A stretch of DNA of 64,000 nt, taken from assembly GCF_009857135.1 (NCBI RefSeq), contig NZ_CP047318.1:1-64000 (forward strand). Direction: 5' to 3'. Source of the stretch: Streptomyces sp. HM190. Lineage in GTDB: Bacteria > Actinomycetota > Actinomycetes > Streptomycetales > Streptomycetaceae. Of this stretch, positions 1 through 64,000 are shown in pieces. Every line of letters starts with the position of its first letter. Positions within the stretch are counted from its first letter, which is position 1. The notes under the pieces are model-generated. The model was not told the DNA's origin, did no database searches, and worked only from the letters and a program-made list of their open reading frames with translations. The translations under genes were made by a program, and so were the position numbers.

Positions 1-2
1 CG

Positions 3-1286
3 CCCGTGCTGACGGAGGCGACCCGGCGCGAAGGCCACACGCTCGCCTTCCCGGCCACCGTCGTCGTCGGCGCGCGGTCCGACAGCGGCGGGCCGCTGAC
101 GGACCTGGTGGCGGCCCGGGACGACCTGCTGGCCAACCTGCACGTGCACGTCACCGCCTGGACTCCGGGGGCGCAGAACACGCAGGGCATGCAGCGGGTC
201 TACCGGCACGCCCACCGTGAGGGCCTGGTCACCCCGGACGTGCACCGGGTGCTGTCGGGCACCGTGGGCGCGCAGGCCATGCACGAACTGCTCGGCGTTC
301 CGGCGCACCGGCTGTGGTCGGCCGCGGTCCATCAGCACGCGGTGCTCGCCGGGCCGCACGCGGACGCCATGAACCGGCTGATCAAGCAGGAATTCGGGAT
401 GGGCAAGGCCGACCGGCAGCGGGTCAGCGAGCGGCTGGCGCCCATGGCGCTGTCGGACTACCGCAGCCAGGAGGGCATCGAACAGCCGCTGCGCGCCTTC
501 GGTAACGGCGGCACGATCACCGACACGGTGTGGAAGCAGCCGTGGGAGCTGACCAAGGGCGAGGACACCTTCGAGGTCCTCGACGACATCCTCGAGCGCG
601 CTGTGGCCGGCGAGACGGGCGCCGTGGCGGAGCTGACCGTCCTGGGCGGCACCGCGGCGATCCTCGACGGCTACATCACCCGGGACCGCGGCTCGAAGGA
701 GGGCACCGACCGCGAGGCCCGCAAGGCGCCCTTCCGGGCGACGCCGGTGAAGCTGCTGGATCTGCTGGCGCGGAGTGCCGGGGGTCTGCGGATGCTGCAC
801 TCCATCGCCCGCGCCCACGTCGCCGCCGACCCGGCCGTGCTGCCCAAGCTGTTCCACACCCAGGAGCGCGAGGTCGACGGTGTCCTGGTCCGCGACGGCG
901 AGCCCATGCTCGACAAGGCCGGCCAGCAGATGATCATCGACTACGAGTGGGACCTCGTCCACGCCGCCGACCCGGCCCAGGCCCTGGAAACCATCGCCAA
1001 GAACCGCGCGGAGGCCAAGGCCAAGACGGGGGGCAAGCACCAGGAGCCCGAGGCGGAGGACGTGCGCCTGCGCCGGACGCTCGAGCAGGGCATCACCTCG
1101 GCCGCCAAGGCCGCGCGGGCCCTGGCCCGCATGAGCCAGAGGCGCGGCAACCAGGTGTTCGGCACCTTCGATGCCGTCCAGGGCCAGCGCGAGCAGCTGT
1201 CCCAGCTCGCCGAGATCCTCACGAAGTTCGGGCCCGTCGACACCTCCCTCTTCGTGTTCGACGAGGACGAGGAGGACACCGAGTGA
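3..1286 (+). CDS. unknown protein, 5' truncated by window edge
   Basis: The reading frame is already open at the window edge, so the true start may lie outside; the first GTG is at position 6 and may be internal. About 427 residues are visible. I recognise no family. The protein is soluble-looking, without membrane segments, has a Lys/Ala-rich helical stretch near residues 325-345 and ends in a strongly acidic tail (DEDEEDTE). Its TGA overlaps the GTG of the next gene (GTGA), so the two are probably translationally coupled. The genes that follow (GIY-YIG-like nuclease, helicase, PD-(D/E)XK proteins) suggest a role in a DNA-processing or defence cluster, but that is inference from position only. 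Confidence 0.75.
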   Translation, partial: PVLTEATRREGHTLAFPATVVVGARSDSGGPLTDLVAARDDLLANLHVHVTAWTPGAQNTQGMQRVYRHAHREGLVTPDVHRVLSGTVGAQAMHELLGVPAHRLWSAAVHQHAVLAGPHADAMNRLIKQEFGMGKADRQRVSERLAPMALSDYRSQEGIEQPLRAFGNGGTITDTVWKQPWELTKGEDTFEVLDDILERAVAGETGAVAELTVLGGTAAILDGYITRDRGSKEGTDREARKAPFRATPVKLLDLLARSAGGLRMLHSIARAHVAADPAVLPKLFHTQEREVDGVLVRDGEPMLDKAGQQMIIDYEWDLVHAADPAQALETIAKNRAEAKAKTGGKHQEPEAEDVRLRRTLEQGITSAAKAARALARMSQRRGNQVFGTFDAVQGQREQLSQLAEILTKFGPVDTSLFVFDEDEEDTE

Positions 1287-1768
1287 GCGCCGGCCTCACG
1301 CTGCCCGCGCAGATCGGCCGAGCGCTGCGGCCGGTGCTGCGGCTGGTGGGCCCGGTGCTCGACGACAGCGCGGTCCAGGACGGCGGCAGGCATGCGCCGG
1401 TGATGGTATGCCCGGCCCGGCCGGATGCGGTGCGCCGCCGGGTGGCTGCGAGCTGTGCGGTGTATGTCGCGTGGGACAGCCGCCGCCGGTGCCGCTACGT
1501 GGGCAGCGTGTGCCGCCAGGGCTCCGGCGCGGTCGGCGACCGGCTCGCCGAGCACTACGCGCACCCCACGACCGGCGCGGCCCGGCGGGGGGCCTGGTTG
1601 CTGCTGACCGTCCTGCCCTTGGCCGACCTGAGCGCCCTGGAGGTGGTGCGCAGCACCGAGGGGTGGACGGCCCGGCTGCTGAACCCGGCGGACGGCTCGG
1701 CCCACCCACGAGTGGATCTCACGCAGACCCCCGCGACGCTGGTCTCCTTGCCAGCCCAGGAACGGTAG
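1283..1768 (+). CDS. GIY-YIG-like nuclease domain protein
   Basis: A 161-residue protein starting at the GTG that overlaps the previous stop by four bases. The middle carries a GIY-YIG-like signature: AVYVAWDS near residue 54, then RYVGSVCRQ, then a conserved-looking Arg in DRLAEHY. This matches the two beta-strands plus helix of that nuclease fold, which in other families cuts DNA using the two tyrosines, an arginine and a glutamate. The usual GIY is replaced by VYV, and the catalytic glutamate could be in ALEVVRSTEGW, so activity is plausible but unproven. It is too small to carry a separate DNA-recognition domain and may act with the helicase downstream. Confidence 0.6.
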   Translation: MSAGLTLPAQIGRALRPVLRLVGPVLDDSAVQDGGRHAPVMVCPARPDAVRRRVAASCAVYVAWDSRRRCRYVGSVCRQGSGAVGDRLAEHYAHPTTGAARRGAWLLLTVLPLADLSALEVVRSTEGWTARLLNPADGSAHPRVDLTQTPATLVSLPAQER

Positions 1769-1823
1769 GAGACAGCCTCTGTCCTGCGGTGCCGGCTTGA
1801 CGGACCGGGCATGGTGCGTGAAC

Positions 1824-1866
1824 GGGTGCCTTCCGGCCGCCGCTTCCAGGCGGCCGGAAGGCACCC
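1824..1866 (+). terminator. perfect 18-bp stem-loop between nuclease and helicase genes
   Basis: The arms at 1824-1841 and 1849-1866 are perfectly complementary (18 bp, GC-rich) with a 7-base loop. There is no U-tract, as is common for actinobacterial terminators. It lies 56 bases after the GIY-YIG-like gene and about 160 bases before the helicase start, so it probably separates two transcripts or attenuates read-through. Confidence 0.65.
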
Positions 1867-2024
1867 CCGCCGGTGGGCACAGGAGGCGGACGAAAGCAGG
1901 AGCTGTACCAGGGCCTGGGAACTTCGCTGCGGTGCGAAGGCCGCCGCCAAGTGTGCGGCAGCCCCTAAAAGACGAGGAAGTGCAGGCGGCGTTATGCCGC
2001 CGAGCAGGTGAGGAGGACGGCGCA

Positions 2025-3731
2025 GTGGCGCTGGATTGGGATCGGATCGGTACGGGGGACAGCGAGGCGCTGCTGCGGCCCCGGGACATCTACGCGGGGC
2101 TGGCCAGCCGGCCGTGGCCGTATCTGCGGCACGAGCAGGGCGAGGTGCTGGACAAGTGGTTCGAGCGGCGCGGTGACCGTGATGTGGTGATCAAGCAGAA
2201 CACCGGCGGGGGCAAGACGGCCGTCGGCCTGCTGATCGCGCAGAGCACCTTGAACGAGGGCATCGGCAAGGCCGTCTACCTGACCCCGGACAACTACCTC
2301 GTCAAGCAGGTCCGCGAGGAGGCCGCCAGGCTCAGCATCGCCACCACCGACGATCCGCACGACCCGGCGTTCCTGTCGGCCCAGGCCGTGCTGGTGACGA
2401 ACTACCAGAAGCTGATCAACGGCAAGTCGGCCTTCGGTGTCGTCGGGGACGGTAAGGAGCCGATCGACCTGGGTGTCGTCGTCGTCGACGACGCGCACGC
2501 CGCGCTGGCGCGGACCGAGGACCAGTTCCGGCTGCGGGTGCCCGCCGGTCACGGGGCGTACGACAAGCTGCTGCAGCTGTTCGCGGAAGACCTGCGCCAC
2601 CAGTCGGCGAACGCCTGGGCAGAGCTGGAGGACAAGGACCCCACCGCTTTGGCACCTATCCCGTTCTGGGCGTGGGCCGACAAGCACGAGGAGGTGCTGA
2701 AGATCCTGCGCCCGCACCGGGAGGAGCGGACCTTCATGTTCGTGTGGCCGCTGCTCGCCGAGGTGATGCACCTGTGCACCGCCACGGCGACGTCGGCGGC
2801 GATCGAGATCAGGCCCTCGTGCCCGCCGATCGACCGCATCCCCTCGTTCGTGCGCGCCCGCCGCAGGGTCTACCTGACCGCGACGCTCGCCGACGACAGC
2901 GCCCTGGTCACCGACTTCGGTGCCGACCCGGCGCTCGTCGCCCAGCCCGTCACGCCGGGCAGCGCCGCGGACCTCGGTGAGCGGATGATCCTGGCCCCGG
3001 TGGCCCTCAACCCGGACCTGGACGACGAGGCCGTCCGTGTGCTGGCCCGCCAGTTCGCCGACGGCGACCAGGACGGCGATGGTGTCGCCGAGACCGAACC
3101 GGTCAACGTGGTGGTGCTGGTGCCCAGCGACCGCGCCGCCGCGAACTGGGCGCCCTACGCCCACCACATCTGGCGAGTCGGGGACCTCGAGGCGGGGGTG
3201 AAGGACCTCCAGGCCGGCCACGTGGGTCTGGTGGTGCTGGTCAACAAGTACGACGGCGTCAACCTCCCGGCCGGGGCCTGCCGTCTGCTGGTCCTCGACG
3301 GTGTCCCCCGGCCCCTGGACGGGGTGGAGCGGCGCGAGGCCGTCGCACTGGCCGACAGCACCATCCGCCTGGCCCGGGAGGTCCAGCGGATCGAGCAGGG
3401 CATGGGTCGCGGTGTGCGCGACGGCGAGGACTACTGCGCGGTCCTGCTGCTGGGCGCCAAGCTCGCCACGGCGATCCACGAAGCCCGTCACCTGGCCCTG
3501 TTCTCCCCCGCCACGCAGGCGCAGTTGAAGCTGAGCCGGGACATCGCCGGGCAGATCAAGGGCGAAGGCCTCGACGCGGTCCGGCAGGCGCTGCGGGCCT
3601 GCCTGGGGCGGGTGCCGCAGTGGCGGGAGCGCAGCCGGCGGGCGCTGGCGGAAGCGCAGCCGGCGGGCGCTGGCGGAGGTGCGCTACGCCGAGCACGGGA
3701 CGGTGCGGGGCGAGGCCGTGGCGCTGCGTGA
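2025..3731 (+). CDS. DEAD/DEAH-type helicase (frameshifted from its C-terminal nuclease part)
   Basis: A superfamily 2 helicase-like ATPase of 568 residues. The start is GTG 2025 because AGGAGG at 2011-2016 is correctly spaced; frames upstream are only open by chance. Walker A is NTGGGKT near residue 62, motif II is VVVVDDAH (DDAH in place of DEAH) near residue 152, and VYLTATL is motif III. The second RecA-like domain ends in a QRIEQGMGRGVR motif VI near residues 450-461. The last ~25 residues (after ALAE) are out-of-frame sequence created by a 25-bp tandem duplication at 3628-3677. Without it the frame would run directly into the next coding segment, giving a protein of about 850 residues. 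So this is probably the N-terminal two thirds of a helicase-nuclease fusion. Confidence 0.85.
   Translation: MALDWDRIGTGDSEALLRPRDIYAGLASRPWPYLRHEQGEVLDKWFERRGDRDVVIKQNTGGGKTAVGLLIAQSTLNEGIGKAVYLTPDNYLVKQVREEAARLSIATTDDPHDPAFLSAQAVLVTNYQKLINGKSAFGVVGDGKEPIDLGVVVVDDAHAALARTEDQFRLRVPAGHGAYDKLLQLFAEDLRHQSANAWAELEDKDPTALAPIPFWAWADKHEEVLKILRPHREERTFMFVWPLLAEVMHLCTATATSAAIEIRPSCPPIDRIPSFVRARRRVYLTATLADDSALVTDFGADPALVAQPVTPGSAADLGERMILAPVALNPDLDDEAVRVLARQFADGDQDGDGVAETEPVNVVVLVPSDRAAANWAPYAHHIWRVGDLEAGVKDLQAGHVGLVVLVNKYDGVNLPAGACRLLVLDGVPRPLDGVERREAVALADSTIRLAREVQRIEQGMGRGVRDGEDYCAVLLLGAKLATAIHEARHLALFSPATQAQLKLSRDIAGQIKGEGLDAVRQALRACLGRVPQWRERSRRALAEAQPAGAGGGALRRARDGAGRGRGAA
3628..3677 (+). repeat. 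25-bp perfect tandem duplication causing a frameshift
   Basis: Two identical 25-base units, 3628-3652 and 3653-3677, sit side by side within coding sequence. Since 25 is not a multiple of three, the duplication shifts the frame by one. Removing one copy restores WRERSRRALAEVRYAEHG as a continuous reading. It is likely a recent slippage event, or possibly an on/off switch. Confidence 0.9.
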
Positions 3732-4572
3732 GGCGTTCGATCTCGCGGCCACCGGCCGTACCCCGGCTGCGGCGGAGCGGGTGCAGAAGGCGGTGAACGC
3801 CCTCGGCGACGGCGACAAGGCGCTGCGGGGCTGGCTGCGGGAGCAGAAGGCCGCCTACCTGCACCTGACCGATCAGAAGGCCGCACAGCAGGCCCTGGCC
3901 GGGGCGCTGAACGACAACGCGTTCGTCCTGCGTCCCGTCAACCACGGTGCCCCCGTCCAGCTCAAGGCGGCCGCGGTGCAGTCGCGCGCCGCCGCCGATT
4001 TCCTGGCCGCTCGGTACCGCGACGGCACCAGCCTCAGGCTCGGCGTGCAGGCGCTGTTCGAGGACGTGGTGTGGGGCGAGGAGGAGCGCTCCGATGACGC
4101 CGAGCGGGCCTGGCAACAGCTCGGACTGCATCTCGGGTTCGCCAGCACCCGCCCGGAGAAGCAGTACGGCACGGGCCCGGACAACCTGTGGGCGCTCTCG
4201 GCGGCGCGGCAGGCGGTCGTCGAGCTGAAGACGGGGTGCACCACCGACACCATCGCGAAGAAGGACATGGACCAGCTCGGCGGCAGCGTCCGCTGGCTCA
4301 ACGACCACAACCCGGAGGTGGAGGCACTGCCGGTCATGCTGCACCCCAGCCGGGTCTGTGACGCCAAGGCCACCGCGGTGCCGGGCATGCGCGTCGTCAC
4401 CCCGGCCCTGTTCGAGAAGCTGAAGGAAGCCGTGACGGCTTACGCGGCCGCGCTCGCCAGCAGCCCGGACCGCTGGGCGGACGAACAGGCGGTCCATGAA
4501 CAGCTCGCACACCACAAGCTGACCGGCGACCGGCTTTTCACCACCTACACCGAAGCCGTGCGCACCTCGTGA
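3679..4572 (+). CDS. C-terminal nuclease-like part of the helicase gene
   Basis: A 297-residue segment in the +1 frame relative to the helicase. It may start at GTG 3679, but that codon has no separate ribosome site and probably was an internal valine before the 25-bp duplication. Residues ~165-200 contain GPDNLWAL then AVVELKTG, the D...(E)xK spacing of a PD-(D/E)XK nuclease core, followed by a Gln in MDQLGGSVRWL. The segment could work as a separate subunit if reinitiated, or be lost. A strong stem-loop follows 22 bases after the stop. Confidence 0.7.
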   Translation: MRYAEHGTVRGEAVALREAFDLAATGRTPAAAERVQKAVNALGDGDKALRGWLREQKAAYLHLTDQKAAQQALAGALNDNAFVLRPVNHGAPVQLKAAAVQSRAAADFLAARYRDGTSLRLGVQALFEDVVWGEEERSDDAERAWQQLGLHLGFASTRPEKQYGTGPDNLWALSAARQAVVELKTGCTTDTIAKKDMDQLGGSVRWLNDHNPEVEALPVMLHPSRVCDAKATAVPGMRVVTPALFEKLKEAVTAYAAALASSPDRWADEQAVHEQLAHHKLTGDRLFTTYTEAVRTS

Positions 4573-4593
4573 CCGCCGCCGGCATCGCGGCAC

Positions 4594-4631
4594 GGTGGTG
4601 GCCTGCCAAGGCCTTCTGGCAAGCCACCACC
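4594..4631 (+). terminator. stem-loop after helicase-nuclease gene
   Basis: Arms GGTGGTGGC (4594-4602) and GCCACCACC (4623-4631) extend inward by TGCCA/TGGCA with one mismatch, giving a 14-bp stem with an 8-base loop. It is just downstream of the stop at 4572 and probably terminates that transcript. Confidence 0.65.
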
Positions 4632-4815
4632 GGGTGGCCGGAACACGGAAAGGTGCCGTGCTGGCCGTCTGGGCTTGTGTGAACTCGCGGCGGTAGACAT
4701 GGCGTCAGCCGGAACTGCCCCAGTGTCGTGGAGGGGTGACGGCGTGTCAGCGGCATCTGGTGAACTGGCTGTTCCGGGGGACGGGTGCTCTCCACGGGTC
4801 GCAGGGGGTGGGTGC

Positions 4816-5952
4816 GTGGACGTCGAGGCATTCTTCAGCAGCGGGGACGGATGGGCCGAGCCGTGGGTGCTCGATGTCGAGCTGATCGAGTCGCTGCGGT
4901 TCGGCCCTCCGGGCGGCCGCACCGACCTGGCGGTCGCCATCGCACTGACCCGGCTTCTGCACCACGACTTCGTCTCCCACGGCACCGACGGCAAGAGCAG
5001 GCACCTGGATGACGAGAACGTCCCCATCGTCATCAAGGCCCACCGCGCCGTCCTGGAACGCCTCGCTCTCAAACCGCCCGCCTGGCCGTTTCGGGCGTTC
5101 GACGGGCCGCGCGGCTTCGGCACCTACTGGCGCGACAACGGCATGCGTAACAGTTGGCAGGCCCGCCGGGACTGCATCGAGCAGATCCTCGGCCCGACCC
5201 GCGACGCGCTCGAGGACCTGCAGGAGCTGGAATACGAACGCCGCTTCTCCAAGAGGCCTTCGGGCACCTTCAAGAACCTGATCTTCGCCGCCGACGGCGC
5301 GAAACCGCAGATCGTGCTGCGCGACGCGGTGAACAACGATGTGGAGATCGTCCGCCACGCCGACACCTGCCTGGTCTTCACCGATCCCCTGCCGCCGCAC
5401 GGACTCACCTGGCGACAGATGGTCGCCTGGTGGACGACCAACCACCAGCCCGGCGCCGACGAGAAGAGTGCCGCCGACGCCCTCTACCGGCGCCTTTACC
5501 GGTCACTGGACTCGCCGCCCGAACAACTCCTCATGATCACCTACTGCGCCCGCTACGCCAAGGAAGGCGGCTTCGACCTGCCCGCGCTGATCCCGCAGGT
5601 CTATCTCCACTACGACCCCTACACACGGCGCAGCGGCAAGCAGTCCGGGGCGCTGCACCGGCAGAGGATGGACTTCCTGCTCCTGGCGCCGGACCGCTCG
5701 CGCATCGTCATCGAGGTCGACGGGGTACAGCACTACGGCCGCCCCAACCCGCCCGACGAGCACGGGCGGGTCACTCATACCGCCGCGCCGCAGCTGTATG
5801 CGGAGATGGTCGCCGAGGACCGCCGGCTCAGGCTCGCCGGATACGAGATCTACCGCTTCGGCGGCTGGGAACTGACCGGCCCGGGCGGTGAACAAGTCCT
5901 GACGGACTTCTTCACCGAACTCCTCGCCCGGCATCAGAAGCCGACCCCGTGA
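4816..5952 (+). CDS. two-domain protein with C-terminal PD-(D/E)XK nuclease fold
   Basis: About 378 residues from GTG 4816, preceded by AGGGGGTGGG; a longer form from 4744 is possible. The C-terminal third has MDFLLLAPD then RIVIEVDGVQHY, the D...ExD core of DUF559/Vsr-like PD-(D/E)XK proteins, followed by a helix with ARG/TYR residues (EDRRLRLAGYEIYRF). The N-terminal half has FGTYWRDNGMRNSWQARRD and resembles, weakly, AbiJ-type N-terminal domains; this is low confidence. AbiJ-like proteins act in abortive infection, and the position after a helicase-nuclease gene fits defence. A decayed second copy lies at 16.7-16.9 kb, so the gene has been duplicated or captured twice. Confidence 0.7.
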   Translation: MDVEAFFSSGDGWAEPWVLDVELIESLRFGPPGGRTDLAVAIALTRLLHHDFVSHGTDGKSRHLDDENVPIVIKAHRAVLERLALKPPAWPFRAFDGPRGFGTYWRDNGMRNSWQARRDCIEQILGPTRDALEDLQELEYERRFSKRPSGTFKNLIFAADGAKPQIVLRDAVNNDVEIVRHADTCLVFTDPLPPHGLTWRQMVAWWTTNHQPGADEKSAADALYRRLYRSLDSPPEQLLMITYCARYAKEGGFDLPALIPQVYLHYDPYTRRSGKQSGALHRQRMDFLLLAPDRSRIVIEVDGVQHYGRPNPPDEHGRVTHTAAPQLYAEMVAEDRRLRLAGYEIYRFGGWELTGPGGEQVLTDFFTELLARHQKPTP

Positions 5953-6046
5953 CCGTACCTTCAGGGTGCAAAGACCGGACCGACACTCGGCGATCTCGCC
6001 GGCCCTGCAGCCTCAAGCACGTTGTGCATCCCCGCCTCGCGTTCGC

Positions 6047-6469
6047 TCATGAGGGCTCCGGCGTGGCCGGAGGTCGGGCGCGGCGGCTGTCGGGCGTACG
6101 GCCGATGCCGCGGGCGACGGTTTCGATCTCGCTGCTGCCGTAGGCGGTGCGGATCCCGGAGGGCGTCATGCCGCTGGCCTGGGCGAGGGGTTCGAGCTTG
6201 TAGGGGCGCTCGCCATGGAACTCCCGGCCGTAGGCGAGGAGATGGCGGATTTCGCGGTCAGCGGCCTCGCGGGCGGCGCGGGCGTTGCCGAGAGCGATCA
6301 GCAGGGGGTCTTCCCGCAGGTCGTCGCACTGGGCCTCGAGGGCGAACGCGTAGTCCCCACGCGCTCGTTCGGCCTCCTCGCGTGCATCGAGGTAGCCCTC
6401 CTGCGGCGTGACGTCACCGGGCTGCGGAAGGGGGATGCGGATGGCTGTGATGTCACCGATCAAATCCAT
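6047..6469 (-). CDS. small HTH DNA-binding protein
   Basis: A 140-residue protein starting at ATG 6469 (MDLIGDITAIRI). The N-terminal part is acidic and helical; the C-terminal part, PLAQASGMTPSGIRTAY near residues 96-112, reads as a helix-turn-helix of the type found in small regulators of Streptomyces accessory DNA. A Pro/Arg-rich tail follows. An 8-bp inverted repeat lies 19 bases upstream of the start, suggesting autoregulation. Function beyond DNA binding is unknown. Confidence 0.6.
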   Translation of the reverse strand: MDLIGDITAIRIPLPQPGDVTPQEGYLDAREEAERARGDYAFALEAQCDDLREDPLLIALGNARAAREAADREIRHLLAYGREFHGERPYKLEPLAQASGMTPSGIRTAYGSSEIETVARGIGRTPDSRRARPPATPEPS

Positions 6470-6487
6470 GATTACGACAATCGCAAA

Positions 6488-6508
6488 ATATTGCGGCAAG
6501 CGCAATAT
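6488..6508 (-). promoter_or_regulatory. palindromic operator candidate upstream of HTH gene
   Basis: ATATTGCG (6488-6495), a 5-base spacer, and CGCAATAT (6501-6508) form a perfect inverted repeat in a locally AT-rich patch directly upstream of the minus-strand HTH gene. The likely ligand is the HTH protein itself. Confidence 0.5.
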
Positions 6509-6589
6509 GGGGCTCAGAGGTATCCTCGCGCACCGCTCCCCCCTGCAGGGCATCGAGGAGCAGGGAACGGACCGCGCGGGAGAGGGCAT

Positions 6590-6955
6590 GCGCCAGTGAG
6601 CCGGGGTGCCCTCCAGAGGTCCGTGCCTACGGCAGGCCCGAGCAGCCGTGGTCGGCTGCGGCCAGGTGCCCGCTCGGCATGGTCACCGGCCGCGGCATCC
6701 GTCGACACCCACACGGGCCGCAGCACAACGCAGCGCCCGGCGCACCGCAGTACGGCAGCGCCACCGCGGCAACCGTGACACCCCTGCGCGCCGTACATGG
6801 TGTGCGGGGCCCGCGCTGGCTCTGGGATCGGCGCGGGACCCTGCCCGCTCATCATCCGCGATCTTGGCCGCCCGAAGGCGTCACATCGCATATGTCGCCC
6901 GTCGGGATAGGTGCCGTCGCGGGGCGGCATGCCCGGGGTGGCCCGGACCTCCCAG
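6590..6955. other. intergenic, no gene recognised
   Basis: About 365 bases between two minus-strand genes. Short open frames exist on both strands but none has a credible start or protein-like composition. It probably holds the promoter of the HTH gene; the AlbA-type gene ends at its right edge. Confidence 0.4.
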
Positions 6956-8227
6956 CTACAACGCGACGGTGATGCCGAACTGGTGCATCAGGTCGGTGAA
7001 GGTCTCCTGGGCGTTCGTGCGCAGGAGGTCGTCCTCGTCGGCGGGGGTCACCAGGGCAGTCACCGGCTGGATACGGCGGGGCCGGCGGGCCTGGTCGGGG
7101 ATGCTCCTGAAGGTGGCGTACTCGGTGACGACCGGCGTCATGGGCGCCGGTTCGGCGGTGGCGATGGTCGTCGTCACGGGGATGAGACTGTCCACGCCCA
7201 GGCGGCGGGCGAGTCCCCGGGTGAGAGCGAGGGTGTCGCGGCAGGCGGCGCCGACGACGTCCGCATCGACCAGGATGCCCCTCGCGTCGGGATCGGCCGG
7301 GTCGCCGCGCAGGGCCTTCCAGGACAGGTCGGCGGCCAGGACCATGCTGCCGTCGTGGTGCAGCTCCGCGTAGACCCCCCGGCCCAGGCTCGGATGCAGG
7401 GTGCTGAAGACCCAACGGCGCAGTCCGGGCCGGGGGTTGGACACGCTCTCCAGGGTCCGCAGCGGGCCGACAACGTGAGGGTTGCGTGCCAGGGCCTGGG
7501 AGCTGGCACTCGCCGTGGTGCTGATGTAGCTGGCCGCCTCCCGGGGCAGAGGTTCGGCGGTGCGCGGCAGCGGCCGATCAGGCCTGGCGACGGCGATGAA
7601 CCAGGCCGACGGCTTAGCCTGCTCGGCCAGGACGTTCTCCAGGGCGTGGGCGAAGAGCCGGTCGGCTTCCTCCTGGGCATGCTGGACGCGGGTGAAGCGT
7701 TCGCGGTAGGCGCGTTCGATCTGGTGCTCGGCCATCCAGGCGGTGTGGTCACGGTCACGGTAGGGGACGACGGCCGCCTGCTGGTCCTTGTCCTTGGCGG
7801 CGGTGCCGTACACATGGTGCGGGGCCATGGGGCTGGCGGGCACGTCGATGACCAGGAAGCTCGTGGCGCCGTCGTCTGAGGGCAGGACGGTGAAGGTGAT
7901 ATCGGGCAGGTAGGGCTGGACGTGGTTGCGGATCCACTGTGCGTACTGCTGATTGTTGACCTGGTCCGGGTCGATGCCGACCGGCTTCGTGTCCTGGTCG
8001 GTGACACCGTAGATGAGCAGCCCGCCACGGGTGTTGGCCATCGCGGCGACGTCCTTGGCCAACTCGTTCCACCGGCCGTCCCGCGGGGGCTGCGGCAGGT
8101 GTTCCTTCCAGTCCAGGTCGTCGGACTCGGCGAGGTGGTCTTCGGCGGCTTTCTTGACCATGTCGAAGGTGAGGGGGCCGGGTTGGGCACCGAGGTGCTC
8201 GTGCAGTCGCGTCCAGGAACGGGCCAT
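6956..8227 (-). CDS. AlbA_2/Schlafen-type putative DNA- or RNA-binding protein
   Basis: A 423-residue protein from ATG 8227 (MARSWTRL). Residues ~30-75 show the AlbA_2 signature: an E..DLDWKEHL stretch, then WNELAKDVAAMANTRGGLLIYGV, as in the Schlafen AlbA_2 domain family formerly called divergent AAA_4. In bacteria this domain is common in regulators and in defence proteins. A further ~320 residues have no clear family; they are rich in Ala/Arg and contain no membrane segment. It is a single gene on the minus strand between a small HTH gene and a lipoprotein gene. The molecular target is unknown. Confidence 0.75.
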   Translation of the reverse strand: MARSWTRLHEHLGAQPGPLTFDMVKKAAEDHLAESDDLDWKEHLPQPPRDGRWNELAKDVAAMANTRGGLLIYGVTDQDTKPVGIDPDQVNNQQYAQWIRNHVQPYLPDITFTVLPSDDGATSFLVIDVPASPMAPHHVYGTAAKDKDQQAAVVPYRDRDHTAWMAEHQIERAYRERFTRVQHAQEEADRLFAHALENVLAEQAKPSAWFIAVARPDRPLPRTAEPLPREAASYISTTASASSQALARNPHVVGPLRTLESVSNPRPGLRRWVFSTLHPSLGRGVYAELHHDGSMVLAADLSWKALRGDPADPDARGILVDADVVGAACRDTLALTRGLARRLGVDSLIPVTTTIATAEPAPMTPVVTEYATFRSIPDQARRPRRIQPVTALVTPADEDDLLRTNAQETFTDLMHQFGITVAL

Positions 8228-8324
8228 GTCCGGCACCCTACGGCGCGGCACTGACACCGGGTGGCGTGCCCGGTCGAGGCCAGCGTCACCGCGGTGCGCA
8301 CGCCTGCGGGCGGCGCAATAGTTC

Positions 8325-9041
8325 CTAGCTGTTGCAGGCCCAGCGGCCGGTGATGTGGAACAGCGGCTTCTCCTGATCGTTCTCCTGCTGCCAGGGAGCA
8401 AGCCAGGCGTCGAGGGTGCCGGAGGTCAGTCCGTGATCGATCGTGACCAACGCCTTGCCGTCGTTGTGGCCGTCAGGGAGGTAGTAGATGTACTGGAACC
8501 TGCCAGCCCCTCCTCCAAGGACGACGCTGCTCGGGGCCTTGTCCGAGGCGATGTCGAAGGTCAGCGTGTTCGACGTGCCATTCGTGTCGGCGTCGTACAC
8601 CGCAAGGTGTTTGCCCGGCTTCGGGGAGCCGAAGGAGGCACCGTTTCCGATGGAGATCTCCCAGTCGATGCCGTTCATGCGCACCGTGAACTGCGCCTCC
8701 CAAGAGCCGTCGGCGGCGGGCATCACGCACTGCGTGGTGCCATCGGGCACGGTGTAGTCGTAGTGGGCCCCGCTCTTGCCGTGGAGTACCTTCAGCGCTC
8801 CGCGAGCAGTTCCCTTGATGTCGCCGCTGAAGCGCAAATTGGTTCCGGCAGGCGGTGCGCTCGACGACTTGCTCACCTTTACGGCCCCGTGCTTATTCAC
8901 GGCCGGGCGCTTGCCACTGACGGGGGGCTTGCTGCTGGCGGGGGCGGACCCGTGACCCGTGCAGGCGCCAGCGGCCCCCACCACAATCACAACGCCGACG
9001 ATCATCTTCTTGCCAACCCCATGGGTTCTGTCTCTTCGCAC
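8325..9041 (-). CDS. secreted lipoprotein, unknown function
   Basis: 238 residues from GTG 9041. The N-terminus has basic residues (KK at 11-12), a hydrophobic run and a Cys in VVGAAGAC at residue 27, which fits a lipoprotein signal although the lipobox -3 position is Ala rather than Leu. A Ser/Pro/Lys linker follows. The rest is a beta-rich extracytoplasmic domain found in many Streptomyces lipoproteins without assigned role: FSGDIKGTARGALKVLHG, two central Trp residues, and a final WACNS with a Cys that may form a disulfide. No partner is evident. Confidence 0.8.
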   Translation of the reverse strand: MRRDRTHGVGKKMIVGVVIVVGAAGACTGHGSAPASSKPPVSGKRPAVNKHGAVKVSKSSSAPPAGTNLRFSGDIKGTARGALKVLHGKSGAHYDYTVPDGTTQCVMPAADGSWEAQFTVRMNGIDWEISIGNGASFGSPKPGKHLAVYDADTNGTSNTLTFDIASDKAPSSVVLGGGAGRFQYIYYLPDGHNDGKALVTIDHGLTSGTLDAWLAPWQQENDQEKPLFHITGRWACNS

Positions 9042-9170
9042 AGTCGTAATAGTGGTCCACCAGCGTCGGCGTCGGTTCGAGAGGTGGGCCCGTACGCTGC
9101 GCGAGCAGGCCAGGGTCGGGTGAGCGGCGGGCAGACAACGGCCGCGGCGGCAGGAGCGAAGATGCGGCCG

Positions 9171-9510
9171 CTATGCGTAGGGCCAGCCGAGAGTGGTGCA
9201 CAGGTCGAGCTCGTAGGCGTTCCCAGCATCGGTCAGGGCGAGGGCGAACTCGGCTCGCATCTCCAGGAGTTGCCCCATTGAGGTCAGCTGCCCGAACTCC
9301 GCGATCTTCCTGCGCCGGCGAGGATCGCCAGCGGCCGTGGCGTCGAGTGCGGCCGCCATCGTCTCCAGGGCGTCCAGTCCGACGAGGACAGCCGGGGTTC
9401 GTCCCTGCGGCGGCTTCCATGAGCCGTACGGGGTGGGTGGGGGAAGTGCCGGTGAGCCACCGCTGAAGCACCGGGCGGGCGGCGGAGGGCTGGGGAGTGT
9501 TGTTGGTCAT
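9171..9510 (-). pseudogene. small protein gene broken by a one-base frameshift
   Basis: Starts at ATG 9510 with GAGGAG upstream. The first frame reads MTNNTPQPSAARPVLQRW and on to MEAAAGTNP near 9395. There one extra base in a CCCC/GG run shifts the frame, and the continuation AVLVGLDALETMAAALDA to WPYA (ending 9171) lies in the next frame. The two parts join into a coherent ~112-residue helical protein. It has the look of the small companion proteins found beside XRE regulators in Streptomyces, but I cannot name it. A sequencing error in the homopolymer is an equally good explanation. Confidence 0.6.
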
Positions 9511-9766
9511 CGTGCCGATCTCCTCGATCTCGCCCGGCCGGTGGTCGGGGGTGGGCAAGCCGCCTGTGGGATCAGGGCGACCGTCCGGTGCCGGTGGACC
9601 GCGTCCGCAACCGTCAGAAGCAGGACTCCCGGGACGGCCGCCGACGTTCGACAAGACTGATTATCTCGGGCGTCGTGCCTGCCAGCGTCGCCGCGCTTGC
9701 CGCCGTCCTCGCCGTCGTCGTGGCTGTCGGTGAACGCCGTTGAAAGGCGATGCCCAGTCCGTGCCG

Positions 9767-10715
9767 CTAGGGTGTGTGTCGAAAGTGGATCTTGAACGTG
9801 AGATGATCTTGCTTCGTGGCACGTGGAGATCTGACGGACGCGCAATGGGCGGTGCTGGAACCGCTGTTGCCGAAGGGCAAGAAGCCCGGACGGCCGCCGA
9901 CGTGGGCCAGGCGGCAGCTGATCGACGGCATACGGTTCCGGGTCCGTACTGGCGTTCCGTGGCGGGACCTGCCCGCCGAGTACGGGCCGTGGGGCCGGGC
10001 GTACGACTTGTTCCGGCGGTGGCAGCGGGACGGCACCTGGCATCGGATCTTCACCGCGCTCCAGGCCCGGGCCGACGCGAAAGAGCTGATCACCTGGGAC
10101 ATCAACGTCGACTCCACGGTGTGTCGGGCCCACCAGCACGCCGCCGGGGCAAGGAAAAAGGGGAGCTGCAGAAGGAGCCGCCCGGCGGCGTCGGCGTCGA
10201 GCCCGACGACCACGGCCTCGGCCGCTCGCGCGGTGGCCTGACCACCAAGCTGCACCTGGCCGTCGAACAAGGCCAGAAGCCCATGTCCATCGTGATCACG
10301 GCCGGCCAGCGGGGCGACTCCCCGCAGTTCGAGCCTGTCCTGAACAAGATCCGCGTCCCGCGTCTTGGCCCAGGCAGGCCGCGCACCCGGCCCGATCGTG
10401 TGCGCGCCGACAAGGCGTACGCCTCCCGGAAGAACCGCGCTTACCTGCGGCAGCGCAGGATCCGCTGCACCATCCCGGACAAGGCCGACCAGGCCCGCAA
10501 CCGCAAGAAACGCGGCTCGCGCGGCGGCCGACCGCCGAAGTTCGACCCGCAGGACTACAAGGCTCGGCACGCGGTCGAGTGCGGCATCAACCGCCTCAAA
10601 AGGCACCGGGCCGTGGCCACGAGGTACGACAAGCTCGCGGTCCGCTACGAGGCGACCGTCCTCGTAGCGGCCATCAATGAATGGCTGTGACCAGCACATT
10701 CGATACACGCCCTAG
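9767..10715 (+). mobile_element. IS5-family (IS427-like) insertion sequence
   Basis: The ends are imperfect inverted repeats: CTAGGGTGTGTGTCGAA at the left (from 9767) and, read inward at the right, CTAGGGCGTGTATCGAA (ending 10715). Length is about 947 bp. TA at each edge fits the 2-bp TA target preference of IS427-type elements. It contains one transposase in two overlapping frames. Confidence 0.85.
9816..10690 (+). CDS. IS427-type transposase, two frames joined by -1 frameshift
   Basis: The first frame (9816-10241) begins [19 protein letters not shown] with the insertion-element HTH typical of this group and contains the first catalytic Asp in WDINVDSTV. The second frame continues [14 protein letters not shown] and carries the second Asp (RADKAYAS) and the Glu ([13 protein letters not shown]), ending at 10690. 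The frames meet at the A5G4 run 10155-10163, where ribosomal -1 slippage is expected. DDE triad and length (about 285 residues combined) look intact, so the element may be active. Confidence 0.85.
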
Positions 10716-10869
10716 CGGTCGCGTACTCCCTCGTCTCCCGTGCGATCGCCCGGATTGGCAACGGCCAACTGCGGGTAAATCAGGGCTCTCGCGTACGGCC
10801 GGACGCCGCAACGGCGTGCCGTCGCACGCGTGATGTGCCCAGTTGCGGGGGGCGTTGGGGGGAGTGGAC

Positions 10870-11358
10870 ATGACGAGGAACCGGGTGCGTCTGAGCGGTG
10901 GCGCCGACTGGCAGACGGATTTCCGCCGCCGTACCACCGGCCGGGCGCCGCGCTCTGCGATGGAGATCGCCACGGTGCGCCGCACGCTGAACCACACGCT
11001 GACGGAGCTGAAGCGGGCCATCGACCGGCATTCCGTCGCCGCGGCGGCCGACTTGTACGCGCTGGCCTGGCAGCAAGCGGCAGGAGCACCGCCCAGTGAG
11101 ACCAGGAGCAGCGAACACTCTTGCAGTCCTACAAGGAGATCCTCGCCTCCCGCAGGTGGCAGGAAGCCGAACGGCTCCAGGCGTCATCCGCCCCGCCAGC
11201 CCTCCATCGCGTCCCGGCCGGAGCGTCGCCGCGCCGCCGCGGCCGACGCCTGCCGAGCGTACGCAGAAGCCGGAGCCTGCCTGGTCCCCCTCTTCGCAAC
11301 AAGACCGGCCGGGCAAGCCCCCCTCCCCGCGCACGCGGCAGGCAGCCCGCCCCGCTGA
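10870..11358 (+). CDS. small basic helical protein; frame doubtful after ~11100
   Basis: Starts at ATG 10870 after a G-rich ribosome site. The first ~77 residues (MTRNRVRLSGGADWQTD... to AWQQAAGAPPSE) are convincing helical protein. Beyond ~11100 the frame reads poorly, while sequence such as LLQSYKEILASRRWQEAE appears in another frame and the well-formed C-terminal segment of the following entry in a third. Either two genes overlap here or one gene has been broken by small indels. I recognise no family. Confidence 0.4.
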   Translation: MTRNRVRLSGGADWQTDFRRRTTGRAPRSAMEIATVRRTLNHTLTELKRAIDRHSVAAAADLYALAWQQAAGAPPSETRSSEHSCSPTRRSSPPAGGRKPNGSRRHPPRQPSIASRPERRRAAAADACRAYAEAGACLVPLFATRPAGQAPLPAHAAGSPPR

Positions 11359-11770
11359 CGCCTCCACAGCAGCGTCGGCCCAGCAGCCTTCCCGCCGGTC
11401 CCGGCCCGCTTTCCTGCAGGCCGCGCAGCTGTACGAGATCGCGACCGGCCTGCGTCCGCTGCTGGAGCAGAGCGCGAAGGCCGGCGCCACCACCAGCTGG
11501 CCTCTGATCCGCAAGCGCTTGCCCGGCCTGCCCCGGCTCCACCCCGACGATGAATCCGTGATCCTGTGGCTGGTCGACGAAGACCGCCAGGACGGCGAAC
11601 CGCTCTTGTCCGCCCTCGTGGCCACCAGCAACCGGCAGATGCATCCACGCTTTCCCGTCATCGCCGGACACCTGGGCCTGTCCTGCGGCACGAACACCAC
11701 CCAGCGGCAAACGGCATGGAGTTACGAGGTCCTCAAGGTCCACCAGCACTGGCGCCACCGCAGACGATGA
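11096..11770 (+). CDS. unknown protein with conserved-looking C-terminal domain
   Basis: The frame opens at GTG 11096. Residues up to ~95 form a Pro/Arg/Gln-rich linker of doubtful reality. From about 11400 on it reads as a folded domain (RPAFLQAAQLYEIATGL ... HPRFPVIAGHLGLS ... WSYEVLKVHQHWRH), with high third-position GC. It probably forms one broken gene with the preceding helical segment, or is its coupled neighbour. No known family recognised and no function proposed. Confidence 0.45.
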   Translation: MRPGAANTLAVLQGDPRLPQVAGSRTAPGVIRPASPPSRPGRSVAAPPRPTPAERTQKPEPAWSPSSQQDRPGKPPSPRTRQAARPADASTAASAQQPSRRSRPAFLQAAQLYEIATGLRPLLEQSAKAGATTSWPLIRKRLPGLPRLHPDDESVILWLVDEDRQDGEPLLSALVATSNRQMHPRFPVIAGHLGLSCGTNTTQRQTAWSYEVLKVHQHWRHRRR

Positions 11771-11894
11771 TCAGCCAGCCGCTCACTGCCGACAGGCGCC
11801 GCCGTCGGGCGGGGTGGTCCGCCGTTCCGCCTCGGGAACGGATTCCATGACCAGCTCAGTCGCAGCCGTGCCCGGCCCGGGTAGCGTGGGAAGC

Positions 11895-12307
11895 ATGAGC
11901 AGGGGCGGACGGCAACGGCGGGACGGCTCGTCCAAACGCGTGCAGCTCACCAGCGGGGACCACGGCGGCCCAAAGGACAAAAAGCCCAAAGGCGCGCGCA
12001 AACCGACCGCCCAGGGCGACGGCTCACGCGCTGCGAAACTGCGTGAGGTCGAGCGGTTCCGGGAAGGCATCCGGGCCGCTGAGCAGCGGCGCACCGCACG
12101 CCAGGACTCCCCCGCCACCGCGCCTGCGGCCGACGCGGACCAGCACACACCAGCTCCTGAACCTCCCGCCGACACGGACACCAAGCTGCAGACTCACCTG
12201 GCCGCCTGCATCCAGGCAGCCCAGACCCCGACTGGAGGGCCCTGGCGGCTCACGCCCGCCAGCTCGCCGACGCCGCCGGTCGGCTCGACGCCGAAGCCGT
12301 GCGCTGA
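11895..12307 (+). pseudogene. small basic protein gene with late frameshift
   Basis: From ATG 11895 (MSRGGRQRRD) the protein is Lys/Arg-rich, then helical (KLREVERFREGIRAAEQRR), then a Pro/Ala linker. At the CCCC run near 12228 the original frame degenerates into Pro/Ser-rich residues, whereas shifting one base gives WRALAAHARQLADAAGRL and a stop at 12307. This is a better ending and suggests one indel. It is the gene immediately before the large STAND nuclease gene, on the same strand. Confidence 0.45.
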
Positions 12308-12514
12308 CTCGGGCCCGAACGAGCCGAAGTAGGCACGGCAGCGCTCTGCCCGCCTCAAGGCGAAGACCAGACGAACCGCCGTCCAGCGCCCTGGCGTTGT
12401 CAGTGCAGGCAGCGGCCGGAGCCATGGATGACGGTGATATGTCATAAGCCGGGAATCCGGTCGGTTAGCCTTCCACGGCGGTATGACCTCCTTCTGCCAT
12501 TTCACGGGGGAACC

Positions 12515-15500
12515 ATGCATCACCCGGACATCGACTTCTCGCGTATCCGGTCGGCCGGGGCTGAGGGACAGCGGTCCGGCTTCGAGCAGTTCGTCTGCGA
12601 GCTCGCGGCCGAGGACCAGCCGCAGGATGGTGCCGTGTTCGTCAGTCTCGCCGGTGCCGGCGGCGATGGCGGAGTCGAGTGCTTCTGGACCCTTGCCGAC
12701 GGCACAGAAGTCGGCTGGCAGGCCAAGTACTGGACACGGCAGGGGGACGTCGACAAGGCCCAGCTCGACGACTCCGTGCGTACCGCACTGGAACAACACC
12801 CGCAGCTGGTCGAGTACCTCATCGCCATCCCGGTCGATCCCACCGGCCCTCGGAAGGGAAAAGGCAAGTCGCTGCACGAGAAGGTTTACGGTCCGGGAGG
12901 TTGGCTCAGCGGCTGGCAGAGCGCGGCGTCCCAGCGCGGCATGCGGGTCGCCTTCCGTGTTGAGTGGGCCACGAATCTCATCACACGCTTCCGGAATATC
13001 GACCTCAATGGTGCGCGGACGCGCTACTGGTTCGACGCCGAGATCCTGGCCGGCCAGTGGTGGCAGGACCGGCTGGAGGAAGCCGTCCAGGCGGCCCGGC
13101 CTCGCTACCTTCCCGCGCTGAACGTGCCGGTACCAACAACGCAGGCGCTGGCCGCCGTATGCGGCGACCCCGAGGTAGCCGTAGCCCTCGAAAGCGACAT
13201 CAAAAGTCTTCGGCGCCTCACGGATAACGTGCGCCAGGATCCCTTGGGGACGGAAACCGCAGGGGCCCCCGTTGGGGTCGACTTCGATCCCGCTCGGCAA
13301 AGCCTCGCCCTCCTCATCGACACGCTCACCCGGTGGAAAGAGGATCCTTCACTTGATGCGGTAGCCCACCTTCGCGAGGCATTGGCTGCTGCCCAGCAGC
13401 AAGTCGCCTCGACGGAACAAGCCGAAACCGCCGTCCTGGATGCGCAGTTCGGACCCCGCTGGGACACCCCGTCCTGGCGCCAGATGCAAGCCGAGTACAT
13501 GGTCTCCCTGCCGGCAACCGCCGTCGATGCCCTGCGCCAGCTCAAGGAGGTGCTCACCGAGCTGGCCTCTCGTGTGCATGCGCTGGCCGACCTGCGCTCC
13601 GCCCGCGCGGTGCTGCTGACGAGCGAAGCCGGACAGGGAAAGACCTTCGTCACCCTCGATGCCGTCCAGCGCCGCCTTGAGCACGGCCTTTTGGGCGTGT
13701 TCCTGCATGGCCGTCCGTTCCGTCAGGGCGACATCTTGCAGCAGATCCGCGAACGTCTGGGGCTACCACAGGACCTCAGCGGGGACGACGTGCTCGCCCT
13801 GCTGGACCAGGCGGGCCGGACCTCCGGCAACCCTGTCCTCGTCGTGATCGACGCACTCAACGAGTCCCGGCCACGGACCGTGTGGCAGGACCAGCTCGAC
13901 ACCCTCATCACCAAGATCAACCGCTATACGTATCTGCGGGTCGTCTTCACCCTGAGATCGCACTACCGCTCGCAGGTCCTGCCGGAGGACCTGGAGCTGA
14001 CGGAGATCATCCATCATGGTTTTGCAGGCGTGGAGCACGACGCGCTGCAGGAGTACGCCGACTACTTCCGCCTGGAGCCCCCGGCTGCCCCGCCGGTGCA
14101 GACAGAGTTCAGCAGCCCGCTATTTCTGCGGCTGCTGTGCGAGGCCCTCAACCGCCAGGGACACCGCTCGCTCAACGAGACATCCATGGGCCTGGATGCC
14201 CTAGCCGCTCTCCTGCTCGAGCAGATCAACCGGCGCGTCAGTAAGCAGCTGGGCGCCGTGGAAGCGGACCAGATCGTCCATCAGGCCATGGATGCGTTTG
14301 CGCAGGCCCTGAGCTCCGCCGGACAGCCCTGGCTCGACCGTCCGCAGGCCAACGCCCTGATGCGCAGCATCTGGGCCGATCAGCAGGCGGAGACGTCCCT
14401 CCTGGATGCACTGGTAGGTGAGGGCCTGCTGGCTGAAGACACCGACTCCGGGGCCACGGGGCCGCAGCGTCATGTCGTAGCCATGGCCTTCGAACGGCTG
14501 GGTCAGCACCTCGTGGTCAGCGCAGCCACCAAAACACTCACCACCGCGGCGGACGTCCGCCAGGCGCTGGCATCCGGAAGCCTGCGTGACCTGCTGGGCT
14601 TGAACGCTCTCGTCGATCCCGGCCTGCTGGAAGCCCTCTCCGTCATCCTGGGAGACCGGGGCATGGAGCTGACCGACTTCGCCGACGAAGTCGGCGACGA
14701 GCAGTCCCTGACGGCCGTCGTGGCCGGCCTTGCGTGGCGTGACCAGAGCAGCATCACCCCCCGCACCGCCCAGGCCGTCCTGGACTCGCTCGCCACCCCG
14801 GCGTTTCCTGAGGCCCTGGACATGCTCTTCCGGCTCTCCCCACGACCCGATCATCCGCTCAACGCCGAGTTCCTTCACCAGTCGCTGGCCGGCCGGTCCA
14901 TGGCGGACGTCGACTCGCTCCTGACCCCCTGGCTGCACCACACGCGTGACACCGGCGGCGCAGCGCACCGGCTGATCTCCTGGGCCCGGCACGCGGACGT
15001 GACGCGCACAACGCCCCGTACCTGCAGGCTGTGGGTCATGGCACTGCTGTGGTGTACCAGCTGCTCTGATCGGCGCGTGCGGGACGACGCCACCATGGCG
15101 GCCGCGCGCCTACTCATCCAGCATCCGGAGCAGACTCCGGCCGTGCTGCACCAGATGACGGACGCCGACGACGACTGGATCCTTGAACGGACCTGCTACG
15201 CCGCCTACACCGCCTTGCTACGCGCCGGGTCAGCCACAGCCTGGAATGGCGCAGCCCACGCCGTGTGGGAGATGGTGTTCGCACGAGCACCGCGCGCCAA
15301 CGCCGTCTTGCGTGATGTGGCCCGCAGCATCATCAGCCGCGCACAGCAGCACAGCGCCCTGGCCGACGGCATCGACATCGAGCGGACCCGTCCGCCCTAC
15401 GCCACACCGTGGCCGATCACCTGGCCCACCGCCGCGGACACCCAGCTCTACAAGGACGCCTCGGCGCGCTACCCCAAGCTGCACTTCAGCTGCACCGCGG

Positions 15501-16696
15501 ACGACTTCTTCACCTACGTCATCACTCCCGCAGTGCGGGACTACCCCGGCCTCGACCCGGCAGCCATCGCACGCCGCGTCGTCACGGACGTCACCGGCCT
15601 CGGCTACGACCCGGCCCTGCACGCCGACTTCGACCAAGAAATGCTGGACACGTACGGCGCCGGACGCAGCAAACCGAAATGGATCGAACGGATCGGCAAG
15701 AAGTACCAGTGGATCGCCTTCGCTCGTCTCCTCGGACGCATCGGCGACCACGTACCGCGCCGACGCGACCGCTGGGACCCGCCCAAACCCGCCATTTCCG
15801 GCCCCGAGGCGAGCCACCTGCACCAAATGGACCCGACCATGTGCGACGCCCGCCCCGATGAAGCAGCACCGCCACGCCCCCATGTCCCCGCATACGACTG
15901 GGCGGGTTTCAACCGGGCGGCATCACCGGCCGACTGGATCGCCGAAAACGGTGACCTGCCCGAGGTGCCCGTGCTCATCACCAGCGAGGGCACACCGCAG
16001 ACAGTCCTCGCCGGCAACTACGAGTGGAGGCTGGACGCGGAACCGAAGAACGACCGGCCGTCTCTGTGGGTGCACATGATGTCCCGCTTCGTCAGAACGG
16101 CGGATCTTCCGGCGCTGCGTGAAGAACTGGACGGCACGGACCTCACCGACATCATCGCCCGCATCAGCGGGGCCATGTTCACCGACGGGTTCGTAGGCGA
16201 ATACCCCTTCGGGCAGCACTTCGCAGCCGAACTCCACGTCAAGGACCACGAGCACGAGGAGCCGTTCGGCGTTCCCACGACCCCGACCACGTACGACATC
16301 CTGGGCGAATACGAGTACTCCCCCGTCCCCACCGTGAGCCTGCTCGCCCCCGCCCCCGATCTGTTCGGATCGGCGCCCGGCACGCTGCGCTGGGACGGCC
16401 GCTGCGCCTGGCGCGACGACGACGGCAACACCGTTGCCGTCGTCCGCCGGGTCTTCGGCGGCGGCCAAAACGAACTCACCATCGACCACGCCTGGCTGGC
16501 GGACTGGCTCCAGCAGCACGAGCTGACGATCATCTGGCTGGAGACCATCGGCAAGGACATCCTGCGGACCCACCTCGCCAACGGCCACTACGGACGTCTG
16601 TTGAGCACGCGCGTCCGCTACCAGCACCCCGACGGTACGATCGCCCACCTGCCGCTCGTCTTCGAACGCATCTCCCCCGACTCCTTCGGGCAGTGA
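12515..16696 (+). CDS. STAND NTPase with N-terminal nuclease domain (Avs-like)
   Basis: A 1393-residue protein starting at ATG 12515 after GGGGGAA. Residues ~8-75 hold a Mrr/Cap4-like PD-(D/E)XK core: FEQFVCELAA, then GGDGGVE (49-55) and WQAKYW (68-73). A STAND-type NTPase follows: Walker A SEAGQGKT near residue 372 and Walker B VLVVIDALNES near 442-452, the hhhhDA.(N/D)E form usual in STAND proteins. The remaining ~850 residues are helical repeats and a C-terminal sensor-like region. In known Avs proteins this plan senses a phage protein, oligomerises and unleashes the nuclease. The target of this one cannot be read from sequence. It appears as a single gene with no accessory partner, except the small basic gene upstream. 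Confidence 0.8.
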   Translation: MHHPDIDFSRIRSAGAEGQRSGFEQFVCELAAEDQPQDGAVFVSLAGAGGDGGVECFWTLADGTEVGWQAKYWTRQGDVDKAQLDDSVRTALEQHPQLVEYLIAIPVDPTGPRKGKGKSLHEKVYGPGGWLSGWQSAASQRGMRVAFRVEWATNLITRFRNIDLNGARTRYWFDAEILAGQWWQDRLEEAVQAARPRYLPALNVPVPTTQALAAVCGDPEVAVALESDIKSLRRLTDNVRQDPLGTETAGAPVGVDFDPARQSLALLIDTLTRWKEDPSLDAVAHLREALAAAQQQVASTEQAETAVLDAQFGPRWDTPSWRQMQAEYMVSLPATAVDALRQLKEVLTELASRVHALADLRSARAVLLTSEAGQGKTFVTLDAVQRRLEHGLLGVFLHGRPFRQGDILQQIRERLGLPQDLSGDDVLALLDQAGRTSGNPVLVVIDALNESRPRTVWQDQLDTLITKINRYTYLRVVFTLRSHYRSQVLPEDLELTEIIHHGFAGVEHDALQEYADYFRLEPPAAPPVQTEFSSPLFLRLLCEALNRQGHRSLNETSMGLDALAALLLEQINRRVSKQLGAVEADQIVHQAMDAFAQALSSAGQPWLDRPQANALMRSIWADQQAETSLLDALVGEGLLAEDTDSGATGPQRHVVAMAFERLGQHLVVSAATKTLTTAADVRQALASGSLRDLLGLNALVDPGLLEALSVILGDRGMELTDFADEVGDEQSLTAVVAGLAWRDQSSITPRTAQAVLDSLATPAFPEALDMLFRLSPRPDHPLNAEFLHQSLAGRSMADVDSLLTPWLHHTRDTGGAAHRLISWARHADVTRTTPRTCRLWVMALLWCTSCSDRRVRDDATMAAARLLIQHPEQTPAVLHQMTDADDDWILERTCYAAYTALLRAGSATAWNGAAHAVWEMVFARAPRANAVLRDVARSIISRAQQHSALADGIDIERTRPPYATPWPITWPTAADTQLYKDASARYPKLHFSCTADDFFTYVITPAVRDYPGLDPAAIARRVVTDVTGLGYDPALHADFDQEMLDTYGAGRSKPKWIERIGKKYQWIAFARLLGRIGDHVPRRRDRWDPPKPAISGPEASHLHQMDPTMCDARPDEAAPPRPHVPAYDWAGFNRAASPADWIAENGDLPEVPVLITSEGTPQTVLAGNYEWRLDAEPKNDRPSLWVHMMSRFVRTADLPALREELDGTDLTDIIARISGAMFTDGFVGEYPFGQHFAAELHVKDHEHEEPFGVPTTPTTYDILGEYEYSPVPTVSLLAPAPDLFGSAPGTLRWDGRCAWRDDDGNTVAVVRRVFGGGQNELTIDHAWLADWLQQHELTIIWLETIGKDILRTHLANGHYGRLLSTRVRYQHPDGTIAHLPLVFERISPDSFGQ

Positions 16697-16704
16697 CATT
16701 GTTG

Positions 16705-16915
16705 GGACGACAACGGCATGCGGAACAACTGGCAGGCCGTCACTGCACGAGCAGTCGGGCATCTTCCAGAGCCTTATCGTCGCCTCCGATGGTGCGAACG
16801 CGCAAAGGTCACTGCGCGACGCGGCGACCAATGACGCGAAGATCGTCCGCCACGCTGACACCTGCCTGGTCTTCAACGATCCCCTACCACCACACGGGCT
16901 CAACTGACGGTAGAT
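16705..16915 (+). pseudogene. decayed fragment of a second copy of the 4.8-kb PD-(D/E)XK gene
   Basis: The sequence matches two internal segments of the 4816-5952 gene. DNGMRNNWQAV and HEQ match its DNGMRNSWQAR ... EQ region. Then FQSLIVASDGA through HADTCLVFNDPLPPHG matches FKNLIFAADGA through HADTCLVFTDPLPPHG. About 100 bases between the two blocks are deleted and the C-terminal nuclease domain is absent. It begins directly after the STAND gene's stop. Confidence 0.8.
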
Positions 16916-16917
16916 GA

Positions 16918-17584
16918 TCACTACGCCTTCACGTTGAAGCCCGTTGCCTCTTCCTCGCGATGTTCTCCACGGGCAAGTCGTTGCAGAGCGCGACGGAGAA
17001 GGACGCCTTTTTGCAAGCCGGATCACTCGTCCACCGTCTCTGGTGAAGTGCGGAGTGCTCTTCATGAAGGCCGTCCGCATCGAGAACGGTCTCAGCGGTG
17101 ACGCCTTTGACGATGAGAAGAAACTCTTTGGGCCTTCTTCTGCCAGTCTCAGCGCTTCCCCGTCCTCTCAGGGCAGGATCGCATAGCAACTCCCGCAGCA
17201 TTGAAGCTTGCTGACAAACAGTGAAGAGCATGGATTCCAGCGCTTCGAGGGGGCGCGCGTTCACCCGATATACGCGCTCCCTGTGTGAGAACCGCCACGT
17301 ACGGAACGGGAACCGCCGCTCGGCACCAGACGTACCGTCAGGAGACGTCGCAGCTAAGAAGGCCCGTCCGGTCAGTATGTGTAGACCACCTGGCCCTTGA
17401 TCGCGTCATGGTCACGCTCCGTACCCGACTCGCGGTGTGCGGGGCGGGAGTTCACCTCACCCAGTTGGCGGAGCGTGCGGGTAATCTGCCTAGCTATCAG
17501 TCATCGCCCTGGGGTCCGAGACTCTCGCGCGCCACCCGGGTGTCCACGATGGTCGTGGCCCATGGAAGGGCGGTGATTGACCCG
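16918..17584. other. gene-poor stretch after pseudogene
   Basis: Composition is less GC-biased and less codon-like than the flanking genes. A 111-codon frame on the minus strand (16929-17264) and an 80-codon one on the plus strand (16944-17186) have no recognisable content. It is probably the wreck of genes beyond the fragment above. Confidence 0.4.
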
Positions 17585-17716
17585 ATGGCGATGAACGACG
17601 TGCCGGAGGGGCACTGCCGCTGCTGCAGCAGGCGTGACCAGACGTACAGGCTGGTGCGCTGGCTGGGGCCGGTCTACACGATCTACAAGATCGTGTCGGA
17701 TCACTGGCCCTGGTAA
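17585..17716 (+). CDS. small Cys-containing protein, unknown
   Basis: A 43-residue protein from ATG 17585 (MAMNDVPEGHCRCCSRR) with a CxCC cluster and an aromatic C-terminus (GPVYTIYKIVSDHWPW). A slightly longer form from GTG 17549 is possible. It is followed 8 bases later by a strong terminator, which supports it being a real transcribed gene. Function unknown. Confidence 0.45.
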   Translation: MAMNDVPEGHCRCCSRRDQTYRLVRWLGPVYTIYKIVSDHWPW

Positions 17717-17723
17717 CGCGAAA

Positions 17724-17747
17724 AGCCCCGGCCTGACGGCCGGGGCC
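17724..17747 (+). terminator. strong GC hairpin terminator
   Basis: GCCCCGGCC (17725-17733), loop TGAC, GGCCGGGGC (17738-17746), preceded by AAAA. It is positioned directly after the small gene ending at 17716. Confidence 0.8.
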
Positions 17748-18393
17748 TCGCAGCAGTCGGTTGTGCGCTGTACCAGGAGGGCCTCACCCAGAGCTTTGCC
17801 AGGCAGCGGGTGGGGCCTTCCGTATGCCCGAATGCGTTACCGAGCCGTACGCAACCCTGACAAGGGTAGATGTGATGCAAGCCACATCTCGATACGGCAG
17901 TGCCCCCATCTTGCCTTGACTGGAGCGCAAAGTGCACGCGCGGATTACATCGTGGGCACAGGGCACTCTCTGTCGGAAACCGGCAAGGATGCAGCTCATT
18001 GAGGGTATGGTGCAGCTTGCCCGCCGCCCCTGTGGCACGAATCACACTAGAATGGTGAGGTGTGGCACGCCTGAGCGGTGGTCATTTTGGCGCCATTTGC
18101 CCGGGGCTTCATAATGCGCAACGCCCTGGAGGCAGCCCCTCCGATCTCGAGGGGAGCACTGTACCTGTAGCCACTGACAATGACTGACGACCACCCTGGA
18201 ATCGCGCACTAGCTCGAATCCGAGTGTTGAGCCTACGCCGCACACCTCACAACGAGTTGGCCTCTCTGGTGTCCAACATCGACCGACTGATACAGGCTCT
18301 CGGCGTCGCTCGACTCCTGGTTCTGGATCACTTTCAGTGCCGGAGCCACGGAGGGCCACCACAAGCGCGATCATGAACGGCCTCGCCCGGCCC
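17748..18393. other. intergenic, no gene recognised
   Basis: About 645 bases with lower GC than the neighbours. The open frames are short and lack plausible starts. I see no RNA gene or repeat that I can support. Confidence 0.4.
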
Positions 18394-18944
18394 TCAGGAT
18401 GCGGCCGCTGGCCGGGCGTCAATGCACCAAACCACCGTGACGCCCACCTCGCCGGGGGCTTCCGGACCATCCGGTTCCCTCACCCGCTCCGCCTCGGCAA
18501 AGCCGAGCCGACGCGCGACCGCGCCACTGGCGGGATTGGCCGCATCATGACGGATCTCGATCCGATCGACACCGGGGATACCCTTCCCCGCACCCACCAG
18601 CGCCCCAGCGGCCATGGTCGCGAATCCCTTGCCCGTCCATGCAGGATGGAGCCAGTAGCCGATGTACCAGACGCCGGCCCCGACTTGACGCAGCCCACAG
18701 CTGCCGATCACATCTCCCCCCGAGGTGATCGCATACCGGAAGTCCGAGCCAGCCTCCCATCCCCTGTCACTGCGGGCCAAGAACCCCTCCCACAGCTCGC
18801 GACCAGATTCGCCACCCACGGCATCCAGGGGCGCAGGTGATCGAGTGCCTCACCGACCACCTGACAAAGGATCTCAAGGTCGTCCTCGCGCCAGCGACGC
18901 AGCTCGACGTCGCCGCGACGGAGGAACTCGGGCGGTTGCTCCAT
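18394..18944 (-). pseudogene. GNAT-family (RimJ/RimL-like) acetyltransferase, frameshifted
   Basis: The N-terminus MEQPPEFLRRGDVELRRW starts at ATG 18944 and runs to PWMPWV. The continuation GGESGRELWEGFLARSD to the stop at 18394 lies in another frame, so one G is missing near 18815. Joined, the ~183-residue protein has the GNAT layout: VELRRWREDDLE at the first strand, GSCGLRQV, then the acetyl-CoA loop region YWLHPAWTGKGFATMAAGAL and the NPASGAVARRLGFAEAE motif. Such enzymes acetylate protein N-termini or small amines. One-base loss in a G-run may be decay or a read error. Confidence 0.75.
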
Positions 18945-19147
18945 GGGCGGGATGCTGCCTGAACCCGCCGACGCGCGCCAACGCATTCCAAAACAAGGGC
19001 CCCGGCATGGTCGGATGAGCTGCTCGGCTTCTCCGGAAATCTGCTCTCCCGCCTGGTGATGGCGGCAGCCGGCCAGCTCGCGCCGGACCGGGGCCCTGAC
19101 GGACCGCCGCGGTGAGTGAGCTGCGCAGCCGCTCATGGGAGGCAAGG

Positions 19148-21565
19148 CTAGGACTGTACGGCGGGAGGGGCGCTCTCGTCAGCCCAGTCGCCGTGGAACA
19201 GCGGCGCGATCAAAGCGACGCGCTCGGAAGAGAGTTGACCACTGCGGTGTGCCGAACGGGCTTTGGCCAGCCAGGAGCCGATTCTGACCCGGTCGCCGTC
19301 GACAGTGATTTCCTCGCGAGCGGCAGGGGCACGGCGCTCGCGGTGCAGGAAGAACTCGAGGATCTGCACGTTCTCGGCGAAGGTGCGACGGGGGCGACGG
19401 GCTGCGGTCAGCGGATGGTTCTGTGCGTCCACTCCGATGTCGGTCAGGAGGCGCTTTTGATGGCCGGCGAGGGTGTGCCAGCCGCTGAGTTGGCGATGTA
19501 GCCAGCTGCCGATCTTCACGGTCCCCAGCACCGTGGTGCGGTCGAGTGCGTGCGGGTCGTTTCCCGCAGCCACGTGGGCGCGCAGTAGGTGGTATTTGCG
19601 GTGCCAGTCCGGGCCGTGGGGCAGGAGCCAGTCCGGGTCGATAGCCGCGAGGTCCGCGGCTCGTGCGGGGTCGAGTTGGCCGTGCGTGGCAAGCGAGCGC
19701 TGTTCGGCGAGCCAGGCTCCGGTAGGTGTGGTGGCTGGTGCGGCGAGGTGGCCATGGGCGCGGTGGTAGTCGGCTGCGGCGGTGAGCCGGGCGCGCCAGG
19801 CCGCATCGTGCTTGTCCCAGATCATGTCCAGGGCATCGAGTTCGGCGATCCATTCCGTATCCAGGCGGTTAGCGGTACGGGCGTCGCGCATGGTGGTGAT
19901 GAAGGTGCCCAGGGTGTAGCCGTAGGAGTCGGTGTAGTCGGAGGGGACGTCAAGGTGGCCGTGGGTGTCGTGGAAGGCCTGGGCGGCGGCCAAGCCTTTA
20001 CGGCGGGAGCGAGAGGTACTGTCGCGGGGGTCGAAGGAGGTCAGGTCGAGGGCACGGGCGATGCGTTCGGGGCGGACGGTGAAGTCGAAGTGCCAGCGGT
20101 GCTCGATGAGCTGGCTGGTCTCGGTGGACAGACGGTGAGTCTTGTCGGGCAGGCGCTCGAGAATGCGGTGGTCATGGCTGGCCAGCGCGGTGGTGATGGC
20201 CCATACCGGCTCGTACGGGGTGCCGAGGATGTCCTCGGGGTCGGCCTGGGGCGGGATGTAGACGGGCACGACGAGACTGGCGATCTTGCCGGAGACGTCA
20301 CGGCGCAGCGCACGGCCCAGGGCCTGGACGCAGCGGACGACGCTGCGGGTGGGGTCGGCGAAGACGATCGCGTCGACGCTGGGGATGTCGATGCCTTCGG
20401 CGATGAGGCGGGCGTTGGCCAGGATCGCGCTGTCGGCCGCGGCGAAGCGGGCAAAGATGCCGGTGCGTTCTTCGGGGGTGTGCTCGCCATGTACGAAGAG
20501 GAGCTCGGGGCGGGTGTCGGGGCACAGGTCGGGAGCGTTCCTGCGCAGCAGGCGCAGGGTGTGGTCGAGTTCGCGGCTAAAGCGCCGGGCGTCGCTGACG
20601 AGGTTGAAGTAGACCAGGATCCGGCGCAGTTGGTGTTGGCGCATGGCGCGCAGGACGGACAGGTGCAGGGCGGTGGTGCGCAGCGCGTCCTCGGTACCGG
20701 GCGCGCTGGCGCGCTGTCCACTGAGGGCGGGAAGGTTGAGGCGCTCGCGTAGCTGGGTGTCGGTGATGGTGGGCACCACGATGCGGTAGTCCGCGGCCAT
20801 GCCGTCCGCGATGGCCTGGGCGAGGGGATATTCGAAGACCTTTTTCCCGTAGGTGGCTTCGTTGTCCATGCTGTTGGCCAGCGCCTCGAGACCGGGCTGT
20901 TCGGTGCTGGTGCGACGGCCGGCACGGGCGGGGGCGGCCGATTCGGCGAGGTCGGGCGCTGCGAAGATCCGTGGTGTGGCGGTCATGTAGAGGCGTCGGT
21001 CGGCGCGGATGCGGTGCGCGTCGTTGACGGCGGCCCACTTCTTGTCGGTGCGTCCGGCGATGCGGTGGGCCTCGTCCATGACCGCCAGGTCGAAGGCGGG
21101 CACCGTGAATGCGCTGTGCACCGTGTTTTCGATCTTGTCGAGGGAGTCGTAGGTGCAGATCACGGTGAGCGCCGGGATTTCGTCCTTGCCGGGGCCGACC
21201 GACGCCATCAACAGGGCCAGGGTGCGGGTCTGGGACATCGAGGTGACGTGGGCGGCGACCAGGGAGTCGTGGCCGGAGGCGTCCATGGAGGACACGATCA
21301 CCATGTGTTCGCTGCGGCCGTCTGCTCTCCAGGCCAGTGCGGTCTGGGCTGCCAGGTCCAGGGTGGGCACGACGAACAGCACCAGGCGGGCGGCCAGGGC
21401 GTCCGCGAGGCGCGAGGCGACCACGGTCTTGCCCGTGCCGGTTGCCGAGACGTACAGGGCGCGGCTGCCCGGCCGGCGCAGATGTCTGGCCGTGCGGCGC
21501 AGTCCTTCTTCCTGGTGCCGGTAGAGGCTCGCTCGCGGGCCGTGCGGGGTGGGGCTGGTGGTCAT
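19148..21565 (-). CDS. DEAD/DEAH-type helicase with C-terminal helicase-associated repeats
   Basis: An 805-residue superfamily 2 helicase. Motif I is SATGTGKTV near residue 43, motif II is LAVMDEAHRI near 168, motif III is MTATPR near 196, and the C-terminal RecA domain contains ADPTRSVVRCVQALGRALR (motif VI). The last ~300 residues hold repeats of the helicase-associated type (AAQAFHDTHGHLDVP; AAADYHRAHGHLAAP; and further Trp-rich copies), a domain seen in the large helicases of Streptomyces linear replicon ends and other actinobacterial accessory loci. It starts 50 bases after the membrane protein gene on the same strand, so it may be the last gene of the synthetase operon. Confidence 0.85.
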   Translation of the reverse strand: MTTSPTPHGPRASLYRHQEEGLRRTARHLRRPGSRALYVSATGTGKTVVASRLADALAARLVLFVVPTLDLAAQTALAWRADGRSEHMVIVSSMDASGHDSLVAAHVTSMSQTRTLALLMASVGPGKDEIPALTVICTYDSLDKIENTVHSAFTVPAFDLAVMDEAHRIAGRTDKKWAAVNDAHRIRADRRLYMTATPRIFAAPDLAESAAPARAGRRTSTEQPGLEALANSMDNEATYGKKVFEYPLAQAIADGMAADYRIVVPTITDTQLRERLNLPALSGQRASAPGTEDALRTTALHLSVLRAMRQHQLRRILVYFNLVSDARRFSRELDHTLRLLRRNAPDLCPDTRPELLFVHGEHTPEERTGIFARFAAADSAILANARLIAEGIDIPSVDAIVFADPTRSVVRCVQALGRALRRDVSGKIASLVVPVYIPPQADPEDILGTPYEPVWAITTALASHDHRILERLPDKTHRLSTETSQLIEHRWHFDFTVRPERIARALDLTSFDPRDSTSRSRRKGLAAAQAFHDTHGHLDVPSDYTDSYGYTLGTFITTMRDARTANRLDTEWIAELDALDMIWDKHDAAWRARLTAAADYHRAHGHLAAPATTPTGAWLAEQRSLATHGQLDPARAADLAAIDPDWLLPHGPDWHRKYHLLRAHVAAGNDPHALDRTTVLGTVKIGSWLHRQLSGWHTLAGHQKRLLTDIGVDAQNHPLTAARRPRRTFAENVQILEFFLHRERRAPAAREEITVDGDRVRIGSWLAKARSAHRSGQLSSERVALIAPLFHGDWADESAPPAVQS

Positions 21566-21615
21566 GGCATGGGTCGTCCGTCGCCGGTTTCTGTCGTCGC
21601 TGCGAGTAAAGCAGC

Positions 21616-22251
21616 TCAGCCGGGGGGCGCGGGCGTGGTCGGCGCCGTGTTCCCCTGCGCAGGAACCGCTGGGGTAGTGACCGTCATGGTCTGCTGGGCG
21701 AGTTTGCGGTAGCCGGTGGCGGTGATGGTGTGCCAGGACAAGTAGAAGCCCGCGGTCAGGGCCAGGCCGAGGGCGGTGGTCAGCGTCAGGAGCAGCGTGC
21801 GGTGCTCGACGTGGTAGCGCAGGAGGGCGAGGTCGCCGGCGAGGGTGAGCAGGGCGGTGTTGAGGATCCAGCCGCGGCAGATCCTCATCCGTGAGCGGGC
21901 GTAGTCGGCCAGCGCGACGAGTGTGGGCTGTTCTGCCAGCGTCAGGCGGGCCCGGGCGTATGCGCCGTCCGTGGGAAACGAGGCCTGTCGCAGGCGTCGG
22001 CGGGCGGGCGCGAGGGCCTTGTCGGCGGCCCGGTCGATGAGGATGCCCAGAGCGTAGGCAGCAGCAAGGCCTGCCCCTGCGGCGGGGGTTGACCCTGCTA
22101 CGGGTGCGGCTCGGGCGGTCGTTTCCGGGCCGGCAGCCGCAGCGGCCAGCAGGGCGAGCCCGGTGACGAATCCGATGCCCACGACGAGTACTTCCACGAA
22201 CATAGCGGTGGCGGCTGCGAGGGCGGGCGTTTCCGGCTGGGCTGAACTCAC
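21616..22251 (-). CDS. multi-pass membrane protein of the RelA-like operon
   Basis: 211 residues; its ATG overlaps the stop of the RelA/SpoT-type gene (ATGA). Hydrophobic segments lie near residues 17-39 (MFVEVLVVGIGFVTGLALL), ~55-72, ~135-150 and ~155-178, suggesting two to four membrane spans with a basic cytoplasmic stretch (APARRRLRQ) between. I recognise no family. Coupling to a nucleotide synthetase suggests it is either an effector that responds to a nucleotide signal or a neutralising partner. A transport role is not indicated by any motif. Confidence 0.7.
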   Translation of the reverse strand: MSSAQPETPALAAATAMFVEVLVVGIGFVTGLALLAAAAAGPETTARAAPVAGSTPAAGAGLAAAYALGILIDRAADKALAPARRRLRQASFPTDGAYARARLTLAEQPTLVALADYARSRMRICRGWILNTALLTLAGDLALLRYHVEHRTLLLTLTTALGLALTAGFYLSWHTITATGYRKLAQQTMTVTTPAVPAQGNTAPTTPAPPG

Positions 22252-23246
22252 CAGCGCACTCCCCAGATTCTGGCCAGGTCCGTCAGCAGTCGGTTCTCCA
22301 AGTTTCCCTCCCAGGTCTCCTGCAGGTCGTGCAGGGCGTTGGCCAGTCTCTCAAAAATGATCAGGCTCTCGGGCTGGCTGACCAGGAGGTAGCGGCCGTG
22401 TTCGAGGAATTGTTCGCTGGTCGGTCCGAACTGCTCGTAGGCACGCTCGATGCGGCCGCGGTTCTGCTCGGCGAACTCCACCAGCTGATCTGCGTAGCCG
22501 GGCTCGTCCCCGATCGCGTCGACCAGGACGTCGACGACGTCCTCGGACAGGGTCCGGTCGTAGGGGTGTTGGCTGAAGGTCTGGTAGATGCGTTCGGCCT
22601 CGGCCAGGAGGCGGTTGCTGCGGCTGAAGTCAGGGTGTTCGGCCAACGCTGTCACCCCCCGTTCGACCTCCGAGTCGTACAACTCCACCAGGGCGATCAA
22701 ACGGTACAGCGAGCGTCTGACATCGGACGGGATGTCAGTGGTGGCCCCCGGCTTGTACATCAGCGCGTGCGACATGCGCGCCCACACGTCCGCTGCCTCG
22801 GTGCGGATCTGCACCTCGCATTCATACGGCGCCCCGTCTGGGTCCAACCATTCCCCGTGGGCGCGGATTTGAACGTGCAGGCGCGGATATTCAAGGCGGT
22901 CTTCGAAGCCGGGCTTCTCGCGGTCGTCCTCGATCCGGATGCAGGTGAAGCCGTCGCCGGTGACCAGGTCGAGGGCCTCGTCGAGGAGGCTGGAGTAGGG
23001 CACGACGAGGCGGATGCCGGCCTTGTCGGTGATCTGCTTCCAGGGGTCGGTGTATTCGGTCTTGCGGTAGGCCTTCTTGATGAAGCTGCTGACCTCTTTG
23101 GCCCGGCAGGTCACCTGGCAGCTCAGGTGCCGGCGGGCCGCGCGGCGGCGTATGTAGGCAGCCGTGAGCTCCACGGCCTCTTCGATCCTGGGCCGCTCCT
23201 GGCGGTAGCGGCGGTAGGCGTCATGAGCGGTCAGCGTCACGGTCAA
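22248..23246 (-). CDS. RelA/SpoT-type nucleotide synthetase-domain protein
   Basis: A 332-residue stand-alone synthetase-like protein without HD hydrolase, TGS or ACT domains. Visible landmarks are K50..S53 and DKAGIRLVVPY (74-84), YPRLHVQIR in place of the usual GYRSLH block, then ECEVQIRT (142-149) and WARMSHALMYK (155-165), matching the E.QIRT...W...H...YK signature. The C-terminal ~150 residues are helical and unassigned. Small proteins of this kind make (p)ppGpp or (p)ppApp, or pyrophosphorylate tRNA, and some are toxins in abortive infection (ToxSAS, CapRel). It overlaps both neighbours (26 bp and 4 bp), so the three genes are tightly coupled. The substrate cannot be told from sequence. 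Confidence 0.8.
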   Translation of the reverse strand: MTVTLTAHDAYRRYRQERPRIEEAVELTAAYIRRRAARRHLSCQVTCRAKEVSSFIKKAYRKTEYTDPWKQITDKAGIRLVVPYSSLLDEALDLVTGDGFTCIRIEDDREKPGFEDRLEYPRLHVQIRAHGEWLDPDGAPYECEVQIRTEAADVWARMSHALMYKPGATTDIPSDVRRSLYRLIALVELYDSEVERGVTALAEHPDFSRSNRLLAEAERIYQTFSQHPYDRTLSEDVVDVLVDAIGDEPGYADQLVEFAEQNRGRIERAYEQFGPTSEQFLEHGRYLLVSQPESLIIFERLANALHDLQETWEGNLENRLLTDLARIWGVRW

Positions 23247-24360
23247 GGAGTTGGGGGTTGCGGGCGGCCGGAACGGTGTCGCTGGGCTGGGCGGTGCGCT
23301 GCTTCGGCCTGCCCTGTCCGTAGCTGCGTGTCTCGGTCATGACGCCGGTCACGGTCAGCCGTGTCCTGCCGTCGTCGAGGTCTTCGACGGTGATGGAGCC
23401 GTGGTCCACCGCCTCTATCGGGGCGACCAGGAAGGCGCCGTTGTCGAAGGCCACGCGCATCTTGCGGAGCTTGGTTTCGACCAGCTCCGTGTCCTTGTCG
23501 AAGACCTGCTCGGGGACCTCGCTGTCGCGGAGATAGTTCTCGAGGCTGGTCCGGTGCCCGGGCTGCAGCCGTGACCTGGTGAAGGCGTAGGGGTCGATCA
23601 CGGGGGTGGGGCTTTGCAGCTCGACGAGGAGGGCCATGAGGTAGGCGATCCGTGTGTCGGCGTCTGGAATCTGGGAGTTGATCCAGTCAGCGACGGCGTC
23701 GTGGAAGCGGAGCGTGAGCTGGCGCGGTTCGTTCTTCAGCTGGCATCCCAGGAACGCCTCGCGGAAGAACTTGGCCAGCTTCTTGCCGGCCATCTGCTTG
23801 TCGGCGGCCCAGCCCTCGAGGCTGTCTTCGCTCAGTCCGTCGGCCGTGAACAGGGCGAGCTTGTAGACCCTGGACGCCTCCGTGAAGAGCAGGTTCGCGA
23901 AGTACGCGACGCTGAAGGTGGGAAGACCGCCTTCCGTGGTGATCGCGGTGGCCTGCATCCCGGACTCGGGTTCCAGTTTCACCATGAGCAGGCCCCGGTG
24001 GCCGCCCAGCCTTACCGAGGAGACCAGGAGCAGCCCCTCGGAGCTGTTGGTGGGCTGACTGGCCAGCAGCAGTTCGGCGATCTCCTTCGAGGCCTCCACC
24101 AGGCCTCGTTCACCCTTCAGGAATGCTCTGACCTGGTCCGGCAGCTGCGACTTGAACTCCGCGTCCACGACAACTTCGCGGCCCAGCTTGACCAGTACGT
24201 CCTTGAACTTCAGCTCGAGTTCGCCGCGGACCGTTCCGTCGAGGCTGCAGATGGCCTCACTGAACTTGACCTTCACGGGAGTGAGGTCGGCCTTCAGCTT
24301 CCGCGGAATCGAGTGCACGATCGCCTCATCGACGACCAGATCCCCGAAATCGATTGTCAT
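23221..24360 (-). CDS. nucleoid-associated-protein (NdpA/YejK-like) homologue
   Basis: 379 residues from ATG 24360. The start MTIDFGDLVVDEAIVHSIPR and later LLLVSSVRLGGHRGLLMVKLE resemble the family of 37-kDa nucleoid-associated proteins: N-terminal beta-strand with an I-H-x-I/V motif, a middle EYFAxLL-like block here read as VAYFANLLFTEASRVYK, and a helical C-terminal half. Those proteins bind DNA, and homologues occur in defence islands. It is the first gene of a minus-strand operon and overlaps the synthetase gene. It may be the sensor or the neutraliser. Family assignment is by pattern only. Confidence 0.65.
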   Translation of the reverse strand: MTIDFGDLVVDEAIVHSIPRKLKADLTPVKVKFSEAICSLDGTVRGELELKFKDVLVKLGREVVVDAEFKSQLPDQVRAFLKGERGLVEASKEIAELLLASQPTNSSEGLLLVSSVRLGGHRGLLMVKLEPESGMQATAITTEGGLPTFSVAYFANLLFTEASRVYKLALFTADGLSEDSLEGWAADKQMAGKKLAKFFREAFLGCQLKNEPRQLTLRFHDAVADWINSQIPDADTRIAYLMALLVELQSPTPVIDPYAFTRSRLQPGHRTSLENYLRDSEVPEQVFDKDTELVETKLRKMRVAFDNGAFLVAPIEAVDHGSITVEDLDDGRTRLTVTGVMTETRSYGQGRPKQRTAQPSDTVPAARNPQLLDRDADRS

Positions 24361-24851
24361 TCCCACCCCACGTGAAAATCTTTGACACTCTGCCGACATG
24401 AACGGCTGCCCTGAAGGCTGTCGCCTCGCTCCGACGCTGCCCAGAGGGCGCCGGAGACGAGAGAGGTGAGCCGGACACTGCACGACCCACCTTCAGTACA
24501 CCCCGTGATACCCCCATGTTCATCGTAGCGGAACGCAGTCCTCGCGAAGCGGGAGATGAGAGAGCATCCAGTGATGCAGGCTCTTGGCGACCCGCAGACG
24601 AAATTCAGACATCACCCGAATTCGCGAGCATGTTCGACGGTTTGAATGTACCGGTGGCCCGGCCGTTGACGCGCGTGTTCGGTGAACAGGATCGTAACCC
24701 ACGGTAACAGTTGCTGAATTCTGGCTGGATTTCAGCAGCCAGGAAAGAGCCGGGCCGGGCAGAGGTGCCGATAGTCTCTCGGCCGGTACGCGCCGCGCCG
24801 AAAGCCGAGGCGTGTCATTCCCTGTCGCGTGTACGGCTCGGCGGAGACCTC
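24361..24851. promoter_or_regulatory. divergent intergenic region
   Basis: About 490 bases separate the minus-strand NdpA-like operon from the plus-strand nuclease gene. It must hold both promoters. It contains AT-richer patches near 24365-24385 and 24595-24720. No clear operator palindrome or small gene is visible. Confidence 0.45.
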
Positions 24852-25982
24852 GTGTTCACGGACCCTGTCCAACTGCAGCGCTACATCGAGTTCCAGCTGG
24901 CCCGGCTCGGATCGCACAACGCACATCACCAGTTCGAGGACTTGTGCCTGGCCGTGGCGCGGAAACGACTGGCCAGCAATCTGATGCCGTCCACCGGCCC
25001 GGTGAGCAGCGGAGGCGACCAGGGCAGAGACGCGGAAACCCACTGGAGCGACATCAGTTCCGCCTCACCGGACCAGGGACGGACCTCAGTGTTCAATACG
25101 CTGGTCTCGGCCGAACCCGCGGCGATGGCGTGCACCCTCCAGCGGGCCAGGCTTCCCGCAAAGATCAGGAAAGATCTCACGTCGATCTGCTCCCAGGGCG
25201 AGCCCGTTACAAGGGTTTTCTACTTCGCCATAGAACCTCTGGCGAAAGGGCAGCGCGCCGCTCTCGTCGCCGAGGCCCGGAAGAAGCACGGGATCCAACT
25301 CGAGATCTGGGATGCCCAGCTTCTGGCCATGAATCTGACCGACCGAGACCTGCGGCACGTCGCCAGACGCTATCTGCACGTGGCCCGGAGAATGATCTGG
25401 TCCTACGCCATTCTGGACCGCCTGGGCTTTCTCACCCCCGGCGCCCTGGCCGCCGTCTTGAGTGTGGCCGTAGTGGCCGGCAGTTCTCCTCAGCACACCC
25501 CGCAGCCCGCGACGGCCATTCCCCTGCAGATCGACAACGACCGAACCGTCAACCCGCCCAACTCACAAGGATCGTACGGGCCGTTCCTTACTGATCTCGG
25601 ATGGACGTCCATGATCCCTCCCGGTTCGAGGCTGCCCGCCGACGCAAAACTCGTTCTCGTGCCGGACACCGTGCAGTACGACCGGGCAAGACTGGTCGTC
25701 GACCTGCGCCTGGACCTCCCCTGTGGAGCTGTTCCTTGGACGGTCAGCACGCGTGAGGATCAGACCCGGTCGGGAACGCTGACATCGCAACATGCCAGAC
25801 AGCACGTCGACATGCCGATACCCGGCCGGACACCGGTAACCGTCACCATCACACTCGCAGGCAAAGACGCCTGCAACCCGGCTGGTCTGACCGTCAGTTC
25901 GCCACGCATCGAAGTGTGTGAACCCGGCGAAGAAAGCCGCAGCTGCAAGGCCAACCCGTTCGCCCCGCCGAGCCACCCCTGA
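24852..25982 (+). CDS. PD-(D/E)XK nuclease-like protein with a central membrane segment
   Basis: 376 residues from GTG 24852 with GGAG upstream. Residues ~15-70 hold HHQFEDLCLAVARKRL and SSGGDQGRDAETHW, the GGD.GRD.E(T) pattern of restriction-endonuclease-like domains found in defence proteins; the basic residue after a following strand may be in TRVFYFAIE. Near residue 200 there is LTPGALAAVLSVAVVAGSS, a single membrane-spanning segment, and the C-terminal ~150 residues are beta-rich with four Cys (CGAVPW, CNPAG, CEPGEESRSCK) and probably extracytoplasmic. A nuclease-like head inside and a Cys-stabilised domain outside is unusual. The DNA/RNA endonuclease gene follows 42 bases later. Confidence 0.65.
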   Translation: MFTDPVQLQRYIEFQLARLGSHNAHHQFEDLCLAVARKRLASNLMPSTGPVSSGGDQGRDAETHWSDISSASPDQGRTSVFNTLVSAEPAAMACTLQRARLPAKIRKDLTSICSQGEPVTRVFYFAIEPLAKGQRAALVAEARKKHGIQLEIWDAQLLAMNLTDRDLRHVARRYLHVARRMIWSYAILDRLGFLTPGALAAVLSVAVVAGSSPQHTPQPATAIPLQIDNDRTVNPPNSQGSYGPFLTDLGWTSMIPPGSRLPADAKLVLVPDTVQYDRARLVVDLRLDLPCGAVPWTVSTREDQTRSGTLTSQHARQHVDMPIPGRTPVTVTITLAGKDACNPAGLTVSSPRIEVCEPGEESRSCKANPFAPPSHP

Positions 25983-26024
25983 ACCACTCCCTCACACACA
26001 GCAGCGACTTGACGGGAGGATCCC

Positions 26025-26651
26025 ATGACGCCCAGGAAACGTAACCGTCGTCCCCAGGCACCGATCACACAGCGGATTGACGAAGCGGTGGCCGCCGTGC
26101 CCGGGATACGGTCCAGCACCGCAACATACGTGCCCTACCTGCCCGTTGAGGCTGACGCGCAGGCTGTTGCCAGATTCGCCGGGGATGTCGAAGACCTCGC
26201 AACTCACCTCTATCAGCAGGCAGTCGCCCAAAGTCAGCTCTACACATTCAGCGACGGAGCCTTCGACGTGCTCTTCGACCTTGCGGCAGAACGCACTGTG
26301 CTCGTGCACGGGATATCGAAACAGACGGCACCCAACAGCCGCGACAACTCCTACCACCGCGGCTACCCGGGCCGATCGGGGTTCGACAAGGGACACGCGA
26401 TGTCTCACGCTCAAGGAGGCCTGGAGGGAGGACCGAACTACTTCCTGCAGACGCCCGGCACCAACCGGCGCCTCGCACCGGCAGGCCGGCTCTGGCGAGA
26501 CATCGAGACCTACCTCGCCAAGAACCCCGGAACGTACGCCTTCGTCCGGCTGATCTACCCGGCCGACATCACCGCCGACGTACCCGCCGCGATGGAGTAC
26601 GGGGCACTGTTCACCGAAGGTTTTCGCTCGGTGGTCTTCGATAACGCGTAA
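26025..26651 (+). CDS. DNA/RNA non-specific endonuclease-like protein
   Basis: 208 residues from ATG 26025 with GGGAGG upstream. Residues ~105-148 contain GRSGFDKGHAMSHAQGG and NYFLQTPGTNRRL, matching the beta-beta-alpha-Me (His-Me) core: DKGH replaces the common DRGH with the general-base His, and the following Asn residues bind metal. There is no signal peptide, so it acts in the cytoplasm or is delivered by another route. It probably forms an operon with the membrane nuclease-like gene upstream. The stop codon TAA is also the target duplication of the downstream IS, so the gene survived the insertion intact. Confidence 0.75.
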   Translation: MTPRKRNRRPQAPITQRIDEAVAAVPGIRSSTATYVPYLPVEADAQAVARFAGDVEDLATHLYQQAVAQSQLYTFSDGAFDVLFDLAAERTVLVHGISKQTAPNSRDNSYHRGYPGRSGFDKGHAMSHAQGGLEGGPNYFLQTPGTNRRLAPAGRLWRDIETYLAKNPGTYAFVRLIYPADITADVPAAMEYGALFTEGFRSVVFDNA

Positions 26652-27685
26652 CGAGTTGGTGCGTGATAGCGGGTGAGGCGTGTTTGTCCTGCTCACGGCC
26701 CTTCTCAGGTCGTGGCGGTGCGGTCGGAGACGAGGCTGGCGATGGCGCGGTAGGTGTCGGGAAGGCGGTCGCGACGGTGGGTCCAGCGCGTCAGTTGCTT
26801 CCACCGCTTGTGATCGGCAAGGGCGTGCTCGACGGTGATGCGGTCGGATGAGTGCCCGTGGCGGTCGCGTTCCCACTGTTCGACTCTGCCGGGCAGTGCT
26901 CCGGGCCGTGGTTTTCTTGGCGGTGTGATCGCTTGCCCGCGGTGGTCGCGGCTCAGGCCGAGGTAGCCGTCGTCCAGGAGGACCTCAACGTCGGGGAAGT
27001 GCTGGAAGCAGACGTCGATGCCTTCGTTGCGGGCAGCCGTGGCATCGTGCATACGACCAGGCCGCATGGTGTCGGTCCATAAGGTGCGGCCGCGCCAGTC
27101 GGCGATGACGGTGGCCTTCATGGTGTTCTGTTTCTTCTTCCCGGAAACGAATGCGCGCCGTCCGCCGCGGCCGGCCGGAGGCCGGCGGACCTGGATCTCG
27201 GTGGCGTCCAGCCGCAGCTCGACGCCTTCGGCCTGGGCATAGGCGAACACGTCGGCCAGAGTCCGTAATCGCAGACCGGGACGGTCGGGGACCGCGCATC
27301 CCCGCTCGGCCAGGAGCGTCCGTATCTCGGCGATCGCACGGGTGATGGTAGAGCGGTCGATGCCGAACAGCAGGCCCAGCACCGAGTGCGGCAGGTCGTG
27401 CCGCAGATGGATCAGCGTGGCCACCAGCCGGTCGACGAAGACCAGCTGGTGACGGGCGCCAGCTCCTGCGGCCCGCTTCCTGGCCCCACCTCGTGCAGCA
27501 TGGCGACGACCCTCGACCCCGGCTTGCCACGGCACCGCCAACTCCTCGACGAGGAGCGCGAGATGCCGTCGAGAGATCCCCGTGAACAGCGGATGCGCCA
27601 ACACCGCCCGATTGACCATGATCGCCACACCCGGATCATGCCACTGGCCAGGAACGACGCCTCACCCGCTATCACGCACCAACTC
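26652..27685 (-). mobile_element. IS5-family (ISL2/IS1031-like) insertion sequence with TAA duplication
   Basis: Near-perfect inverted ends of about 30 bp, starting CGAGTTGGTGCGTGATAGCG on each side. TAA at 26649-26651 and 27686-27688 is a 3-bp direct repeat that fits the TNA target preference of this group. Length is 1034 bp, with one transposase gene. Confidence 0.9.
26705..27628 (-). CDS. DDE_Tnp_4-type IS5-family transposase
   Basis: 307 residues. After an N-terminal HTH-like region (LGLLFGIDRSTITRAIAEI) the DDE superfamily core shows the first Asp in LRLDATEIQV, the second in LLDDGYLG, and the Glu in TVEHALADHKRW. The triad and the inverted ends of the element are intact, so it may be active. 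It lies just downstream of jetD. Confidence 0.85.
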   Translation of the reverse strand: MAIMVNRAVLAHPLFTGISRRHLALLVEELAVPWQAGVEGRRHAARGGARKRAAGAGARHQLVFVDRLVATLIHLRHDLPHSVLGLLFGIDRSTITRAIAEIRTLLAERGCAVPDRPGLRLRTLADVFAYAQAEGVELRLDATEIQVRRPPAGRGGRRAFVSGKKKQNTMKATVIADWRGRTLWTDTMRPGRMHDATAARNEGIDVCFQHFPDVEVLLDDGYLGLSRDHRGQAITPPRKPRPGALPGRVEQWERDRHGHSSDRITVEHALADHKRWKQLTRWTHRRDRLPDTYRAIASLVSDRTATT

Positions 27686-27714
27686 GTAAGCCGGTATCTG
27701 CGTCATTACCGGGC

Positions 27715-28980
27715 TCACTCCCCCGCCTGTCGTGGAGCAGGGTGCAAAGTTTCCCGTCGTGTGGATGCCGGGCCGAGGAGGCGGGCGAGGACGGCGTCGT
27801 GTTCCTGGTAGAGGACGTGCCCTGTTACCTGCAGCTGGGAGGCCAGCTCGGGATCACAACTGCTCGGGAGAGGGCCGAGCGGGATGACGGACGGCCAGTC
27901 GCCTGCTGCACGCACGAGTGCGGTGTCCATGGCGACAAGCACCGCTCCGTAGGTCTGCTGCACCGTGGCGGCAATGTGCAGGCCTGCGGCATCCAGGTCT
28001 CCTGCGTAACGCAGGGGAACGCCCTGGTCGACTGCCAGTTGGAGGAGGGCGTGGTCGACGGCCCGGAGCTGGCCGCTGGTGCAGGCCATGGACTGGGGGC
28101 TGGCGCACTCCATCGCGGCCTCGAGGACAGAGGGGTTCTCGACGACGGTCAGCGGATGCGGAGCCAGCCGGGGCGGAGTGCGGGTGAGATCAAGGAGGTT
28201 GAGGGCGACGGGGGTGGTGGCCTCGTTGAGACGGCGGTCGATGGGGCCGTCGCCGAGAGCTCTGACCTGGTGGAGCAGGACGGTGGCGGAAAGCCGGTCG
28301 GCGATGATGCCGTGGCTGGCCAGCAGGGCGCGTATGTGGTCGGGGCGGGTGGGTTCCGGGCGGCCTGCGAGCTCGGCAAGAGCGGTAATGAGGCGCTGCC
28401 CGGGCCCGGTTACGGGATCGAAGTAGTGCGGGTCGCCTGCGTGGTCGTGGGCGAGTTTGGCCAGGGCGCGGGGTGGCGTGTGGGGAAGGCGGCGGGTGAG
28501 GGAGGCGAGGGCGTCGATGAGACGGCGCAGCTCGGGAACGGTTTCCTCGGCGGCTCCTGAGGTGAGCCGGGCCCGTAGCCGGGGCAGGTGCGGCAGCTGC
28601 TCCTGGGCATAGCGGACCAGTTCTTGGCGCAGTTCGGCGGTGGCGATGCGGTCGTGCCGGCGATTGACGACTGCGCGGCCCACGGCGTCCTCGACCAGGG
28701 ACTGCAGGGTGTCCGGGGTGAGGCCGAGGGCGTCCATGAGCGGGGGTAGCGGCACTTTGACGCCGCGGTCGGTGTGGGGGACACGCGTGCGGCCTCGTCG
28801 GCGCTGGGCGGATGTGTCGAGCCATGCCTTCAGGGCGGCCACCGCGCCCGGCGTCAGGCCGGGCACAGTGACGGTGGCGATGTCGGCCGGAGTGCTGCCG
28901 GCGCTCAGGCGGTCGTGGATGGCCTGCCACAGCGGGGCGAGTTCCGCATCGGCGGCGAGGAGCGCGTGGTCGGCGGTCAT
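27715..28980 (-). CDS. jetD: Wadjet type III JetD (DUF2399-type nuclease subunit)
   Basis: 421 residues from ATG 28980, which overlaps the jetC stop (ATGA). This is the TIGR02679/DUF2399 type of JetD. The C-terminal third has LRYAGDLDAAGLHIA with the DxD of the Toprim-like nuclease core and an upstream ENPSVLEAA Glu. JetD is the nuclease that cuts circular plasmids when the JetABC motor has finished extruding a loop. All four jet genes are present in order A-B-C-D. An IS element ends 30 bases downstream of the stop and has not damaged the gene. Confidence 0.9.
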   Translation of the reverse strand: MTADHALLAADAELAPLWQAIHDRLSAGSTPADIATVTVPGLTPGAVAALKAWLDTSAQRRRGRTRVPHTDRGVKVPLPPLMDALGLTPDTLQSLVEDAVGRAVVNRRHDRIATAELRQELVRYAQEQLPHLPRLRARLTSGAAEETVPELRRLIDALASLTRRLPHTPPRALAKLAHDHAGDPHYFDPVTGPGQRLITALAELAGRPEPTRPDHIRALLASHGIIADRLSATVLLHQVRALGDGPIDRRLNEATTPVALNLLDLTRTPPRLAPHPLTVVENPSVLEAAMECASPQSMACTSGQLRAVDHALLQLAVDQGVPLRYAGDLDAAGLHIAATVQQTYGAVLVAMDTALVRAAGDWPSVIPLGPLPSSCDPELASQLQVTGHVLYQEHDAVLARLLGPASTRRETLHPAPRQAGE

Positions 28981-31900
28981 GGGGTGTCCTGGGGCTGGGC
29001 AGCCGTCACGTCGAGGGTGAGGGGCTGGGGTTCGCCGTGGCCGTGCCACAGCCAGGGGACCGTGATGCGGCGCCGGCCGGCGGTGACGACCTCGTGGACC
29101 ATGGCGCGCTGGGTCTCTCGTTTGATCAAGGGGGTCATGAACGGGGCGGTGGCCAGGACGTCGAAGTTCCAGGAGCGCAGCAGGGCCAGGACCTGGCGCA
29201 GGTTGCGTTCGTCGAAGGCTGCGTCGATCTCGTCAACGGACAGCAGGCGGGGGCCAGCGTAGCCGGGGGTGGAGTACATCGACCAGGCGGCCGCCAGCAG
29301 GGGCAGCATGGTGGCCAGGCGCCTCTCACCGGTGGAGAGGGCTTCCAGCGGGTTGGAGCGGGCGGTGATTTCGCGGAACTTCTCCTTGCCGGCGGCCTCG
29401 AAGGAGGCGTGGGTGACGGAGATGGTCCAGTCGTACCAGCTGCGGTAGTCGAAGGTGTGGGCGACGCGTTCGGCCCAGGGCTCGCCGGCCTTTTCGTTCA
29501 TGCGCTGGCGCAGCGCGTCGTACATCTGCTCGAAGGTGTCGTCGGAGGGCGGCTTGCCGATGAGGTCCACCATGCGCTGGGCCTCGGGGGTCTCGCGGAC
29601 GTCCCATTCGACCTGGACGCCGACGTGGGCCACGCCCGTGCGGACGTCTTTGAGGGTGTCGTGGATCTGAGCGACGAGTTCGGCGGCTGCTTGCCGGCGC
29701 AGCTGGATGTCGCGCTGGAGGCGGGTGAACAGGCTTGTCTTGAGGACCTGCTTGATGTCGGCGCGCAGGTCGTCCTCGAGCTGGGCGGCGGTGGCTTTGA
29801 GGTCCTGGACGGTGGTGGGGACGTCTTGGCCTCGCACCGCGGCGGGGTCGGCGACGACGGCACGCCGCCAGGGGGTGTCTTCGATGCCCACCAGCGTGAC
29901 CTGCCGGTCGAAGCCGGCCAGGTCGGTGCTGGCCTTGCGGGCGGCGGTTTCCAGCAGGGCCAGGTCGCGGTCGCGCTGGCGTTCCAGGACGGTGCGGCGG
30001 TCGGTGGCGCCGGGGGCGTCGGCCAGCAGGCGCCTGGCCCAGGCCAGGCCTGCGGTGAGGTTGGCGGGGCGGCCGGGGCCGGTGGTGGGCAGGTCGTCGG
30101 GGACGACGGCAAGACGCTCCTCGGCCAGGCGGGCGAGGCGGGCGGTGCAGGCGTCGCGGTTCTTCTCGGCGGCTTCCCGCTGCGGGGCGATCATCGTCAG
30201 GGTGGCCTCGGCGGCGATGGCTTGCCCGTCGGCTTCCTGCTGGCGGATGCGGCACTGCTCGGCACGTTCTTCGGCCTGCCGTAGTCTCTCGGCGGTGGCG
30301 TCCCGGTGGGCCAGGAGCTCTTGGTACTGGGCGCCGTGCAGAGCGCGCATTTCGGCAACCGTTGCGGCTTCCTCCTCGGCGCGTCGCTGGGCGTGGGCGG
30401 CTTCCTGTTCGGCGTGAGTGTGACGTGTGCGGCGCTCGGCGGCCTCCTGGTGGTCGCTGTCGGCCCGTGCGAGCAGTTCGGCGACCCGCTGGGCGGCCGG
30501 AGCCCAGGCCTGGATGTGGCCCACGAGTTGGGCGACCGTTTCCCGGCGGGCGTCGAGATGGTCTGGTTCGGTGCGGAGCATGTCGCCTGTGGGGAGGGCT
30601 GCTGTGCGGTTGAGTACGCGCAGTGCCTCACTGACGGCTTTGGAGGCGTCCTCGTGGCGGGCTACGGCCTTGACGGCTTCGGCGCGTGCTCGGTTCAGGT
30701 CCTGCTCGGCTGCGTTCTCCGCCGTGTGCGCTGCCTCGACGGCTTCAATCTGCTGGTGCGGGAAGTTTTCGTGTTCGGCGTCGGCGGCCTGCTGGTCCGC
30801 TGCGGCGCGGGCCCGTGCGTCTGCGCTGGCCTGGGCGGCAGCCTCCTGCTCGGCTGCGGCATCTGCGGCGGCCTGGGCGGCTTCGGCGGCGCGGGCCTCA
30901 CTGTGCCGGGCGTGTTCGTGGGTGAGGGCAGCGGTGGCGACGGCGGCGGCACGGGTGGCTGCGGCTGCCTTAAGTTCGGCCAGGATGCGTTCCAGAGCCC
31001 GGTCGGCTTCCGTCAGCGCCACGGTGGTGCTGTGCTGGGCGGCTTCGGCGGCCGCGCGCCGGTCGCCGGCCTGGCCGCGGGCGTCGTCGACACGGTCGGC
31101 GGGCGGCAGGCTGTCGCGTTCCGCAGCGGCTTCGGCGATGTCCTGGTGGCGGCGCGCCAGGTGTCCTTCGGCCTCTTGGAGGGTGCGGTGGGCGGCGGCC
31201 AAGTCGGCTTCGAGGCGCCTGACACGCTGTTGGCGTGTCCTCTCCCGGGTGGTGCGGCCGATGAAGGCGGCCCGGTATCCGGCTGGGGCGCTGGCGGTGA
31301 GGACGCCGTGGGCCAGCCGGCCGGTTGCCGGGTCGCTGCCGGGGGCGTCCAGCGGGATGGCGGCGAGGATCTCGCGTACGCGGGTGGTGTCGATGGCTGG
31401 GGTGTCCTCGACGACCAGCAGGTTGGCCAGGGTGCGTCCCTGGGCGGGGGTGGTGGGGGTGAAGGTGAGATCGCCGTCGCACACCCGGCCGTCCGGAGTG
31501 ACCAGGGCGTCCAGAAGGCCTGAAACGAGGAGGGCGCCTTCGATGCGGTCGGCATCGGCGGCGCTCAGGCCGGGGGCGAAGTCGACGAGCGCCCACAGCG
31601 GGACGCCGTCCCCCTCGGTGCGGGTGCGCCAGGCCGGAGGTGCCGGGATGGGGGCGGCCTGCTGTGCCTGGTGCAATGCTTCGGTGACGGCGGTGACGGT
31701 TTCGGTCGCGGCCTGGACCTGCTGGGCCGCTTGTTCGGCCTGGCGTTGCAGGTGCGGTGTGGCCTGGGCGTGTGCACGCACCACCGCCAGGGTGAGGTCG
31801 GCGGGCCGCAGCGCGTGCAGGTCGGCTGTCGGTGCGGTCACCTGCGGCAGGGGAAGGTCGGCGGCGGACAGATGGGTGAGGCCGTCGCGCCATCCGTGCA

Positions 31901-33974
31901 CCCGGCCCAGCCAGTCGCGAACCGCCTGAAGGGCTGCCGCGTCGGCCTCGGCGTGGGCCTGTTCGGCTGCCTCGAGCGCTGCCTGGGCATCGCTACAGGT
32001 CTGCTGGTGGGCTCGGCGTGCCTGGGTACGGCGGTCCTCGTCGGCTTCCGTCTCGACGCGTCCCTGCTGCACGGCGGCTTCGTGTGCGGCGCCGGCCTCG
32101 TCTGCGGTCTCTTTGGCTGCGGCGTGGTCGGTGCAGGCCTGGCCTGCGGTGCGGGCTGCGACGTGGGCGAGGGCGGCGTCGGCGGCCGCTTGCTGCTGGT
32201 GCCCGGCCAGGTCGATGCGGGTGCGGGCGGCAGCGGAGGTGGACGCGAGCCAGGCGGTGAGCTGGCGGGTGTCGGTGCGTTCCTCGGCCTCCACGGGTTC
32301 GCTCAGGTGCGGCGGCAGCGGTCCGAGCAGCGGCGCCGCCTGCTGCCAGGCGTCGAGGCGGGCAGAGAGTTCCTCCTCCGCGTGCCGGCGGTCGCTGGTG
32401 GCCTGGAAGGCCGCCTCACGGCGTGCGTGTTCTGCATCCTCAGCGGCACGCTGTTCGTCTGTGGCGGTGCGCTGGTTGTCCTGCATGTGCTGGTAGGTCT
32501 GCAAGGCCCGGTCGACGGCCTGGATCTGGCGCTGGTGGTCTTCCGCCCAGGCCAGCGGATGGCTGCACAACCAGGCCGTGTCCAGCGCGGTGTCGGCAGC
32601 GGTGCGGGCTTGCGTGAGCGTTTCGGTTGTCGCCACGAGCTGTTCGCACGCGGCATGCGCTCCCAGCGTGCTGGCGGTGGTGCGCAGGTCTCCGGAGATG
32701 TGGGTGAGTTGGGTCTGGGCGGCCCGGGCGTCGTTTCGGCTGTCGGCGGCCTTGCGGTCAGCCTCGCCGGCGTCGGTGCCGGCCGTTTGCGCGCGCTGGG
32801 CGGCGGCTTCGGCCTGGGCGGCGAGTTCGCGGGCACGGTCCTCGTGGTGGGGCAGTTCGGCCCCGGCGTGTTCGCTCAGCAGTGCTTCGTCCGCGGACAG
32901 TTGCCCCCGGGTGCGGGAGATGTCGCTCTGTGCACGGGCGTGCTCCTGCGCCGCGTCCTGGGATGCCTGCCGGGCGGTGGTCAGCTGGTCGGTGGCCTTC
33001 TTGAGGCTGCGGGCATGGTCGTCGAACTCGGTGTTGGCTGCGGTCAGGGCGGCGGCTTCCACCTGGGCCACGGTGTGCAGGTAGCGGCGGTAGCTGCGGT
33101 CGGTGCTCTCCAGGAGTTTGGCTTCCTGCCGGGTGCGCTCCAGCTTGTTTTCGAGTTCGGAGATGCGTTCCATCGCCTCGGCGACCTGGGTGAGGTTGTC
33201 GGTGTCGAGGGCGGGCAGGGCGTCGGTGAGGACCTGCCGCATCCGGGTGGGAGAAATGGCTTCGGCTGTGCGCACGCTGCGCAGGGAGCGCAGGACGGCG
33301 AGCAGTGCCTCGAACTGGACCTCGTTGAGTGGGGCGAACAGCCGGGTGCGCACGGTGTGGCGGTAGGAACGCTCGTCCTGGGCGGTGAGTTGTTTCAGGG
33401 AGCCGCGCAGGGTTTTGGAGTCGGTGAACATCTCGCCCTGGCAGGCGGCCAGTTGTCCGGCGAGTGCGTCCAGCGCGACGGGCTCGCGTTCCTGTTCCAG
33501 CGTCAAATCGCTGCCCACTCGGCCCGGAGCGAGGAAGAAGGCGCGGTGCAGGTGGCCTGCGGTGGCCCGCAACCACAGGCCGGTGGTCATGTAGCGGGTG
33601 CTGCCGTCGGCCGGATCGTGCAGGCCGTACTCGAGCCACCACATGCCGGTGCGGTCTTCGCGGTCGTTGAAGTCGGTGTGGCGGCTGGTGAGGGTGCCTG
33701 CGGCCTTGCCTGACACCGACAGGGCGGTCTGGGAGGTGTCGGCGTCCAGCAGGACGGTGATCAGCATGGAGGCGGTCAGGGACTTGCCGGAGCCGTTGGG
33801 GCCGACCAGGGCGAGCCAGCCGTCGGAGAAGTACAGCTGTTCGCTGGCCCAGGCCCAGGAGTTGACGATGCCGGCGCGTGTGGGCTGCCAGCGGCCTTCG
33901 GCGGTGGGGGTGCCAATGATCGGCTCGTCGCGTGTCAGGCTCAGGTGTGTGGTGGGGTGCTCGGTGGGATTCAT
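28977..33974 (-). CDS. jetC: Wadjet type III JetC (SMC-like ATPase, TIGR02680 type)
   Basis: 1665 residues from ATG 33974, overlapping the jetB stop by four bases; the frame is open further upstream only as antisense-like noise. Walker A is VGPNGSGKS near residue 57. A very long Ala/Glu/Gln/Arg-rich coiled coil interrupted by a hinge-like region around residues 730-900 follows. The C-terminal head has LSTGERRLATMLPLL (ABC signature) and LLSVDEIDAAFDE (Walker B) near residue 1575. This is the MukB-like DNA-extruding motor of Wadjet. Both head halves look intact. Confidence 0.92.
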   Translation of the reverse strand: MNPTEHPTTHLSLTRDEPIIGTPTAEGRWQPTRAGIVNSWAWASEQLYFSDGWLALVGPNGSGKSLTASMLITVLLDADTSQTALSVSGKAAGTLTSRHTDFNDREDRTGMWWLEYGLHDPADGSTRYMTTGLWLRATAGHLHRAFFLAPGRVGSDLTLEQEREPVALDALAGQLAACQGEMFTDSKTLRGSLKQLTAQDERSYRHTVRTRLFAPLNEVQFEALLAVLRSLRSVRTAEAISPTRMRQVLTDALPALDTDNLTQVAEAMERISELENKLERTRQEAKLLESTDRSYRRYLHTVAQVEAAALTAANTEFDDHARSLKKATDQLTTARQASQDAAQEHARAQSDISRTRGQLSADEALLSEHAGAELPHHEDRARELAAQAEAAAQRAQTAGTDAGEADRKAADSRNDARAAQTQLTHISGDLRTTASTLGAHAACEQLVATTETLTQARTAADTALDTAWLCSHPLAWAEDHQRQIQAVDRALQTYQHMQDNQRTATDEQRAAEDAEHARREAAFQATSDRRHAEEELSARLDAWQQAAPLLGPLPPHLSEPVEAEERTDTRQLTAWLASTSAAARTRIDLAGHQQQAAADAALAHVAARTAGQACTDHAAAKETADEAGAAHEAAVQQGRVETEADEDRRTQARRAHQQTCSDAQAALEAAEQAHAEADAAALQAVRDWLGRVHGWRDGLTHLSAADLPLPQVTAPTADLHALRPADLTLAVVRAHAQATPHLQRQAEQAAQQVQAATETVTAVTEALHQAQQAAPIPAPPAWRTRTEGDGVPLWALVDFAPGLSAADADRIEGALLVSGLLDALVTPDGRVCDGDLTFTPTTPAQGRTLANLLVVEDTPAIDTTRVREILAAIPLDAPGSDPATGRLAHGVLTASAPAGYRAAFIGRTTRERTRQQRVRRLEADLAAAHRTLQEAEGHLARRHQDIAEAAAERDSLPPADRVDDARGQAGDRRAAAEAAQHSTTVALTEADRALERILAELKAAAATRAAAVATAALTHEHARHSEARAAEAAQAAADAAAEQEAAAQASADARARAAADQQAADAEHENFPHQQIEAVEAAHTAENAAEQDLNRARAEAVKAVARHEDASKAVSEALRVLNRTAALPTGDMLRTEPDHLDARRETVAQLVGHIQAWAPAAQRVAELLARADSDHQEAAERRTRHTHAEQEAAHAQRRAEEEAATVAEMRALHGAQYQELLAHRDATAERLRQAEERAEQCRIRQQEADGQAIAAEATLTMIAPQREAAEKNRDACTARLARLAEERLAVVPDDLPTTGPGRPANLTAGLAWARRLLADAPGATDRRTVLERQRDRDLALLETAARKASTDLAGFDRQVTLVGIEDTPWRRAVVADPAAVRGQDVPTTVQDLKATAAQLEDDLRADIKQVLKTSLFTRLQRDIQLRRQAAAELVAQIHDTLKDVRTGVAHVGVQVEWDVRETPEAQRMVDLIGKPPSDDTFEQMYDALRQRMNEKAGEPWAERVAHTFDYRSWYDWTISVTHASFEAAGKEKFREITARSNPLEALSTGERRLATMLPLLAAAWSMYSTPGYAGPRLLSVDEIDAAFDERNLRQVLALLRSWNFDVLATAPFMTPLIKRETQRAMVHEVVTAGRRRITVPWLWHGHGEPQPLTLDVTAAQPQDTP

Positions 33975-35323
33975 CCGTCGTCTCCTCGGCGAGCCTGGCG
34001 CGCGGCATCGGGGCTGGTGGCCTTCTGGGTGGTCTCGGGCGGCGGGAACAGGGGTATGGCCGGGCTGGTGTCCGGGGTGGCGGCTGGTGAGGGCGGCGGG
34101 GCGGGCTGGCGGACGCGGATGCGCCACAGGTGCACGCCGGGGGTGGGCAGCCAGGTATCGGGGAGGGCGGGGTCGGGGGTGAGCAGGCCGACGCTGGTCA
34201 GTTCGGCGGCCGCGGCGCTGGCCAGTGCGGGCATGCGTTCGTAGGTGGCCGCCCAGCGGGGCTGGTTGGCGCGGAGTTGGAGGAACAGGTCCGCGATGTC
34301 GGTGAGGGTCAGCGGTGCGGTGGGGTCCTCGCGCCCGGGGAGGGTGGCCAACAGGGCGAGGGCTGCCTGGCGTTCGGTGCGGCGGCCGTTGGGAAAGTCG
34401 ATGCTGCTGGACTGGCCGCTGGGGTCGGTGACCTGCCACCAGTCGCGGCGCACGGTGGCGGTGAGTCCGAGGGCGGCGACGGCGTTGAGGGCGCGTTCGC
34501 GTCCGGTCAGCGTGTGCAGGTAGGGGGTGGTGTCGGTGTCGTCGTCGAGAGGGTCGGTGGCGGGGTCGTCGACCAGGCGGCGGATGGCGTTCAGGCGCCG
34601 TTGCTCCAGCGTGGGGGCTTCGCCTGCGGTGTGGGCTGTGTGGTCCAGGAGGGATTCGGCGGACAGGGCGGCGGCGTGCTGGTCCGGCGGCACGCCGTCG
34701 AGTTGCAGGAGGGTGGGTGACAGTGAGGAGAATTTGGTGGCGAGGCGGTCCCGGGAGGCCGTGACGATGAGGTCGCCGTCCTCGTCGGCCAGGGCGCGGT
34801 CGAGGTCGGCGTCGACGGTGATGGTGCCTTCCGCGACGAGGATCTTCAGGGCGTCGGCCAGGCTCTGGCGGTTGTGGCGCGCCTCTTTCTTCCTGACGTC
34901 CTCGGTGGCGACGACCGGGAATCGAGGCAGGCGCCCGTCGGTCGTGTCGGCAGCACAGACCTGGGCGATGGCCTGCATGAGTTCGCGCACGCTCATGCGC
35001 GGGCGGCGCCACAACTGTTCGCAGGCCAGGCAGATAAGGATCATTACCAGGGTGCCGGCCAGCGGCTGCTTCTCCCGCACCAGCCTCGGGCCTCGGTCGG
35101 CCGGCACATCGTGGCGGCGTTTGTGCAGGCGGATCAGACCGGCGACCTTGTGGACCTCCAGGGTCCAGTTCAGTTCGGTGCGGAAGAACTCCGCCAGGGC
35201 CGGGTGGCCCTGCACGGCCACCCGGTAGTGCTCGGGATCGTCTTCGATGGTGAGGCGGCCGGTCGCGTTGAGCAGGCGGGCGCTGGCGCGCAAGTCCGCG
35301 TCGAGCAGCAGGGTGTCGTTCAT
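33971..35323 (-). CDS. jetB: Wadjet type III JetB (DUF2398/TIGR02678 type)
   Basis: 450 residues from ATG 35323, overlapping jetA by four bases and jetC by four. The N-terminal LLNATGRLTIEDDPEHYRV, ELNWTLEVHKVAGLIRL and LVMILICLACEQLWRR match the TIGR02678 pattern. The C-terminal part is winged-helix-like and ends in a Pro-rich tail. In the complex it corresponds to the kite (MukE-like) subunit that links JetA to the JetC motor. Confidence 0.88.
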   Translation of the reverse strand: MNDTLLLDADLRASARLLNATGRLTIEDDPEHYRVAVQGHPALAEFFRTELNWTLEVHKVAGLIRLHKRRHDVPADRGPRLVREKQPLAGTLVMILICLACEQLWRRPRMSVRELMQAIAQVCAADTTDGRLPRFPVVATEDVRKKEARHNRQSLADALKILVAEGTITVDADLDRALADEDGDLIVTASRDRLATKFSSLSPTLLQLDGVPPDQHAAALSAESLLDHTAHTAGEAPTLEQRRLNAIRRLVDDPATDPLDDDTDTTPYLHTLTGRERALNAVAALGLTATVRRDWWQVTDPSGQSSSIDFPNGRRTERQAALALLATLPGREDPTAPLTLTDIADLFLQLRANQPRWAATYERMPALASAAAAELTSVGLLTPDPALPDTWLPTPGVHLWRIRVRQPAPPPSPAATPDTSPAIPLFPPPETTQKATSPDAARQARRGDDG

Positions 35324-36885
35324 GCCACGCTCCAGTTGGGCCCTGCCGTCTGCTCGGCTGGGCGGCGGGGAGAGGATGTGTGGTCCTGGGGGGTGACCGA
35401 CAGGCGAAGGTCGGGTCCGGACAGGCGTCCTTCGGCCAGTTCGACGGTGACGGTGGTGTCGGGCCGGCCGGGCCTGACGGTGACGTCCAGGCCGGCCTCG
35501 TCGACGGTGGCCCGCCCCACGCCGTCCTGCGGGTGGTACTGGTTGAGCGCGACCTCGACGGCGTTGAGCAGAATCAGCGCCGCCTCGAACGGCAGTCGGC
35601 CAAGGTATTCGAGGCCGACTTCGCCGTCGGTGGCCAGCAGTGCGGCCAGTTGGCGGCGACGCTGTGCGGCTGCTTGTGCCTGGGCGTGGGCCGCGGTCCG
35701 GTCGGCGGTGGTGTCGGGCACTTTGCGGGGGCGCCCAGTGGTCCGCCCGTGCCGCTCGTGTTCCCGCAAGGTCACCTCGACCTGGTGACGGCCGGCGCCG
35801 GAATGGGCGGGGGTGCCGTGGGCGACGTCCTCCTCGGCGGCACCGATGACAGCGTGCCAGGCGGGCCAGTCCCCGAAGGCGGCCGCGTATACGCGGCGGG
35901 CCTCGGTGTCGTCTATCTGGCGGTACAGGCTGTAGGCGAGAGCTCTGAAATCGACGCCCAGGTCGCTGCCACGCCGGCGGGCCATGTAGCGGCGGTCGAT
36001 GGCGACCAGCAGAGTGTGCACGGCGCCGCTGGCCGAGTCGATCAGGCGGTGCACCGTGCCGCCCGGTTCGAACCATGCTTCCAGGTCGGTCAGGCGACGG
36101 ACGCGTTCGTCGATCCAGTGCTGCTGGTCGGCAGCATCCAGGAGACCGGCGTGCGCGACGGCGGTCTCCGCGGTGCGGGCAAACCCGGCTGCACGCAGTT
36201 CGGCAAGCGCCGACTCGACTCGTGGCAGGCCGCGCCCGTATTCGCGGGGGAACTGGCGCAGCGCCTCCACAACGCGGTCGCGGTTCTCGCCGAACACGTC
36301 GTTGTCGGTCACGTCAGACTGGACCATCTTCGCCAGTGCCGCGTAGAAGTCGGCGGTCACCCGCTGCAGTTCGTCGATGCGGGTACGTACGTCCTCCAGG
36401 TCACCCGGCAACCGGCCGTGGTCATCTTTCAGGTGATCGAGAATCGCCCGCAGCGTGTCCTGAACCTCCTCCAGAAGACGGCTGGGCAGTTGCAGGGCAC
36501 GCACCACGTCGACAACCGCGGTGCGCACTGCGGCCACGATGCCGCGTCCCCGCTGGGTCAGTGCCCAGGCCTCCTCACGCGCCGACAGACCCTGCAGGCT
36601 GCGCAGCGGGGCCGCGTAGTCGTGAAACGGCTCGGCGAACTGCCACTCCATCAACTGGTCCAGCAGGGAGCGCAGTTCAGCCTGCGGCAGTGGATCGTGA
36701 TAGCCGACCCTCTTCAGCTGGGCGGTGATGTCGGACAACGTCGCCATCGGCCCCCGCGTGGACAACTCCTCCAGGGCGGCCAGCAGCGCAAGATAGCGGT
36801 CCTTCACCAGGCCCTCGGGCGTCCCGAACACGTACCAGTCCCCCGGTACGACCTCCTGCCACCACATCCGCGAACGCAACACCAT
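35320..36885 (-). CDS. jetA: Wadjet type III JetA (DUF2397/TIGR02677 type)
   Basis: About 521 residues; the start is uncertain (ATG 36885 chosen, with GGGGGAG just before it; TTG 36879 gives better spacing; the frame is open to 37089 but composition there is not coding). DFYAALAKMVQSDVTDNDVF and ALRQFPREYGRGLPRVE fit the kleisin-like TIGR02677 family. First gene of the four-gene operon, and all junctions are ATGA overlaps. A 15-bp perfect inverted repeat lies about 160 bases upstream. Confidence 0.85.
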   Translation of the reverse strand: MVLRSRMWWQEVVPGDWYVFGTPEGLVKDRYLALLAALEELSTRGPMATLSDITAQLKRVGYHDPLPQAELRSLLDQLMEWQFAEPFHDYAAPLRSLQGLSAREEAWALTQRGRGIVAAVRTAVVDVVRALQLPSRLLEEVQDTLRAILDHLKDDHGRLPGDLEDVRTRIDELQRVTADFYAALAKMVQSDVTDNDVFGENRDRVVEALRQFPREYGRGLPRVESALAELRAAGFARTAETAVAHAGLLDAADQQHWIDERVRRLTDLEAWFEPGGTVHRLIDSASGAVHTLLVAIDRRYMARRRGSDLGVDFRALAYSLYRQIDDTEARRVYAAAFGDWPAWHAVIGAAEEDVAHGTPAHSGAGRHQVEVTLREHERHGRTTGRPRKVPDTTADRTAAHAQAQAAAQRRRQLAALLATDGEVGLEYLGRLPFEAALILLNAVEVALNQYHPQDGVGRATVDEAGLDVTVRPGRPDTTVTVELAEGRLSGPDLRLSVTPQDHTSSPRRPAEQTAGPNWSVA

Positions 36886-37418
36886 CTCCCCCTGCAGACG
36901 ACGGCACCATGGCGTCTCGGCGAAGTGGACGGGCAAAAACCGGCGCCGCTTCCCTTTACCGAGCCGTATGTGAAAGCTAGACGCCGCCACTGACAACGCC
37001 CGCTCGAGACCCGGGAATTCGAGGGGATTCGACCACTCGTCAATGACTTGAATCAGTGCCCACGCACCACTGCAGGGGCACTGATTCAAGCGGGAGAACG
37101 GACGTTTTCGTCTCGCCTATCACGAGGAGGAAAAATCCCAGAAGAAACCATCTGAGCTGCGGAAACGAAAGCTTTCGACATGATCGTGGTCCACAGGACC
37201 AACCCTCCGGAGCGCCACGGATCAGCGACAGTTCACTTGCCGGCATCAGCCGAAATCAAGTCAGATCCTCATGGGAGACGCGCCGCATCCGCACAAGATA
37301 CCGAACACGCATTCGCAGCAACGCATTTCGCATATGCGTTCGGGCTCTCTATTCGGCTGAGCAAGACAGCTCGCAAGACTCAGTCACAGGTCCGAGCGCG
37401 CGGAGTGTTCGGGGACGC
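36886..37418. promoter_or_regulatory. promoter region of jet operon and end of tpg
   Basis: About 530 bases with clearly lower GC than the genes on either side. It holds the promoter of the minus-strand jet operon and, to its right, the 3' end of tpg. The most notable structure is the inverted repeat at 37047-37090. Confidence 0.55.
37047..37090. repeat. 15-bp perfect inverted repeat upstream of jetA
   Basis: CTTGAATCAGTGCCC (37047-37061) and its exact complement (37076-37090) are separated by 14 bases. This could be the terminator of tpg, an operator for the jet operon, or a cruciform-prone site. Position between convergent use (end of tpg, start of jet) fits the first two. Confidence 0.75.
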
Positions 37419-37976
37419 CTACAGCTCGAACTCCAGGTGCATGATGTCGGTGAAGCGCACCTCCTCCAGCTGGCCGGCGCGGCGGCCGCCGTCTTGGAAG
37501 TACACCTCCTTGAGCGCTTCGGCGGCGATCTCCTGCAGATGCTGGTCGGTGGCGCCCTGCTCCTGGGCCTCGAAGAAGCGGGCGGCGTACTGGGGTGGCA
37601 GCGCCACGGTCAGGTGACGGAGCCGGTCCTCGTCAGTGGTGCCGACCGGCGCTTTGTAGCCGATCCGGGCGCGGGTGTCGATGACGATGCCGCCGGTGGT
37701 CGCCGCCTTCTGCCGCGCCTGGGCGCGGATCTGTGGTTGCCACCGTGCCTTGACCTCGCGCTCCAGGCGGGCGGCGAGCTGCGGGCGGGGCTTCTTGGCC
37801 TCGTCCTTGACGTACCGCTCCACCTGGCGCTGGGACATTGCAAGCAGTTCGGCGACCGCCTTGGTGCCCTTGAGCTGCTTGACCAGGTACCGCATCTGAG
37901 CACCCGCGCGTTTGGGGGCCGGGCGGGTGAACGCCTTCTGCACCGCCTTGTCCAGGCCGTCCCCGAACAGGGTCAT
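37419..37976 (-). CDS. tpg: telomere terminal protein Tpg
   Basis: 185 residues beginning MTLFGDGLDKAVQKAFTRP, the hallmark N-terminus of Streptomyces terminal proteins, then MRYLVKQLKGTKAVAELL and an HTH-like QRQVERYVKDEAKK, GGIVIDTRARIGY, and the C-terminal FQDGGRRAGQLEEVRFTDI. Tpg is the protein covalently attached to the 5' telomere ends that primes end replication. It starts 12 bases after the tap stop. Length is full for the family. Confidence 0.96.
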   Translation of the reverse strand: MTLFGDGLDKAVQKAFTRPAPKRAGAQMRYLVKQLKGTKAVAELLAMSQRQVERYVKDEAKKPRPQLAARLEREVKARWQPQIRAQARQKAATTGGIVIDTRARIGYKAPVGTTDEDRLRHLTVALPPQYAARFFEAQEQGATDQHLQEIAAEALKEVYFQDGGRRAGQLEEVRFTDIMHLEFEL

Positions 37977-37988
37977 CGTCGCTCTCTC

Positions 37989-40241
37989 CTACTCTCCGTT
38001 GTCGACGTCGGTGACGGTGCCGTCCTTGATGTACCGGGCGAGGTTGAGCTCCGGGGCGTTGAACCGCTCGCGGACCTCTTCGCCCCACAGCACGCTCTGG
38101 GTACCCTCGTGCTTGACCAGGCCCGGGTTGATGCCGAGCTTGAAGCCGCCGGGCAGCGGCTTGCCGTCCCGGTAGGGAAGGAAGTCCAGCGGGCTGTCGC
38201 CGTTGGCCGCGTACACGACGCAGTCGGAGAGGATCGCCACCGGGTACTGTCCGGTGAACGCCGCGTGCTTGACGATCTTCCGGTGCAGGTTGATCCGCGT
38301 GCGGGAGATGACCGCTGCACGGATGTCCGGCCGCCACGTCGGGCGGGACAGCGCCCGCCATGGCTGCCCGGGCTTCCAGCCCTCGCCCCGGGGGCGTTCG
38401 CGCAGCTTGCCGAGGCCGCCCTTGACCGTCGCCTTGATCGCCGAGACGGCGATCGCCAGCTGCGGGTCGCGCTCCTTGTAGCCGTCCATGGCTTCCAGGA
38501 AGTCGGCTGGGGACAGGTCGGCGTCGACGCCGAGGTCGGCCATCGTGGCGAGGTAGGCGTCGCGCAGGCGGTTGTACCAGGCGTCGAGGTAGCGGCCGTT
38601 GTCGTACCGCACGTATGCCTCGAGCGGCGCGACGTCGTAGCCGAGTTCCACCGCGTACGCCACCGTCGGCGTCGCGTACCAGGCCGGTCCTTCGGGGCGC
38701 TCGCCCTTCGGCGTGAACGGGCTGGGCAGCAGGCCGGCGTCCAGGTCCGTCCACTTGTCCTTGGCGACCTTCACGCGGGACAGGTCGACGTGGGACAGGT
38801 CGACCAGCCAGCTTCCGGGGAGCTTCGGGTCGAACACCGGCTGCTTGACATGCGTCGGCTCGCCGAGGCCGACGATCAGCCCGTTGGCGCCTGCGGCGAA
38901 GGCCATGTTGACGTCGATGCCGACGAGGTTGCGGCGCATGCATTCGTCGTCGGTGAGCGGGCGCGCCCAGTCGTACGCCTCCTCGAGCAGCTTCTCCGCC
39001 GGTCCCCGGACGTGGAAGCGCGGGAGGCCATTGAGGAGCGGGTGCCCGTCCGGGGCCTCGCAGGGCGCGCAGTCCACCGAATGCTCACCCAGTGAGCCGG
39101 GGTTCTTGCTGTCCGCCTTCCGGAAGCCGCCGGTGGCTTCGTCGCGCACGGCGTAGGTCGGTGGGTGCAGCGCGGTCATCAGCTCCAGGCCGGTCACGGC
39201 GGTGGAGCCGCGCGGCGTCATCACCCTCGACGTGTACACGCCCAGGAGCCGGGCGAGTTCCGCCGCCGGGAGCTGGGCAGCCTCGCCCCAGTGGCGGGAG
39301 TCGAGCGCGTGCCAGGACGGGATGCACAGCTGCACGCAGTTGCGTTCTGAGCCCTGCGCCGGGCGGTAGATCCTCGCCCAAGGCCCGAAGCCCCTTTTCG
39401 TGAGCTTCCAGTCGGCGCGGGCCAGCTGCTTGATGACCTTGTGGCTCTCCGGGATCCGTCCGGCGAGCTTCTCCTCATCGGTGAGGGCGACCGGCAGGCC
39501 GTAGCGCTCCAGCGCGGCCTCGGTGAGCACGATCAGCGGGTCGCCGTCTTTGCCCGGCCCGGACAGCTTTGGCTGCCCGAGCCTGGCCTCCTTCAGGGTC
39601 CAGTCGACCAGGGCCGGGACGGACTTGGCGGGCACGTCCAGGACCAGGCCACCGACACAATACGCCAGCACGTGGCCGTCGTCGTCGACATCGACGACCG
39701 CAAGCGGACCGTTGGCGAAGCGCGGATCGGCATTGGCGGGAGTGTTCTCCGGGGCGGCCTTCCGTGCGGCCGGGCGGCGTGACGCCGACGACGGTCTGGT
39801 GATGCGCGGCGGACGTGACGCGGCGGCCGAAGCAGCGGTGGTGGCGGTGGGGCGGGGTTCGGTGTTTTCGGAAGCAGCCATGGTCGCAGCCTCGGAGGCC
39901 GGGGCTGTGGGCAGAGTCCGCGCTTCCGGAGCGGGGGCGGGGGTGCTTGCGGACGTCGCGGGAGCGGCCGTGTCGTGTACCGGGGTTGTGGCGCTGGGAT
40001 CGGCAGGGTAGAGCTCCACGAGCTTGCTGAGCAGGCGTGCGTACGCGTCACGCTCGGGGGGCCGGGGCTCCGTCTTACCTGACTCCCAGGCACTGACGGT
40101 CGCCCGACGCACCTGCAGAGCCTCAGCCACTTCGTCCAGTGTGAAGCCGTGGGCCTGACGCAGCCGCTTGCGCTCCGCCGGTGGCGGAAGCACGGCACGG
40201 GACGCGATCAGCGCGTCGACCCGGTCGAACAACTCGGGCAT
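37989..40241 (-). CDS. tap: telomere-associated protein Tap
   Basis: 750 residues from ATG 40241 with AGGAGGT five bases upstream. An XRE-type HTH (FTLDEVAEALQVRRATVSAW, near residues 31-50) is followed by a Pro/Ala linker and a large C-terminal domain (FARAIYRP-like motifs, WYATPTVAYAVELGYDVAPL). Tap binds the 3' telomere overhang and recruits Tpg. The tap-tpg order and spacing match known linear replicons. A pair of GCGTAC direct repeats upstream may be its operator. Confidence 0.95.
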   Translation of the reverse strand: MPELFDRVDALIASRAVLPPPAERKRLRQAHGFTLDEVAEALQVRRATVSAWESGKTEPRPPERDAYARLLSKLVELYPADPSATTPVHDTAAPATSASTPAPAPEARTLPTAPASEAATMAASENTEPRPTATTAASAAASRPPRITRPSSASRRPAARKAAPENTPANADPRFANGPLAVVDVDDDGHVLAYCVGGLVLDVPAKSVPALVDWTLKEARLGQPKLSGPGKDGDPLIVLTEAALERYGLPVALTDEEKLAGRIPESHKVIKQLARADWKLTKRGFGPWARIYRPAQGSERNCVQLCIPSWHALDSRHWGEAAQLPAAELARLLGVYTSRVMTPRGSTAVTGLELMTALHPPTYAVRDEATGGFRKADSKNPGSLGEHSVDCAPCEAPDGHPLLNGLPRFHVRGPAEKLLEEAYDWARPLTDDECMRRNLVGIDVNMAFAAGANGLIVGLGEPTHVKQPVFDPKLPGSWLVDLSHVDLSRVKVAKDKWTDLDAGLLPSPFTPKGERPEGPAWYATPTVAYAVELGYDVAPLEAYVRYDNGRYLDAWYNRLRDAYLATMADLGVDADLSPADFLEAMDGYKERDPQLAIAVSAIKATVKGGLGKLRERPRGEGWKPGQPWRALSRPTWRPDIRAAVISRTRINLHRKIVKHAAFTGQYPVAILSDCVVYAANGDSPLDFLPYRDGKPLPGGFKLGINPGLVKHEGTQSVLWGEEVRERFNAPELNLARYIKDGTVTDVDNGE

Positions 40242-40285
40242 GGAACACCTCCTGTGCCTCAACCATAGTCTGAAGCGCATGTTTT

Positions 40286-40302
40286 GCGTACTAATGGCGT
40301 AC
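40286..40302. promoter_or_regulatory. direct repeats in tap promoter region
   Basis: GCGTAC at 40286-40291 and 40297-40302, an 11-bp (one helical turn) spacing, about 45-60 bases upstream of the tap start. A possible site for autoregulation by the Tap HTH; not otherwise supported. Confidence 0.35.
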
Positions 40303-40428
40303 GAACAGCGTGCGGGGCCTTTTGGCGAGTGACTCGCCGTAAGCCGCTTGAAGCCCGCATGACCTGCCTCAGCGAACTTTGGCGAGCCTCAGTGAAGTCG
40401 GACCGACTGGGGTCTGTCTCCTCGAGGT

Positions 40429-40854
40429 TTGACCATCGAGGTGGAGCGGGTTGTCCTGGCTGAGTACGGACGTCATGATCGCGGGATGACCGAGGAGACG
40501 GTTGTCGAGAAGACCTGGCGGCTGATGCTGGAGGGACATCCCACGGCGCGACGGGGAGATCTCGTGGTCATAGAGGCCGCCTACGCCGAGCCGCGGTTGC
40601 GGGTCCTGTTCCCGTTTCCGAGCCACGGGGCCCTCCATTTCCACAGGAACACCCAGTTCCCGTGAAGCAACGACCTGCCGTTCATCGCGAGCGGCACCCA
40701 GTCGTACACGGTTTACGCCCCGCAGTACACGGGCGTCTTGGGCGAGGTACTCACACCACGGGAGGCGGCCGCGTTGGTAGTGGCCCACCTGCCCCACGAC
40801 TGCGGGCCGGCCTTCGAGGGTCCGTGGCCCCCGCCGGAGAGCTCCACCGGCTGA
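40429..40854 (+). pseudogene. DUF6193-like protein gene with an in-frame stop
   Basis: The frame MTEETVVEKTWRLMLEGHP ... RLRVLFPFPSHGALHFHR ... FP reaches TGA at 40663-40665. Reading on in the same frame continues SNDLPFIASGTQSYTVYAP to a natural stop at 40854. A Trp (TGG) would fit the position, so a single G-to-A change has probably created the stop. The FPFPSHG.LHF and S/N-D-x-PFI blocks recall the DUF6193 family of Streptomyces. The visible protein is also N-terminally short for the family as I remember it. It is a remnant. Confidence 0.65.
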
Positions 40855-40980
40855 ATCAGCTGCAGAGCTGCAGCCGTCATGCCAGTCAGACTTCGGAGAA
40901 TGCTCAAACTTCGCTGAGACGGGTCACCGTCTGCATCACCTGGACCGGCTGTCTCCGTGCTGGTGGCTGGTGTCGTGGAT

Positions 40981-41994
40981 TCACCATCCGTACGCCAGGG
41001 TCCAGTGCAGGTCTCCCGAGTCTGGGCAGGCCTGCCATGACCTGAGCAGCCCGGTGGCTGCCAGTTGGTCGAGCAGGGTGGGCAGCTCCGTGAGCGGGAC
41101 GCCACAGGCGCGCGCCATCTGGTCGAGCTCGCCCAGACCGCTGCCGTCTTGCGGATCGGCGTGCGCCGCGAGGTAGGCGCTCGCCAGCTGCGGCAACGGT
41201 CCGATTGCCCTTGCGGTCGAGGAGGAGCTGGCGCGCAGTGCCCAGTCCGCGGCACGCATCCGGTCGGGGCGGGCCGGGGCTTGGCCAAGCAGCGCGGCGT
41301 CAAGCAGTTCGGCAACGACCTCGTTGGCCCCGGTCGCGGGGATGATGCGCAGCCATCGCGCGCGCTCCAGCTCGCGCCATGGGTCCTGGACGGCGTTGAG
41401 GCGGAGGCTGCGCAGCACCCCTTTGGGCAGCCGGACGTGCATTGTGGTGTTCACGCGGAGGGCGCACTGCAGCGCGAGCAAACGCGCGGCAGGCGAAGTG
41501 TCCGCTGGAAGCGCGGCGGCCAGGTAGCTGAGGATTTCACGTACCCGGGTCTGTTCGCCGGGCCCCTTGGGGCGGCGTCTGTGCCGCCGGGCGGCTGTCG
41601 GGTGCAGCGGTAGGCGGGCGAGGACGGTGTCGGGCACTACGGCGGCCTGTGCTGTCGCTGCGGCGCAGGCGCTGCAGGCGTCGGCGAGCCGCCATAGTCG
41701 TCCGCCGTGTCCGCGTGCGAGGAGGAGGCGGATTGGGCCGGCGCAGCCGCGGTGGCGGGGGTGCCAGTGGCAGCCGCGTTCATGACATTGGCAGATCCGT
41801 AGGTGCGAGGGGAGGAGGTTGCCGCGTGCGTGCCGTGCGAGGTGGGCGAGGGCGGCTGCGCGTGCGGCGGCTGCGGTGATCTGCCCGCTGGCTTGCGGGC
41901 ATTGCCGGCATACGAGAGCAAGCCCACCGGCGTGCGGGCGCAGTTCCACGGTCCAGGCGCGTGGTGTCGTCGGACATGCTGTGCGCAGCCTCAT
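40981..41994 (-). CDS. Cys/His-rich protein divergent from an XRE regulator
   Basis: 337 residues from ATG 41994 with GAGGAGG upstream. The N-terminal ~120 residues carry Cys/His clusters (CRQC; ICQCHERGCHWHPRHRGC; CSACAAA) that could bind zinc. The C-terminal part is helical with winged-helix-like features (LGELDQMARACGVPLTELPTLLDQLAATG). It lies divergent from the small XRE gene, across three repeated operator-like motifs. I recognise the pattern from Streptomyces accessory regions but not a named family. Confidence 0.65.
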   Translation of the reverse strand: MRLRTACPTTPRAWTVELRPHAGGLALVCRQCPQASGQITAAAARAAALAHLARHARGNLLPSHLRICQCHERGCHWHPRHRGCAGPIRLLLARGHGGRLWRLADACSACAAATAQAAVVPDTVLARLPLHPTAARRHRRRPKGPGEQTRVREILSYLAAALPADTSPAARLLALQCALRVNTTMHVRLPKGVLRSLRLNAVQDPWRELERARWLRIIPATGANEVVAELLDAALLGQAPARPDRMRAADWALRASSSSTARAIGPLPQLASAYLAAHADPQDGSGLGELDQMARACGVPLTELPTLLDQLAATGLLRSWQACPDSGDLHWTLAYGW

Positions 41995-42065
41995 GGGCGC
42001 GTGTTCCTCCTCGCTTCGTCCGTGCCGGTCCTGTTCGTGGGCGGAGGGACGGCCGCCCACCGTAG

Positions 42066-42145
42066 TGCAGAGGTCTGCCCTCTCGCGGGCGCCGCCACCT
42101 GGGAAAATAGGGCAGAGGTATGCACTGGCAGTGCAGGGGTCTGCA
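42066..42145. promoter_or_regulatory. three copies of an operator-like imperfect palindrome
   Basis: TGCAGAGGTCTGCC (42066-42079), GGCAGAGGTATGCA (42111-42124) and TGCAGGGGTCTGCA (42132-42145), consensus TGCAGAGGTCTGCA. The last two are 21 bp apart centre to centre, two turns on the same face. They fill the interval between divergent genes. The XRE protein encoded 15 bases downstream is the obvious candidate to bind them. Confidence 0.65.
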
Positions 42146-42160
42146 CCGTCGGATGGACGG

Positions 42161-42424
42161 GTGACGATCTTGCCGCCCGATCCGGACCTCACTGCGCTGC
42201 GGTTCGAACTCGCGCGCCTGCGGGCCGCGCGCGGGTGGAGCTATGACGAGCTTGCCTCCCGCAGCGGCCTGGCCAGACGCACCGTCATCGAGATCGAGCA
42301 GGGCCGCACCATCGGCACGCTGAAGACCTGGCACGCTCTCGCCCACGCCCTGAACACCCCGCTCGACGAGCTCTTCAGCACCCTGTGCCGCGGGCACGAC
42401 CTGCCCGGCCCGGCTGGGGACTGA
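42161..42424 (+). CDS. XRE-family HTH regulator
   Basis: 87 residues from GTG 42161. RFELARLRAARGWSYDELA, SGLARRTVIEIEQGR and TLKTWHALAHALNTPLDELF form a complete HTH_3 domain and nothing else. It is likely to bind the three repeats in its own promoter region and control both itself and the divergent Cys/His-rich gene. Confidence 0.88.
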   Translation: MTILPPDPDLTALRFELARLRAARGWSYDELASRSGLARRTVIEIEQGRTIGTLKTWHALAHALNTPLDELFSTLCRGHDLPGPAGD

Positions 42425-42584
42425 CTCCGCGCCCGGGTGCCAGCCGCAGATCACCCGAACCGGCGAGACCCGCCCAAACACGCGATCACGCATTCGCACG
42501 CCAGTCGCACCGGATGGGGCTGACCGGGCGATCCGGCGGAGCTGCTGCCGCGGATGCGGCGTGTTGGCTGGCAGGTTCGCCCGC

Positions 42585-43478
42585 ATGCGCTCCACACCTC
42601 CCCCGGCCCGGCGCTGGGACGGAAGCCCCCTCGTCCACCGCGTGCGCCGTTCCCTGCACGTCTCCCCCGACGGCGTCAGCCGACTGCTGCGCTGCGGTCA
42701 GGGCGACCGGTGCCGCGAGTGCGGCAACCGGATCGAGTGGTACCACCGCGGCGCTCGGCGGCCCGTCCGCCTTCATCCGCACGAGCTTCCGGCCGCCCGG
42801 GTGCCCGCCGTGTGCCGCTGGCACGTCAGCTCCGGTGTCGCCTACCTGGGCGGGGACGGCAGCAGCTGGTGCCGTCTGCCGCACGCCGTCGTCTGTCCCG
42901 CCCGCGACACTCCCCCGCCGCCGCCCGAGCTGACCGGGCTGCGCCGGTCGCTGGCCGTGAACACCCGCCGCCTGATCGACACCGGCGCCTTCACCCCCTG
43001 CTCAGCCTCCCCGGACGGCCCGGCACCCCAACGGAAGAACTCGGCAGACTGCCGCCCGGCCCGCCCCGTCGTGCAACTGCTGTACGTGCGCTACCTCGCC
43101 GCCCGCCCGGTGGACGAGATCCAGTGCATCGCCCAGACCCGGCGCCGTCACCGCTGCACCAGCACTCTGCTCTCCCCCGAGACCCCGGCCGGCACCTGGA
43201 GGCTGGTCCCGGCCACCGCGACGAGCGGGCAGCTGGCCCTGCCCTCCGCGGTTATGGCCATCTACGACCTCAGCGCCATCCCGTACGTCGAGCAGCTGCG
43301 CTGGCGCGCCCAGCGCTGCCCGCAGCACGCCGCCATCCCCACGGCCGCCGACCTGGCGGTGGCCGACTGGGAGCCCTTCGACCCCCTGGCCCACCACGAG
43401 CACATCCACAACCGCCTTCCCACCCGCACCCGACGCCCAGGCCCCACCGGCAGGGCACACGAGGCAGTTGGCCCATGA
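42585..43478 (+). CDS. DUF6083 domain protein
   Basis: 297 residues from ATG 42585. MRSTPPPARRWDGSPL, LLRCGQGDRCRECGNRIEWY, RPVRLHPHELPA and CRWHVSSG are the landmarks of the DUF6083 family, with a CxxC pair that probably binds zinc. The family is common in Streptomyces and has no assigned function. The C-terminal half contains additional conserved-looking residues (PYVEQLRWRAQRCPQHA). It stands alone downstream of the XRE gene. Confidence 0.8.
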   Translation: MRSTPPPARRWDGSPLVHRVRRSLHVSPDGVSRLLRCGQGDRCRECGNRIEWYHRGARRPVRLHPHELPAARVPAVCRWHVSSGVAYLGGDGSSWCRLPHAVVCPARDTPPPPPELTGLRRSLAVNTRRLIDTGAFTPCSASPDGPAPQRKNSADCRPARPVVQLLYVRYLAARPVDEIQCIAQTRRRHRCTSTLLSPETPAGTWRLVPATATSGQLALPSAVMAIYDLSAIPYVEQLRWRAQRCPQHAAIPTAADLAVADWEPFDPLAHHEHIHNRLPTRTRRPGPTGRAHEAVGP

Positions 43479-43548
43479 CGCCCTTCCACTCCCTCGAGCT
43501 CACCCTGCCCAGGCCCGCCACCCAGGGCAGGCTCCGGCATGCCCGGGC

Positions 43549-43674
43549 ATGCGTCCGGCCGACCGCGAACGCGGACCGTACCCAGCTGATAGCAGTGCAG
43601 AGCGCGCAGCCTGGGCGGTGCCCTGCACGTGCTACGGCACCAACGGGGCATGCGACTGCCGATCGGCATCCTGA
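43549..43674 (+). CDS. very small Cys-rich protein, doubtful
   Basis: 41 codons (MRPADRERGPYP ... CTCYGTNGACDC). The Cys spacing is suggestive of a metal site, but there is no clear ribosome site and no homologue I can name. Confidence 0.25.
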   Translation: MRPADRERGPYPADSSAERAAWAVPCTCYGTNGACDCRSAS

Positions 43675-44037
43675 CCACGCACCGCCCCAACCGGCACGGC
43701 CGGGTTCTGCTCAACATCGTTCTCGGCCTCTTGAGCAGGTGCGGTCCTCCGCCGGGCCGCAACAGATCTGGAGCAGCGGCCGCAGGATGTGCTCGGCCGG
43801 TACGTGGCCGCGGACCGTGCCCGGCGTGAGCAGGAACGCGCCCGGCGCCCGGAGAACCGGCTCGCGAGCCTGCTCACCACCCCACCATCGAAGAAGTACT
43901 GGTCTGCGCGGCCCGAATCCTGCACAGCCGGCATCACACTGCGTCCCGGCAGCGCTGCGAGCCCATCCCGGACGCTGCACCTTGCCGGGACGGCAGCCCA
44001 CACCGCAGACCTCACTCATCATCCCTTTCCCCTTCCG
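43675..44037. other. region before UvrD-like gene, no assigned gene
   Basis: A helical stretch (LGRYVAADRARREQERARRPENRLASLL) can be read near 43796-43880 in the frame of the helicase gene. It has no credible start, and an unlikely linker intervenes. It may be a remnant of another gene. Nothing else is supported. Confidence 0.3.
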
Positions 44038-45579
44038 ATGTTTTTCTTCTCTTTCGCGGAGTTCTTGTTGCACACGCCCACCGACGAACAGGCGCACGCT
44101 GCCGACGTTTTCCGGGCCGGTCACCATCTCGTTCTGCAGGCCGGCGCCGGGACAGGGAAGACCAGCACCCTCGGCCTCCTCGCGGCCGGAACCCACCGCC
44201 GCGGCCGCTACCTCGCCTTCAACAAGAACATCGCCCAGGACGCCGCCGGCCGCTTCCCCCGCACGGTGCTGTGCAAGACCGCTCACGCCACAGCCTTCGC
44301 CGCCGTCGGTCACCGCTACACCCGCCGGCTCAACAGCCCCCGCCAGCCCGCGTGGAAGACCGGCCAGGCGCTCGGTATCACGCGTCCGGTCCGCATCGGT
44401 GCTCACGAGATCGGCCCCCGCGCGCTCTCCCACACCGTGCTGCGCACCGTCACCCGCTACTGCTACTCCGCCGACCGCGCCCTGACCGGCCACCACGTGC
44501 CACGATTGCGTGGCCTGGACACACCCGGCGACCATGCCCGACTTGCCGACGAGGTCATGCCGTTCGCGACCAAAGCCTGGGCCGATCTGCACAACCCCGA
44601 TCAGGGCGTGGTCCGTTTCGAACACGACCACTACCTCAAAATGTGGGCCCTTACCGCACCCACCATCGAAGAGGACTTCCTCTTCCTCGACGAGGCCCAG
44701 GACACCAACCCGGTCCTCGAGGAGGTCTTCGCCGCCCAACGCGACCACGCACAGCTCGTCATGGTCGGCGACTCCGCCCAGGCCATCTACGGCTGGCGCG
44801 GCGCCCGGGACGTGATGACCGGATTCGACGCCACCCCTCTCACCCTGACCCGCTCCTTCCGCTTCGGCCCCCTGATCGCCGAAGAGGCCAACCGGTGGCT
44901 CACCCTCGCCGACGCCCCCATCCGCCTGACCGGCAGCGACACCATCCCCACCGACATCGGCAGCCTCGACCGGCCGGACGCGGTGCTGTGCCGCACCAAC
45001 ATCGGCGCCATGGCCGAAGTCATGCGTCTGCTCGCCGTCGGCCACCGCGTCGCCCTCACCCGCGGAGGACAGCAGCTGGCCGCGCTCGCCCTCGCGGCCC
45101 GCGACCTCAAAGACGGCCGCCGCACCTCCCACCCCGAACTCGTGCTCTTCGCCTCCTGGGGCGAACTGCAGGATTACGCCGCCCACGACCCCGCAGGACG
45201 CGACCTCCAGCCCTTCGTCGACCTCGTCGACACCCACGGACCCGACGCCATCCTCACCGCCGTCGACCAGCTCACCGACGAACAGCACGCCGACGTCACC
45301 GTCTCCACCGCCCACACCGCCAAGGGCCGCGAATGGCTCACCGTCAAAATCGCCGACGACTTTCCCCCGCCCAAGGACACCGACCAGCACGACGCCCAAG
45401 GCCAGCCCATTCCCGAACCTGTCAGCGACACCGATGCCCGCCTCGCCTACGTCGCTGTCACCCGCGCCCGCCACCACCTCGACCTCGGCGGCCTCTCATG
45501 GATCAACACCCACCCCGCCCCGCACCGAGCGCCAGCTGAAGCCCGCGCAACGGCTAGCGTCATGACCTGCGCGGGTTAA
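44038..45579 (+). CDS. UvrD/Rep-like superfamily 1 helicase
   Basis: 513 residues from ATG 44038; TTG 44068 with GGAG just upstream is an alternative start. Motifs: GAGTGKTST (I, near residue 38), FLFLDEAQDTNP (II, near 217), GDSAQAIYGWRGA (III), LTRSFRFG (IV), VSTAHTAKGREW (V) and YVAVTRARHHLDL (VI). It is shorter than full UvrD (about 720) because the 1B/2B insertions are small, as in many plasmid- and defence-linked helicases. ATP-driven 3'-5' unwinding is expected. No partner gene is evident except the small RHH-like gene downstream. Confidence 0.9.
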   Translation: MFFFSFAEFLLHTPTDEQAHAADVFRAGHHLVLQAGAGTGKTSTLGLLAAGTHRRGRYLAFNKNIAQDAAGRFPRTVLCKTAHATAFAAVGHRYTRRLNSPRQPAWKTGQALGITRPVRIGAHEIGPRALSHTVLRTVTRYCYSADRALTGHHVPRLRGLDTPGDHARLADEVMPFATKAWADLHNPDQGVVRFEHDHYLKMWALTAPTIEEDFLFLDEAQDTNPVLEEVFAAQRDHAQLVMVGDSAQAIYGWRGARDVMTGFDATPLTLTRSFRFGPLIAEEANRWLTLADAPIRLTGSDTIPTDIGSLDRPDAVLCRTNIGAMAEVMRLLAVGHRVALTRGGQQLAALALAARDLKDGRRTSHPELVLFASWGELQDYAAHDPAGRDLQPFVDLVDTHGPDAILTAVDQLTDEQHADVTVSTAHTAKGREWLTVKIADDFPPPKDTDQHDAQGQPIPEPVSDTDARLAYVAVTRARHHLDLGGLSWINTHPAPHRAPAEARATASVMTCAG

Positions 45580-45631
45580 CACCCGGCACCCCGCCGAGCA
45601 GCAGTTCCACCGGCCAAAGGAGGCCACCACG

Positions 45632-45841
45632 ATGACATTCACGGCCGCGGAAAGAGAAGCGATCGCCGCCCACTCCGCCGCTCTCGGCCTGTCCGCCGAT
45701 GAGTACATCCGTCAGACTGCAGCCGACCGGGCCCTGTCCTGGCAGCGCGAGCGGGAAACCTTCCACGCAATGGCGCAGCGACGCGGCTGCACCGCCGACG
45801 AGCTGGTGCAGCGCGGAACCCTCACCGACAACAGCCACTAA
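45632..45841 (+). CDS. small ribbon-helix-helix-like protein
   Basis: 69 residues from ATG 45632 with a near-perfect AAAGGAGG site. MTFTAAEREAIAAHSAALGLSADEYIRQTA resembles the strand-helix-helix of plasmid mobilisation accessory proteins and antitoxins. The rest is helical. There is no toxin or relaxase next to it. It may regulate the helicase gene or be an orphan plasmid protein. Confidence 0.6.
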   Translation: MTFTAAEREAIAAHSAALGLSADEYIRQTAADRALSWQRERETFHAMAQRRGCTADELVQRGTLTDNSH

Positions 45842-46048
45842 CCAGCCCGCACCCAGAGCCCCCGGGAACAGCTGCCACGCGAGAGGTGCGGCTCGCCCGA
45901 CAAGGCCGCCAAGGCCGGTGGCCGACCCGCCTGTTCGGCCCGGTTCGCGTGCTCCGCCTTGCCCTCGGCAGAAGGCACTGCTGACTGCCGCCCGGACCAC
46001 ACGAGTAGGATCCTCTTCGATAGAGCTGGCCTCGCAGGTCAGCAAGGG

Positions 46049-46137
46049 AGCATCCCCACGTAAGTAGGGGTCTATCCACGGCCGCGCCACTGGCGGCGTC
46101 ACCACCTCGTTGTTCCCCACGCGGGTGGGGGTCCGCC
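46049..46137 (+). CRISPR. two-repeat mini CRISPR array beside tniB
   Basis: Two repeat-like units, 46049-46076 and 46110-46137, are exactly 61 bp apart, the same 28+33 period as the main arrays. The first is divergent (CCCCACGTAAGTAGGGG) and the second is near consensus (CCCCACGCGGGTGGGGG). One 33-nt spacer lies between at 46077-46109. The upstream sequence (CTCGCAGGTCAGCAAGG) may be a short leader. It lies 272 bases from the end of tniB, on the far side of the gene train from the main arrays. Confidence 0.75.
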
Positions 46138-46408
46138 CTCAACGAACGCGGCCAACCAGCTGCTGAGCAGTAAGCGGGCACCGGTCGAGTACGGCTTCGT
46201 GGACCGAGACGGGGCTCCGGAGCAACCGGCCCGTGTGGTGCGCTGGCTGGGCGGGCTGGTGATTGTTCGCCCCCTCCGGGAGCGTGGATGTGCCAGCCGC
46301 TCCCCCGCGTTGAGGATGACCGGGCGTTGGAGTATCACGGATGGCCGCCGGTGCCGCACCGCCAGCGCCGGTGACGGTGCGGATGCGCCCAGACGCCGGG
46401 GTGGCGCT
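46138..46408. other. sequence between mini array and tniB; possible transposase scrap
   Basis: A short frame (NQLLSSKRAPVEYGF, 46149-46197) resembles the C-terminal Glu region of IS5-type transposases (RAPVEHGFAHLK), then degenerates. If a transposon end of the cas-tni unit lies on this side it should be here, but I see no copy of the TTCTC-type sites found at 54.3 and 61.3 kb. Confidence 0.3.
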
Positions 46409-47278
46409 TCAGTCGGTGTGACGTTGGGTGGGGTCGAGGCGACTGAGGACGGCGCGCACGAGGTCCCGGCTGTAGGGAGGGAGTGGTGCGGCCGCGCCGT
46501 GTGGAGTGGGCGGGTTCGTCGGCCCCGTGCTACCGGCTCCCTTCGAGCCGGGGCCGCCGTGCTGTTCCCGGAGCAGGTAGGTGATTTTGGCCCACTGGCG
46601 GAAGTTGCCGTGGCAGGCGACGTCGTCGATCCACAGCAGTTCGTCGGTGGGTGCGTCCGCCCACAGCGGGTGGTATTCGGGGATGACGGTGAGGACTTCG
46701 GCTGGGGTGAGGGGCTTGTAGCGCTGCCAGACGAGGATGCGGGAGTCCAGAGCAGGACGGTTCTTGATCTTCTGGTAGCAGGTTTCAGCGCCGACCAGGA
46801 CGACGGCGAGGCGGGTGTCCTCGTCGTCCCAGAGCTCGCGGATGAATTCGAAGGCCCGGGTGTCCAGCCACTGCGCTTCGTCGACGACCAGAACGCGCGG
46901 GGTTTCCGACAGGGCTTCCTTGAGAATGGTTTCGCAGCGGGTGCTGTTGAGGGGGGCCTCGCCGGGCAGGTCGAGCCTTTTGTACAGGGCGGCGCGCAGG
47001 GCCTGGATTTTGGCGGAGCCGACCTTGATGCGCAGGGTGGTGTGGGGGGCGAGGTCGTGGAGGTGGCTGTTGACGGCGAAGGTCTTGCCCAGGCCGACGC
47101 CGCCGTGGACGCACATGATGGCGCCCTTGCCGGCGTCGGCGTTGAGGGTGGTGACGAGGTTGGCGTAGGTCTCTGCGCTGGCCTGGGTCAGCATGGCGCG
47201 GGCGCCGGGCAGTCCCATGTAGTGGTAGTTGGGGCCGGCGGCCGACTGGTTGTCGGGCGTGGTGCTCGCGTGGGTCAC
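46409..47278 (-). CDS. tniB: TniB/TnsC-like AAA+ transposition regulator
   Basis: 289 residues from GTG 47278, which overlaps the tniA stop (GTGA). Walker A is GGVGLGKTF near residue 59, Walker B is RVLVVDEAQWL near 127, sensor-1-like VVLVGAE near 153, and a C-terminal lid with GNFRQWAKITYLL. The family (TniB, TnsC, MuB) binds DNA, selects the target and activates the DDE transposase. In CRISPR-associated transposons the same class of ATPase connects the guide complex to the transposase. Motifs look intact. Confidence 0.9.
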   Translation of the reverse strand: MTHASTTPDNQSAAGPNYHYMGLPGARAMLTQASAETYANLVTTLNADAGKGAIMCVHGGVGLGKTFAVNSHLHDLAPHTTLRIKVGSAKIQALRAALYKRLDLPGEAPLNSTRCETILKEALSETPRVLVVDEAQWLDTRAFEFIRELWDDEDTRLAVVLVGAETCYQKIKNRPALDSRILVWQRYKPLTPAEVLTVIPEYHPLWADAPTDELLWIDDVACHGNFRQWAKITYLLREQHGGPGSKGAGSTGPTNPPTPHGAAAPLPPYSRDLVRAVLSRLDPTQRHTD

Positions 47279-48861
47279 TCGGTGTCCTGGGGCTTGGGGC
47301 CGGGCCGGGGCTTGGTCCAGCGGGCGGAGTCGGGCTGGGGCCGGTTGAGGAGGTCGGGCCGGGCCTGGGCCTGCAGGTGACCTTCCGGTGTCTGCAACTG
47401 GCGTAGCTGGGCGGCTGCCTGGCTGGCGGTGAGCCGGTTGAGGGGTTCGGGCGCGGCGGCGACGCTGGTGGCGGCGTAGCGGGGTGTGGCGTTTTTGCGT
47501 GCTCGGCGGGCTTTGGCGGCGTAGCGGTCGGCTTCGCGTCGGCGGGCGTTGTGCAGTGCGCGGGCTTGGCGGGGGCTCATTTCGTCGCTGCGGAAGGCGG
47601 GGCCGCGGTAGGTGAGGGTGTCGGCGTCGTAGAGTTCGACGCGGTGGTAGTGGTGGGGTTCGTGGCGCAGGCGGACCATTTCGCCGGCGCTTGAGTGGCC
47701 GTGCATCCAGTCGCCGACGTAGTAGGCGCTTTTCCAGCGGACGCCCTTGCTGGTGATCTTCCGGGGTGGGCCGGCGTCGGTGAGGGTGTAGGTGTGCAGG
47801 TCGGCGGGGTCGAGGGTGTCGATGGGGGTGAGGTCGGCGTGCCAGGCCTGGGCGGGGGTGCGGCGGTGGAGGCGGGCGATGGTGTGGTCGTTGTTCCACC
47901 AGTCCACCCAGTCGAGGACGACGGTGACGAAGGTTTCGTAGTCGAGGAGTTCGTGAAGGGCCCATAAGGGCTGGCCGCGGCGGTCGCGGCGGCTTCGGGG
48001 GGTGTGGGCGTAGCCGGGCAGTCCTTTGAACAGCATGTGCTTGGCGGCGCCGTTGATGGCTTCGACGGTGCCTTTGAGGTGGGGGCTGTAGGGCGGCAGG
48101 ACGATCAGTTCGGTGCCGAACTTTTTGAACGCCTCGTCCACGCACTTGCCCAGGAAGTCGCGGCCGCGGTCGGTGCGGATCTTGCGGGGGATGCCGCCGA
48201 AGGGCCGGTGGTGATCCGTGCAGAGGATGGCGTCGCGGGCGGCGGCCAGGATGGCGTCCTGGCTGGGCTGGTGGGGGGTGATGGCCAGGCCGCAGATGAC
48301 GGCGGTGGTGTGGTCGATGAACCAGGTGATCCAGGGTTTGCTGCGGCGTCCGTCGATGTTGACGAAGACGCTGGCTTCGACGTGGTCGGTTTCCCAGACG
48401 TCGTTGCGGTTGCCGTGTGGGCGCAGGGCGTGTACGTCGTGTCGGCGGCGGGCTGCTTCGCCTCCTCTGAGGGCGGCACGCTGGCCGGGCGTGAGTTCCC
48501 GGTCTACGGCGCGGTAGAAGGTTGCCTGGGATACGCGGGGCGGGTTGCCAAAGATGCCGTCGGCGATGAGTTCGCGGTAGGTGGCTGCCGCGTTGCCGTT
48601 CCATCGGGCCAGGGCGTCGTGCATGGCCGGGGTGAGGGTGAAGTGGCGGCGGCCTTGGGGGGTGTAGGTGCCGTGGTGGGCGTCGGCGTTGTCCATCCAG
48701 CGGCGCACCGTGCGCCAGTGGACGTCGAACCCGGCGGCGACGGTACGGACATCGTGGTGAGCGAGGCGGTCTGCGTCGCGCAGGCGCAGCAGTCGGCGTA
48801 CGGCGGCGGCGCGCAGGGAGGTCAGGTCGTAGGGGCCGTTAGGTGGTGGTGTGGCGGGCAC
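47275..48861 (-). CDS. tniA: TniA/TnsB-like Mu-family DDE transposase
   Basis: 528 residues from GTG 48861, 47 bases after the cas6e stop. N-terminal HTH regions (VAAGFDVHWRTVRRWMD; PRVSQATFYRAVDRELT) precede a retroviral-integrase-fold core with the first Asp in VWETDHVEASVF (about residue 169), the second in IRTDRGRDFLG and the Glu in GTVEAINGAAK. A Mu-type C-terminal barrel follows (AYYVGDWMHGHSSAGEMV). The triad is complete. This enzyme class cuts and joins transposon ends. Its place directly after cas6e in the same transcription unit is the key oddity of the window. Confidence 0.9.
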   Translation of the reverse strand: MPATPPPNGPYDLTSLRAAAVRRLLRLRDADRLAHHDVRTVAAGFDVHWRTVRRWMDNADAHHGTYTPQGRRHFTLTPAMHDALARWNGNAAATYRELIADGIFGNPPRVSQATFYRAVDRELTPGQRAALRGGEAARRRHDVHALRPHGNRNDVWETDHVEASVFVNIDGRRSKPWITWFIDHTTAVICGLAITPHQPSQDAILAAARDAILCTDHHRPFGGIPRKIRTDRGRDFLGKCVDEAFKKFGTELIVLPPYSPHLKGTVEAINGAAKHMLFKGLPGYAHTPRSRRDRRGQPLWALHELLDYETFVTVVLDWVDWWNNDHTIARLHRRTPAQAWHADLTPIDTLDPADLHTYTLTDAGPPRKITSKGVRWKSAYYVGDWMHGHSSAGEMVRLRHEPHHYHRVELYDADTLTYRGPAFRSDEMSPRQARALHNARRREADRYAAKARRARKNATPRYAATSVAAAPEPLNRLTASQAAAQLRQLQTPEGHLQAQARPDLLNRPQPDSARWTKPRPGPKPQDTE

Positions 48862-48908
48862 AGGCGTTCGGGCGGCTTCCTTGGGGTGGTGGACGTCGGG
48901 GCGGTGGG

Positions 48909-49619
48909 TCAGGCGGGGGCGAGGGTGAGCAGGCCGGCGCCGTAGGGCTTGCCGCGGCCGATGCCGGTGAGCAGGGCGTGGCTGAGTTGGTCGGGGTCGG
49001 TGATGGTGGCCAGGCCGTCGAAGCGGGTCAGTGCGTGCACGGGGCCCAGGGGGTGGGCTTGTTCGCCGGGCTTGTCGACGCGGCGGCGTGTGCGGGGGAA
49101 GCGGGCGGGGGTGATGTCGGTGGTGGCCAGGGTGAGGCCGGCTTGGTGGGCGCGGCGCTGCCACCAGGCGAGGGCGTCGTCGCCGTAGAGCGCGACGATT
49201 TTTCTGCCGTGCTTGTTGTCGACGGGGTGGTGGTCGTCCAGGACGCGGCGGGCGGCGCTGGCGTTGGCGGTGATGCGGTAGCGCACCGCTCGGCCGGGGG
49301 TCAGGGCCTGGAACATGGGGTGCAGGGGTCGGGTTTCGGCGGTGCCGTAGTGGTGGGGCAGGCGGGTGAGGTCGGGCGGCTGGTGGGATTGGACGAGCAG
49401 GGTGGGTGGGGTGCCTTCGGTGGCGTCTTCCAGGCGGAAGAGCAGGCCGGCCTGCTGCCGGGGGTTTTCGCCGAGGTCGTCGGGGGCCAGGAGCATCACG
49501 CTCTTGTGCAGGCTGACGGCGTCGGCCAGGTCACGGCGGGCGGCCGGGCTGCGGCGGTTGAGGCGGATCCGGGTCAGTGTCGCTGTGGTGGCGAGGGCGG
49601 CGGTTGGGGTGCTGGTCAC
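48909..49619 (-). CDS. cas6e: Cas6e (CasE) crRNA-processing endoribonuclease
   Basis: 236 residues from GTG 49619, overlapping cas5 by four bases. TLTRIRLNRRS, then LHKSVMLLAPD with the active-site His of Cas6e, and the C-terminal glycine-rich GIGRGKPYGAGLLTLAP that binds the repeat hairpin. It cuts the array transcript below the repeat stem. Intact, which means the degenerate arrays here could still be processed wherever their stems survive. Confidence 0.93.
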   Translation of the reverse strand: MTSTPTAALATTATLTRIRLNRRSPAARRDLADAVSLHKSVMLLAPDDLGENPRQQAGLLFRLEDATEGTPPTLLVQSHQPPDLTRLPHHYGTAETRPLHPMFQALTPGRAVRYRITANASAARRVLDDHHPVDNKHGRKIVALYGDDALAWWQRRAHQAGLTLATTDITPARFPRTRRRVDKPGEQAHPLGPVHALTRFDGLATITDPDQLSHALLTGIGRGKPYGAGLLTLAPA

Positions 49620-50407
49620 GGGGTGGCGTCCTGGTGGATGTAGGCGGTCAGTTCGGTGAGTGCGGGCGGTGGGGCGTACAGGGTGGCGGGCAGGTCTTCG
49701 GTGGTGTGCCAGGTGCGGCGGGTCTTGTGGAAGCGGCGTGTGGGGGTGAAGTCGTGGGGGACGTCGGCGACTTCGCGTTCGCTGTGTGCGGCAGGTACGT
49801 GGGAGGGCGGGTGTTCCCAGACGAAGGCGACGGGCACGGTGGCCTGGTCTGCGCGGGGTGGTGTGGTGAGGCTGAGGGGGACGTGGTGGAGGAGTTCACC
49901 GATGGGGTCGGGGTGCGGGCCGCCGAGGACGAGTGGTTCGTTGGGGAGGCAGGCGCGCCTGCCGAGGTAGGGGCCGAAGGCGGGTTGTTCGAGCCGCTTC
50001 AGGAGGTGTTCCAGGAACGGGTCGGGTCCTTGGACGGCGAGGGTGAAGACGGCGTCGGCGAGGTAGACCCGTTCGGTGATGAGGGTGGACTTCTCGCGGG
50101 GGCGGTAGGCGCCGCTGCTGGTGCGCAGGCCCTGGCGGTGCGGGCGGCCGCCGCCGACGGTGTGGTAGTCGGTGTGCCGGGTGCCGGGGCGGTCGATGCG
50201 GACGGTGAACGTCAGGTCGGTGTAGGGGTTTTGGCCGGTGGCCGGGTCGGGGGCGAGGGCTTCGCTGCGGGGGCGTCCGTCGGCGGCGGCGAACAGGCCG
50301 ATGAGGGCCGAGCGGGAGGGGAAGGGGAGGGTGTCGCGGTAGTGGAAGGCGGCGTGTTCTCCGAACGACATCAGCGGTGCGGCCAGGCGCAGCAGGATGC
50401 CGTTCAT
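49616..50407 (-). CDS. cas5: Cas5e (CasD) Cascade subunit
   Basis: 263 residues. ILLRLAAPLMSFG at the N-terminus, FPSRSALIGLFAAA (the Cas5 P-S-x-S-x-I/L-G/L-G motif region), YHTVGGG and the GPYLGRRACLPNEPLVL block are family landmarks. It caps the 5' handle of the crRNA in the Cascade complex. Overlaps cas7 and cas6e by four bases each. Confidence 0.93.
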   Translation of the reverse strand: MNGILLRLAAPLMSFGEHAAFHYRDTLPFPSRSALIGLFAAADGRPRSEALAPDPATGQNPYTDLTFTVRIDRPGTRHTDYHTVGGGRPHRQGLRTSSGAYRPREKSTLITERVYLADAVFTLAVQGPDPFLEHLLKRLEQPAFGPYLGRRACLPNEPLVLGGPHPDPIGELLHHVPLSLTTPPRADQATVPVAFVWEHPPSHVPAAHSEREVADVPHDFTPTRRFHKTRRTWHTTEDLPATLYAPPPALTELTAYIHQDATP

Positions 50408-51594
50408 ACGAGGGGCCCGGTGGGGAGGGCCGCGTTTTTGGTGAGGGCGTCGATGAGGTCGTCGAGGCCGGCGTGGGCGGTGCCGAGGTGGTAGACGGGG
50501 CCGGGGTGCAGGGTGGCGTAGCCGCAGCCGACGAGGCGGCGGGTGCCCAGCATCCGGTTCAGCCCGGCGGCGTGTTCGGACAGGGCGGTGATGGCGGGAG
50601 CGGTGTAGCCGCCGCCGGGGGCGTGCTTGACGGGCTGTTCGAAAGCGGCGGCGTAGGAGACGGGGCGGCGGTCACGGATCGTGTAGTGGACCAGGTGGGG
50701 GTAGGTGTGCGGGGCGGTGGAGGTCTTCTTCGCGCCGGGCATGACGTCGATGAAGGCGTCGGCGAACAGGCCCAGCAGGTGCAGGGCTTGGTCGTGGTCG
50801 CCGTTCAGGTTGCGGGTCAGTTCGGTGAGGTTGACCGTGGCGTAGCGGTAGAGCAGGCCGGTGGTGAAGAACGCGGTCTGCAGGTGGGCGCTGCCGGCCT
50901 CGTTCGGGGCTGCCCAGTCCTCGACGGCGGTGAAATAGTCGGGCTGGGGTGAGCTGGGGTGGACGGTGAAGGCGGGTGCCATCTGCACGGCGCCGTCGAC
51001 GTGGGCGTCGGGCACCTCGGCGAGCATGCGGCCGAAGAGGTTGATGGTCGCGGTGCGCCGGCGTATCACGGAAGCAACCCTGGGCGTGGGCAGGACGGCC
51101 TCGGCCTTGGGCTTCTTGCGGGTGCCTTTGGCCGGGGCGGTCTGTGCGGCGGTTTCCTTGGCGAGGGCTTCTTCGAGTTGTGGGCGGTGTTCGGTGCACA
51201 GGTCGGTGAGGTCATCGAGGACGTCGCGCGGCAGGTAGAGGGTGGCCGAGGTGATGCCGCGCTGGTTTTCCTCGGTCTTGAGGCCTTCCGTGGTGGCTGA
51301 GCGCACGACCTGGGTTCCGGCGAAGGCGGCCAGGTCGGTGGGCCAGCCGGCCGCGCGCAGGGCGTCGGCCACCCGTAGGGGCAGCATGCGGGTGCGGGCG
51401 GCGTGTTCGTCCAGGACGTCCTCCAGGCGCAGGCGCACGGCCCGCTTCCAGGACTGTGAGGACACCAGGGCTCGGACCGCGCCGCCGAGGTTCAGGGTTT
51501 TGGGCAGGTCGTCCTCTCCTCGGTTGAGGAGGGAGGCGGGCAGCGGGTGCAGGATGTGGAAGTCGGCGTAGCGGGCGGGGGCGTAGGCGGTCAT
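50404..51594 (-). CDS. cas7: Cas7e (CasC/Cse4) Cascade backbone subunit
   Basis: 396 residues. DFHILHPLPASLLNRGEDDLPKT is cut here to its start FHILHPLPASLLNRGEDD, followed by KTLNLGGAVRALVSSQSWKR and, near the end, VGCGYATLHPGPVYHLG; together these identify the type I-E backbone. Six copies coat the guide RNA. It includes a basic Lys-rich insertion (KGTRKKPKAE) near residue 160. Two bases separate it from cse2 and it overlaps cas5. Confidence 0.94.
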   Translation of the reverse strand: MTAYAPARYADFHILHPLPASLLNRGEDDLPKTLNLGGAVRALVSSQSWKRAVRLRLEDVLDEHAARTRMLPLRVADALRAAGWPTDLAAFAGTQVVRSATTEGLKTEENQRGITSATLYLPRDVLDDLTDLCTEHRPQLEEALAKETAAQTAPAKGTRKKPKAEAVLPTPRVASVIRRRTATINLFGRMLAEVPDAHVDGAVQMAPAFTVHPSSPQPDYFTAVEDWAAPNEAGSAHLQTAFFTTGLLYRYATVNLTELTRNLNGDHDQALHLLGLFADAFIDVMPGAKKTSTAPHTYPHLVHYTIRDRRPVSYAAAFEQPVKHAPGGGYTAPAITALSEHAAGLNRMLGTRRLVGCGYATLHPGPVYHLGTAHAGLDDLIDALTKNAALPTGPLV

Positions 51595-51595
51595 G

Positions 51596-52261
51596 TCACT
51601 GTTCCTTGGACGTCAGGGTGTGCAGGGTGAGGAAGTAGTTCTCGCGCCAGCGGGCCGCTATCTCGAGTTGGTCGTCGTCCCACCAGGCCAGGTCTTCCAG
51701 CAGGACGGCGAAGTCGAGGCGGGCGGCGCCGCGGCTGTTCAGGTGGCCGGTCAGCGTCCATAGCCGCGGGTGCAGCAGCGAGGTGTCGAGCCGGGTGAGG
51801 GTTTTGACGCGGTTGGTCATGGTGGCTTCTTTGAAGCCGTAGCGGGCCACGGCGATGGCGAGGTGGGTGCCGAGATCGGGACGGCGGCGCCAGGGCCGCT
51901 CAGCCGTGCTCGCCGCCGGTGCCGAACCCGACGGGTCGGATGCCGGAGCTGTGTTCGCGGCCGGTGTGGTGGTGGCGTCCTGGTCCTTGCCGGGGGCGGC
52001 CTGCTCCGGCTGGTAGGGGCCTTCTTGGTGGGGCAGGTCGCGGTGCAGGGCGATGAGTGAGGCCACGGTGTAGTGGGCGCGGCGTGCTCCGAAGCCGGCG
52101 ATGTGCCGGGTGAGGTGCTCGGGCATCCGGGAGCACTCTGCGACGGGCCGTCCGAAGCCCGAGTTGAGGTCGGCGCGGATGCCGTTGACCGCGCACAGGG
52201 TGATGACCTGGTGGACGAAGTCGTCGTAGTGGGCGCGGCGTTGCGCGGTGGTGACGGGCAT
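51596..52261 (-). CDS. cse2: Cse2 (CasB) Cascade small subunit
   Basis: 221 residues from ATG 52261. Opens with RAHYDDFVHQVITLCAVN, has a non-conserved Ala/Ser/Pro-rich insertion near residues 85-125, and closes with LTGHLNSRGAARLDFAVLL and WRENYFLTL, the helical Cse2 pattern. It contacts the displaced strand in the complex. A 63-base gap separates it from cse1. Confidence 0.9.
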   Translation of the reverse strand: MPVTTAQRRAHYDDFVHQVITLCAVNGIRADLNSGFGRPVAECSRMPEHLTRHIAGFGARRAHYTVASLIALHRDLPHQEGPYQPEQAAPGKDQDATTTPAANTAPASDPSGSAPAASTAERPWRRRPDLGTHLAIAVARYGFKEATMTNRVKTLTRLDTSLLHPRLWTLTGHLNSRGAARLDFAVLLEDLAWWDDDQLEIAARWRENYFLTLHTLTSKEQ

Positions 52262-52324
52262 AGGGGCGGCAGCCTCCGATAAGGCGGCAAGAAAGAGTGG
52301 GCAGAGGGATGTGGTGAGGGAGGA

Positions 52325-53920
52325 TCAGCGGCTGCGCAGGCGCAGCTGGGCCAGGGCGGTGGCGACGGCTTCGGCGGCGCGGAAGTGCTGGGCGATCGCC
52401 GGGCGGGTGGCGGTGCGCAGGGCCTCGATGGCGTCCGCGGCGAACGCCGCGCGGGCGCTGAGGGCGGGGTTGTCCAGCAGGTTCCAGAAGGTGGCCTCGG
52501 CACGGGGCCAGTACAGGGTGCGGGCGCTGCGGGTCCAGGGCGGCAGGTGCCGGGGGCTGCCGGAGTTGGTGGTCTGCTTCCAGGCGTCCTGGGAGAGGCG
52601 GTCGAGGTGGGCGCCGATCTCTTCGGCGGCCTTGCGGCATGCGGCGACCCGCTCGGCCGCGGCCGGGTCGCATTCCTGCATCCAGGGCCAGATCGGCGGG
52701 GTCAGGGCCGTGTACCAGGTGCGGTTGGTGGTCTTGCCGTCCTGGTCGAATCCGTAGACCCGCACCCGCAGGACGGCGCGCAGGTCAGGAGGCAGGTCGT
52801 TGAGGGTCGTGAAGGCGTCGGGGCGCTGGACGGTGTAGCGGCCCTTGCCGCTCTTTGCCTGAGTGCCTTTGCGGTCGTCCTCGTCGCCCGCCAGCAGCAG
52901 GGCATCCAGGTCGCGCCACAGGGCCCGGTCGGCGTCCGCGCGGCGTGGTCGGTGGCGCCGGGTGACCGGTTCGTCCGCATGGACGTGATGGATGAGGTAC
53001 GGGTCGAGGGCCGGGAGTTTCTTCTGGGTAGACCAGGTCAGGTAGGCGTCGGTCACCTGGCGTCCGTCCGGCGCCGGGATGAGAAGGACGGCGTGACGCG
53101 AGCGGCCGGTCAGCAGACGGCCCGGTGAGGACACCGACGGCGGCGCGGCATCGGGGTCCGGGCCCTCGACGGGGTCACCGTCGTCGTCAGGGTCGGGGTC
53201 GGGCAGCGGTTCCTCCCACGGGCAGTGGTCCACTGCGTCCGGCCAGGACGGGTCGGGCTTGGGGATGCCGGCCAGAAGGGTCTCGTACAGGGTCCGGCCC
53301 AGGGGGTGGAAGGACAGACTCGAGCGCAGTGGGCCGGCTTTCGCCCGGTTGAGGGAGCGGCCCCCAACGGTGCGCACGGACCACTGGCCGGCCGCGCCGT
53401 AGTAGTGGTGGATGAGCATGTGCCACAGCGCCTGGGCGCTGGGCACCGGCTGCGGGTCGCTGTCGGAGTGCGGGCTGAGCCAGGAAAGGTTGTTGCCCTC
53501 GGGACGGCCGAAGACCAGCTTGTTGACGCCGGCACGTTGCGGGCACTGGCTGGCCAGTCTCGGGTCTTGCAGGAACGGCCGCGCCCGGTGGAACAGGTCC
53601 CAGATGTAGTTGTCGAAGTAGGCATGAACGGCGTCGGGGTCGAACCCGGCGGGATGCGCCAGTAACTCCCTTCGGCGGGCAGCCCACTGACGTACCGTCA
53701 TGCGCCGCTGTCCTCGTGCGTCCAGGCCGCTGACCCGTGCGGCCATCACCACGAGCAGGCGCAAGACGGCAGATGCCGCCGGCGGCACGGGAAGTGCCAG
53801 GTCCTTGATGAGGTGGGCGCGCAGCAGCACGTCCCGCCACCCCAACTCCTCCTGGCGTCCGTCCGGGAAGAGGACGGGAATGCACGGTTCTTTGTCGGTC
53901 TCAAAATGCGGGGAAGACAC
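52325..53920 (-). CDS. cse1: Cse1 (CasA/Cas8e) PAM-recognition subunit
   Basis: 531 residues from GTG 53920; the frame is open to 54001 but the extra N-terminus is atypical. CIPVLFPDGRQEELGWRDVLLRAH and PFLQDPRLAS with VNKLVFGRPEGNN and WHMLIHHYYGAAGQ are Cse1 landmarks. It recognises the PAM and recruits Cas3. An Asp-rich loop (PDPDPDDDGDP) near residue 245 is unusual. A 626-base gap with one of the two iteron modules separates it from cas3. Confidence 0.93.
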   Translation of the reverse strand: MSSPHFETDKEPCIPVLFPDGRQEELGWRDVLLRAHLIKDLALPVPPAASAVLRLLVVMAARVSGLDARGQRRMTVRQWAARRRELLAHPAGFDPDAVHAYFDNYIWDLFHRARPFLQDPRLASQCPQRAGVNKLVFGRPEGNNLSWLSPHSDSDPQPVPSAQALWHMLIHHYYGAAGQWSVRTVGGRSLNRAKAGPLRSSLSFHPLGRTLYETLLAGIPKPDPSWPDAVDHCPWEEPLPDPDPDDDGDPVEGPDPDAAPPSVSSPGRLLTGRSRHAVLLIPAPDGRQVTDAYLTWSTQKKLPALDPYLIHHVHADEPVTRRHRPRRADADRALWRDLDALLLAGDEDDRKGTQAKSGKGRYTVQRPDAFTTLNDLPPDLRAVLRVRVYGFDQDGKTTNRTWYTALTPPIWPWMQECDPAAAERVAACRKAAEEIGAHLDRLSQDAWKQTTNSGSPRHLPPWTRSARTLYWPRAEATFWNLLDNPALSARAAFAADAIEALRTATRPAIAQHFRAAEAVATALAQLRLRSR

Positions 53921-54546
53921 ACAGGATCCATTGCCGGGTGCGAACAAGAGATGTATTTCGGGGAGACTCGCGCGCCGGAGCGGTAATTCTGCGCAGGCCA
54001 AGGCACAAGGAGCGCACCAGGGCGGCAGGAAAGGAGGGGGCAGACGGGGCGGGCGCGGGCCGGGTCAGGCCACGCCGACGTGCCGCCCCTGCACCACGGG
54101 GGCACCAAGGGTGCGGTGCACACGGCGCAGCAGGCAGGGCGCGCGAGACCGGACTCGAACGTCAGCCCGGCTCCGCGTTTTCCATATTAGCTATAGACGA
54201 GCAGCTTCCGAACCACATAGTCCAGCCGACAATTACCGGTCGGTGTCCCTTTTTTGAAGGTGAGACATTTCTGTATCGCCCTCCTCGATCCGTGCCGACG
54301 GGCGCGACGGCTGTCACTTCTCATTTCGATGTCACTGCCGGTTCTCGCTCAGATGTCAGGTCCTGTCTGGTCCCAGCCGCGGCAGGGGGCATCGGATGAG
54401 AAGTCCTGGCGGCCTGAGATGAGAATTCGCGGTCTTCTGTCTTCTGGCACCGCGCAGCTGCGTGCCCCGGGCAGGAAGGTCCGGCCTTCCTGCAACAGCG
54501 ATGCCTATGAGGGGGTTCGGGCAGGCGGCGTGGGGCGGGAAGCGGC
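53921..54546. other. cas3-cse1 intergenic region
   Basis: About 626 bases. Besides the iteron module it has an AT-rich patch at 54178-54198 (TATAGCTAATATGG on the minus strand) that could be the promoter of the cse1-to-tniB train. There is also a small hairpin with a T-run (54224-54256, plus orientation). No gene recognised. Such a large gap means that the downstream genes may be transcribed separately from cas3. Confidence 0.5.
54312..54432. repeat. four-site inverted module (left copy)
   Basis: Two direct sites, TTCTCATTTCGATGTCA (54318-54334) and TTCTCGCTCAGATGTCA (54342-54358), are followed by two inverted ones whose GAGAA cores end at 54402 and 54425. Measured from 54316 the cores start at offsets 2, 26, 86 and 109. 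The copy at 61.3 kb, read on the other strand, has 2, 23, 88 and 111. The 24 outermost bases match its partner at about 20 positions. It lies in the cas3-cse1 gap. Likely binding sites of TniA or another recombinase, possibly a mini element. Confidence 0.7.
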
Positions 54547-57408
54547 TCAGTCTTCGGTGTGGACCAGTCCCAGGGCGCCGTCGAGGTGCAGACGGTGCCG
54601 GCCAAAGCGCACCGGCCGGGAGGGATCGCCGGCGTCCTGCAGGAGCAGGACGAGGTCGGCGAGGAGGGCGTGACTGCGCCAGGACTCGGGGATGTGGTGG
54701 TCTCTTGTGCGGCCGGCGACCCAGGCGGCGGGGACGGGCAGGGTGTGCTGGAGGATCGTGCGGATCTGAGCGGTGGTCGGTTTGCGGTGCTCGGGCAGCG
54801 CCCGGGTGCCGGCCGCGTCCAGAGTGAGGCGGCCGCCGGACACGCGATAGACGGGCAGGAGGCGGCGGGGCATGGCGCCCAGGCGGGTGGCGGCCTCGCG
54901 GGGGTGCAGGTTCTGGCGGTGCAGATCGGACAGCGAGAGGGTGTCGTGCCAGGCCGGGACCAGGTGCAGCAGGCTGTGGTGTTCCTCGGTGCGGGTGCGG
55001 GCCTGGTGCAGGGTGTGGCTGCGGCGCAGGGCGGCATCGGTGCGGGCCAGGGTGTCGGCGTCTCCGTGTACGGCTTCCACGAGCTGCTGCACATCCTCGG
55101 GCAGGGTGAGCGGCTGCTCGGGCCGTCGGGCGAGATAGGCGGCGGTGGCGAGCGGCAGGAATGGGGAGTCCAGGGGGCGCCAGGCGGGCGGGAGGAGGGT
55201 GCGGCCGCGATGGTCGGTGGGCTCCAGGACGATCAGGCGGGGGCGACCGCCGCACAGCCAGTCGGGCCGCTTGATGTGGTCGAAGCGCCACAGGCGGCCC
55301 AGGCGTTGCAGGAGGGTGTGCAGGGGCGCCAGGTCGCTGACCATGACGTCGACGTCGATGTTGAGGCTCATATCCAGCAGGCTGGTGGTGACGACTACCA
55401 GCCGCCCGGGGCGCTCGCCGGCTGAGGTCAGGGCGGTGCGGATACGGCGGGTGAGGGCCTCGCGTTGGTAGCCGGGCAGGCGGGCGTGCAGCAGGAGCAG
55501 CTGGCCGTCAGGGCCGCCGTGCGGCCAGTCGAGGGCGGTACGCAGATGCGTGTAGGTGGTCTGGGCGTCGGCCATGGTGGCGCAGTACACCGCCGCGCAG
55601 CCGCCCGAGCGGGCGACGGGGGCGATCTCCTGAGTGATCCGCTCCAGGCGGCTCTCCCGGGCGGGTGTGTTTTCGGGGTCGGTGCAGGACGGGTGGCGCA
55701 CCGGGTGGAGACGGAGGTCGGCGCGGCGGCGGTGGCGGTCGGCGTGGGCTTTGGCCGCGGCCGGGTCGATGCGGGTGAGGGAGGCGTCCGAGGCGGCGGC
55801 GTAGAGCCAGCCCGGGTAGGGGGGCCGGCAGTCCAGGTGGGCTGTTTCGGGGTGCGGGTGGTCGGCGCCGTCGAGATAGCTGCTGACGAGTTGGCTGCTG
55901 ATGTGGCCGGGCAGGGTCGCGGACAGCAGCACCACGGGGCAGCCCAGGGCGCCGAGCCAGTGCAGCAGCCGGGACAGGGTCTGCCGCATGTACGGGGGCA
56001 GGGCGTGGACTTCGTCGATGATGACGGTCCGCCCGGACAGGGCCAGCATGCGCAGGGCGCTGAAGCGGACCGGCATGGCGGCCATGAGGGCTTGGTCGTG
56101 GGTGGCGACAGTGAACTGGGCCAGCAGGGCCCTGTCCCAGCCGCGCAGCCAGCCGTCGGGCACCGTGACGCGTTCTTCGGGCCGCTCCCCCGCAGCCGAC
56201 TTGCTCTCCTCATCGTCGCCGTCGCTGTTGTCGGGCCAGTAGGCGTCGCTGGTGGAGGGGTCGTGGGCGGCCAGGCGGTGGTCGGTATAGGAGGTGTTGT
56301 CGTAGCTGTGGCTGTGGACCAGGGAGACCGGGGCGTGCTCGGGATGGTGGGCCGAGACGTAGGCCTCGAGGAGGTCGTAGGCGGCATCGGTGGTGGCCAT
56401 GGTCGGCAGCAGCCACAGGATGCCGGCCGTGTCCCCGGAGGCGTTGAAGATCCGTGCTGCTTCCAGCGCGGTGACGCTCTTTCCGCCGCCGGTGGCGTCG
56501 GTGACCACCAGGATGCCAGGTCCCTTGTCCCCCACCGCGGCAGTGAGTTGCCCGATCACGGAGGCCTGCAGGGCGTTCGGCCGCTCCAGACCGCCGTGGG
56601 CCTGGGTGAACGGCACCTGCGGCAGAGTGATGCGGGCCAGCCCGGACTCCTCTACCACGGCGGGGGCGTCCCGGACGGCCTGGGCGAAGTGCTCGCCGGC
56701 GCCGAAGGCGGGCGCCTGGGCCTTGGGCAGCCAGTAGTGGCGCTGGCTGGCCAGCCGGTCCGCGATGATGCCGATTCCGGTGATCAGCACGGCCGCCGGC
56801 ACCGACACGTCCGCGGGCACCGCGGTGGCGCCGGTCAGATGGCGCAGCAGGGCGAAGTAGCGGCGGCGCAGATCCTGCCATGCCGGCCCGCCCATGGCGA
56901 GGTTGACCCGGGAGGCTTTGGCTGCGCCGTCGATGTCGACCTGCAGGAACCGGCCGTGGTGGCCGCCCAGGATCTGGGCGACGAGCACTCCGGGGCTGTC
57001 GGAGGTGTCCGCTGGGTAGCCGGCCTCGGCCAGCAGGTGCAGCGCGCTGTGCATGGACGCCCGTTCGTGCGGCATACGCTGCCAGTCACGGATGTCCGCG
57101 CGCAGGGTGTCGCTGACCCGGGCCCAGGGATACGCCTCCTGTTCCTGGAACGCCGACAACTTGCCCAGATCGTGCAGGCCGGCGATGAACATCACCTGGC
57201 AGCGCGCCTGAGCCAGAGTGAGCCCCAGTCCGGCGGCGATCAGTCGGCGCTGACCGCGGGTCAGGTACCGGTCCCAGACCACGCCAGCGAGCGCCGCGAC
57301 ATCCAGCAGATGAAACAGCAGCGGATACACCGCCCACACGCCGCGGTCGAACTTGCCCCACGGCGTCAGATCGATCCCGCCGCGCCAGGCATCCTCCCGC
57401 ACCCCCAC
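54547..57408 (-). CDS. cas3: Cas3 HD nuclease-helicase (type I-E)
   Basis: 953 residues from GTG 57408 with GGGAG upstream. The HD nuclease is intact: LFHLLDVAAL (H..D), AGLHDLGKLSAFQ (HD) and LGGHHGRF. The helicase has DATGGGKSVTALE (motif I, near residue 303), VIIDEVHALPPYM (motif II) and LLSATLPG (III), with a YCATMADAQTTY second domain and a C-terminal domain of ordinary length. Cas3 shreds target DNA opened by Cascade. Its presence and intact motifs are unlike described CRISPR-associated transposons, which have usually lost Cas3. cas1 and cas2 do not follow. Confidence 0.95.
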   Translation of the reverse strand: MGVREDAWRGGIDLTPWGKFDRGVWAVYPLLFHLLDVAALAGVVWDRYLTRGQRRLIAAGLGLTLAQARCQVMFIAGLHDLGKLSAFQEQEAYPWARVSDTLRADIRDWQRMPHERASMHSALHLLAEAGYPADTSDSPGVLVAQILGGHHGRFLQVDIDGAAKASRVNLAMGGPAWQDLRRRYFALLRHLTGATAVPADVSVPAAVLITGIGIIADRLASQRHYWLPKAQAPAFGAGEHFAQAVRDAPAVVEESGLARITLPQVPFTQAHGGLERPNALQASVIGQLTAAVGDKGPGILVVTDATGGGKSVTALEAARIFNASGDTAGILWLLPTMATTDAAYDLLEAYVSAHHPEHAPVSLVHSHSYDNTSYTDHRLAAHDPSTSDAYWPDNSDGDDEESKSAAGERPEERVTVPDGWLRGWDRALLAQFTVATHDQALMAAMPVRFSALRMLALSGRTVIIDEVHALPPYMRQTLSRLLHWLGALGCPVVLLSATLPGHISSQLVSSYLDGADHPHPETAHLDCRPPYPGWLYAAASDASLTRIDPAAAKAHADRHRRRADLRLHPVRHPSCTDPENTPARESRLERITQEIAPVARSGGCAAVYCATMADAQTTYTHLRTALDWPHGGPDGQLLLLHARLPGYQREALTRRIRTALTSAGERPGRLVVVTTSLLDMSLNIDVDVMVSDLAPLHTLLQRLGRLWRFDHIKRPDWLCGGRPRLIVLEPTDHRGRTLLPPAWRPLDSPFLPLATAAYLARRPEQPLTLPEDVQQLVEAVHGDADTLARTDAALRRSHTLHQARTRTEEHHSLLHLVPAWHDTLSLSDLHRQNLHPREAATRLGAMPRRLLPVYRVSGGRLTLDAAGTRALPEHRKPTTAQIRTILQHTLPVPAAWVAGRTRDHHIPESWRSHALLADLVLLLQDAGDPSRPVRFGRHRLHLDGALGLVHTED

Positions 57409-57595
57409 TGAACGCTCCCGCTCTACGTCAACCCACCCTGGAATCACGGGTGTTGCACCTATCCTGCCGCATGCAGAGCACCTCCCCCGGCACACGTCCC
57501 CGGGAAGGCAGGGTGTAGCCTGCGATCCGGGTTTCGCCGGTTTCCTCATCCTGTGAGGGTTCGCCCCTGCTGGTCATCACGGGCCTCTCAGGGCC

Positions 57596-58790
57596 CTGTT
57601 TCCCCACGCGCGCGGGGGTCCGTCGAGCGTGTTGACGCTGCCGAAGGTGCACTCGGCGTCCCTACACGTGTGGGGGTCTGCCTGGCTGATGGATATGGTC
57701 TCGGTGGTTCCAGGAACACTCCCCACATGCCGTGGGGGTCCGCCAGGCGCCTACCTCTCCGCCCTGAAGATCCATCTGTTCTCCCCACACACGTGGGGGT
57801 CTGCCCAGCACGCGGGGAAAGACTGGATACCAGCGGGGTGCCCTCCCCACGCGCGTGGGGGTCTGCCTCCCGTCGTCGAACAAATATTCCTGGGCCAACG
57901 GTCGCTTCCCCACGCCCGTGGAGGTCTGTCGACTCTGGCCGTCAACACCTGCCGACGCGGGCTGCTATCCCCACGCGCATGGGGGTCGATCGTAGTTGTC
58001 CGTCAGCCAGTCGATAACGGCGGCTTTTTCCCCTCACCCGTGGGGGTCTGTCGTTCACTCGCGGTCCGGGCCACACGGTTCTGCGGTCTTCCCCACGCGC
58101 GTGGGGGTCAGCCGTACAGCAGGGCGGCGAGCTGAGCGATGCGCGGCCTTCCCCTCCGTGTGTGGGGGTCTGTCCACGAAAGCCCAGGCCAGCAGCACGC
58201 CCTTCAGGTTCTCCCCACGCCCGTGGGGGTCGGTCCACCTTGCCCCAGCACTCCGGACACGCAAGCTCGTCTTCCCCACACACGTGAGGGTCTGTCGCGC
58301 ATGCGGATGTCCGCCAGGATGAGTTTGCCGTCCTCCCCACACGCATGGGGGTCGGTCCACGGTGCGCGCGGTCGCGGTCGACTACAAGACGCCTTCCCCA
58401 CACGCGTGGGGGTCCTTCCGGCACCCTCAGGTCCCCTTGCTGGCGGGCGTCGATGTCCCTAGCCCGTGGGGGTCAGTCCACCTTGCCCCGGTCGGCAACG
58501 ATCGTCTCGGGCTGCTCCCCACACGTGTGAGGGTTGCTCATCCGGGACACCGGACGCATCCTCTCCTCGCTCACATGTGTGAGGGTCTGTCAGGCGTGAT
58601 CGGTTACCAGCGGCAGCCGACCGAGCACTCCCCACGCGCGTGGGGCTCTCGCCACGCTCGGGGGGCGAGCAACCGCTCTGCCGGGTGCTCCTGACGTACG
58701 TCGCCTCCCACAAGCGTGGGGTCAGTCGGCGAGTAGCACCGGGACATGCGGAGTGCAGCAGGCTTCCCCACAGGCCTGGGCGTCTTTCGA
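57596..58790 (+). CRISPR. CRISPR array 1, about 20 highly diverged repeats
   Basis: Roughly 20 units at about 61-bp spacing (range 52-77). The conserved part is TCCCC...GGGGGTC with a variable centre: ACGCGCG, ACACGTG, ACATGCCG, ACACACG, ACGCCCG, ACACGCAT and others. Most changes are C-to-T or G-to-A at CpG positions. The outer stem is preserved in most copies but fails in the last four, and spacing becomes irregular near 58570 and 58700. The array starts about 190 bases upstream of cas3. Such variety within one array means no recent spacer acquisition. Confidence 0.92.
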
Positions 58791-58814
58791 GCTGGCAGTG
58801 AGCCTTTTCCAACC

Positions 58815-59549
58815 TCACTCTGAGCTGGTCAGAAGGGTGAGGACGGCTTGGATGAGGCTGGTGATCCGGGTGGTTGAGCACCGCAGTTTGCGGAGGAGGC
58901 GCCAGGACTTGAGGGCGGCGACGGCTTGCTCGACGAGGACCCGGATCTTTGCGTGGGACCGGTTGACCGCCTGCTGGCCTGCGGAGAGGGTGTCCCATCG
59001 TCCCCAGCACGGGGTGCGGACGGTGCCGCCGGCGCCTCGGTATCCCTTGTCGGCCCAGCACGGGATGTCTGCCTCGGCGAGGGCGTCGACGATGCCGTGT
59101 TCGCGAGCCGCGCGGATGTCGTGGACGGCGCCGGGCAGGGCCGGTGAGGCCCACAGCAGCCGACCGAAGGGGTCGGCGATCACCTGCACGTTCATCCCGT
59201 GCTTCTTGTGTTTGCCGTAGTAGAACGGCCGGTCCGCGGCGATGCGGTCGATGGGCAGGAGCGTGCCGTCCAGGATCAGGTACGCCTTCGCCGAAGCGGT
59301 ACGCACCGCGTCGGTCAGGCCGGGGGCGAGAGCGGCCAGGAGCTCGACCGCTTCGGTGACGTAGCGGTAGGCCGTCGTGGTGCCGATGCCGAACCCGGCT
59401 CCGAGCTGGGCATAGGTGTGGCCCATCCGCAGGTGGGCGAGGGTGAGCAGGGCCTGGCGGCCGGCGCTCAGGCGCCGCCACCGGGAGCCGATCGCGCGGC
59501 GGTGGCGCCGCAGCTGCTGCATGAGGAAGCGAAGGGCGGAGCTGGACAC
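58815..59549 (-). CDS. IS5-family DDE_Tnp_4-type transposase
   Basis: 244 residues from GTG 59549, missing part of the usual N-terminus. The first Asp is in LILDGTLLP, the second in CWADKGYRG, and the Glu in VLVEQAVAALKSW. Lies between array 1 and the leader of array 2. I could not find convincing inverted ends; the element may be truncated at its 5' side, where the array 2 leader begins soon after. Confidence 0.85.
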   Translation of the reverse strand: MSSSALRFLMQQLRRHRRAIGSRWRRLSAGRQALLTLAHLRMGHTYAQLGAGFGIGTTTAYRYVTEAVELLAALAPGLTDAVRTASAKAYLILDGTLLPIDRIAADRPFYYGKHKKHGMNVQVIADPFGRLLWASPALPGAVHDIRAAREHGIVDALAEADIPCWADKGYRGAGGTVRTPCWGRWDTLSAGQQAVNRSHAKIRVLVEQAVAALKSWRLLRKLRCSTTRITSLIQAVLTLLTSSE

Positions 59550-59654
59550 GTCGGGCGCTGTCTGGCGAACACGCCCCCCCGCCCGGAGTCTTGCCCCGTC
59601 CTTTGCGAACCCGCCTCAGGAGCTGGGGGGCCAGCCGCTCAAGGAAGGTCCGCA

Positions 59655-59753
59655 AACTCCCTGGCCTATAACCCGTCGTTCCCCCAGCATGGTCAGCTCG
59701 GTAAAGTCAGTAAAGTACGACCTGCCGATCTTCAAACGCGCAGCTCGTTGAGG
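59655..59753 (+). promoter_or_regulatory. leader of CRISPR array 2
   Basis: A lower-GC stretch directly upstream of the best-conserved repeats, with GTAAAGTCAGTAAAGTA at 59700-59716 containing two GTAAAGT units. Leaders of type I-E arrays drive transcription and mark the acquisition end. Its position next to identical repeats supports reading direction left to right. Confidence 0.6.
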
Positions 59754-60205
59754 GTCCTCCCCACGCACATGGGGGTCTGTCCCGTCTGCGGATCGCTCGG
59801 ATCCAAGTCGCGGCGTCCTCCCCACGCACATGGGGGTCTGTCCTCCGCCATGCTCTTCGCGTCCCGGCCGTGACAGTCCTCCCCACGCACATGGGGGTCT
59901 GTCATCCATGCGCATGCCGGCGTCTGGCAGGGCATGGTCCTCCCCACGCATGTGGGGGTCTCTCCTCGCTGACGAGCATCTTCGGGATGGCGGCCGGTAT
60001 TCCCCACGTCCGTGGGGGTCTATCCGCATGCAGGCCCAAGTCCTGGCACACAAGCAGGTCTTCCCCACGCCAGTGGGGTCTGCCCTTGTGCCGGTCGGCC
60101 ATGTAGCCGAGGGTTCCGTTTTCCTTACGCCCGAGGAGGTCTGTCTCCGCCCTAGATCCCCGGCCTCACGAACGGGCCGTTCCCCCACGCACGTGGGGGT
60201 CTATC
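59754..60205 (+). CRISPR. CRISPR array 2, 8 repeats and 7 spacers
   Basis: 28-bp repeats at 59754, 59815, 59876, 59937, 59998, ~60059, ~60119 and 60178, with 33-bp spacers. The first three are identical (core CCCCACGCACATGGGGG followed by TCTGTC). The fourth onward differ, and the seventh is strongly altered (CCTTACGCCCGAGGAGG). Conservation falls with distance from the leader, as expected for normal growth followed by decay. The array is cut by an IS after its last spacer. Confidence 0.95.
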
Positions 60206-60232
60206 CCCGGTCTGGGGCGGCTGCCACGACAC

Positions 60233-61080
60233 CGTTTCTAATGGCGTGATCACTCGTTGAGCCGTGCATGACTGATCTGGTGGAGCGGTTGGTGCCGGAC
60301 GAGTTGTGGACGCTGTTCCGGCGGGTGGTCCCGTCGACGGAGGTCATACGCCCGCAAGGCGGCGGGAGACGGCGGGCGAGTGACCGTGAATGTCTGGCAG
60401 CGATCATCTTCGTGGCCACCTCGGGCTGCACGTGGCGGCAGCTTCCGCCGGTGTTCGGGCCGGCCTGGCCCACCGTCTACCGGCGCTTCGCCCAGTGGAG
60501 TCGGGACCGTGTCTGGGCTCGGCTCCACCGCGTCATCCTCGACGAGCTCGGCGCACGGGGTGAGTTGGACTGGTCGCGGTGCGCCATCGACTCGGTCAGC
60601 CTGCGGGCCGCAAAAGGGGGCCGTTGACCGGACCGAATCCGACCGACCGCGGCAAGCCGGGATCGAAAATCCACCTGATCACCGACCGGAACGGACTGCC
60701 GATCTCTCTGGGGATCTCGGGCGCCAACATGCACGACAGCCTCGGCCTTGAACCGCTCGTGCGCGGGATCCCACCCATCCGGTCCCGCCGCGGCCCACGG
60801 CGACGAAGGCCGGCGAAGCTGCATGCGGACAAGGGCTACGACTACGACCACCTGCGCCGATGGCTCCGCAAACGCGGCATCCGCCACCGCATCGCACGCA
60901 AGGGCATCGAGTCCTCAAAGCGGCTCGGCCGACACCGCTGGGTCGTCGAGAGAACCGTGTCCTGGCTCGCCGGCTGCCGTCGTCTCCACCGACGCTACGA
61001 GCGCAAGGCCGAACACTTCCTCGCCTTCGTCGGCATAGCCGCAGCCCTCATCTGTCACCGTCGCCTCACCAAATGAAACG
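60233..61080 (+). mobile_element. IS5-family insertion in CRISPR array 2
   Basis: Short imperfect inverted ends: CGTTTC near 60233 and GAAACG ending 61080. It contains one two-frame transposase. Repeat-like units resume at 61100, so the element sits within the array. Exact borders and target duplication are uncertain. Confidence 0.75.
60268..61076 (+). CDS. IS5-family transposase, two frames with -1 frameshift
   Basis: Frame one (60268-60627), MTDLVERLVPDELWTLF, includes the insertion-element HTH region and the first Asp in RCAIDSVSLRA. Frame two (to 61076) has KIHLITDRNGLP, the second Asp in LHADKGYDYD and the Glu in WVVERTVSWLAGCRRL. The frames join at the AAAAGGGGG run near 60611-60619, a typical -1 slippage site. 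The triad is intact. Confidence 0.85.
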
Positions 61081-61099
61081 ACGTCCACGTCCAAGCGCC

Positions 61100-61190
61100 C
61101 TCTTCCCCACCATATGGGGGTCCGTCCGCGGCAACACCCTCCCTGGTCGTTCTGCCTCCCCCACGTCCCCCCACACGTGTGGAACTTTCA
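61100..61190 (+). CRISPR. CRISPR repeats stranded beyond the IS
   Basis: CCCCACCATATGGGGG followed by TCCGTC (unit 61100-61127), then a second, poorly preserved unit around CCCCACACGTGTGG (61164-61190), about 64 bp further. Both are at the distal, degenerate end of array 2. Confidence 0.65.
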
Positions 61191-61272
61191 CCAACAAGGT
61201 GGCTAACCCGGACTCCCACTCGTCTCCCCAGGTCAGGGAGCTACCCCTATGGCCTTCTTATTTCGGTGCGCT

Positions 61273-61393
61273 GGGAATTCTCATGCGATGTCATCACGAC
61301 TTCTCGCTCGATGTCTCTTCGTCTCGGCTCTGACCTGCACAGGCGAGTGACATCGAGATGAGGGAATCGGTGACACCGAAACGAGAAGTCGCA
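61273..61393. repeat. four-site inverted module (right copy)
   Basis: Direct sites TTCTCATGCGATGTCA (61278-61293) and TTCTCGCTCGATGTCT (61301-61316) are followed by inverted sites TGACATCGAGATGAGGGAA (61348-61366) and TGACACCGAAACGAGAAGTC (61371-61390). It is the inverted counterpart of the module at 54.3 kb. Its outer edge abuts a truncated ABC-transporter coding sequence, which makes it a likely mobile-element boundary. Confidence 0.7.
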
Positions 61394-61567
61394 CGTGAAG
61401 CTCGTGGAGACCCTCTGCGACCAGGCCTGGATCCTCAGCCGCGGCACGGTCCACGGTCACGGCCCCGTGCCGGGGTCAGCGTCGCCGACGCCTACCTGGG
61501 CGCGTCCGACATCGATGAGCAAGTACACGACGGCGGACAGCCTTCGCGTCCGGATGAGAGGAAGTAG
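61392..61567 (+). pseudogene. C-terminal scrap of an ABC-transporter ATPase
   Basis: VKLVETLCDQAWILSRGTV resembles the end of LivG/LivF-type ATPases (VEKLCDRAWVLS.G). The last part, VADAYLGASDIDEQV, lies in another frame, so there is also an indel near 61475. Everything upstream of HVKL, including the Walker and signature motifs, is missing and replaced by the iteron module. Confidence 0.6.
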
Positions 61568-61572
61568 CAACG

Positions 61573-62326
61573 ATGCTGCCTGACGCAGACCCATTCTCGG
61601 CCCCGGGAGGATCCGACGGCGCCCTCGTGGTCCACGGGTTCACCCCAGTCCATGAAGCCCCTGGCCAAGGCGTTCGCCGCAGCGGGCTTCGCCGTGGAGC
61701 TGCCACTGCTGCCCGGTCACGGGACGCACGTCAGTGACATGAACGCCACCAGCTGGCAGGACTGGTCCGAGGTCATCGACAAGGCGTATGTGGACCTCGC
61801 CTCGCGCTGCGACCGTGTCGTGGTCGCGGGCCTGTCGATGGGCGGTGCCCTGACCGCCTGGCTCGCCTCCCGGCACCCGGAGATCCTGGGGATCATCGTG
61901 GTCAACCCCCTCATCGACCCCACCGCGCCGCTGTGGGCCGCGCTGACGGCCGCCGGGGAGGCCGCGGACGGCGAGTACCTGCCTGAGGTCGGGTCCGACA
62001 TCGCCCTGCCCGGTGTGGTGGAGTCGGCCTACGACGCCGTCCCGATCGCGCCGCTGAGGTCCCTCAACGAGGCGCTGGCGGGCCTGGTCCAGGCACTGCC
62101 GCAGATCACCTCGCCGGCCCTGGTCTTCGTCAGCCCCCAAGACCACGTCGTCGACCCAGCCTCCTCCCAGCTGCTCGTGGCCCGGAGCAGCGGAGAGGCG
62201 ACGCTGGTGGAACTGCCGAACTCATACCACGTCGCCACCCTCGACTACGAGAGTGATCTCATCAACGAACGGTCCGCGGCCTGGGCCACCGAGCTGTGCC
62301 GGCAGAACCGCCAGACCGCTGGATAA
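61573..62326 (+). pseudogene. carboxylesterase (alpha/beta hydrolase) with internal deletion
   Basis: Starts at ATG 61573 (MLPDADPFSAPGG) and reads ALVVHGFT, then the frame changes. The rest, MKPLAKAFAAAGFAVELPLLPGHG, GLSMGGALTAWLAS with the nucleophile Ser, SPQDHVVDP (Asp) and NSYHVATLDYE (His), is in another frame from 61652. Intact homologues have HGFTGSPQSM here, so about 8 bases are missing around 61643-61652. The lost piece is part of the oxyanion loop. The remaining catalytic triad is readable but the gene is broken. Confidence 0.75.
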
Positions 62327-62379
62327 CGGCTGATCGGCACGCGGGGCGCGTGCTTCCCGCCGCCTCAGGAAAGCTTCAG

Positions 62380-62660
62380 CCGTGCAGTGGGCGAGGCGGG
62401 CGCGGACGAGTTGCCGGCATCGGCGCTTACGCCCGTACTCCTCTGTGGTTCTCGCCTGGAAGTCTGCATCTTCCGCCGCGATGGCTCTGACGGCGCAGGT
62501 CTCGGCCCAGTTCAGCAGCCGCGTGAGTGCGTGCCGTACCTGGGCGTCGCGGTGCCGGGCTGTGCCAGACAGGTCGCAAATGAACCAGCGCGGGCGGCTG
62601 CTGGGGTTACCGTGAGCGACACGGCGCCAGGCGGCGAGATTGAGGAGCAATAGGCGAAAG
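62380..62660 (-). pseudogene. TnpB-like (IS1341/IS605-type) relic
   Basis: Within a longer degenerate frame, WFICDLSGTARHRDAQVRHAL, here divided as WFICDLSGTA and RHRDAQVRHALTRLLNW, then RAIAAEDADFQAR and RKRRCRQLVRARLA, recalls the RuvC-II region of TnpB proteins (AIAIEDLDF..., RRKRFRQLI). The Glu of the RuvC site is kept (AED), but no zinc ribbon, N-terminal half or RuvC-I Asp context can be found. A fossil of an RNA-guided nuclease gene. Confidence 0.55.
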
Positions 62661-63484
62661 CCCTCGACGCCCCGCCCGCGGTCAACGCCGCAGGTCACAG
62701 CGCCTTGCCGGTGCTGTCCAGGGCGCCAGGAGCACTGGGCGCGGCGCCCGCAAGGGGCGCAGCCGTGCATTGGGGCGCCCGGGCGCAGACGGCCACAGCA
62801 TCCAAAGCTGGCAGACGATCCCTGTTTGCGTGCGGGTCTTGAAATCCTGCCCCACACGCAGTGGCCGGACCGAAAGAGCGAGCCGGCCGCGTCGGGAGTT
62901 GCTTCAGCCGGGTTGGGATTGCAGGAAGAGGGCCCGTCCGCCAGCCGCAATCTGGTGCTGCTCGGCCCCGTTAATAGGGTGCTCCCGGTTTCGGCGGATG
63001 CAAGTGCAGACGACTGTCCATTCGCCGGTGGAACGAACTACTCGGACGGACGGCGTTCACTTTGAGAGACGAGCATGGAGCAGCTTCGCCTTACTGCCTG
63101 CGTCCCAGCCCGCTGACGATTCTCCTCACACAGCGCACCGGAGCAGGACCACGGTCAGGACGCCCTCGTACACATACAGACTGTGTGCACTCCCCTATCC
63201 CTCTGGGGTTGGTTCTCTTTTTTACATCGGTGCATCTGTCCGGCCAGTATGTCATCGCCCTACCAGTGCCACAGTCACAGCGAAAGGATACGGGCACCTG
63301 CGACGGGCATCGCGTGATTCCACGGATGCGTGCGATTTTCGGAGTACTTCGAGAGGGCGCATGGGCCACCCTACACGCCGCACTATCTTCAGATCCTCTT
63401 ATCAGCCGGTGTACACATTGATGGGAAGAGAGGATGTTTTTGGCGTGCCAGCTTCACGGCGGCCCGACTGTCCCGAGGCGGATC
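62661..63484. other. gene-poor stretch
   Basis: About 820 bases with no frame that I accept as coding. GC falls in 63090-63480. It probably contains the 3' flank of the PIN-like gene and degraded DNA. No tRNA, repeat or clear promoter seen. Confidence 0.4.
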
Positions 63485-64000
63485 CTATTCATTTTCCTTA
63501 CGGGAACGCCATTTCCTGAACCGGGACGAAAGACCGGTTGTCGCATAGGGGGGAAGTCCTTCGCCGAACCCCTGGAGCTTTTCGTAGGCCTTTTTGAGCT
63601 GACCCTCGGTGGGGAACATACTGAACTCGACGGCCATCTCGAGGACGTCTTCCATCGTGATCACCTGGAGGTCGCGGCCTGCCGCGATGGCCTGGCCGGC
63701 GCCGTCATCGATGGCTACCAGGACCTCGTGACCGAGGTCCTGGTAGTGCACACCGTGCGCCACGACGACGGCTTCCCCCAGATCCCTGCGCTCGCGCAGG
63801 GCGTCTTCGAACTGACGCCCGCGTACGTCTTCGAAGACCTCGACCACACGGGGTGGGGCGGACTCGGCCTGGAGTGCGGGAAGGACCCGCACGTGCCGGC
63901 TGGCGGCCAGGCGGGTCCACCGGAGCCTGATCCCGGGGTATTTCCGGTCCTTGCCGACAACCTCGTCGCAGACCTCCTGCGGTACGAGAAGTACCAGGTC
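63485..64000 (-). CDS. PIN-like domain protein, 5' end outside window
   Basis: The frame runs off the right edge of the window; about 171 residues are visible. LVLLVPQEVCDEVVG, LGEAVVVAHGV (a Glu at the start of a helix) and VLVAIDDGAGQAIAAGRDLQVI, with paired Asp, follow the order of acidic residues in PIN-fold ribonucleases such as VapC-type toxins. The last ~50 residues (EFSMFPTEGQLKKAYEKLQG) are a helical tail. The first PIN Asp would be upstream of the edge, so the assignment is tentative. Confidence 0.55.
   Translation of the reverse strand, partial: DLVLLVPQEVCDEVVGKDRKYPGIRLRWTRLAASRHVRVLPALQAESAPPRVVEVFEDVRGRQFEDALRERRDLGEAVVVAHGVHYQDLGHEVLVAIDDGAGQAIAAGRDLQVITMEDVLEMAVEFSMFPTEGQLKKAYEKLQGFGEGLPPYATTGLSSRFRKWRSRKENE

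Follow-up and report, generated by a model that had tools for sequence, protein, structure and literature searches.

The window, as we call the whole 64,000-nt stretch of Streptomyces sp. HM190 DNA analysed here, carries a type I-E interference module and a pair of transposition genes in one minus-strand gene train, cas3–cse1–cse2–cas7–cas5–cas6e–tniA–tniB, with no adjoining cas1 or cas2 (ORF list and Pfam). The train runs from cas3 (54547–57408, an open frame with an alternative ATG at 57549) through cse1 (cas8e; 52325–54001, PF09481), cse2 (51596–52261, PF09485), cas7e (50404–51594, PF09344), cas5e (49616–50407, PF09704) and cas6e (48909–49619, PF08798) to tniA, a TnsB-class DDE transposase gene (47275–48861), and tniB, a TnsC-class AAA ATPase gene (46409–47278, AAA_22); the window proteins match the Pfam models for Cas3, Cse1, Cse2, Cas7, Cas5, Cas6e, DDE/Mu-C transposase and AAA ATPase. 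Four-base overlaps join cas7 to cas5 (50404–50407), cas5 to cas6e (49616–49619) and tniA to tniB (47275–47278), and 47 bases separate cas6e from tniA, taking the GTG at 48861 as the start of tniA. Interference alone does not explain so tight a coupling of cas6e, tniA and tniB.

Judged from substitution rates, tniA, tniB and the cas genes are under purifying selection, with dN/dS of 0.17–0.37 for tniA and 0.20–0.32 for tniB against six relatives, and 0.25–0.34 for cas3 against three (L070, L090 and L094 were left out, their cas3 frames nonetheless being open). In TniA, residues D158, D230 and E266 are conserved in seven aligned rows, and the nearest solved structure is TnsB (7svw, E 1.9e-10). 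The window Cas3 aligns with T. fusca Cas3 (E 5e-113) and has kept the HD, HH and DEVH motifs; its HD nuclease motifs are intact, and nuclease activity is predicted. ORF coordinates, Pfam matches and this alignment agree with the original prediction, made from the letters of the sequence, that eight genes lie here on the minus strand with these overlaps and this spacing and that Cas3 is intact.

The same layout recurs in many genomes, far beyond chance. Among 26 named relatives, found with a cas-linked TniA as the query, a choice that favours cas-linked loci and inflates their share, 21 have cas genes immediately ahead of tniA; the gene order is that of the window, and neither cas1 nor cas2 was found in those loci. 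L091, L092 and L095 are without cas genes in the DNA examined, and the examined stretches of L071 and L093, which begin at or inside tniA, are uninformative on linkage. The cas3 frame is open over at least 945 amino acids in 16 of the 19 relatives' loci examined; L076 has an interrupted frame and L077 a partial one, and the shortfall in L098 reflects the edge of the stretch examined. In a TniA tree, which omits L071, L089, L091 and L093, a 100/100 branch keeps the 23 cas-linked rows together on one side, and TniA and Cas7 distances correlate at 0.95 over 19 loci. The original prediction had proposed a search for the cas6e–tniA junction in other Streptomyces and had named a lone occurrence, or a tniA phylogeny of a chance neighbour, as evidence against itself; the junction is instead conserved and the branch is fully supported. 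From this conservation and shared inheritance, we reject a chance neighbour and conclude that, by sequence comparison, tniA is co-inherited with the cas genes.

Homology between the window and its relatives stops at a transposon end (61229–61393), which has the outer terminus 5′-TGCGACTTCTC and five motifs mostly 23 bp apart. Between this end and the contig end sit (37419–40280) the minus-strand genes tpg, for a telomere-protecting terminal protein (37419–37976; NCBIfam NF047541, E 1.5e-85, over the cut-off), and tap, for a telomere-associated protein (37989–40280; NF047542, 1118 bits). A search left of tniB found no further copy of the end, for which reason we rejected a two-ended transposon; a left boundary at about 40.94 kb, common to L070 and L074, was also rejected as an element end, as it carries no end motif. 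A cluster of end-like 23–24-bp motifs lies between cse1 and cas3 (54311–54428), present also in L072 and absent in L070, L073 and L076. A search for the end block gave 18 places, of which 10 were inspected: seven are the end block, and L153, L154 and L155 are not; of the other places, seven have the exact letters of L155 and one is the window motif cluster, at 54312. In the relative G134, whose contig measures 10,266,650 bp, the end block occurs at 120,806 bp from one contig end and at 120,807 bp from the other; the 3,022-bp stretches that surround the two copies are inverted and identical to each other, and the cas–tniAB train is inside the segment that the block bounds. Such symmetry suggests that the telomere forms the other boundary. 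The contig tips of the window's genome show no recognisable telomere and no shared terminal repeat, so here we infer the telomeric position. The element is likely telomeric, with one transposon end and the telomere as its second boundary. Neither the single end nor this likely nature had been picked out in the original prediction, which did not mention tap–tpg either.

Two plus-strand arrays and a mini-array, likewise absent from it, accompany the train. Array 1 (57597–58788), divergent from cas3, has degenerate repeats, so many of its guides may be dead. Array 2 (59754–60205) follows a leader (59690–59753, plus strand, recognised from sequence) similar by eye to the sequence before fresh repeats in L070, L073, L105 and L171; its first three repeats are identical and later ones degenerate. 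Insertion sequences split the two arrays. The delocalised mini-array (46049–46137, plus strand), common to the window, L070 and L074, is a pair of atypical repeats with a single 33-nt spacer, which has no other match in its own genome at up to three mismatches with every sixth base free. The closely related arrays of L082 and L096 differ by block gains or losses, a comparison in which acquisition and deletion look the same.

What do the guides match? At up to seven mismatches, 10 of 82 spacers match tniA, tniB, tap/tpg or helicase/HTH DNA of related elements, against none of 82 reversed and none of 82 shuffled spacers; at the same threshold, neither 189 kb of cas DNA nor 62 kb of chromosome contains a match to any of the 82. 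The other 72 have no match among the telomeric-element genes examined, and some matches share an origin (W1_s4 with L070_s9; the three mini-array spacers), which leaves fewer than ten independent hits. The PAM is AA for six of eight distinct spacers and AG and CA for the other two. This list of targets and PAMs drops W1_s14/L143 and W1_s1/L145 (at least eight mismatches), W1_x2/L145 (register unclear), and W1_s13/L086, W1_s7/L088 and L105_s15/L096 (matches within other arrays, not targets).

The matches recur at particular sites. At up to nine mismatches, seven spacers from 5 of 16 array regions match the catalytic-motif site of tniA, and five spacers from 4 of the 16 match the Walker A site of tniB, with differing repeats in both cases. 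A G134 spacer matches the window's tap at 38236 with three mismatches. The mini-array spacer matches homologues of a small XRE-type HTH gene at L072:20105, L075:17015, L083:18820 and L071:6468; the window's own copy (42158–42424, plus strand; ORF translation, with HTH models below cut-off) has diverged from it, whereas the sister-locus homologues are matched. These matches, HTH genes of sister loci, led us to reject the idea that, in the style of known CASTs, the mini-array guides the element home to an attachment site. A UvrD-like helicase gene (43789–45579, plus strand; Pfam UvrD-helicase) belongs to a neighbouring module common to sister loci, with 77–78% DNA identity to L075 and L137. Phage targets were considered and rejected: the sole weak hit (83% over 47 bases, E 0.1), in a search blind to diverged protospacers, lay in an insertion sequence and not in a spacer.

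The reading that we consider probable is that a type I-E interference module and a transposase pair are carried by a likely telomeric transposon, and that guides matching genes of related elements would direct Cascade and Cas3 against these. TniA–TniB would move the segment from the end at 61229–61393 to the telomere, the putative second boundary, which is not seen in the window's genome; crRNAs would be loaded, Cas3 would cut the matched targets, and new spacers would have come from Cas1–Cas2 supplied in trans.

The conserved operon and the single supported branch that sets cas-linked TniA apart would also suit a true CAST, in which Cascade recruits TniB directly without TniQ and the element inserts next to sites that the guides match, in rival elements or linear plasmids whose telomeric part it would replace, with Cas3 in a second, cutting role. 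The original prediction saw no TniQ at the locus and suggested looking elsewhere; none was found in the host genome (G000), whereas the model used does match in 11 of the 22 genomes or records examined with it, so the search works. PF06527 matched none of its controls and PF01867 matched G000 only weakly, so the absence of TniQ rests on the model just described and that of cas1 on TIGR03638. As to the features of Tn7-type CASTs (I-F3, I-B2, V-K), TniQ/TnsD is absent and Cas3, instead of being lost, is present with its motifs. In three cases the end is located within a gene of another telomeric element, namely tniA for G061 and G062 and tap for G064; the N-terminal stretch of the G062 gene is 65% identical to a telomeric TniA. 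The available text of PMC12669027 calls I-E5 a CAST with a possible dual function. Against guided insertion, no spacer matches within 1 kb outside the end in the window, G061, G064 or G062 (58 pooled spacers; best per flank 10–12 mismatches) or within 1.5 kb outside the G134 end (20 own spacers; best 12 mismatches), five further window spacers outside the pool, scanned separately, matched none of the flanks examined, and the 1.5-kb outside flanks of G134, G187, G349, G420 and G425 have no tniA, tniB, tap, tpg or helicase match. This test is weak where the protospacer would be on the lost telomeric side; of the arrays, that of G064 entered it in part and that of G062 not at all. With no spacer matching DNA outside the five sampled ends, guided insertion is unsupported, and we regard a true CAST as unlikely. 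Of the original alternatives, a guide-directed transposon or interference joined to a transposase, the linkage, the lack of TniQ and the intact Cas3 stand, and guide-directed insertion found no support at five ends.

A further alternative, proposed by Faure et al. 2019 as reported in the available parts of PMC12231136 and PMC8730458, is that TniA–TniB replace Cas1–Cas2 as the spacer-acquisition module. The locus indeed lacks cas1 and cas2, as first noted: none adjoins it, relatives' loci gave no hits, and in G000 they are confined to a second I-E system some 40 kb from it, in which Pfam recognises all eight genes, with cas1 at C1:101368–102165 and a regular array that counts 54 repeats or more. 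Among 19 other host genomes, 18 have no cas1_ECOLI match, including G063, which yet shows a leader followed by near-identical repeats, and tniAB is under purifying selection. Length outliers occur outside decayed parts too, since the fresh block of L070 includes a 22-nt spacer. However, a transposon end exists, against the premise of undetected ends; most genomes surveyed are draft assemblies, and plasmids may bring cas1 in or carry it away; and by eye the L070 leader is like that of the canonical I-E system in the window's genome. Further, 34 of 48 spacers in four array sets are 33 nt long (those outside 26–45 nt being left out), fresh spacers follow a leader, and targets have an AA PAM, all marks of ordinary I-E Cas1–Cas2. 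Adaptation by TniA–TniB is disfavoured, and we rate it as improbable.

Finally, that the cas genes are chance or passenger neighbours of an ordinary transposase and the arrays relics, as degenerate array 1 repeats and insertion sequences within an array might suggest, is very hard to credit, being contradicted by co-inheritance, purifying selection, the one supported TniA branch, fresh repeats adjoining the leader and non-random guide targets.

The interference-bearing, likely telomeric transposon that we favour resembles systems already in print. The available text of PMC12669027 names, in a 2025 classification, CAST I-E5, which is without TniQ, has an active Cas3 and occurs in telomeric transposons; the primary report referenced there is Hsieh et al., Science 2025, eadp1973. 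The window agrees in its I-E effector genes, linked TnsB/TnsC-class genes without TniQ/TnsD, Cas3 HD motif and likely telomeric transposon context, and against that text we found no distinguishing difference, the telomere not being seen in the window's genome. As the class was named in 2025, the window is a new example and not a new kind, in keeping with the original surmise that such loci might already be known; added here for this locus are tests of the transposon end, of guide targets and of signs of adaptation in trans. The Streptomycetaceae I-E loci of Faure et al. 2019, where tnsB and tnsC take the place of cas1/cas2, have the same gene content and family, as far as PMC12231136 and PMC8730458 relate, and are probably the same group; no transposon ends were seen and adaptation was proposed there, whereas here an end was found and the spacer signature argues otherwise. 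I-F3, I-B2, I-D and V-K CASTs (described in part in PMC11656645) likewise link a guide complex to TnsB/TnsC-class proteins, with delocalised guides in atypical repeats and guides against mobile elements. Unlike them, the window keeps Cas3, has no TniQ, shows one end and no protospacer–insertion adjacency at the sampled ends, and its mini-array spacer hits a sister-element HTH gene rather than an attachment site. Type IV-A plasmid systems are similar as a mobile element's CRISPR against rivals, apparently with host I-E adaptation (same source), and differ in effector and in lacking the Cas3 and operon transposase seen here.

The most likely function of the locus, as predicted from its genes and guides, is RNA-guided attack on rival telomeric elements. 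More tentatively, and with slightly less than even confidence, we suggest that telomeric transposons fight by RNA guides: arrays of diverged lineages keep guides to the same rival sites, the tniA catalytic motif and the tniB Walker A motif, and to tap and the HTH gene, of which the window copy has diverged from its guide; and Cascade–Cas3, perhaps with TniA–TniB, would decide the owner of a chromosome end. The locus joins three questions: how a guide complex carried by a transposon can retain Cas3 and yet not destroy its own target, how spacers are gained in a locus that lacks Cas1, and how telomeric transposons contend for chromosome ends. With guides that converge on tniA, tniB and tap, CRISPR would become a weapon between elements over the ends of linear chromosomes.

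The eight-gene cas and tniA-tniB train on the minus strand that the original prediction had described (cas3-cse1-cse2-cas7-cas5-cas6e-tniA-tniB, 46409–57408) was borne out by ORF coordinates and Pfam matches. Window Cas3 aligns over its full length to the solved T. fusca Cas3, with the HD, HH and DEVH motifs retained. All three DDE residues of TniA are kept in 7 of 7 aligned rows, and the closest solved structure found by sequence search is TnsB 7svw, a type V-K CAST protein. TniB has AAA matches in Pfam; a sequence search of solved structures with it found no relative. Relatives of TniA-TniB without CRISPR were also seen (L055–L058, L097 and L099), some as tniB-tniA-tniB trios, and of the 40 places among the matches listed, 24 are no more than 10 kb away from the end of a plasmid record (431 further records fell beyond the list).

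A first relatives search recovered the train order in 2 of 60 other genomes (G034 and G028, ~50% identity). The predicted cas–tniA junction does recur in relatives: among 26 named loci gathered with the cas-linked TniA as query, cas genes lie directly before tniA in 21, with all six cas queries matching in 16 of these; three loci are without cas genes and two begin at or inside tniA. The full train also occurs on two plasmid records, one linear and one circular, and cas1 and cas2 queries found no match in 30 loci. In a TniA tree of 34 rows, the 23 cas-linked rows make up one side of one fully supported branch, which argues against the chance neighbour that a tniA phylogeny might have revealed. 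TniA distances track those of Cas7 (r 0.95) and Cse1 (0.93) across 19 loci, and dN/dS is 0.17–0.37 for tniA (six pairs) and 0.25–0.34 for cas3 (three pairs). The cas3 frame is open for at least 945 aa in 16 of 19 loci, the others being interrupted (L076), partial (L077) or truncated by the edge of the DNA stretch examined (L098). At the sequence level, recombination is visible inside the train: between locus L070 and the window, identity is ~95% for cas6e-tniA-tniB and ~80% from cse1 to cas5. Breakpoints were noted at cas5/cas6e in L070 and at cas6e/tniA in L073, with tniA-tniB well conserved and the cas genes more diverged.

The transposon end (61229–61393) has the outer terminus 5′-TGCGACTTCTC at 61393, where homology to G061 and G063 stops; motifs in its last 165 bp are spaced mostly 23 bp apart, and G062 and G064 carry the same end with other flanks. 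Among 392 genus genomes, the end is present, besides the window, in G134 (two copies), G187, G349, G420 and G425; a second end sought on the tniB side was not found. The two G134 copies face inward, 120,806 and 120,807 bp from their respective contig ends; the surrounding 3,022-bp stretches match each other exactly in inverse orientation, and the cas-tniAB train is found inside the left one. This layout suggests terminal inverted repeats, the element being bounded on its other side by the telomere. In the window, the telomere replication genes tap-tpg lie between the end and the contig start. Nothing telomere-like was found at the contig tips of the window genome, so here the boundary at the telomere is inferred. 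An end-like motif cluster in both orientations lies between cse1 and cas3 (54311–54428) in the window and L072, is absent from L070, L073 and L076, and could serve as an operator or be the remnant of an end.

The window arrays run divergently from cas3 and are interrupted by insertion sequences (58815–59655 and 60228–61085, the latter matching IS5-family transposases annotated on many plasmids). Array 1 (57597–58788) has degenerate repeats; array 2 (59754–60205) has a leader, then three identical repeats, with decay beyond. Behind tniB sits a two-repeat mini-array (46049–46137). A separate type I-E system, canonical and complete by Pfam from cas3 to cas2 with cas1 included, lies ~40 kb from this locus (L024, G000:C1:97000-111000); its array is regular (61 bp), counts at least 54 repeats and has a different repeat.

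The spacer set comprised 82 sequences from arrays in six hosts (window, G061, G063, G064, G065 and G134). Ten of these match, with at most 7 mismatches, a gene of the compared loci (tniA, tniB, tap/tpg, helicase or HTH); reversed or shuffled spacers gave 0 matches, and 0 were obtained in 189 kb of cas DNA and in 62 kb of chromosomal sequence. Spacers from array regions of differing lineages converge on the same sites (at most 9 mismatches), seven from 5 of 16 regions on one tniA site and five from 4 of 16 on one tniB site, with 0 and 0.05 hits each in shuffled-query controls. Window tap is a target of a G134 guide, at 3 mismatches and next to an AAG PAM. For the L070 mini-array spacer, the match is an HTH gene present in L072, L075 and L083, at one mismatch; the mini-array spacer of the window shows four mismatches and has no other match in its own genome, and the HTH copy of the window has itself diverged. 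Against plasmid records, one window spacer matches at 97% an ATP-binding gene 7.4 kb from the plasmid end, part of a TnsA-like, Mu-transposase and ATP-binding gene set; genes annotated Mu transposase are matched at 86%, and other genes too. Many of these targets lie 4–9 kb from the record end, and 6 of 6 inspected records are linear. A linear plasmid end (L141, NZ_CP130719.1) holds TnsA-like, Mu-C transposase, ATP-binding and helicase-associated genes within 15 kb, the ATP-binding gene matching a window spacer with one mismatch. For eight distinct spacers with clear targets, AA lies directly upstream in six (one having a second target with AG), AG in one and CA in one; the type I-E PAM given for S. 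avermitilis in a review (PMC12231136) is AAN.

Insertion of the element might itself be steered by guides, a less probable reading. Three copies of the end are located within genes that belong to other telomeric elements, namely tniA in G061 and G062 and tap in G064. Spacers found no match in the 1 kb outside the end in the window, G061, G064 and G062, or in 1.5 kb outside the G134 end, and the 1.5-kb flanks in G134, G187, G349, G420 and G425 held none of the queried genes (tniA, tniB, tap, tpg and helicase).

An I-E Cas1 model had no match in 18 of 19 other host genomes, mostly draft assemblies (~1e-103 where present). In G063, G064 and G134, fresh leader-proximal repeats carry 33-nt spacers; a 22-nt spacer also occurs in the fresh block of L070. 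The pattern looks like ordinary I-E Cas1–Cas2 work, and from these spacers and the AA PAM we infer that spacers would be gained in trans, through I-E Cas1–Cas2 from outside the locus, resembling the adaptation in trans that PMC11656645 reports for type IV-A plasmid CRISPR. The same signature speaks against TniAB being the adaptation module of the locus, an idea that, in a passage of PMC8730458, rested partly on transposon ends going undetected.

The window locus is a member of the recently described class I-E5, which a section of PMC12669027, citing Hsieh et al., Science 2025, names and describes as lacking TniQ, having an active Cas3 and residing in telomeric transposons. Among the matches listed in the literature on telomeric transposons or I-E5, there was no other paper on the system, the sole exception being a preprint merely citing Hsieh et al. 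in its references. The class itself was thus already known, and what is new here is a set of comparative tests on one of its loci. The best reading, which we hold to be moderately probable, is that the system is a telomeric transposon's RNA-guided weapon against rival elements.
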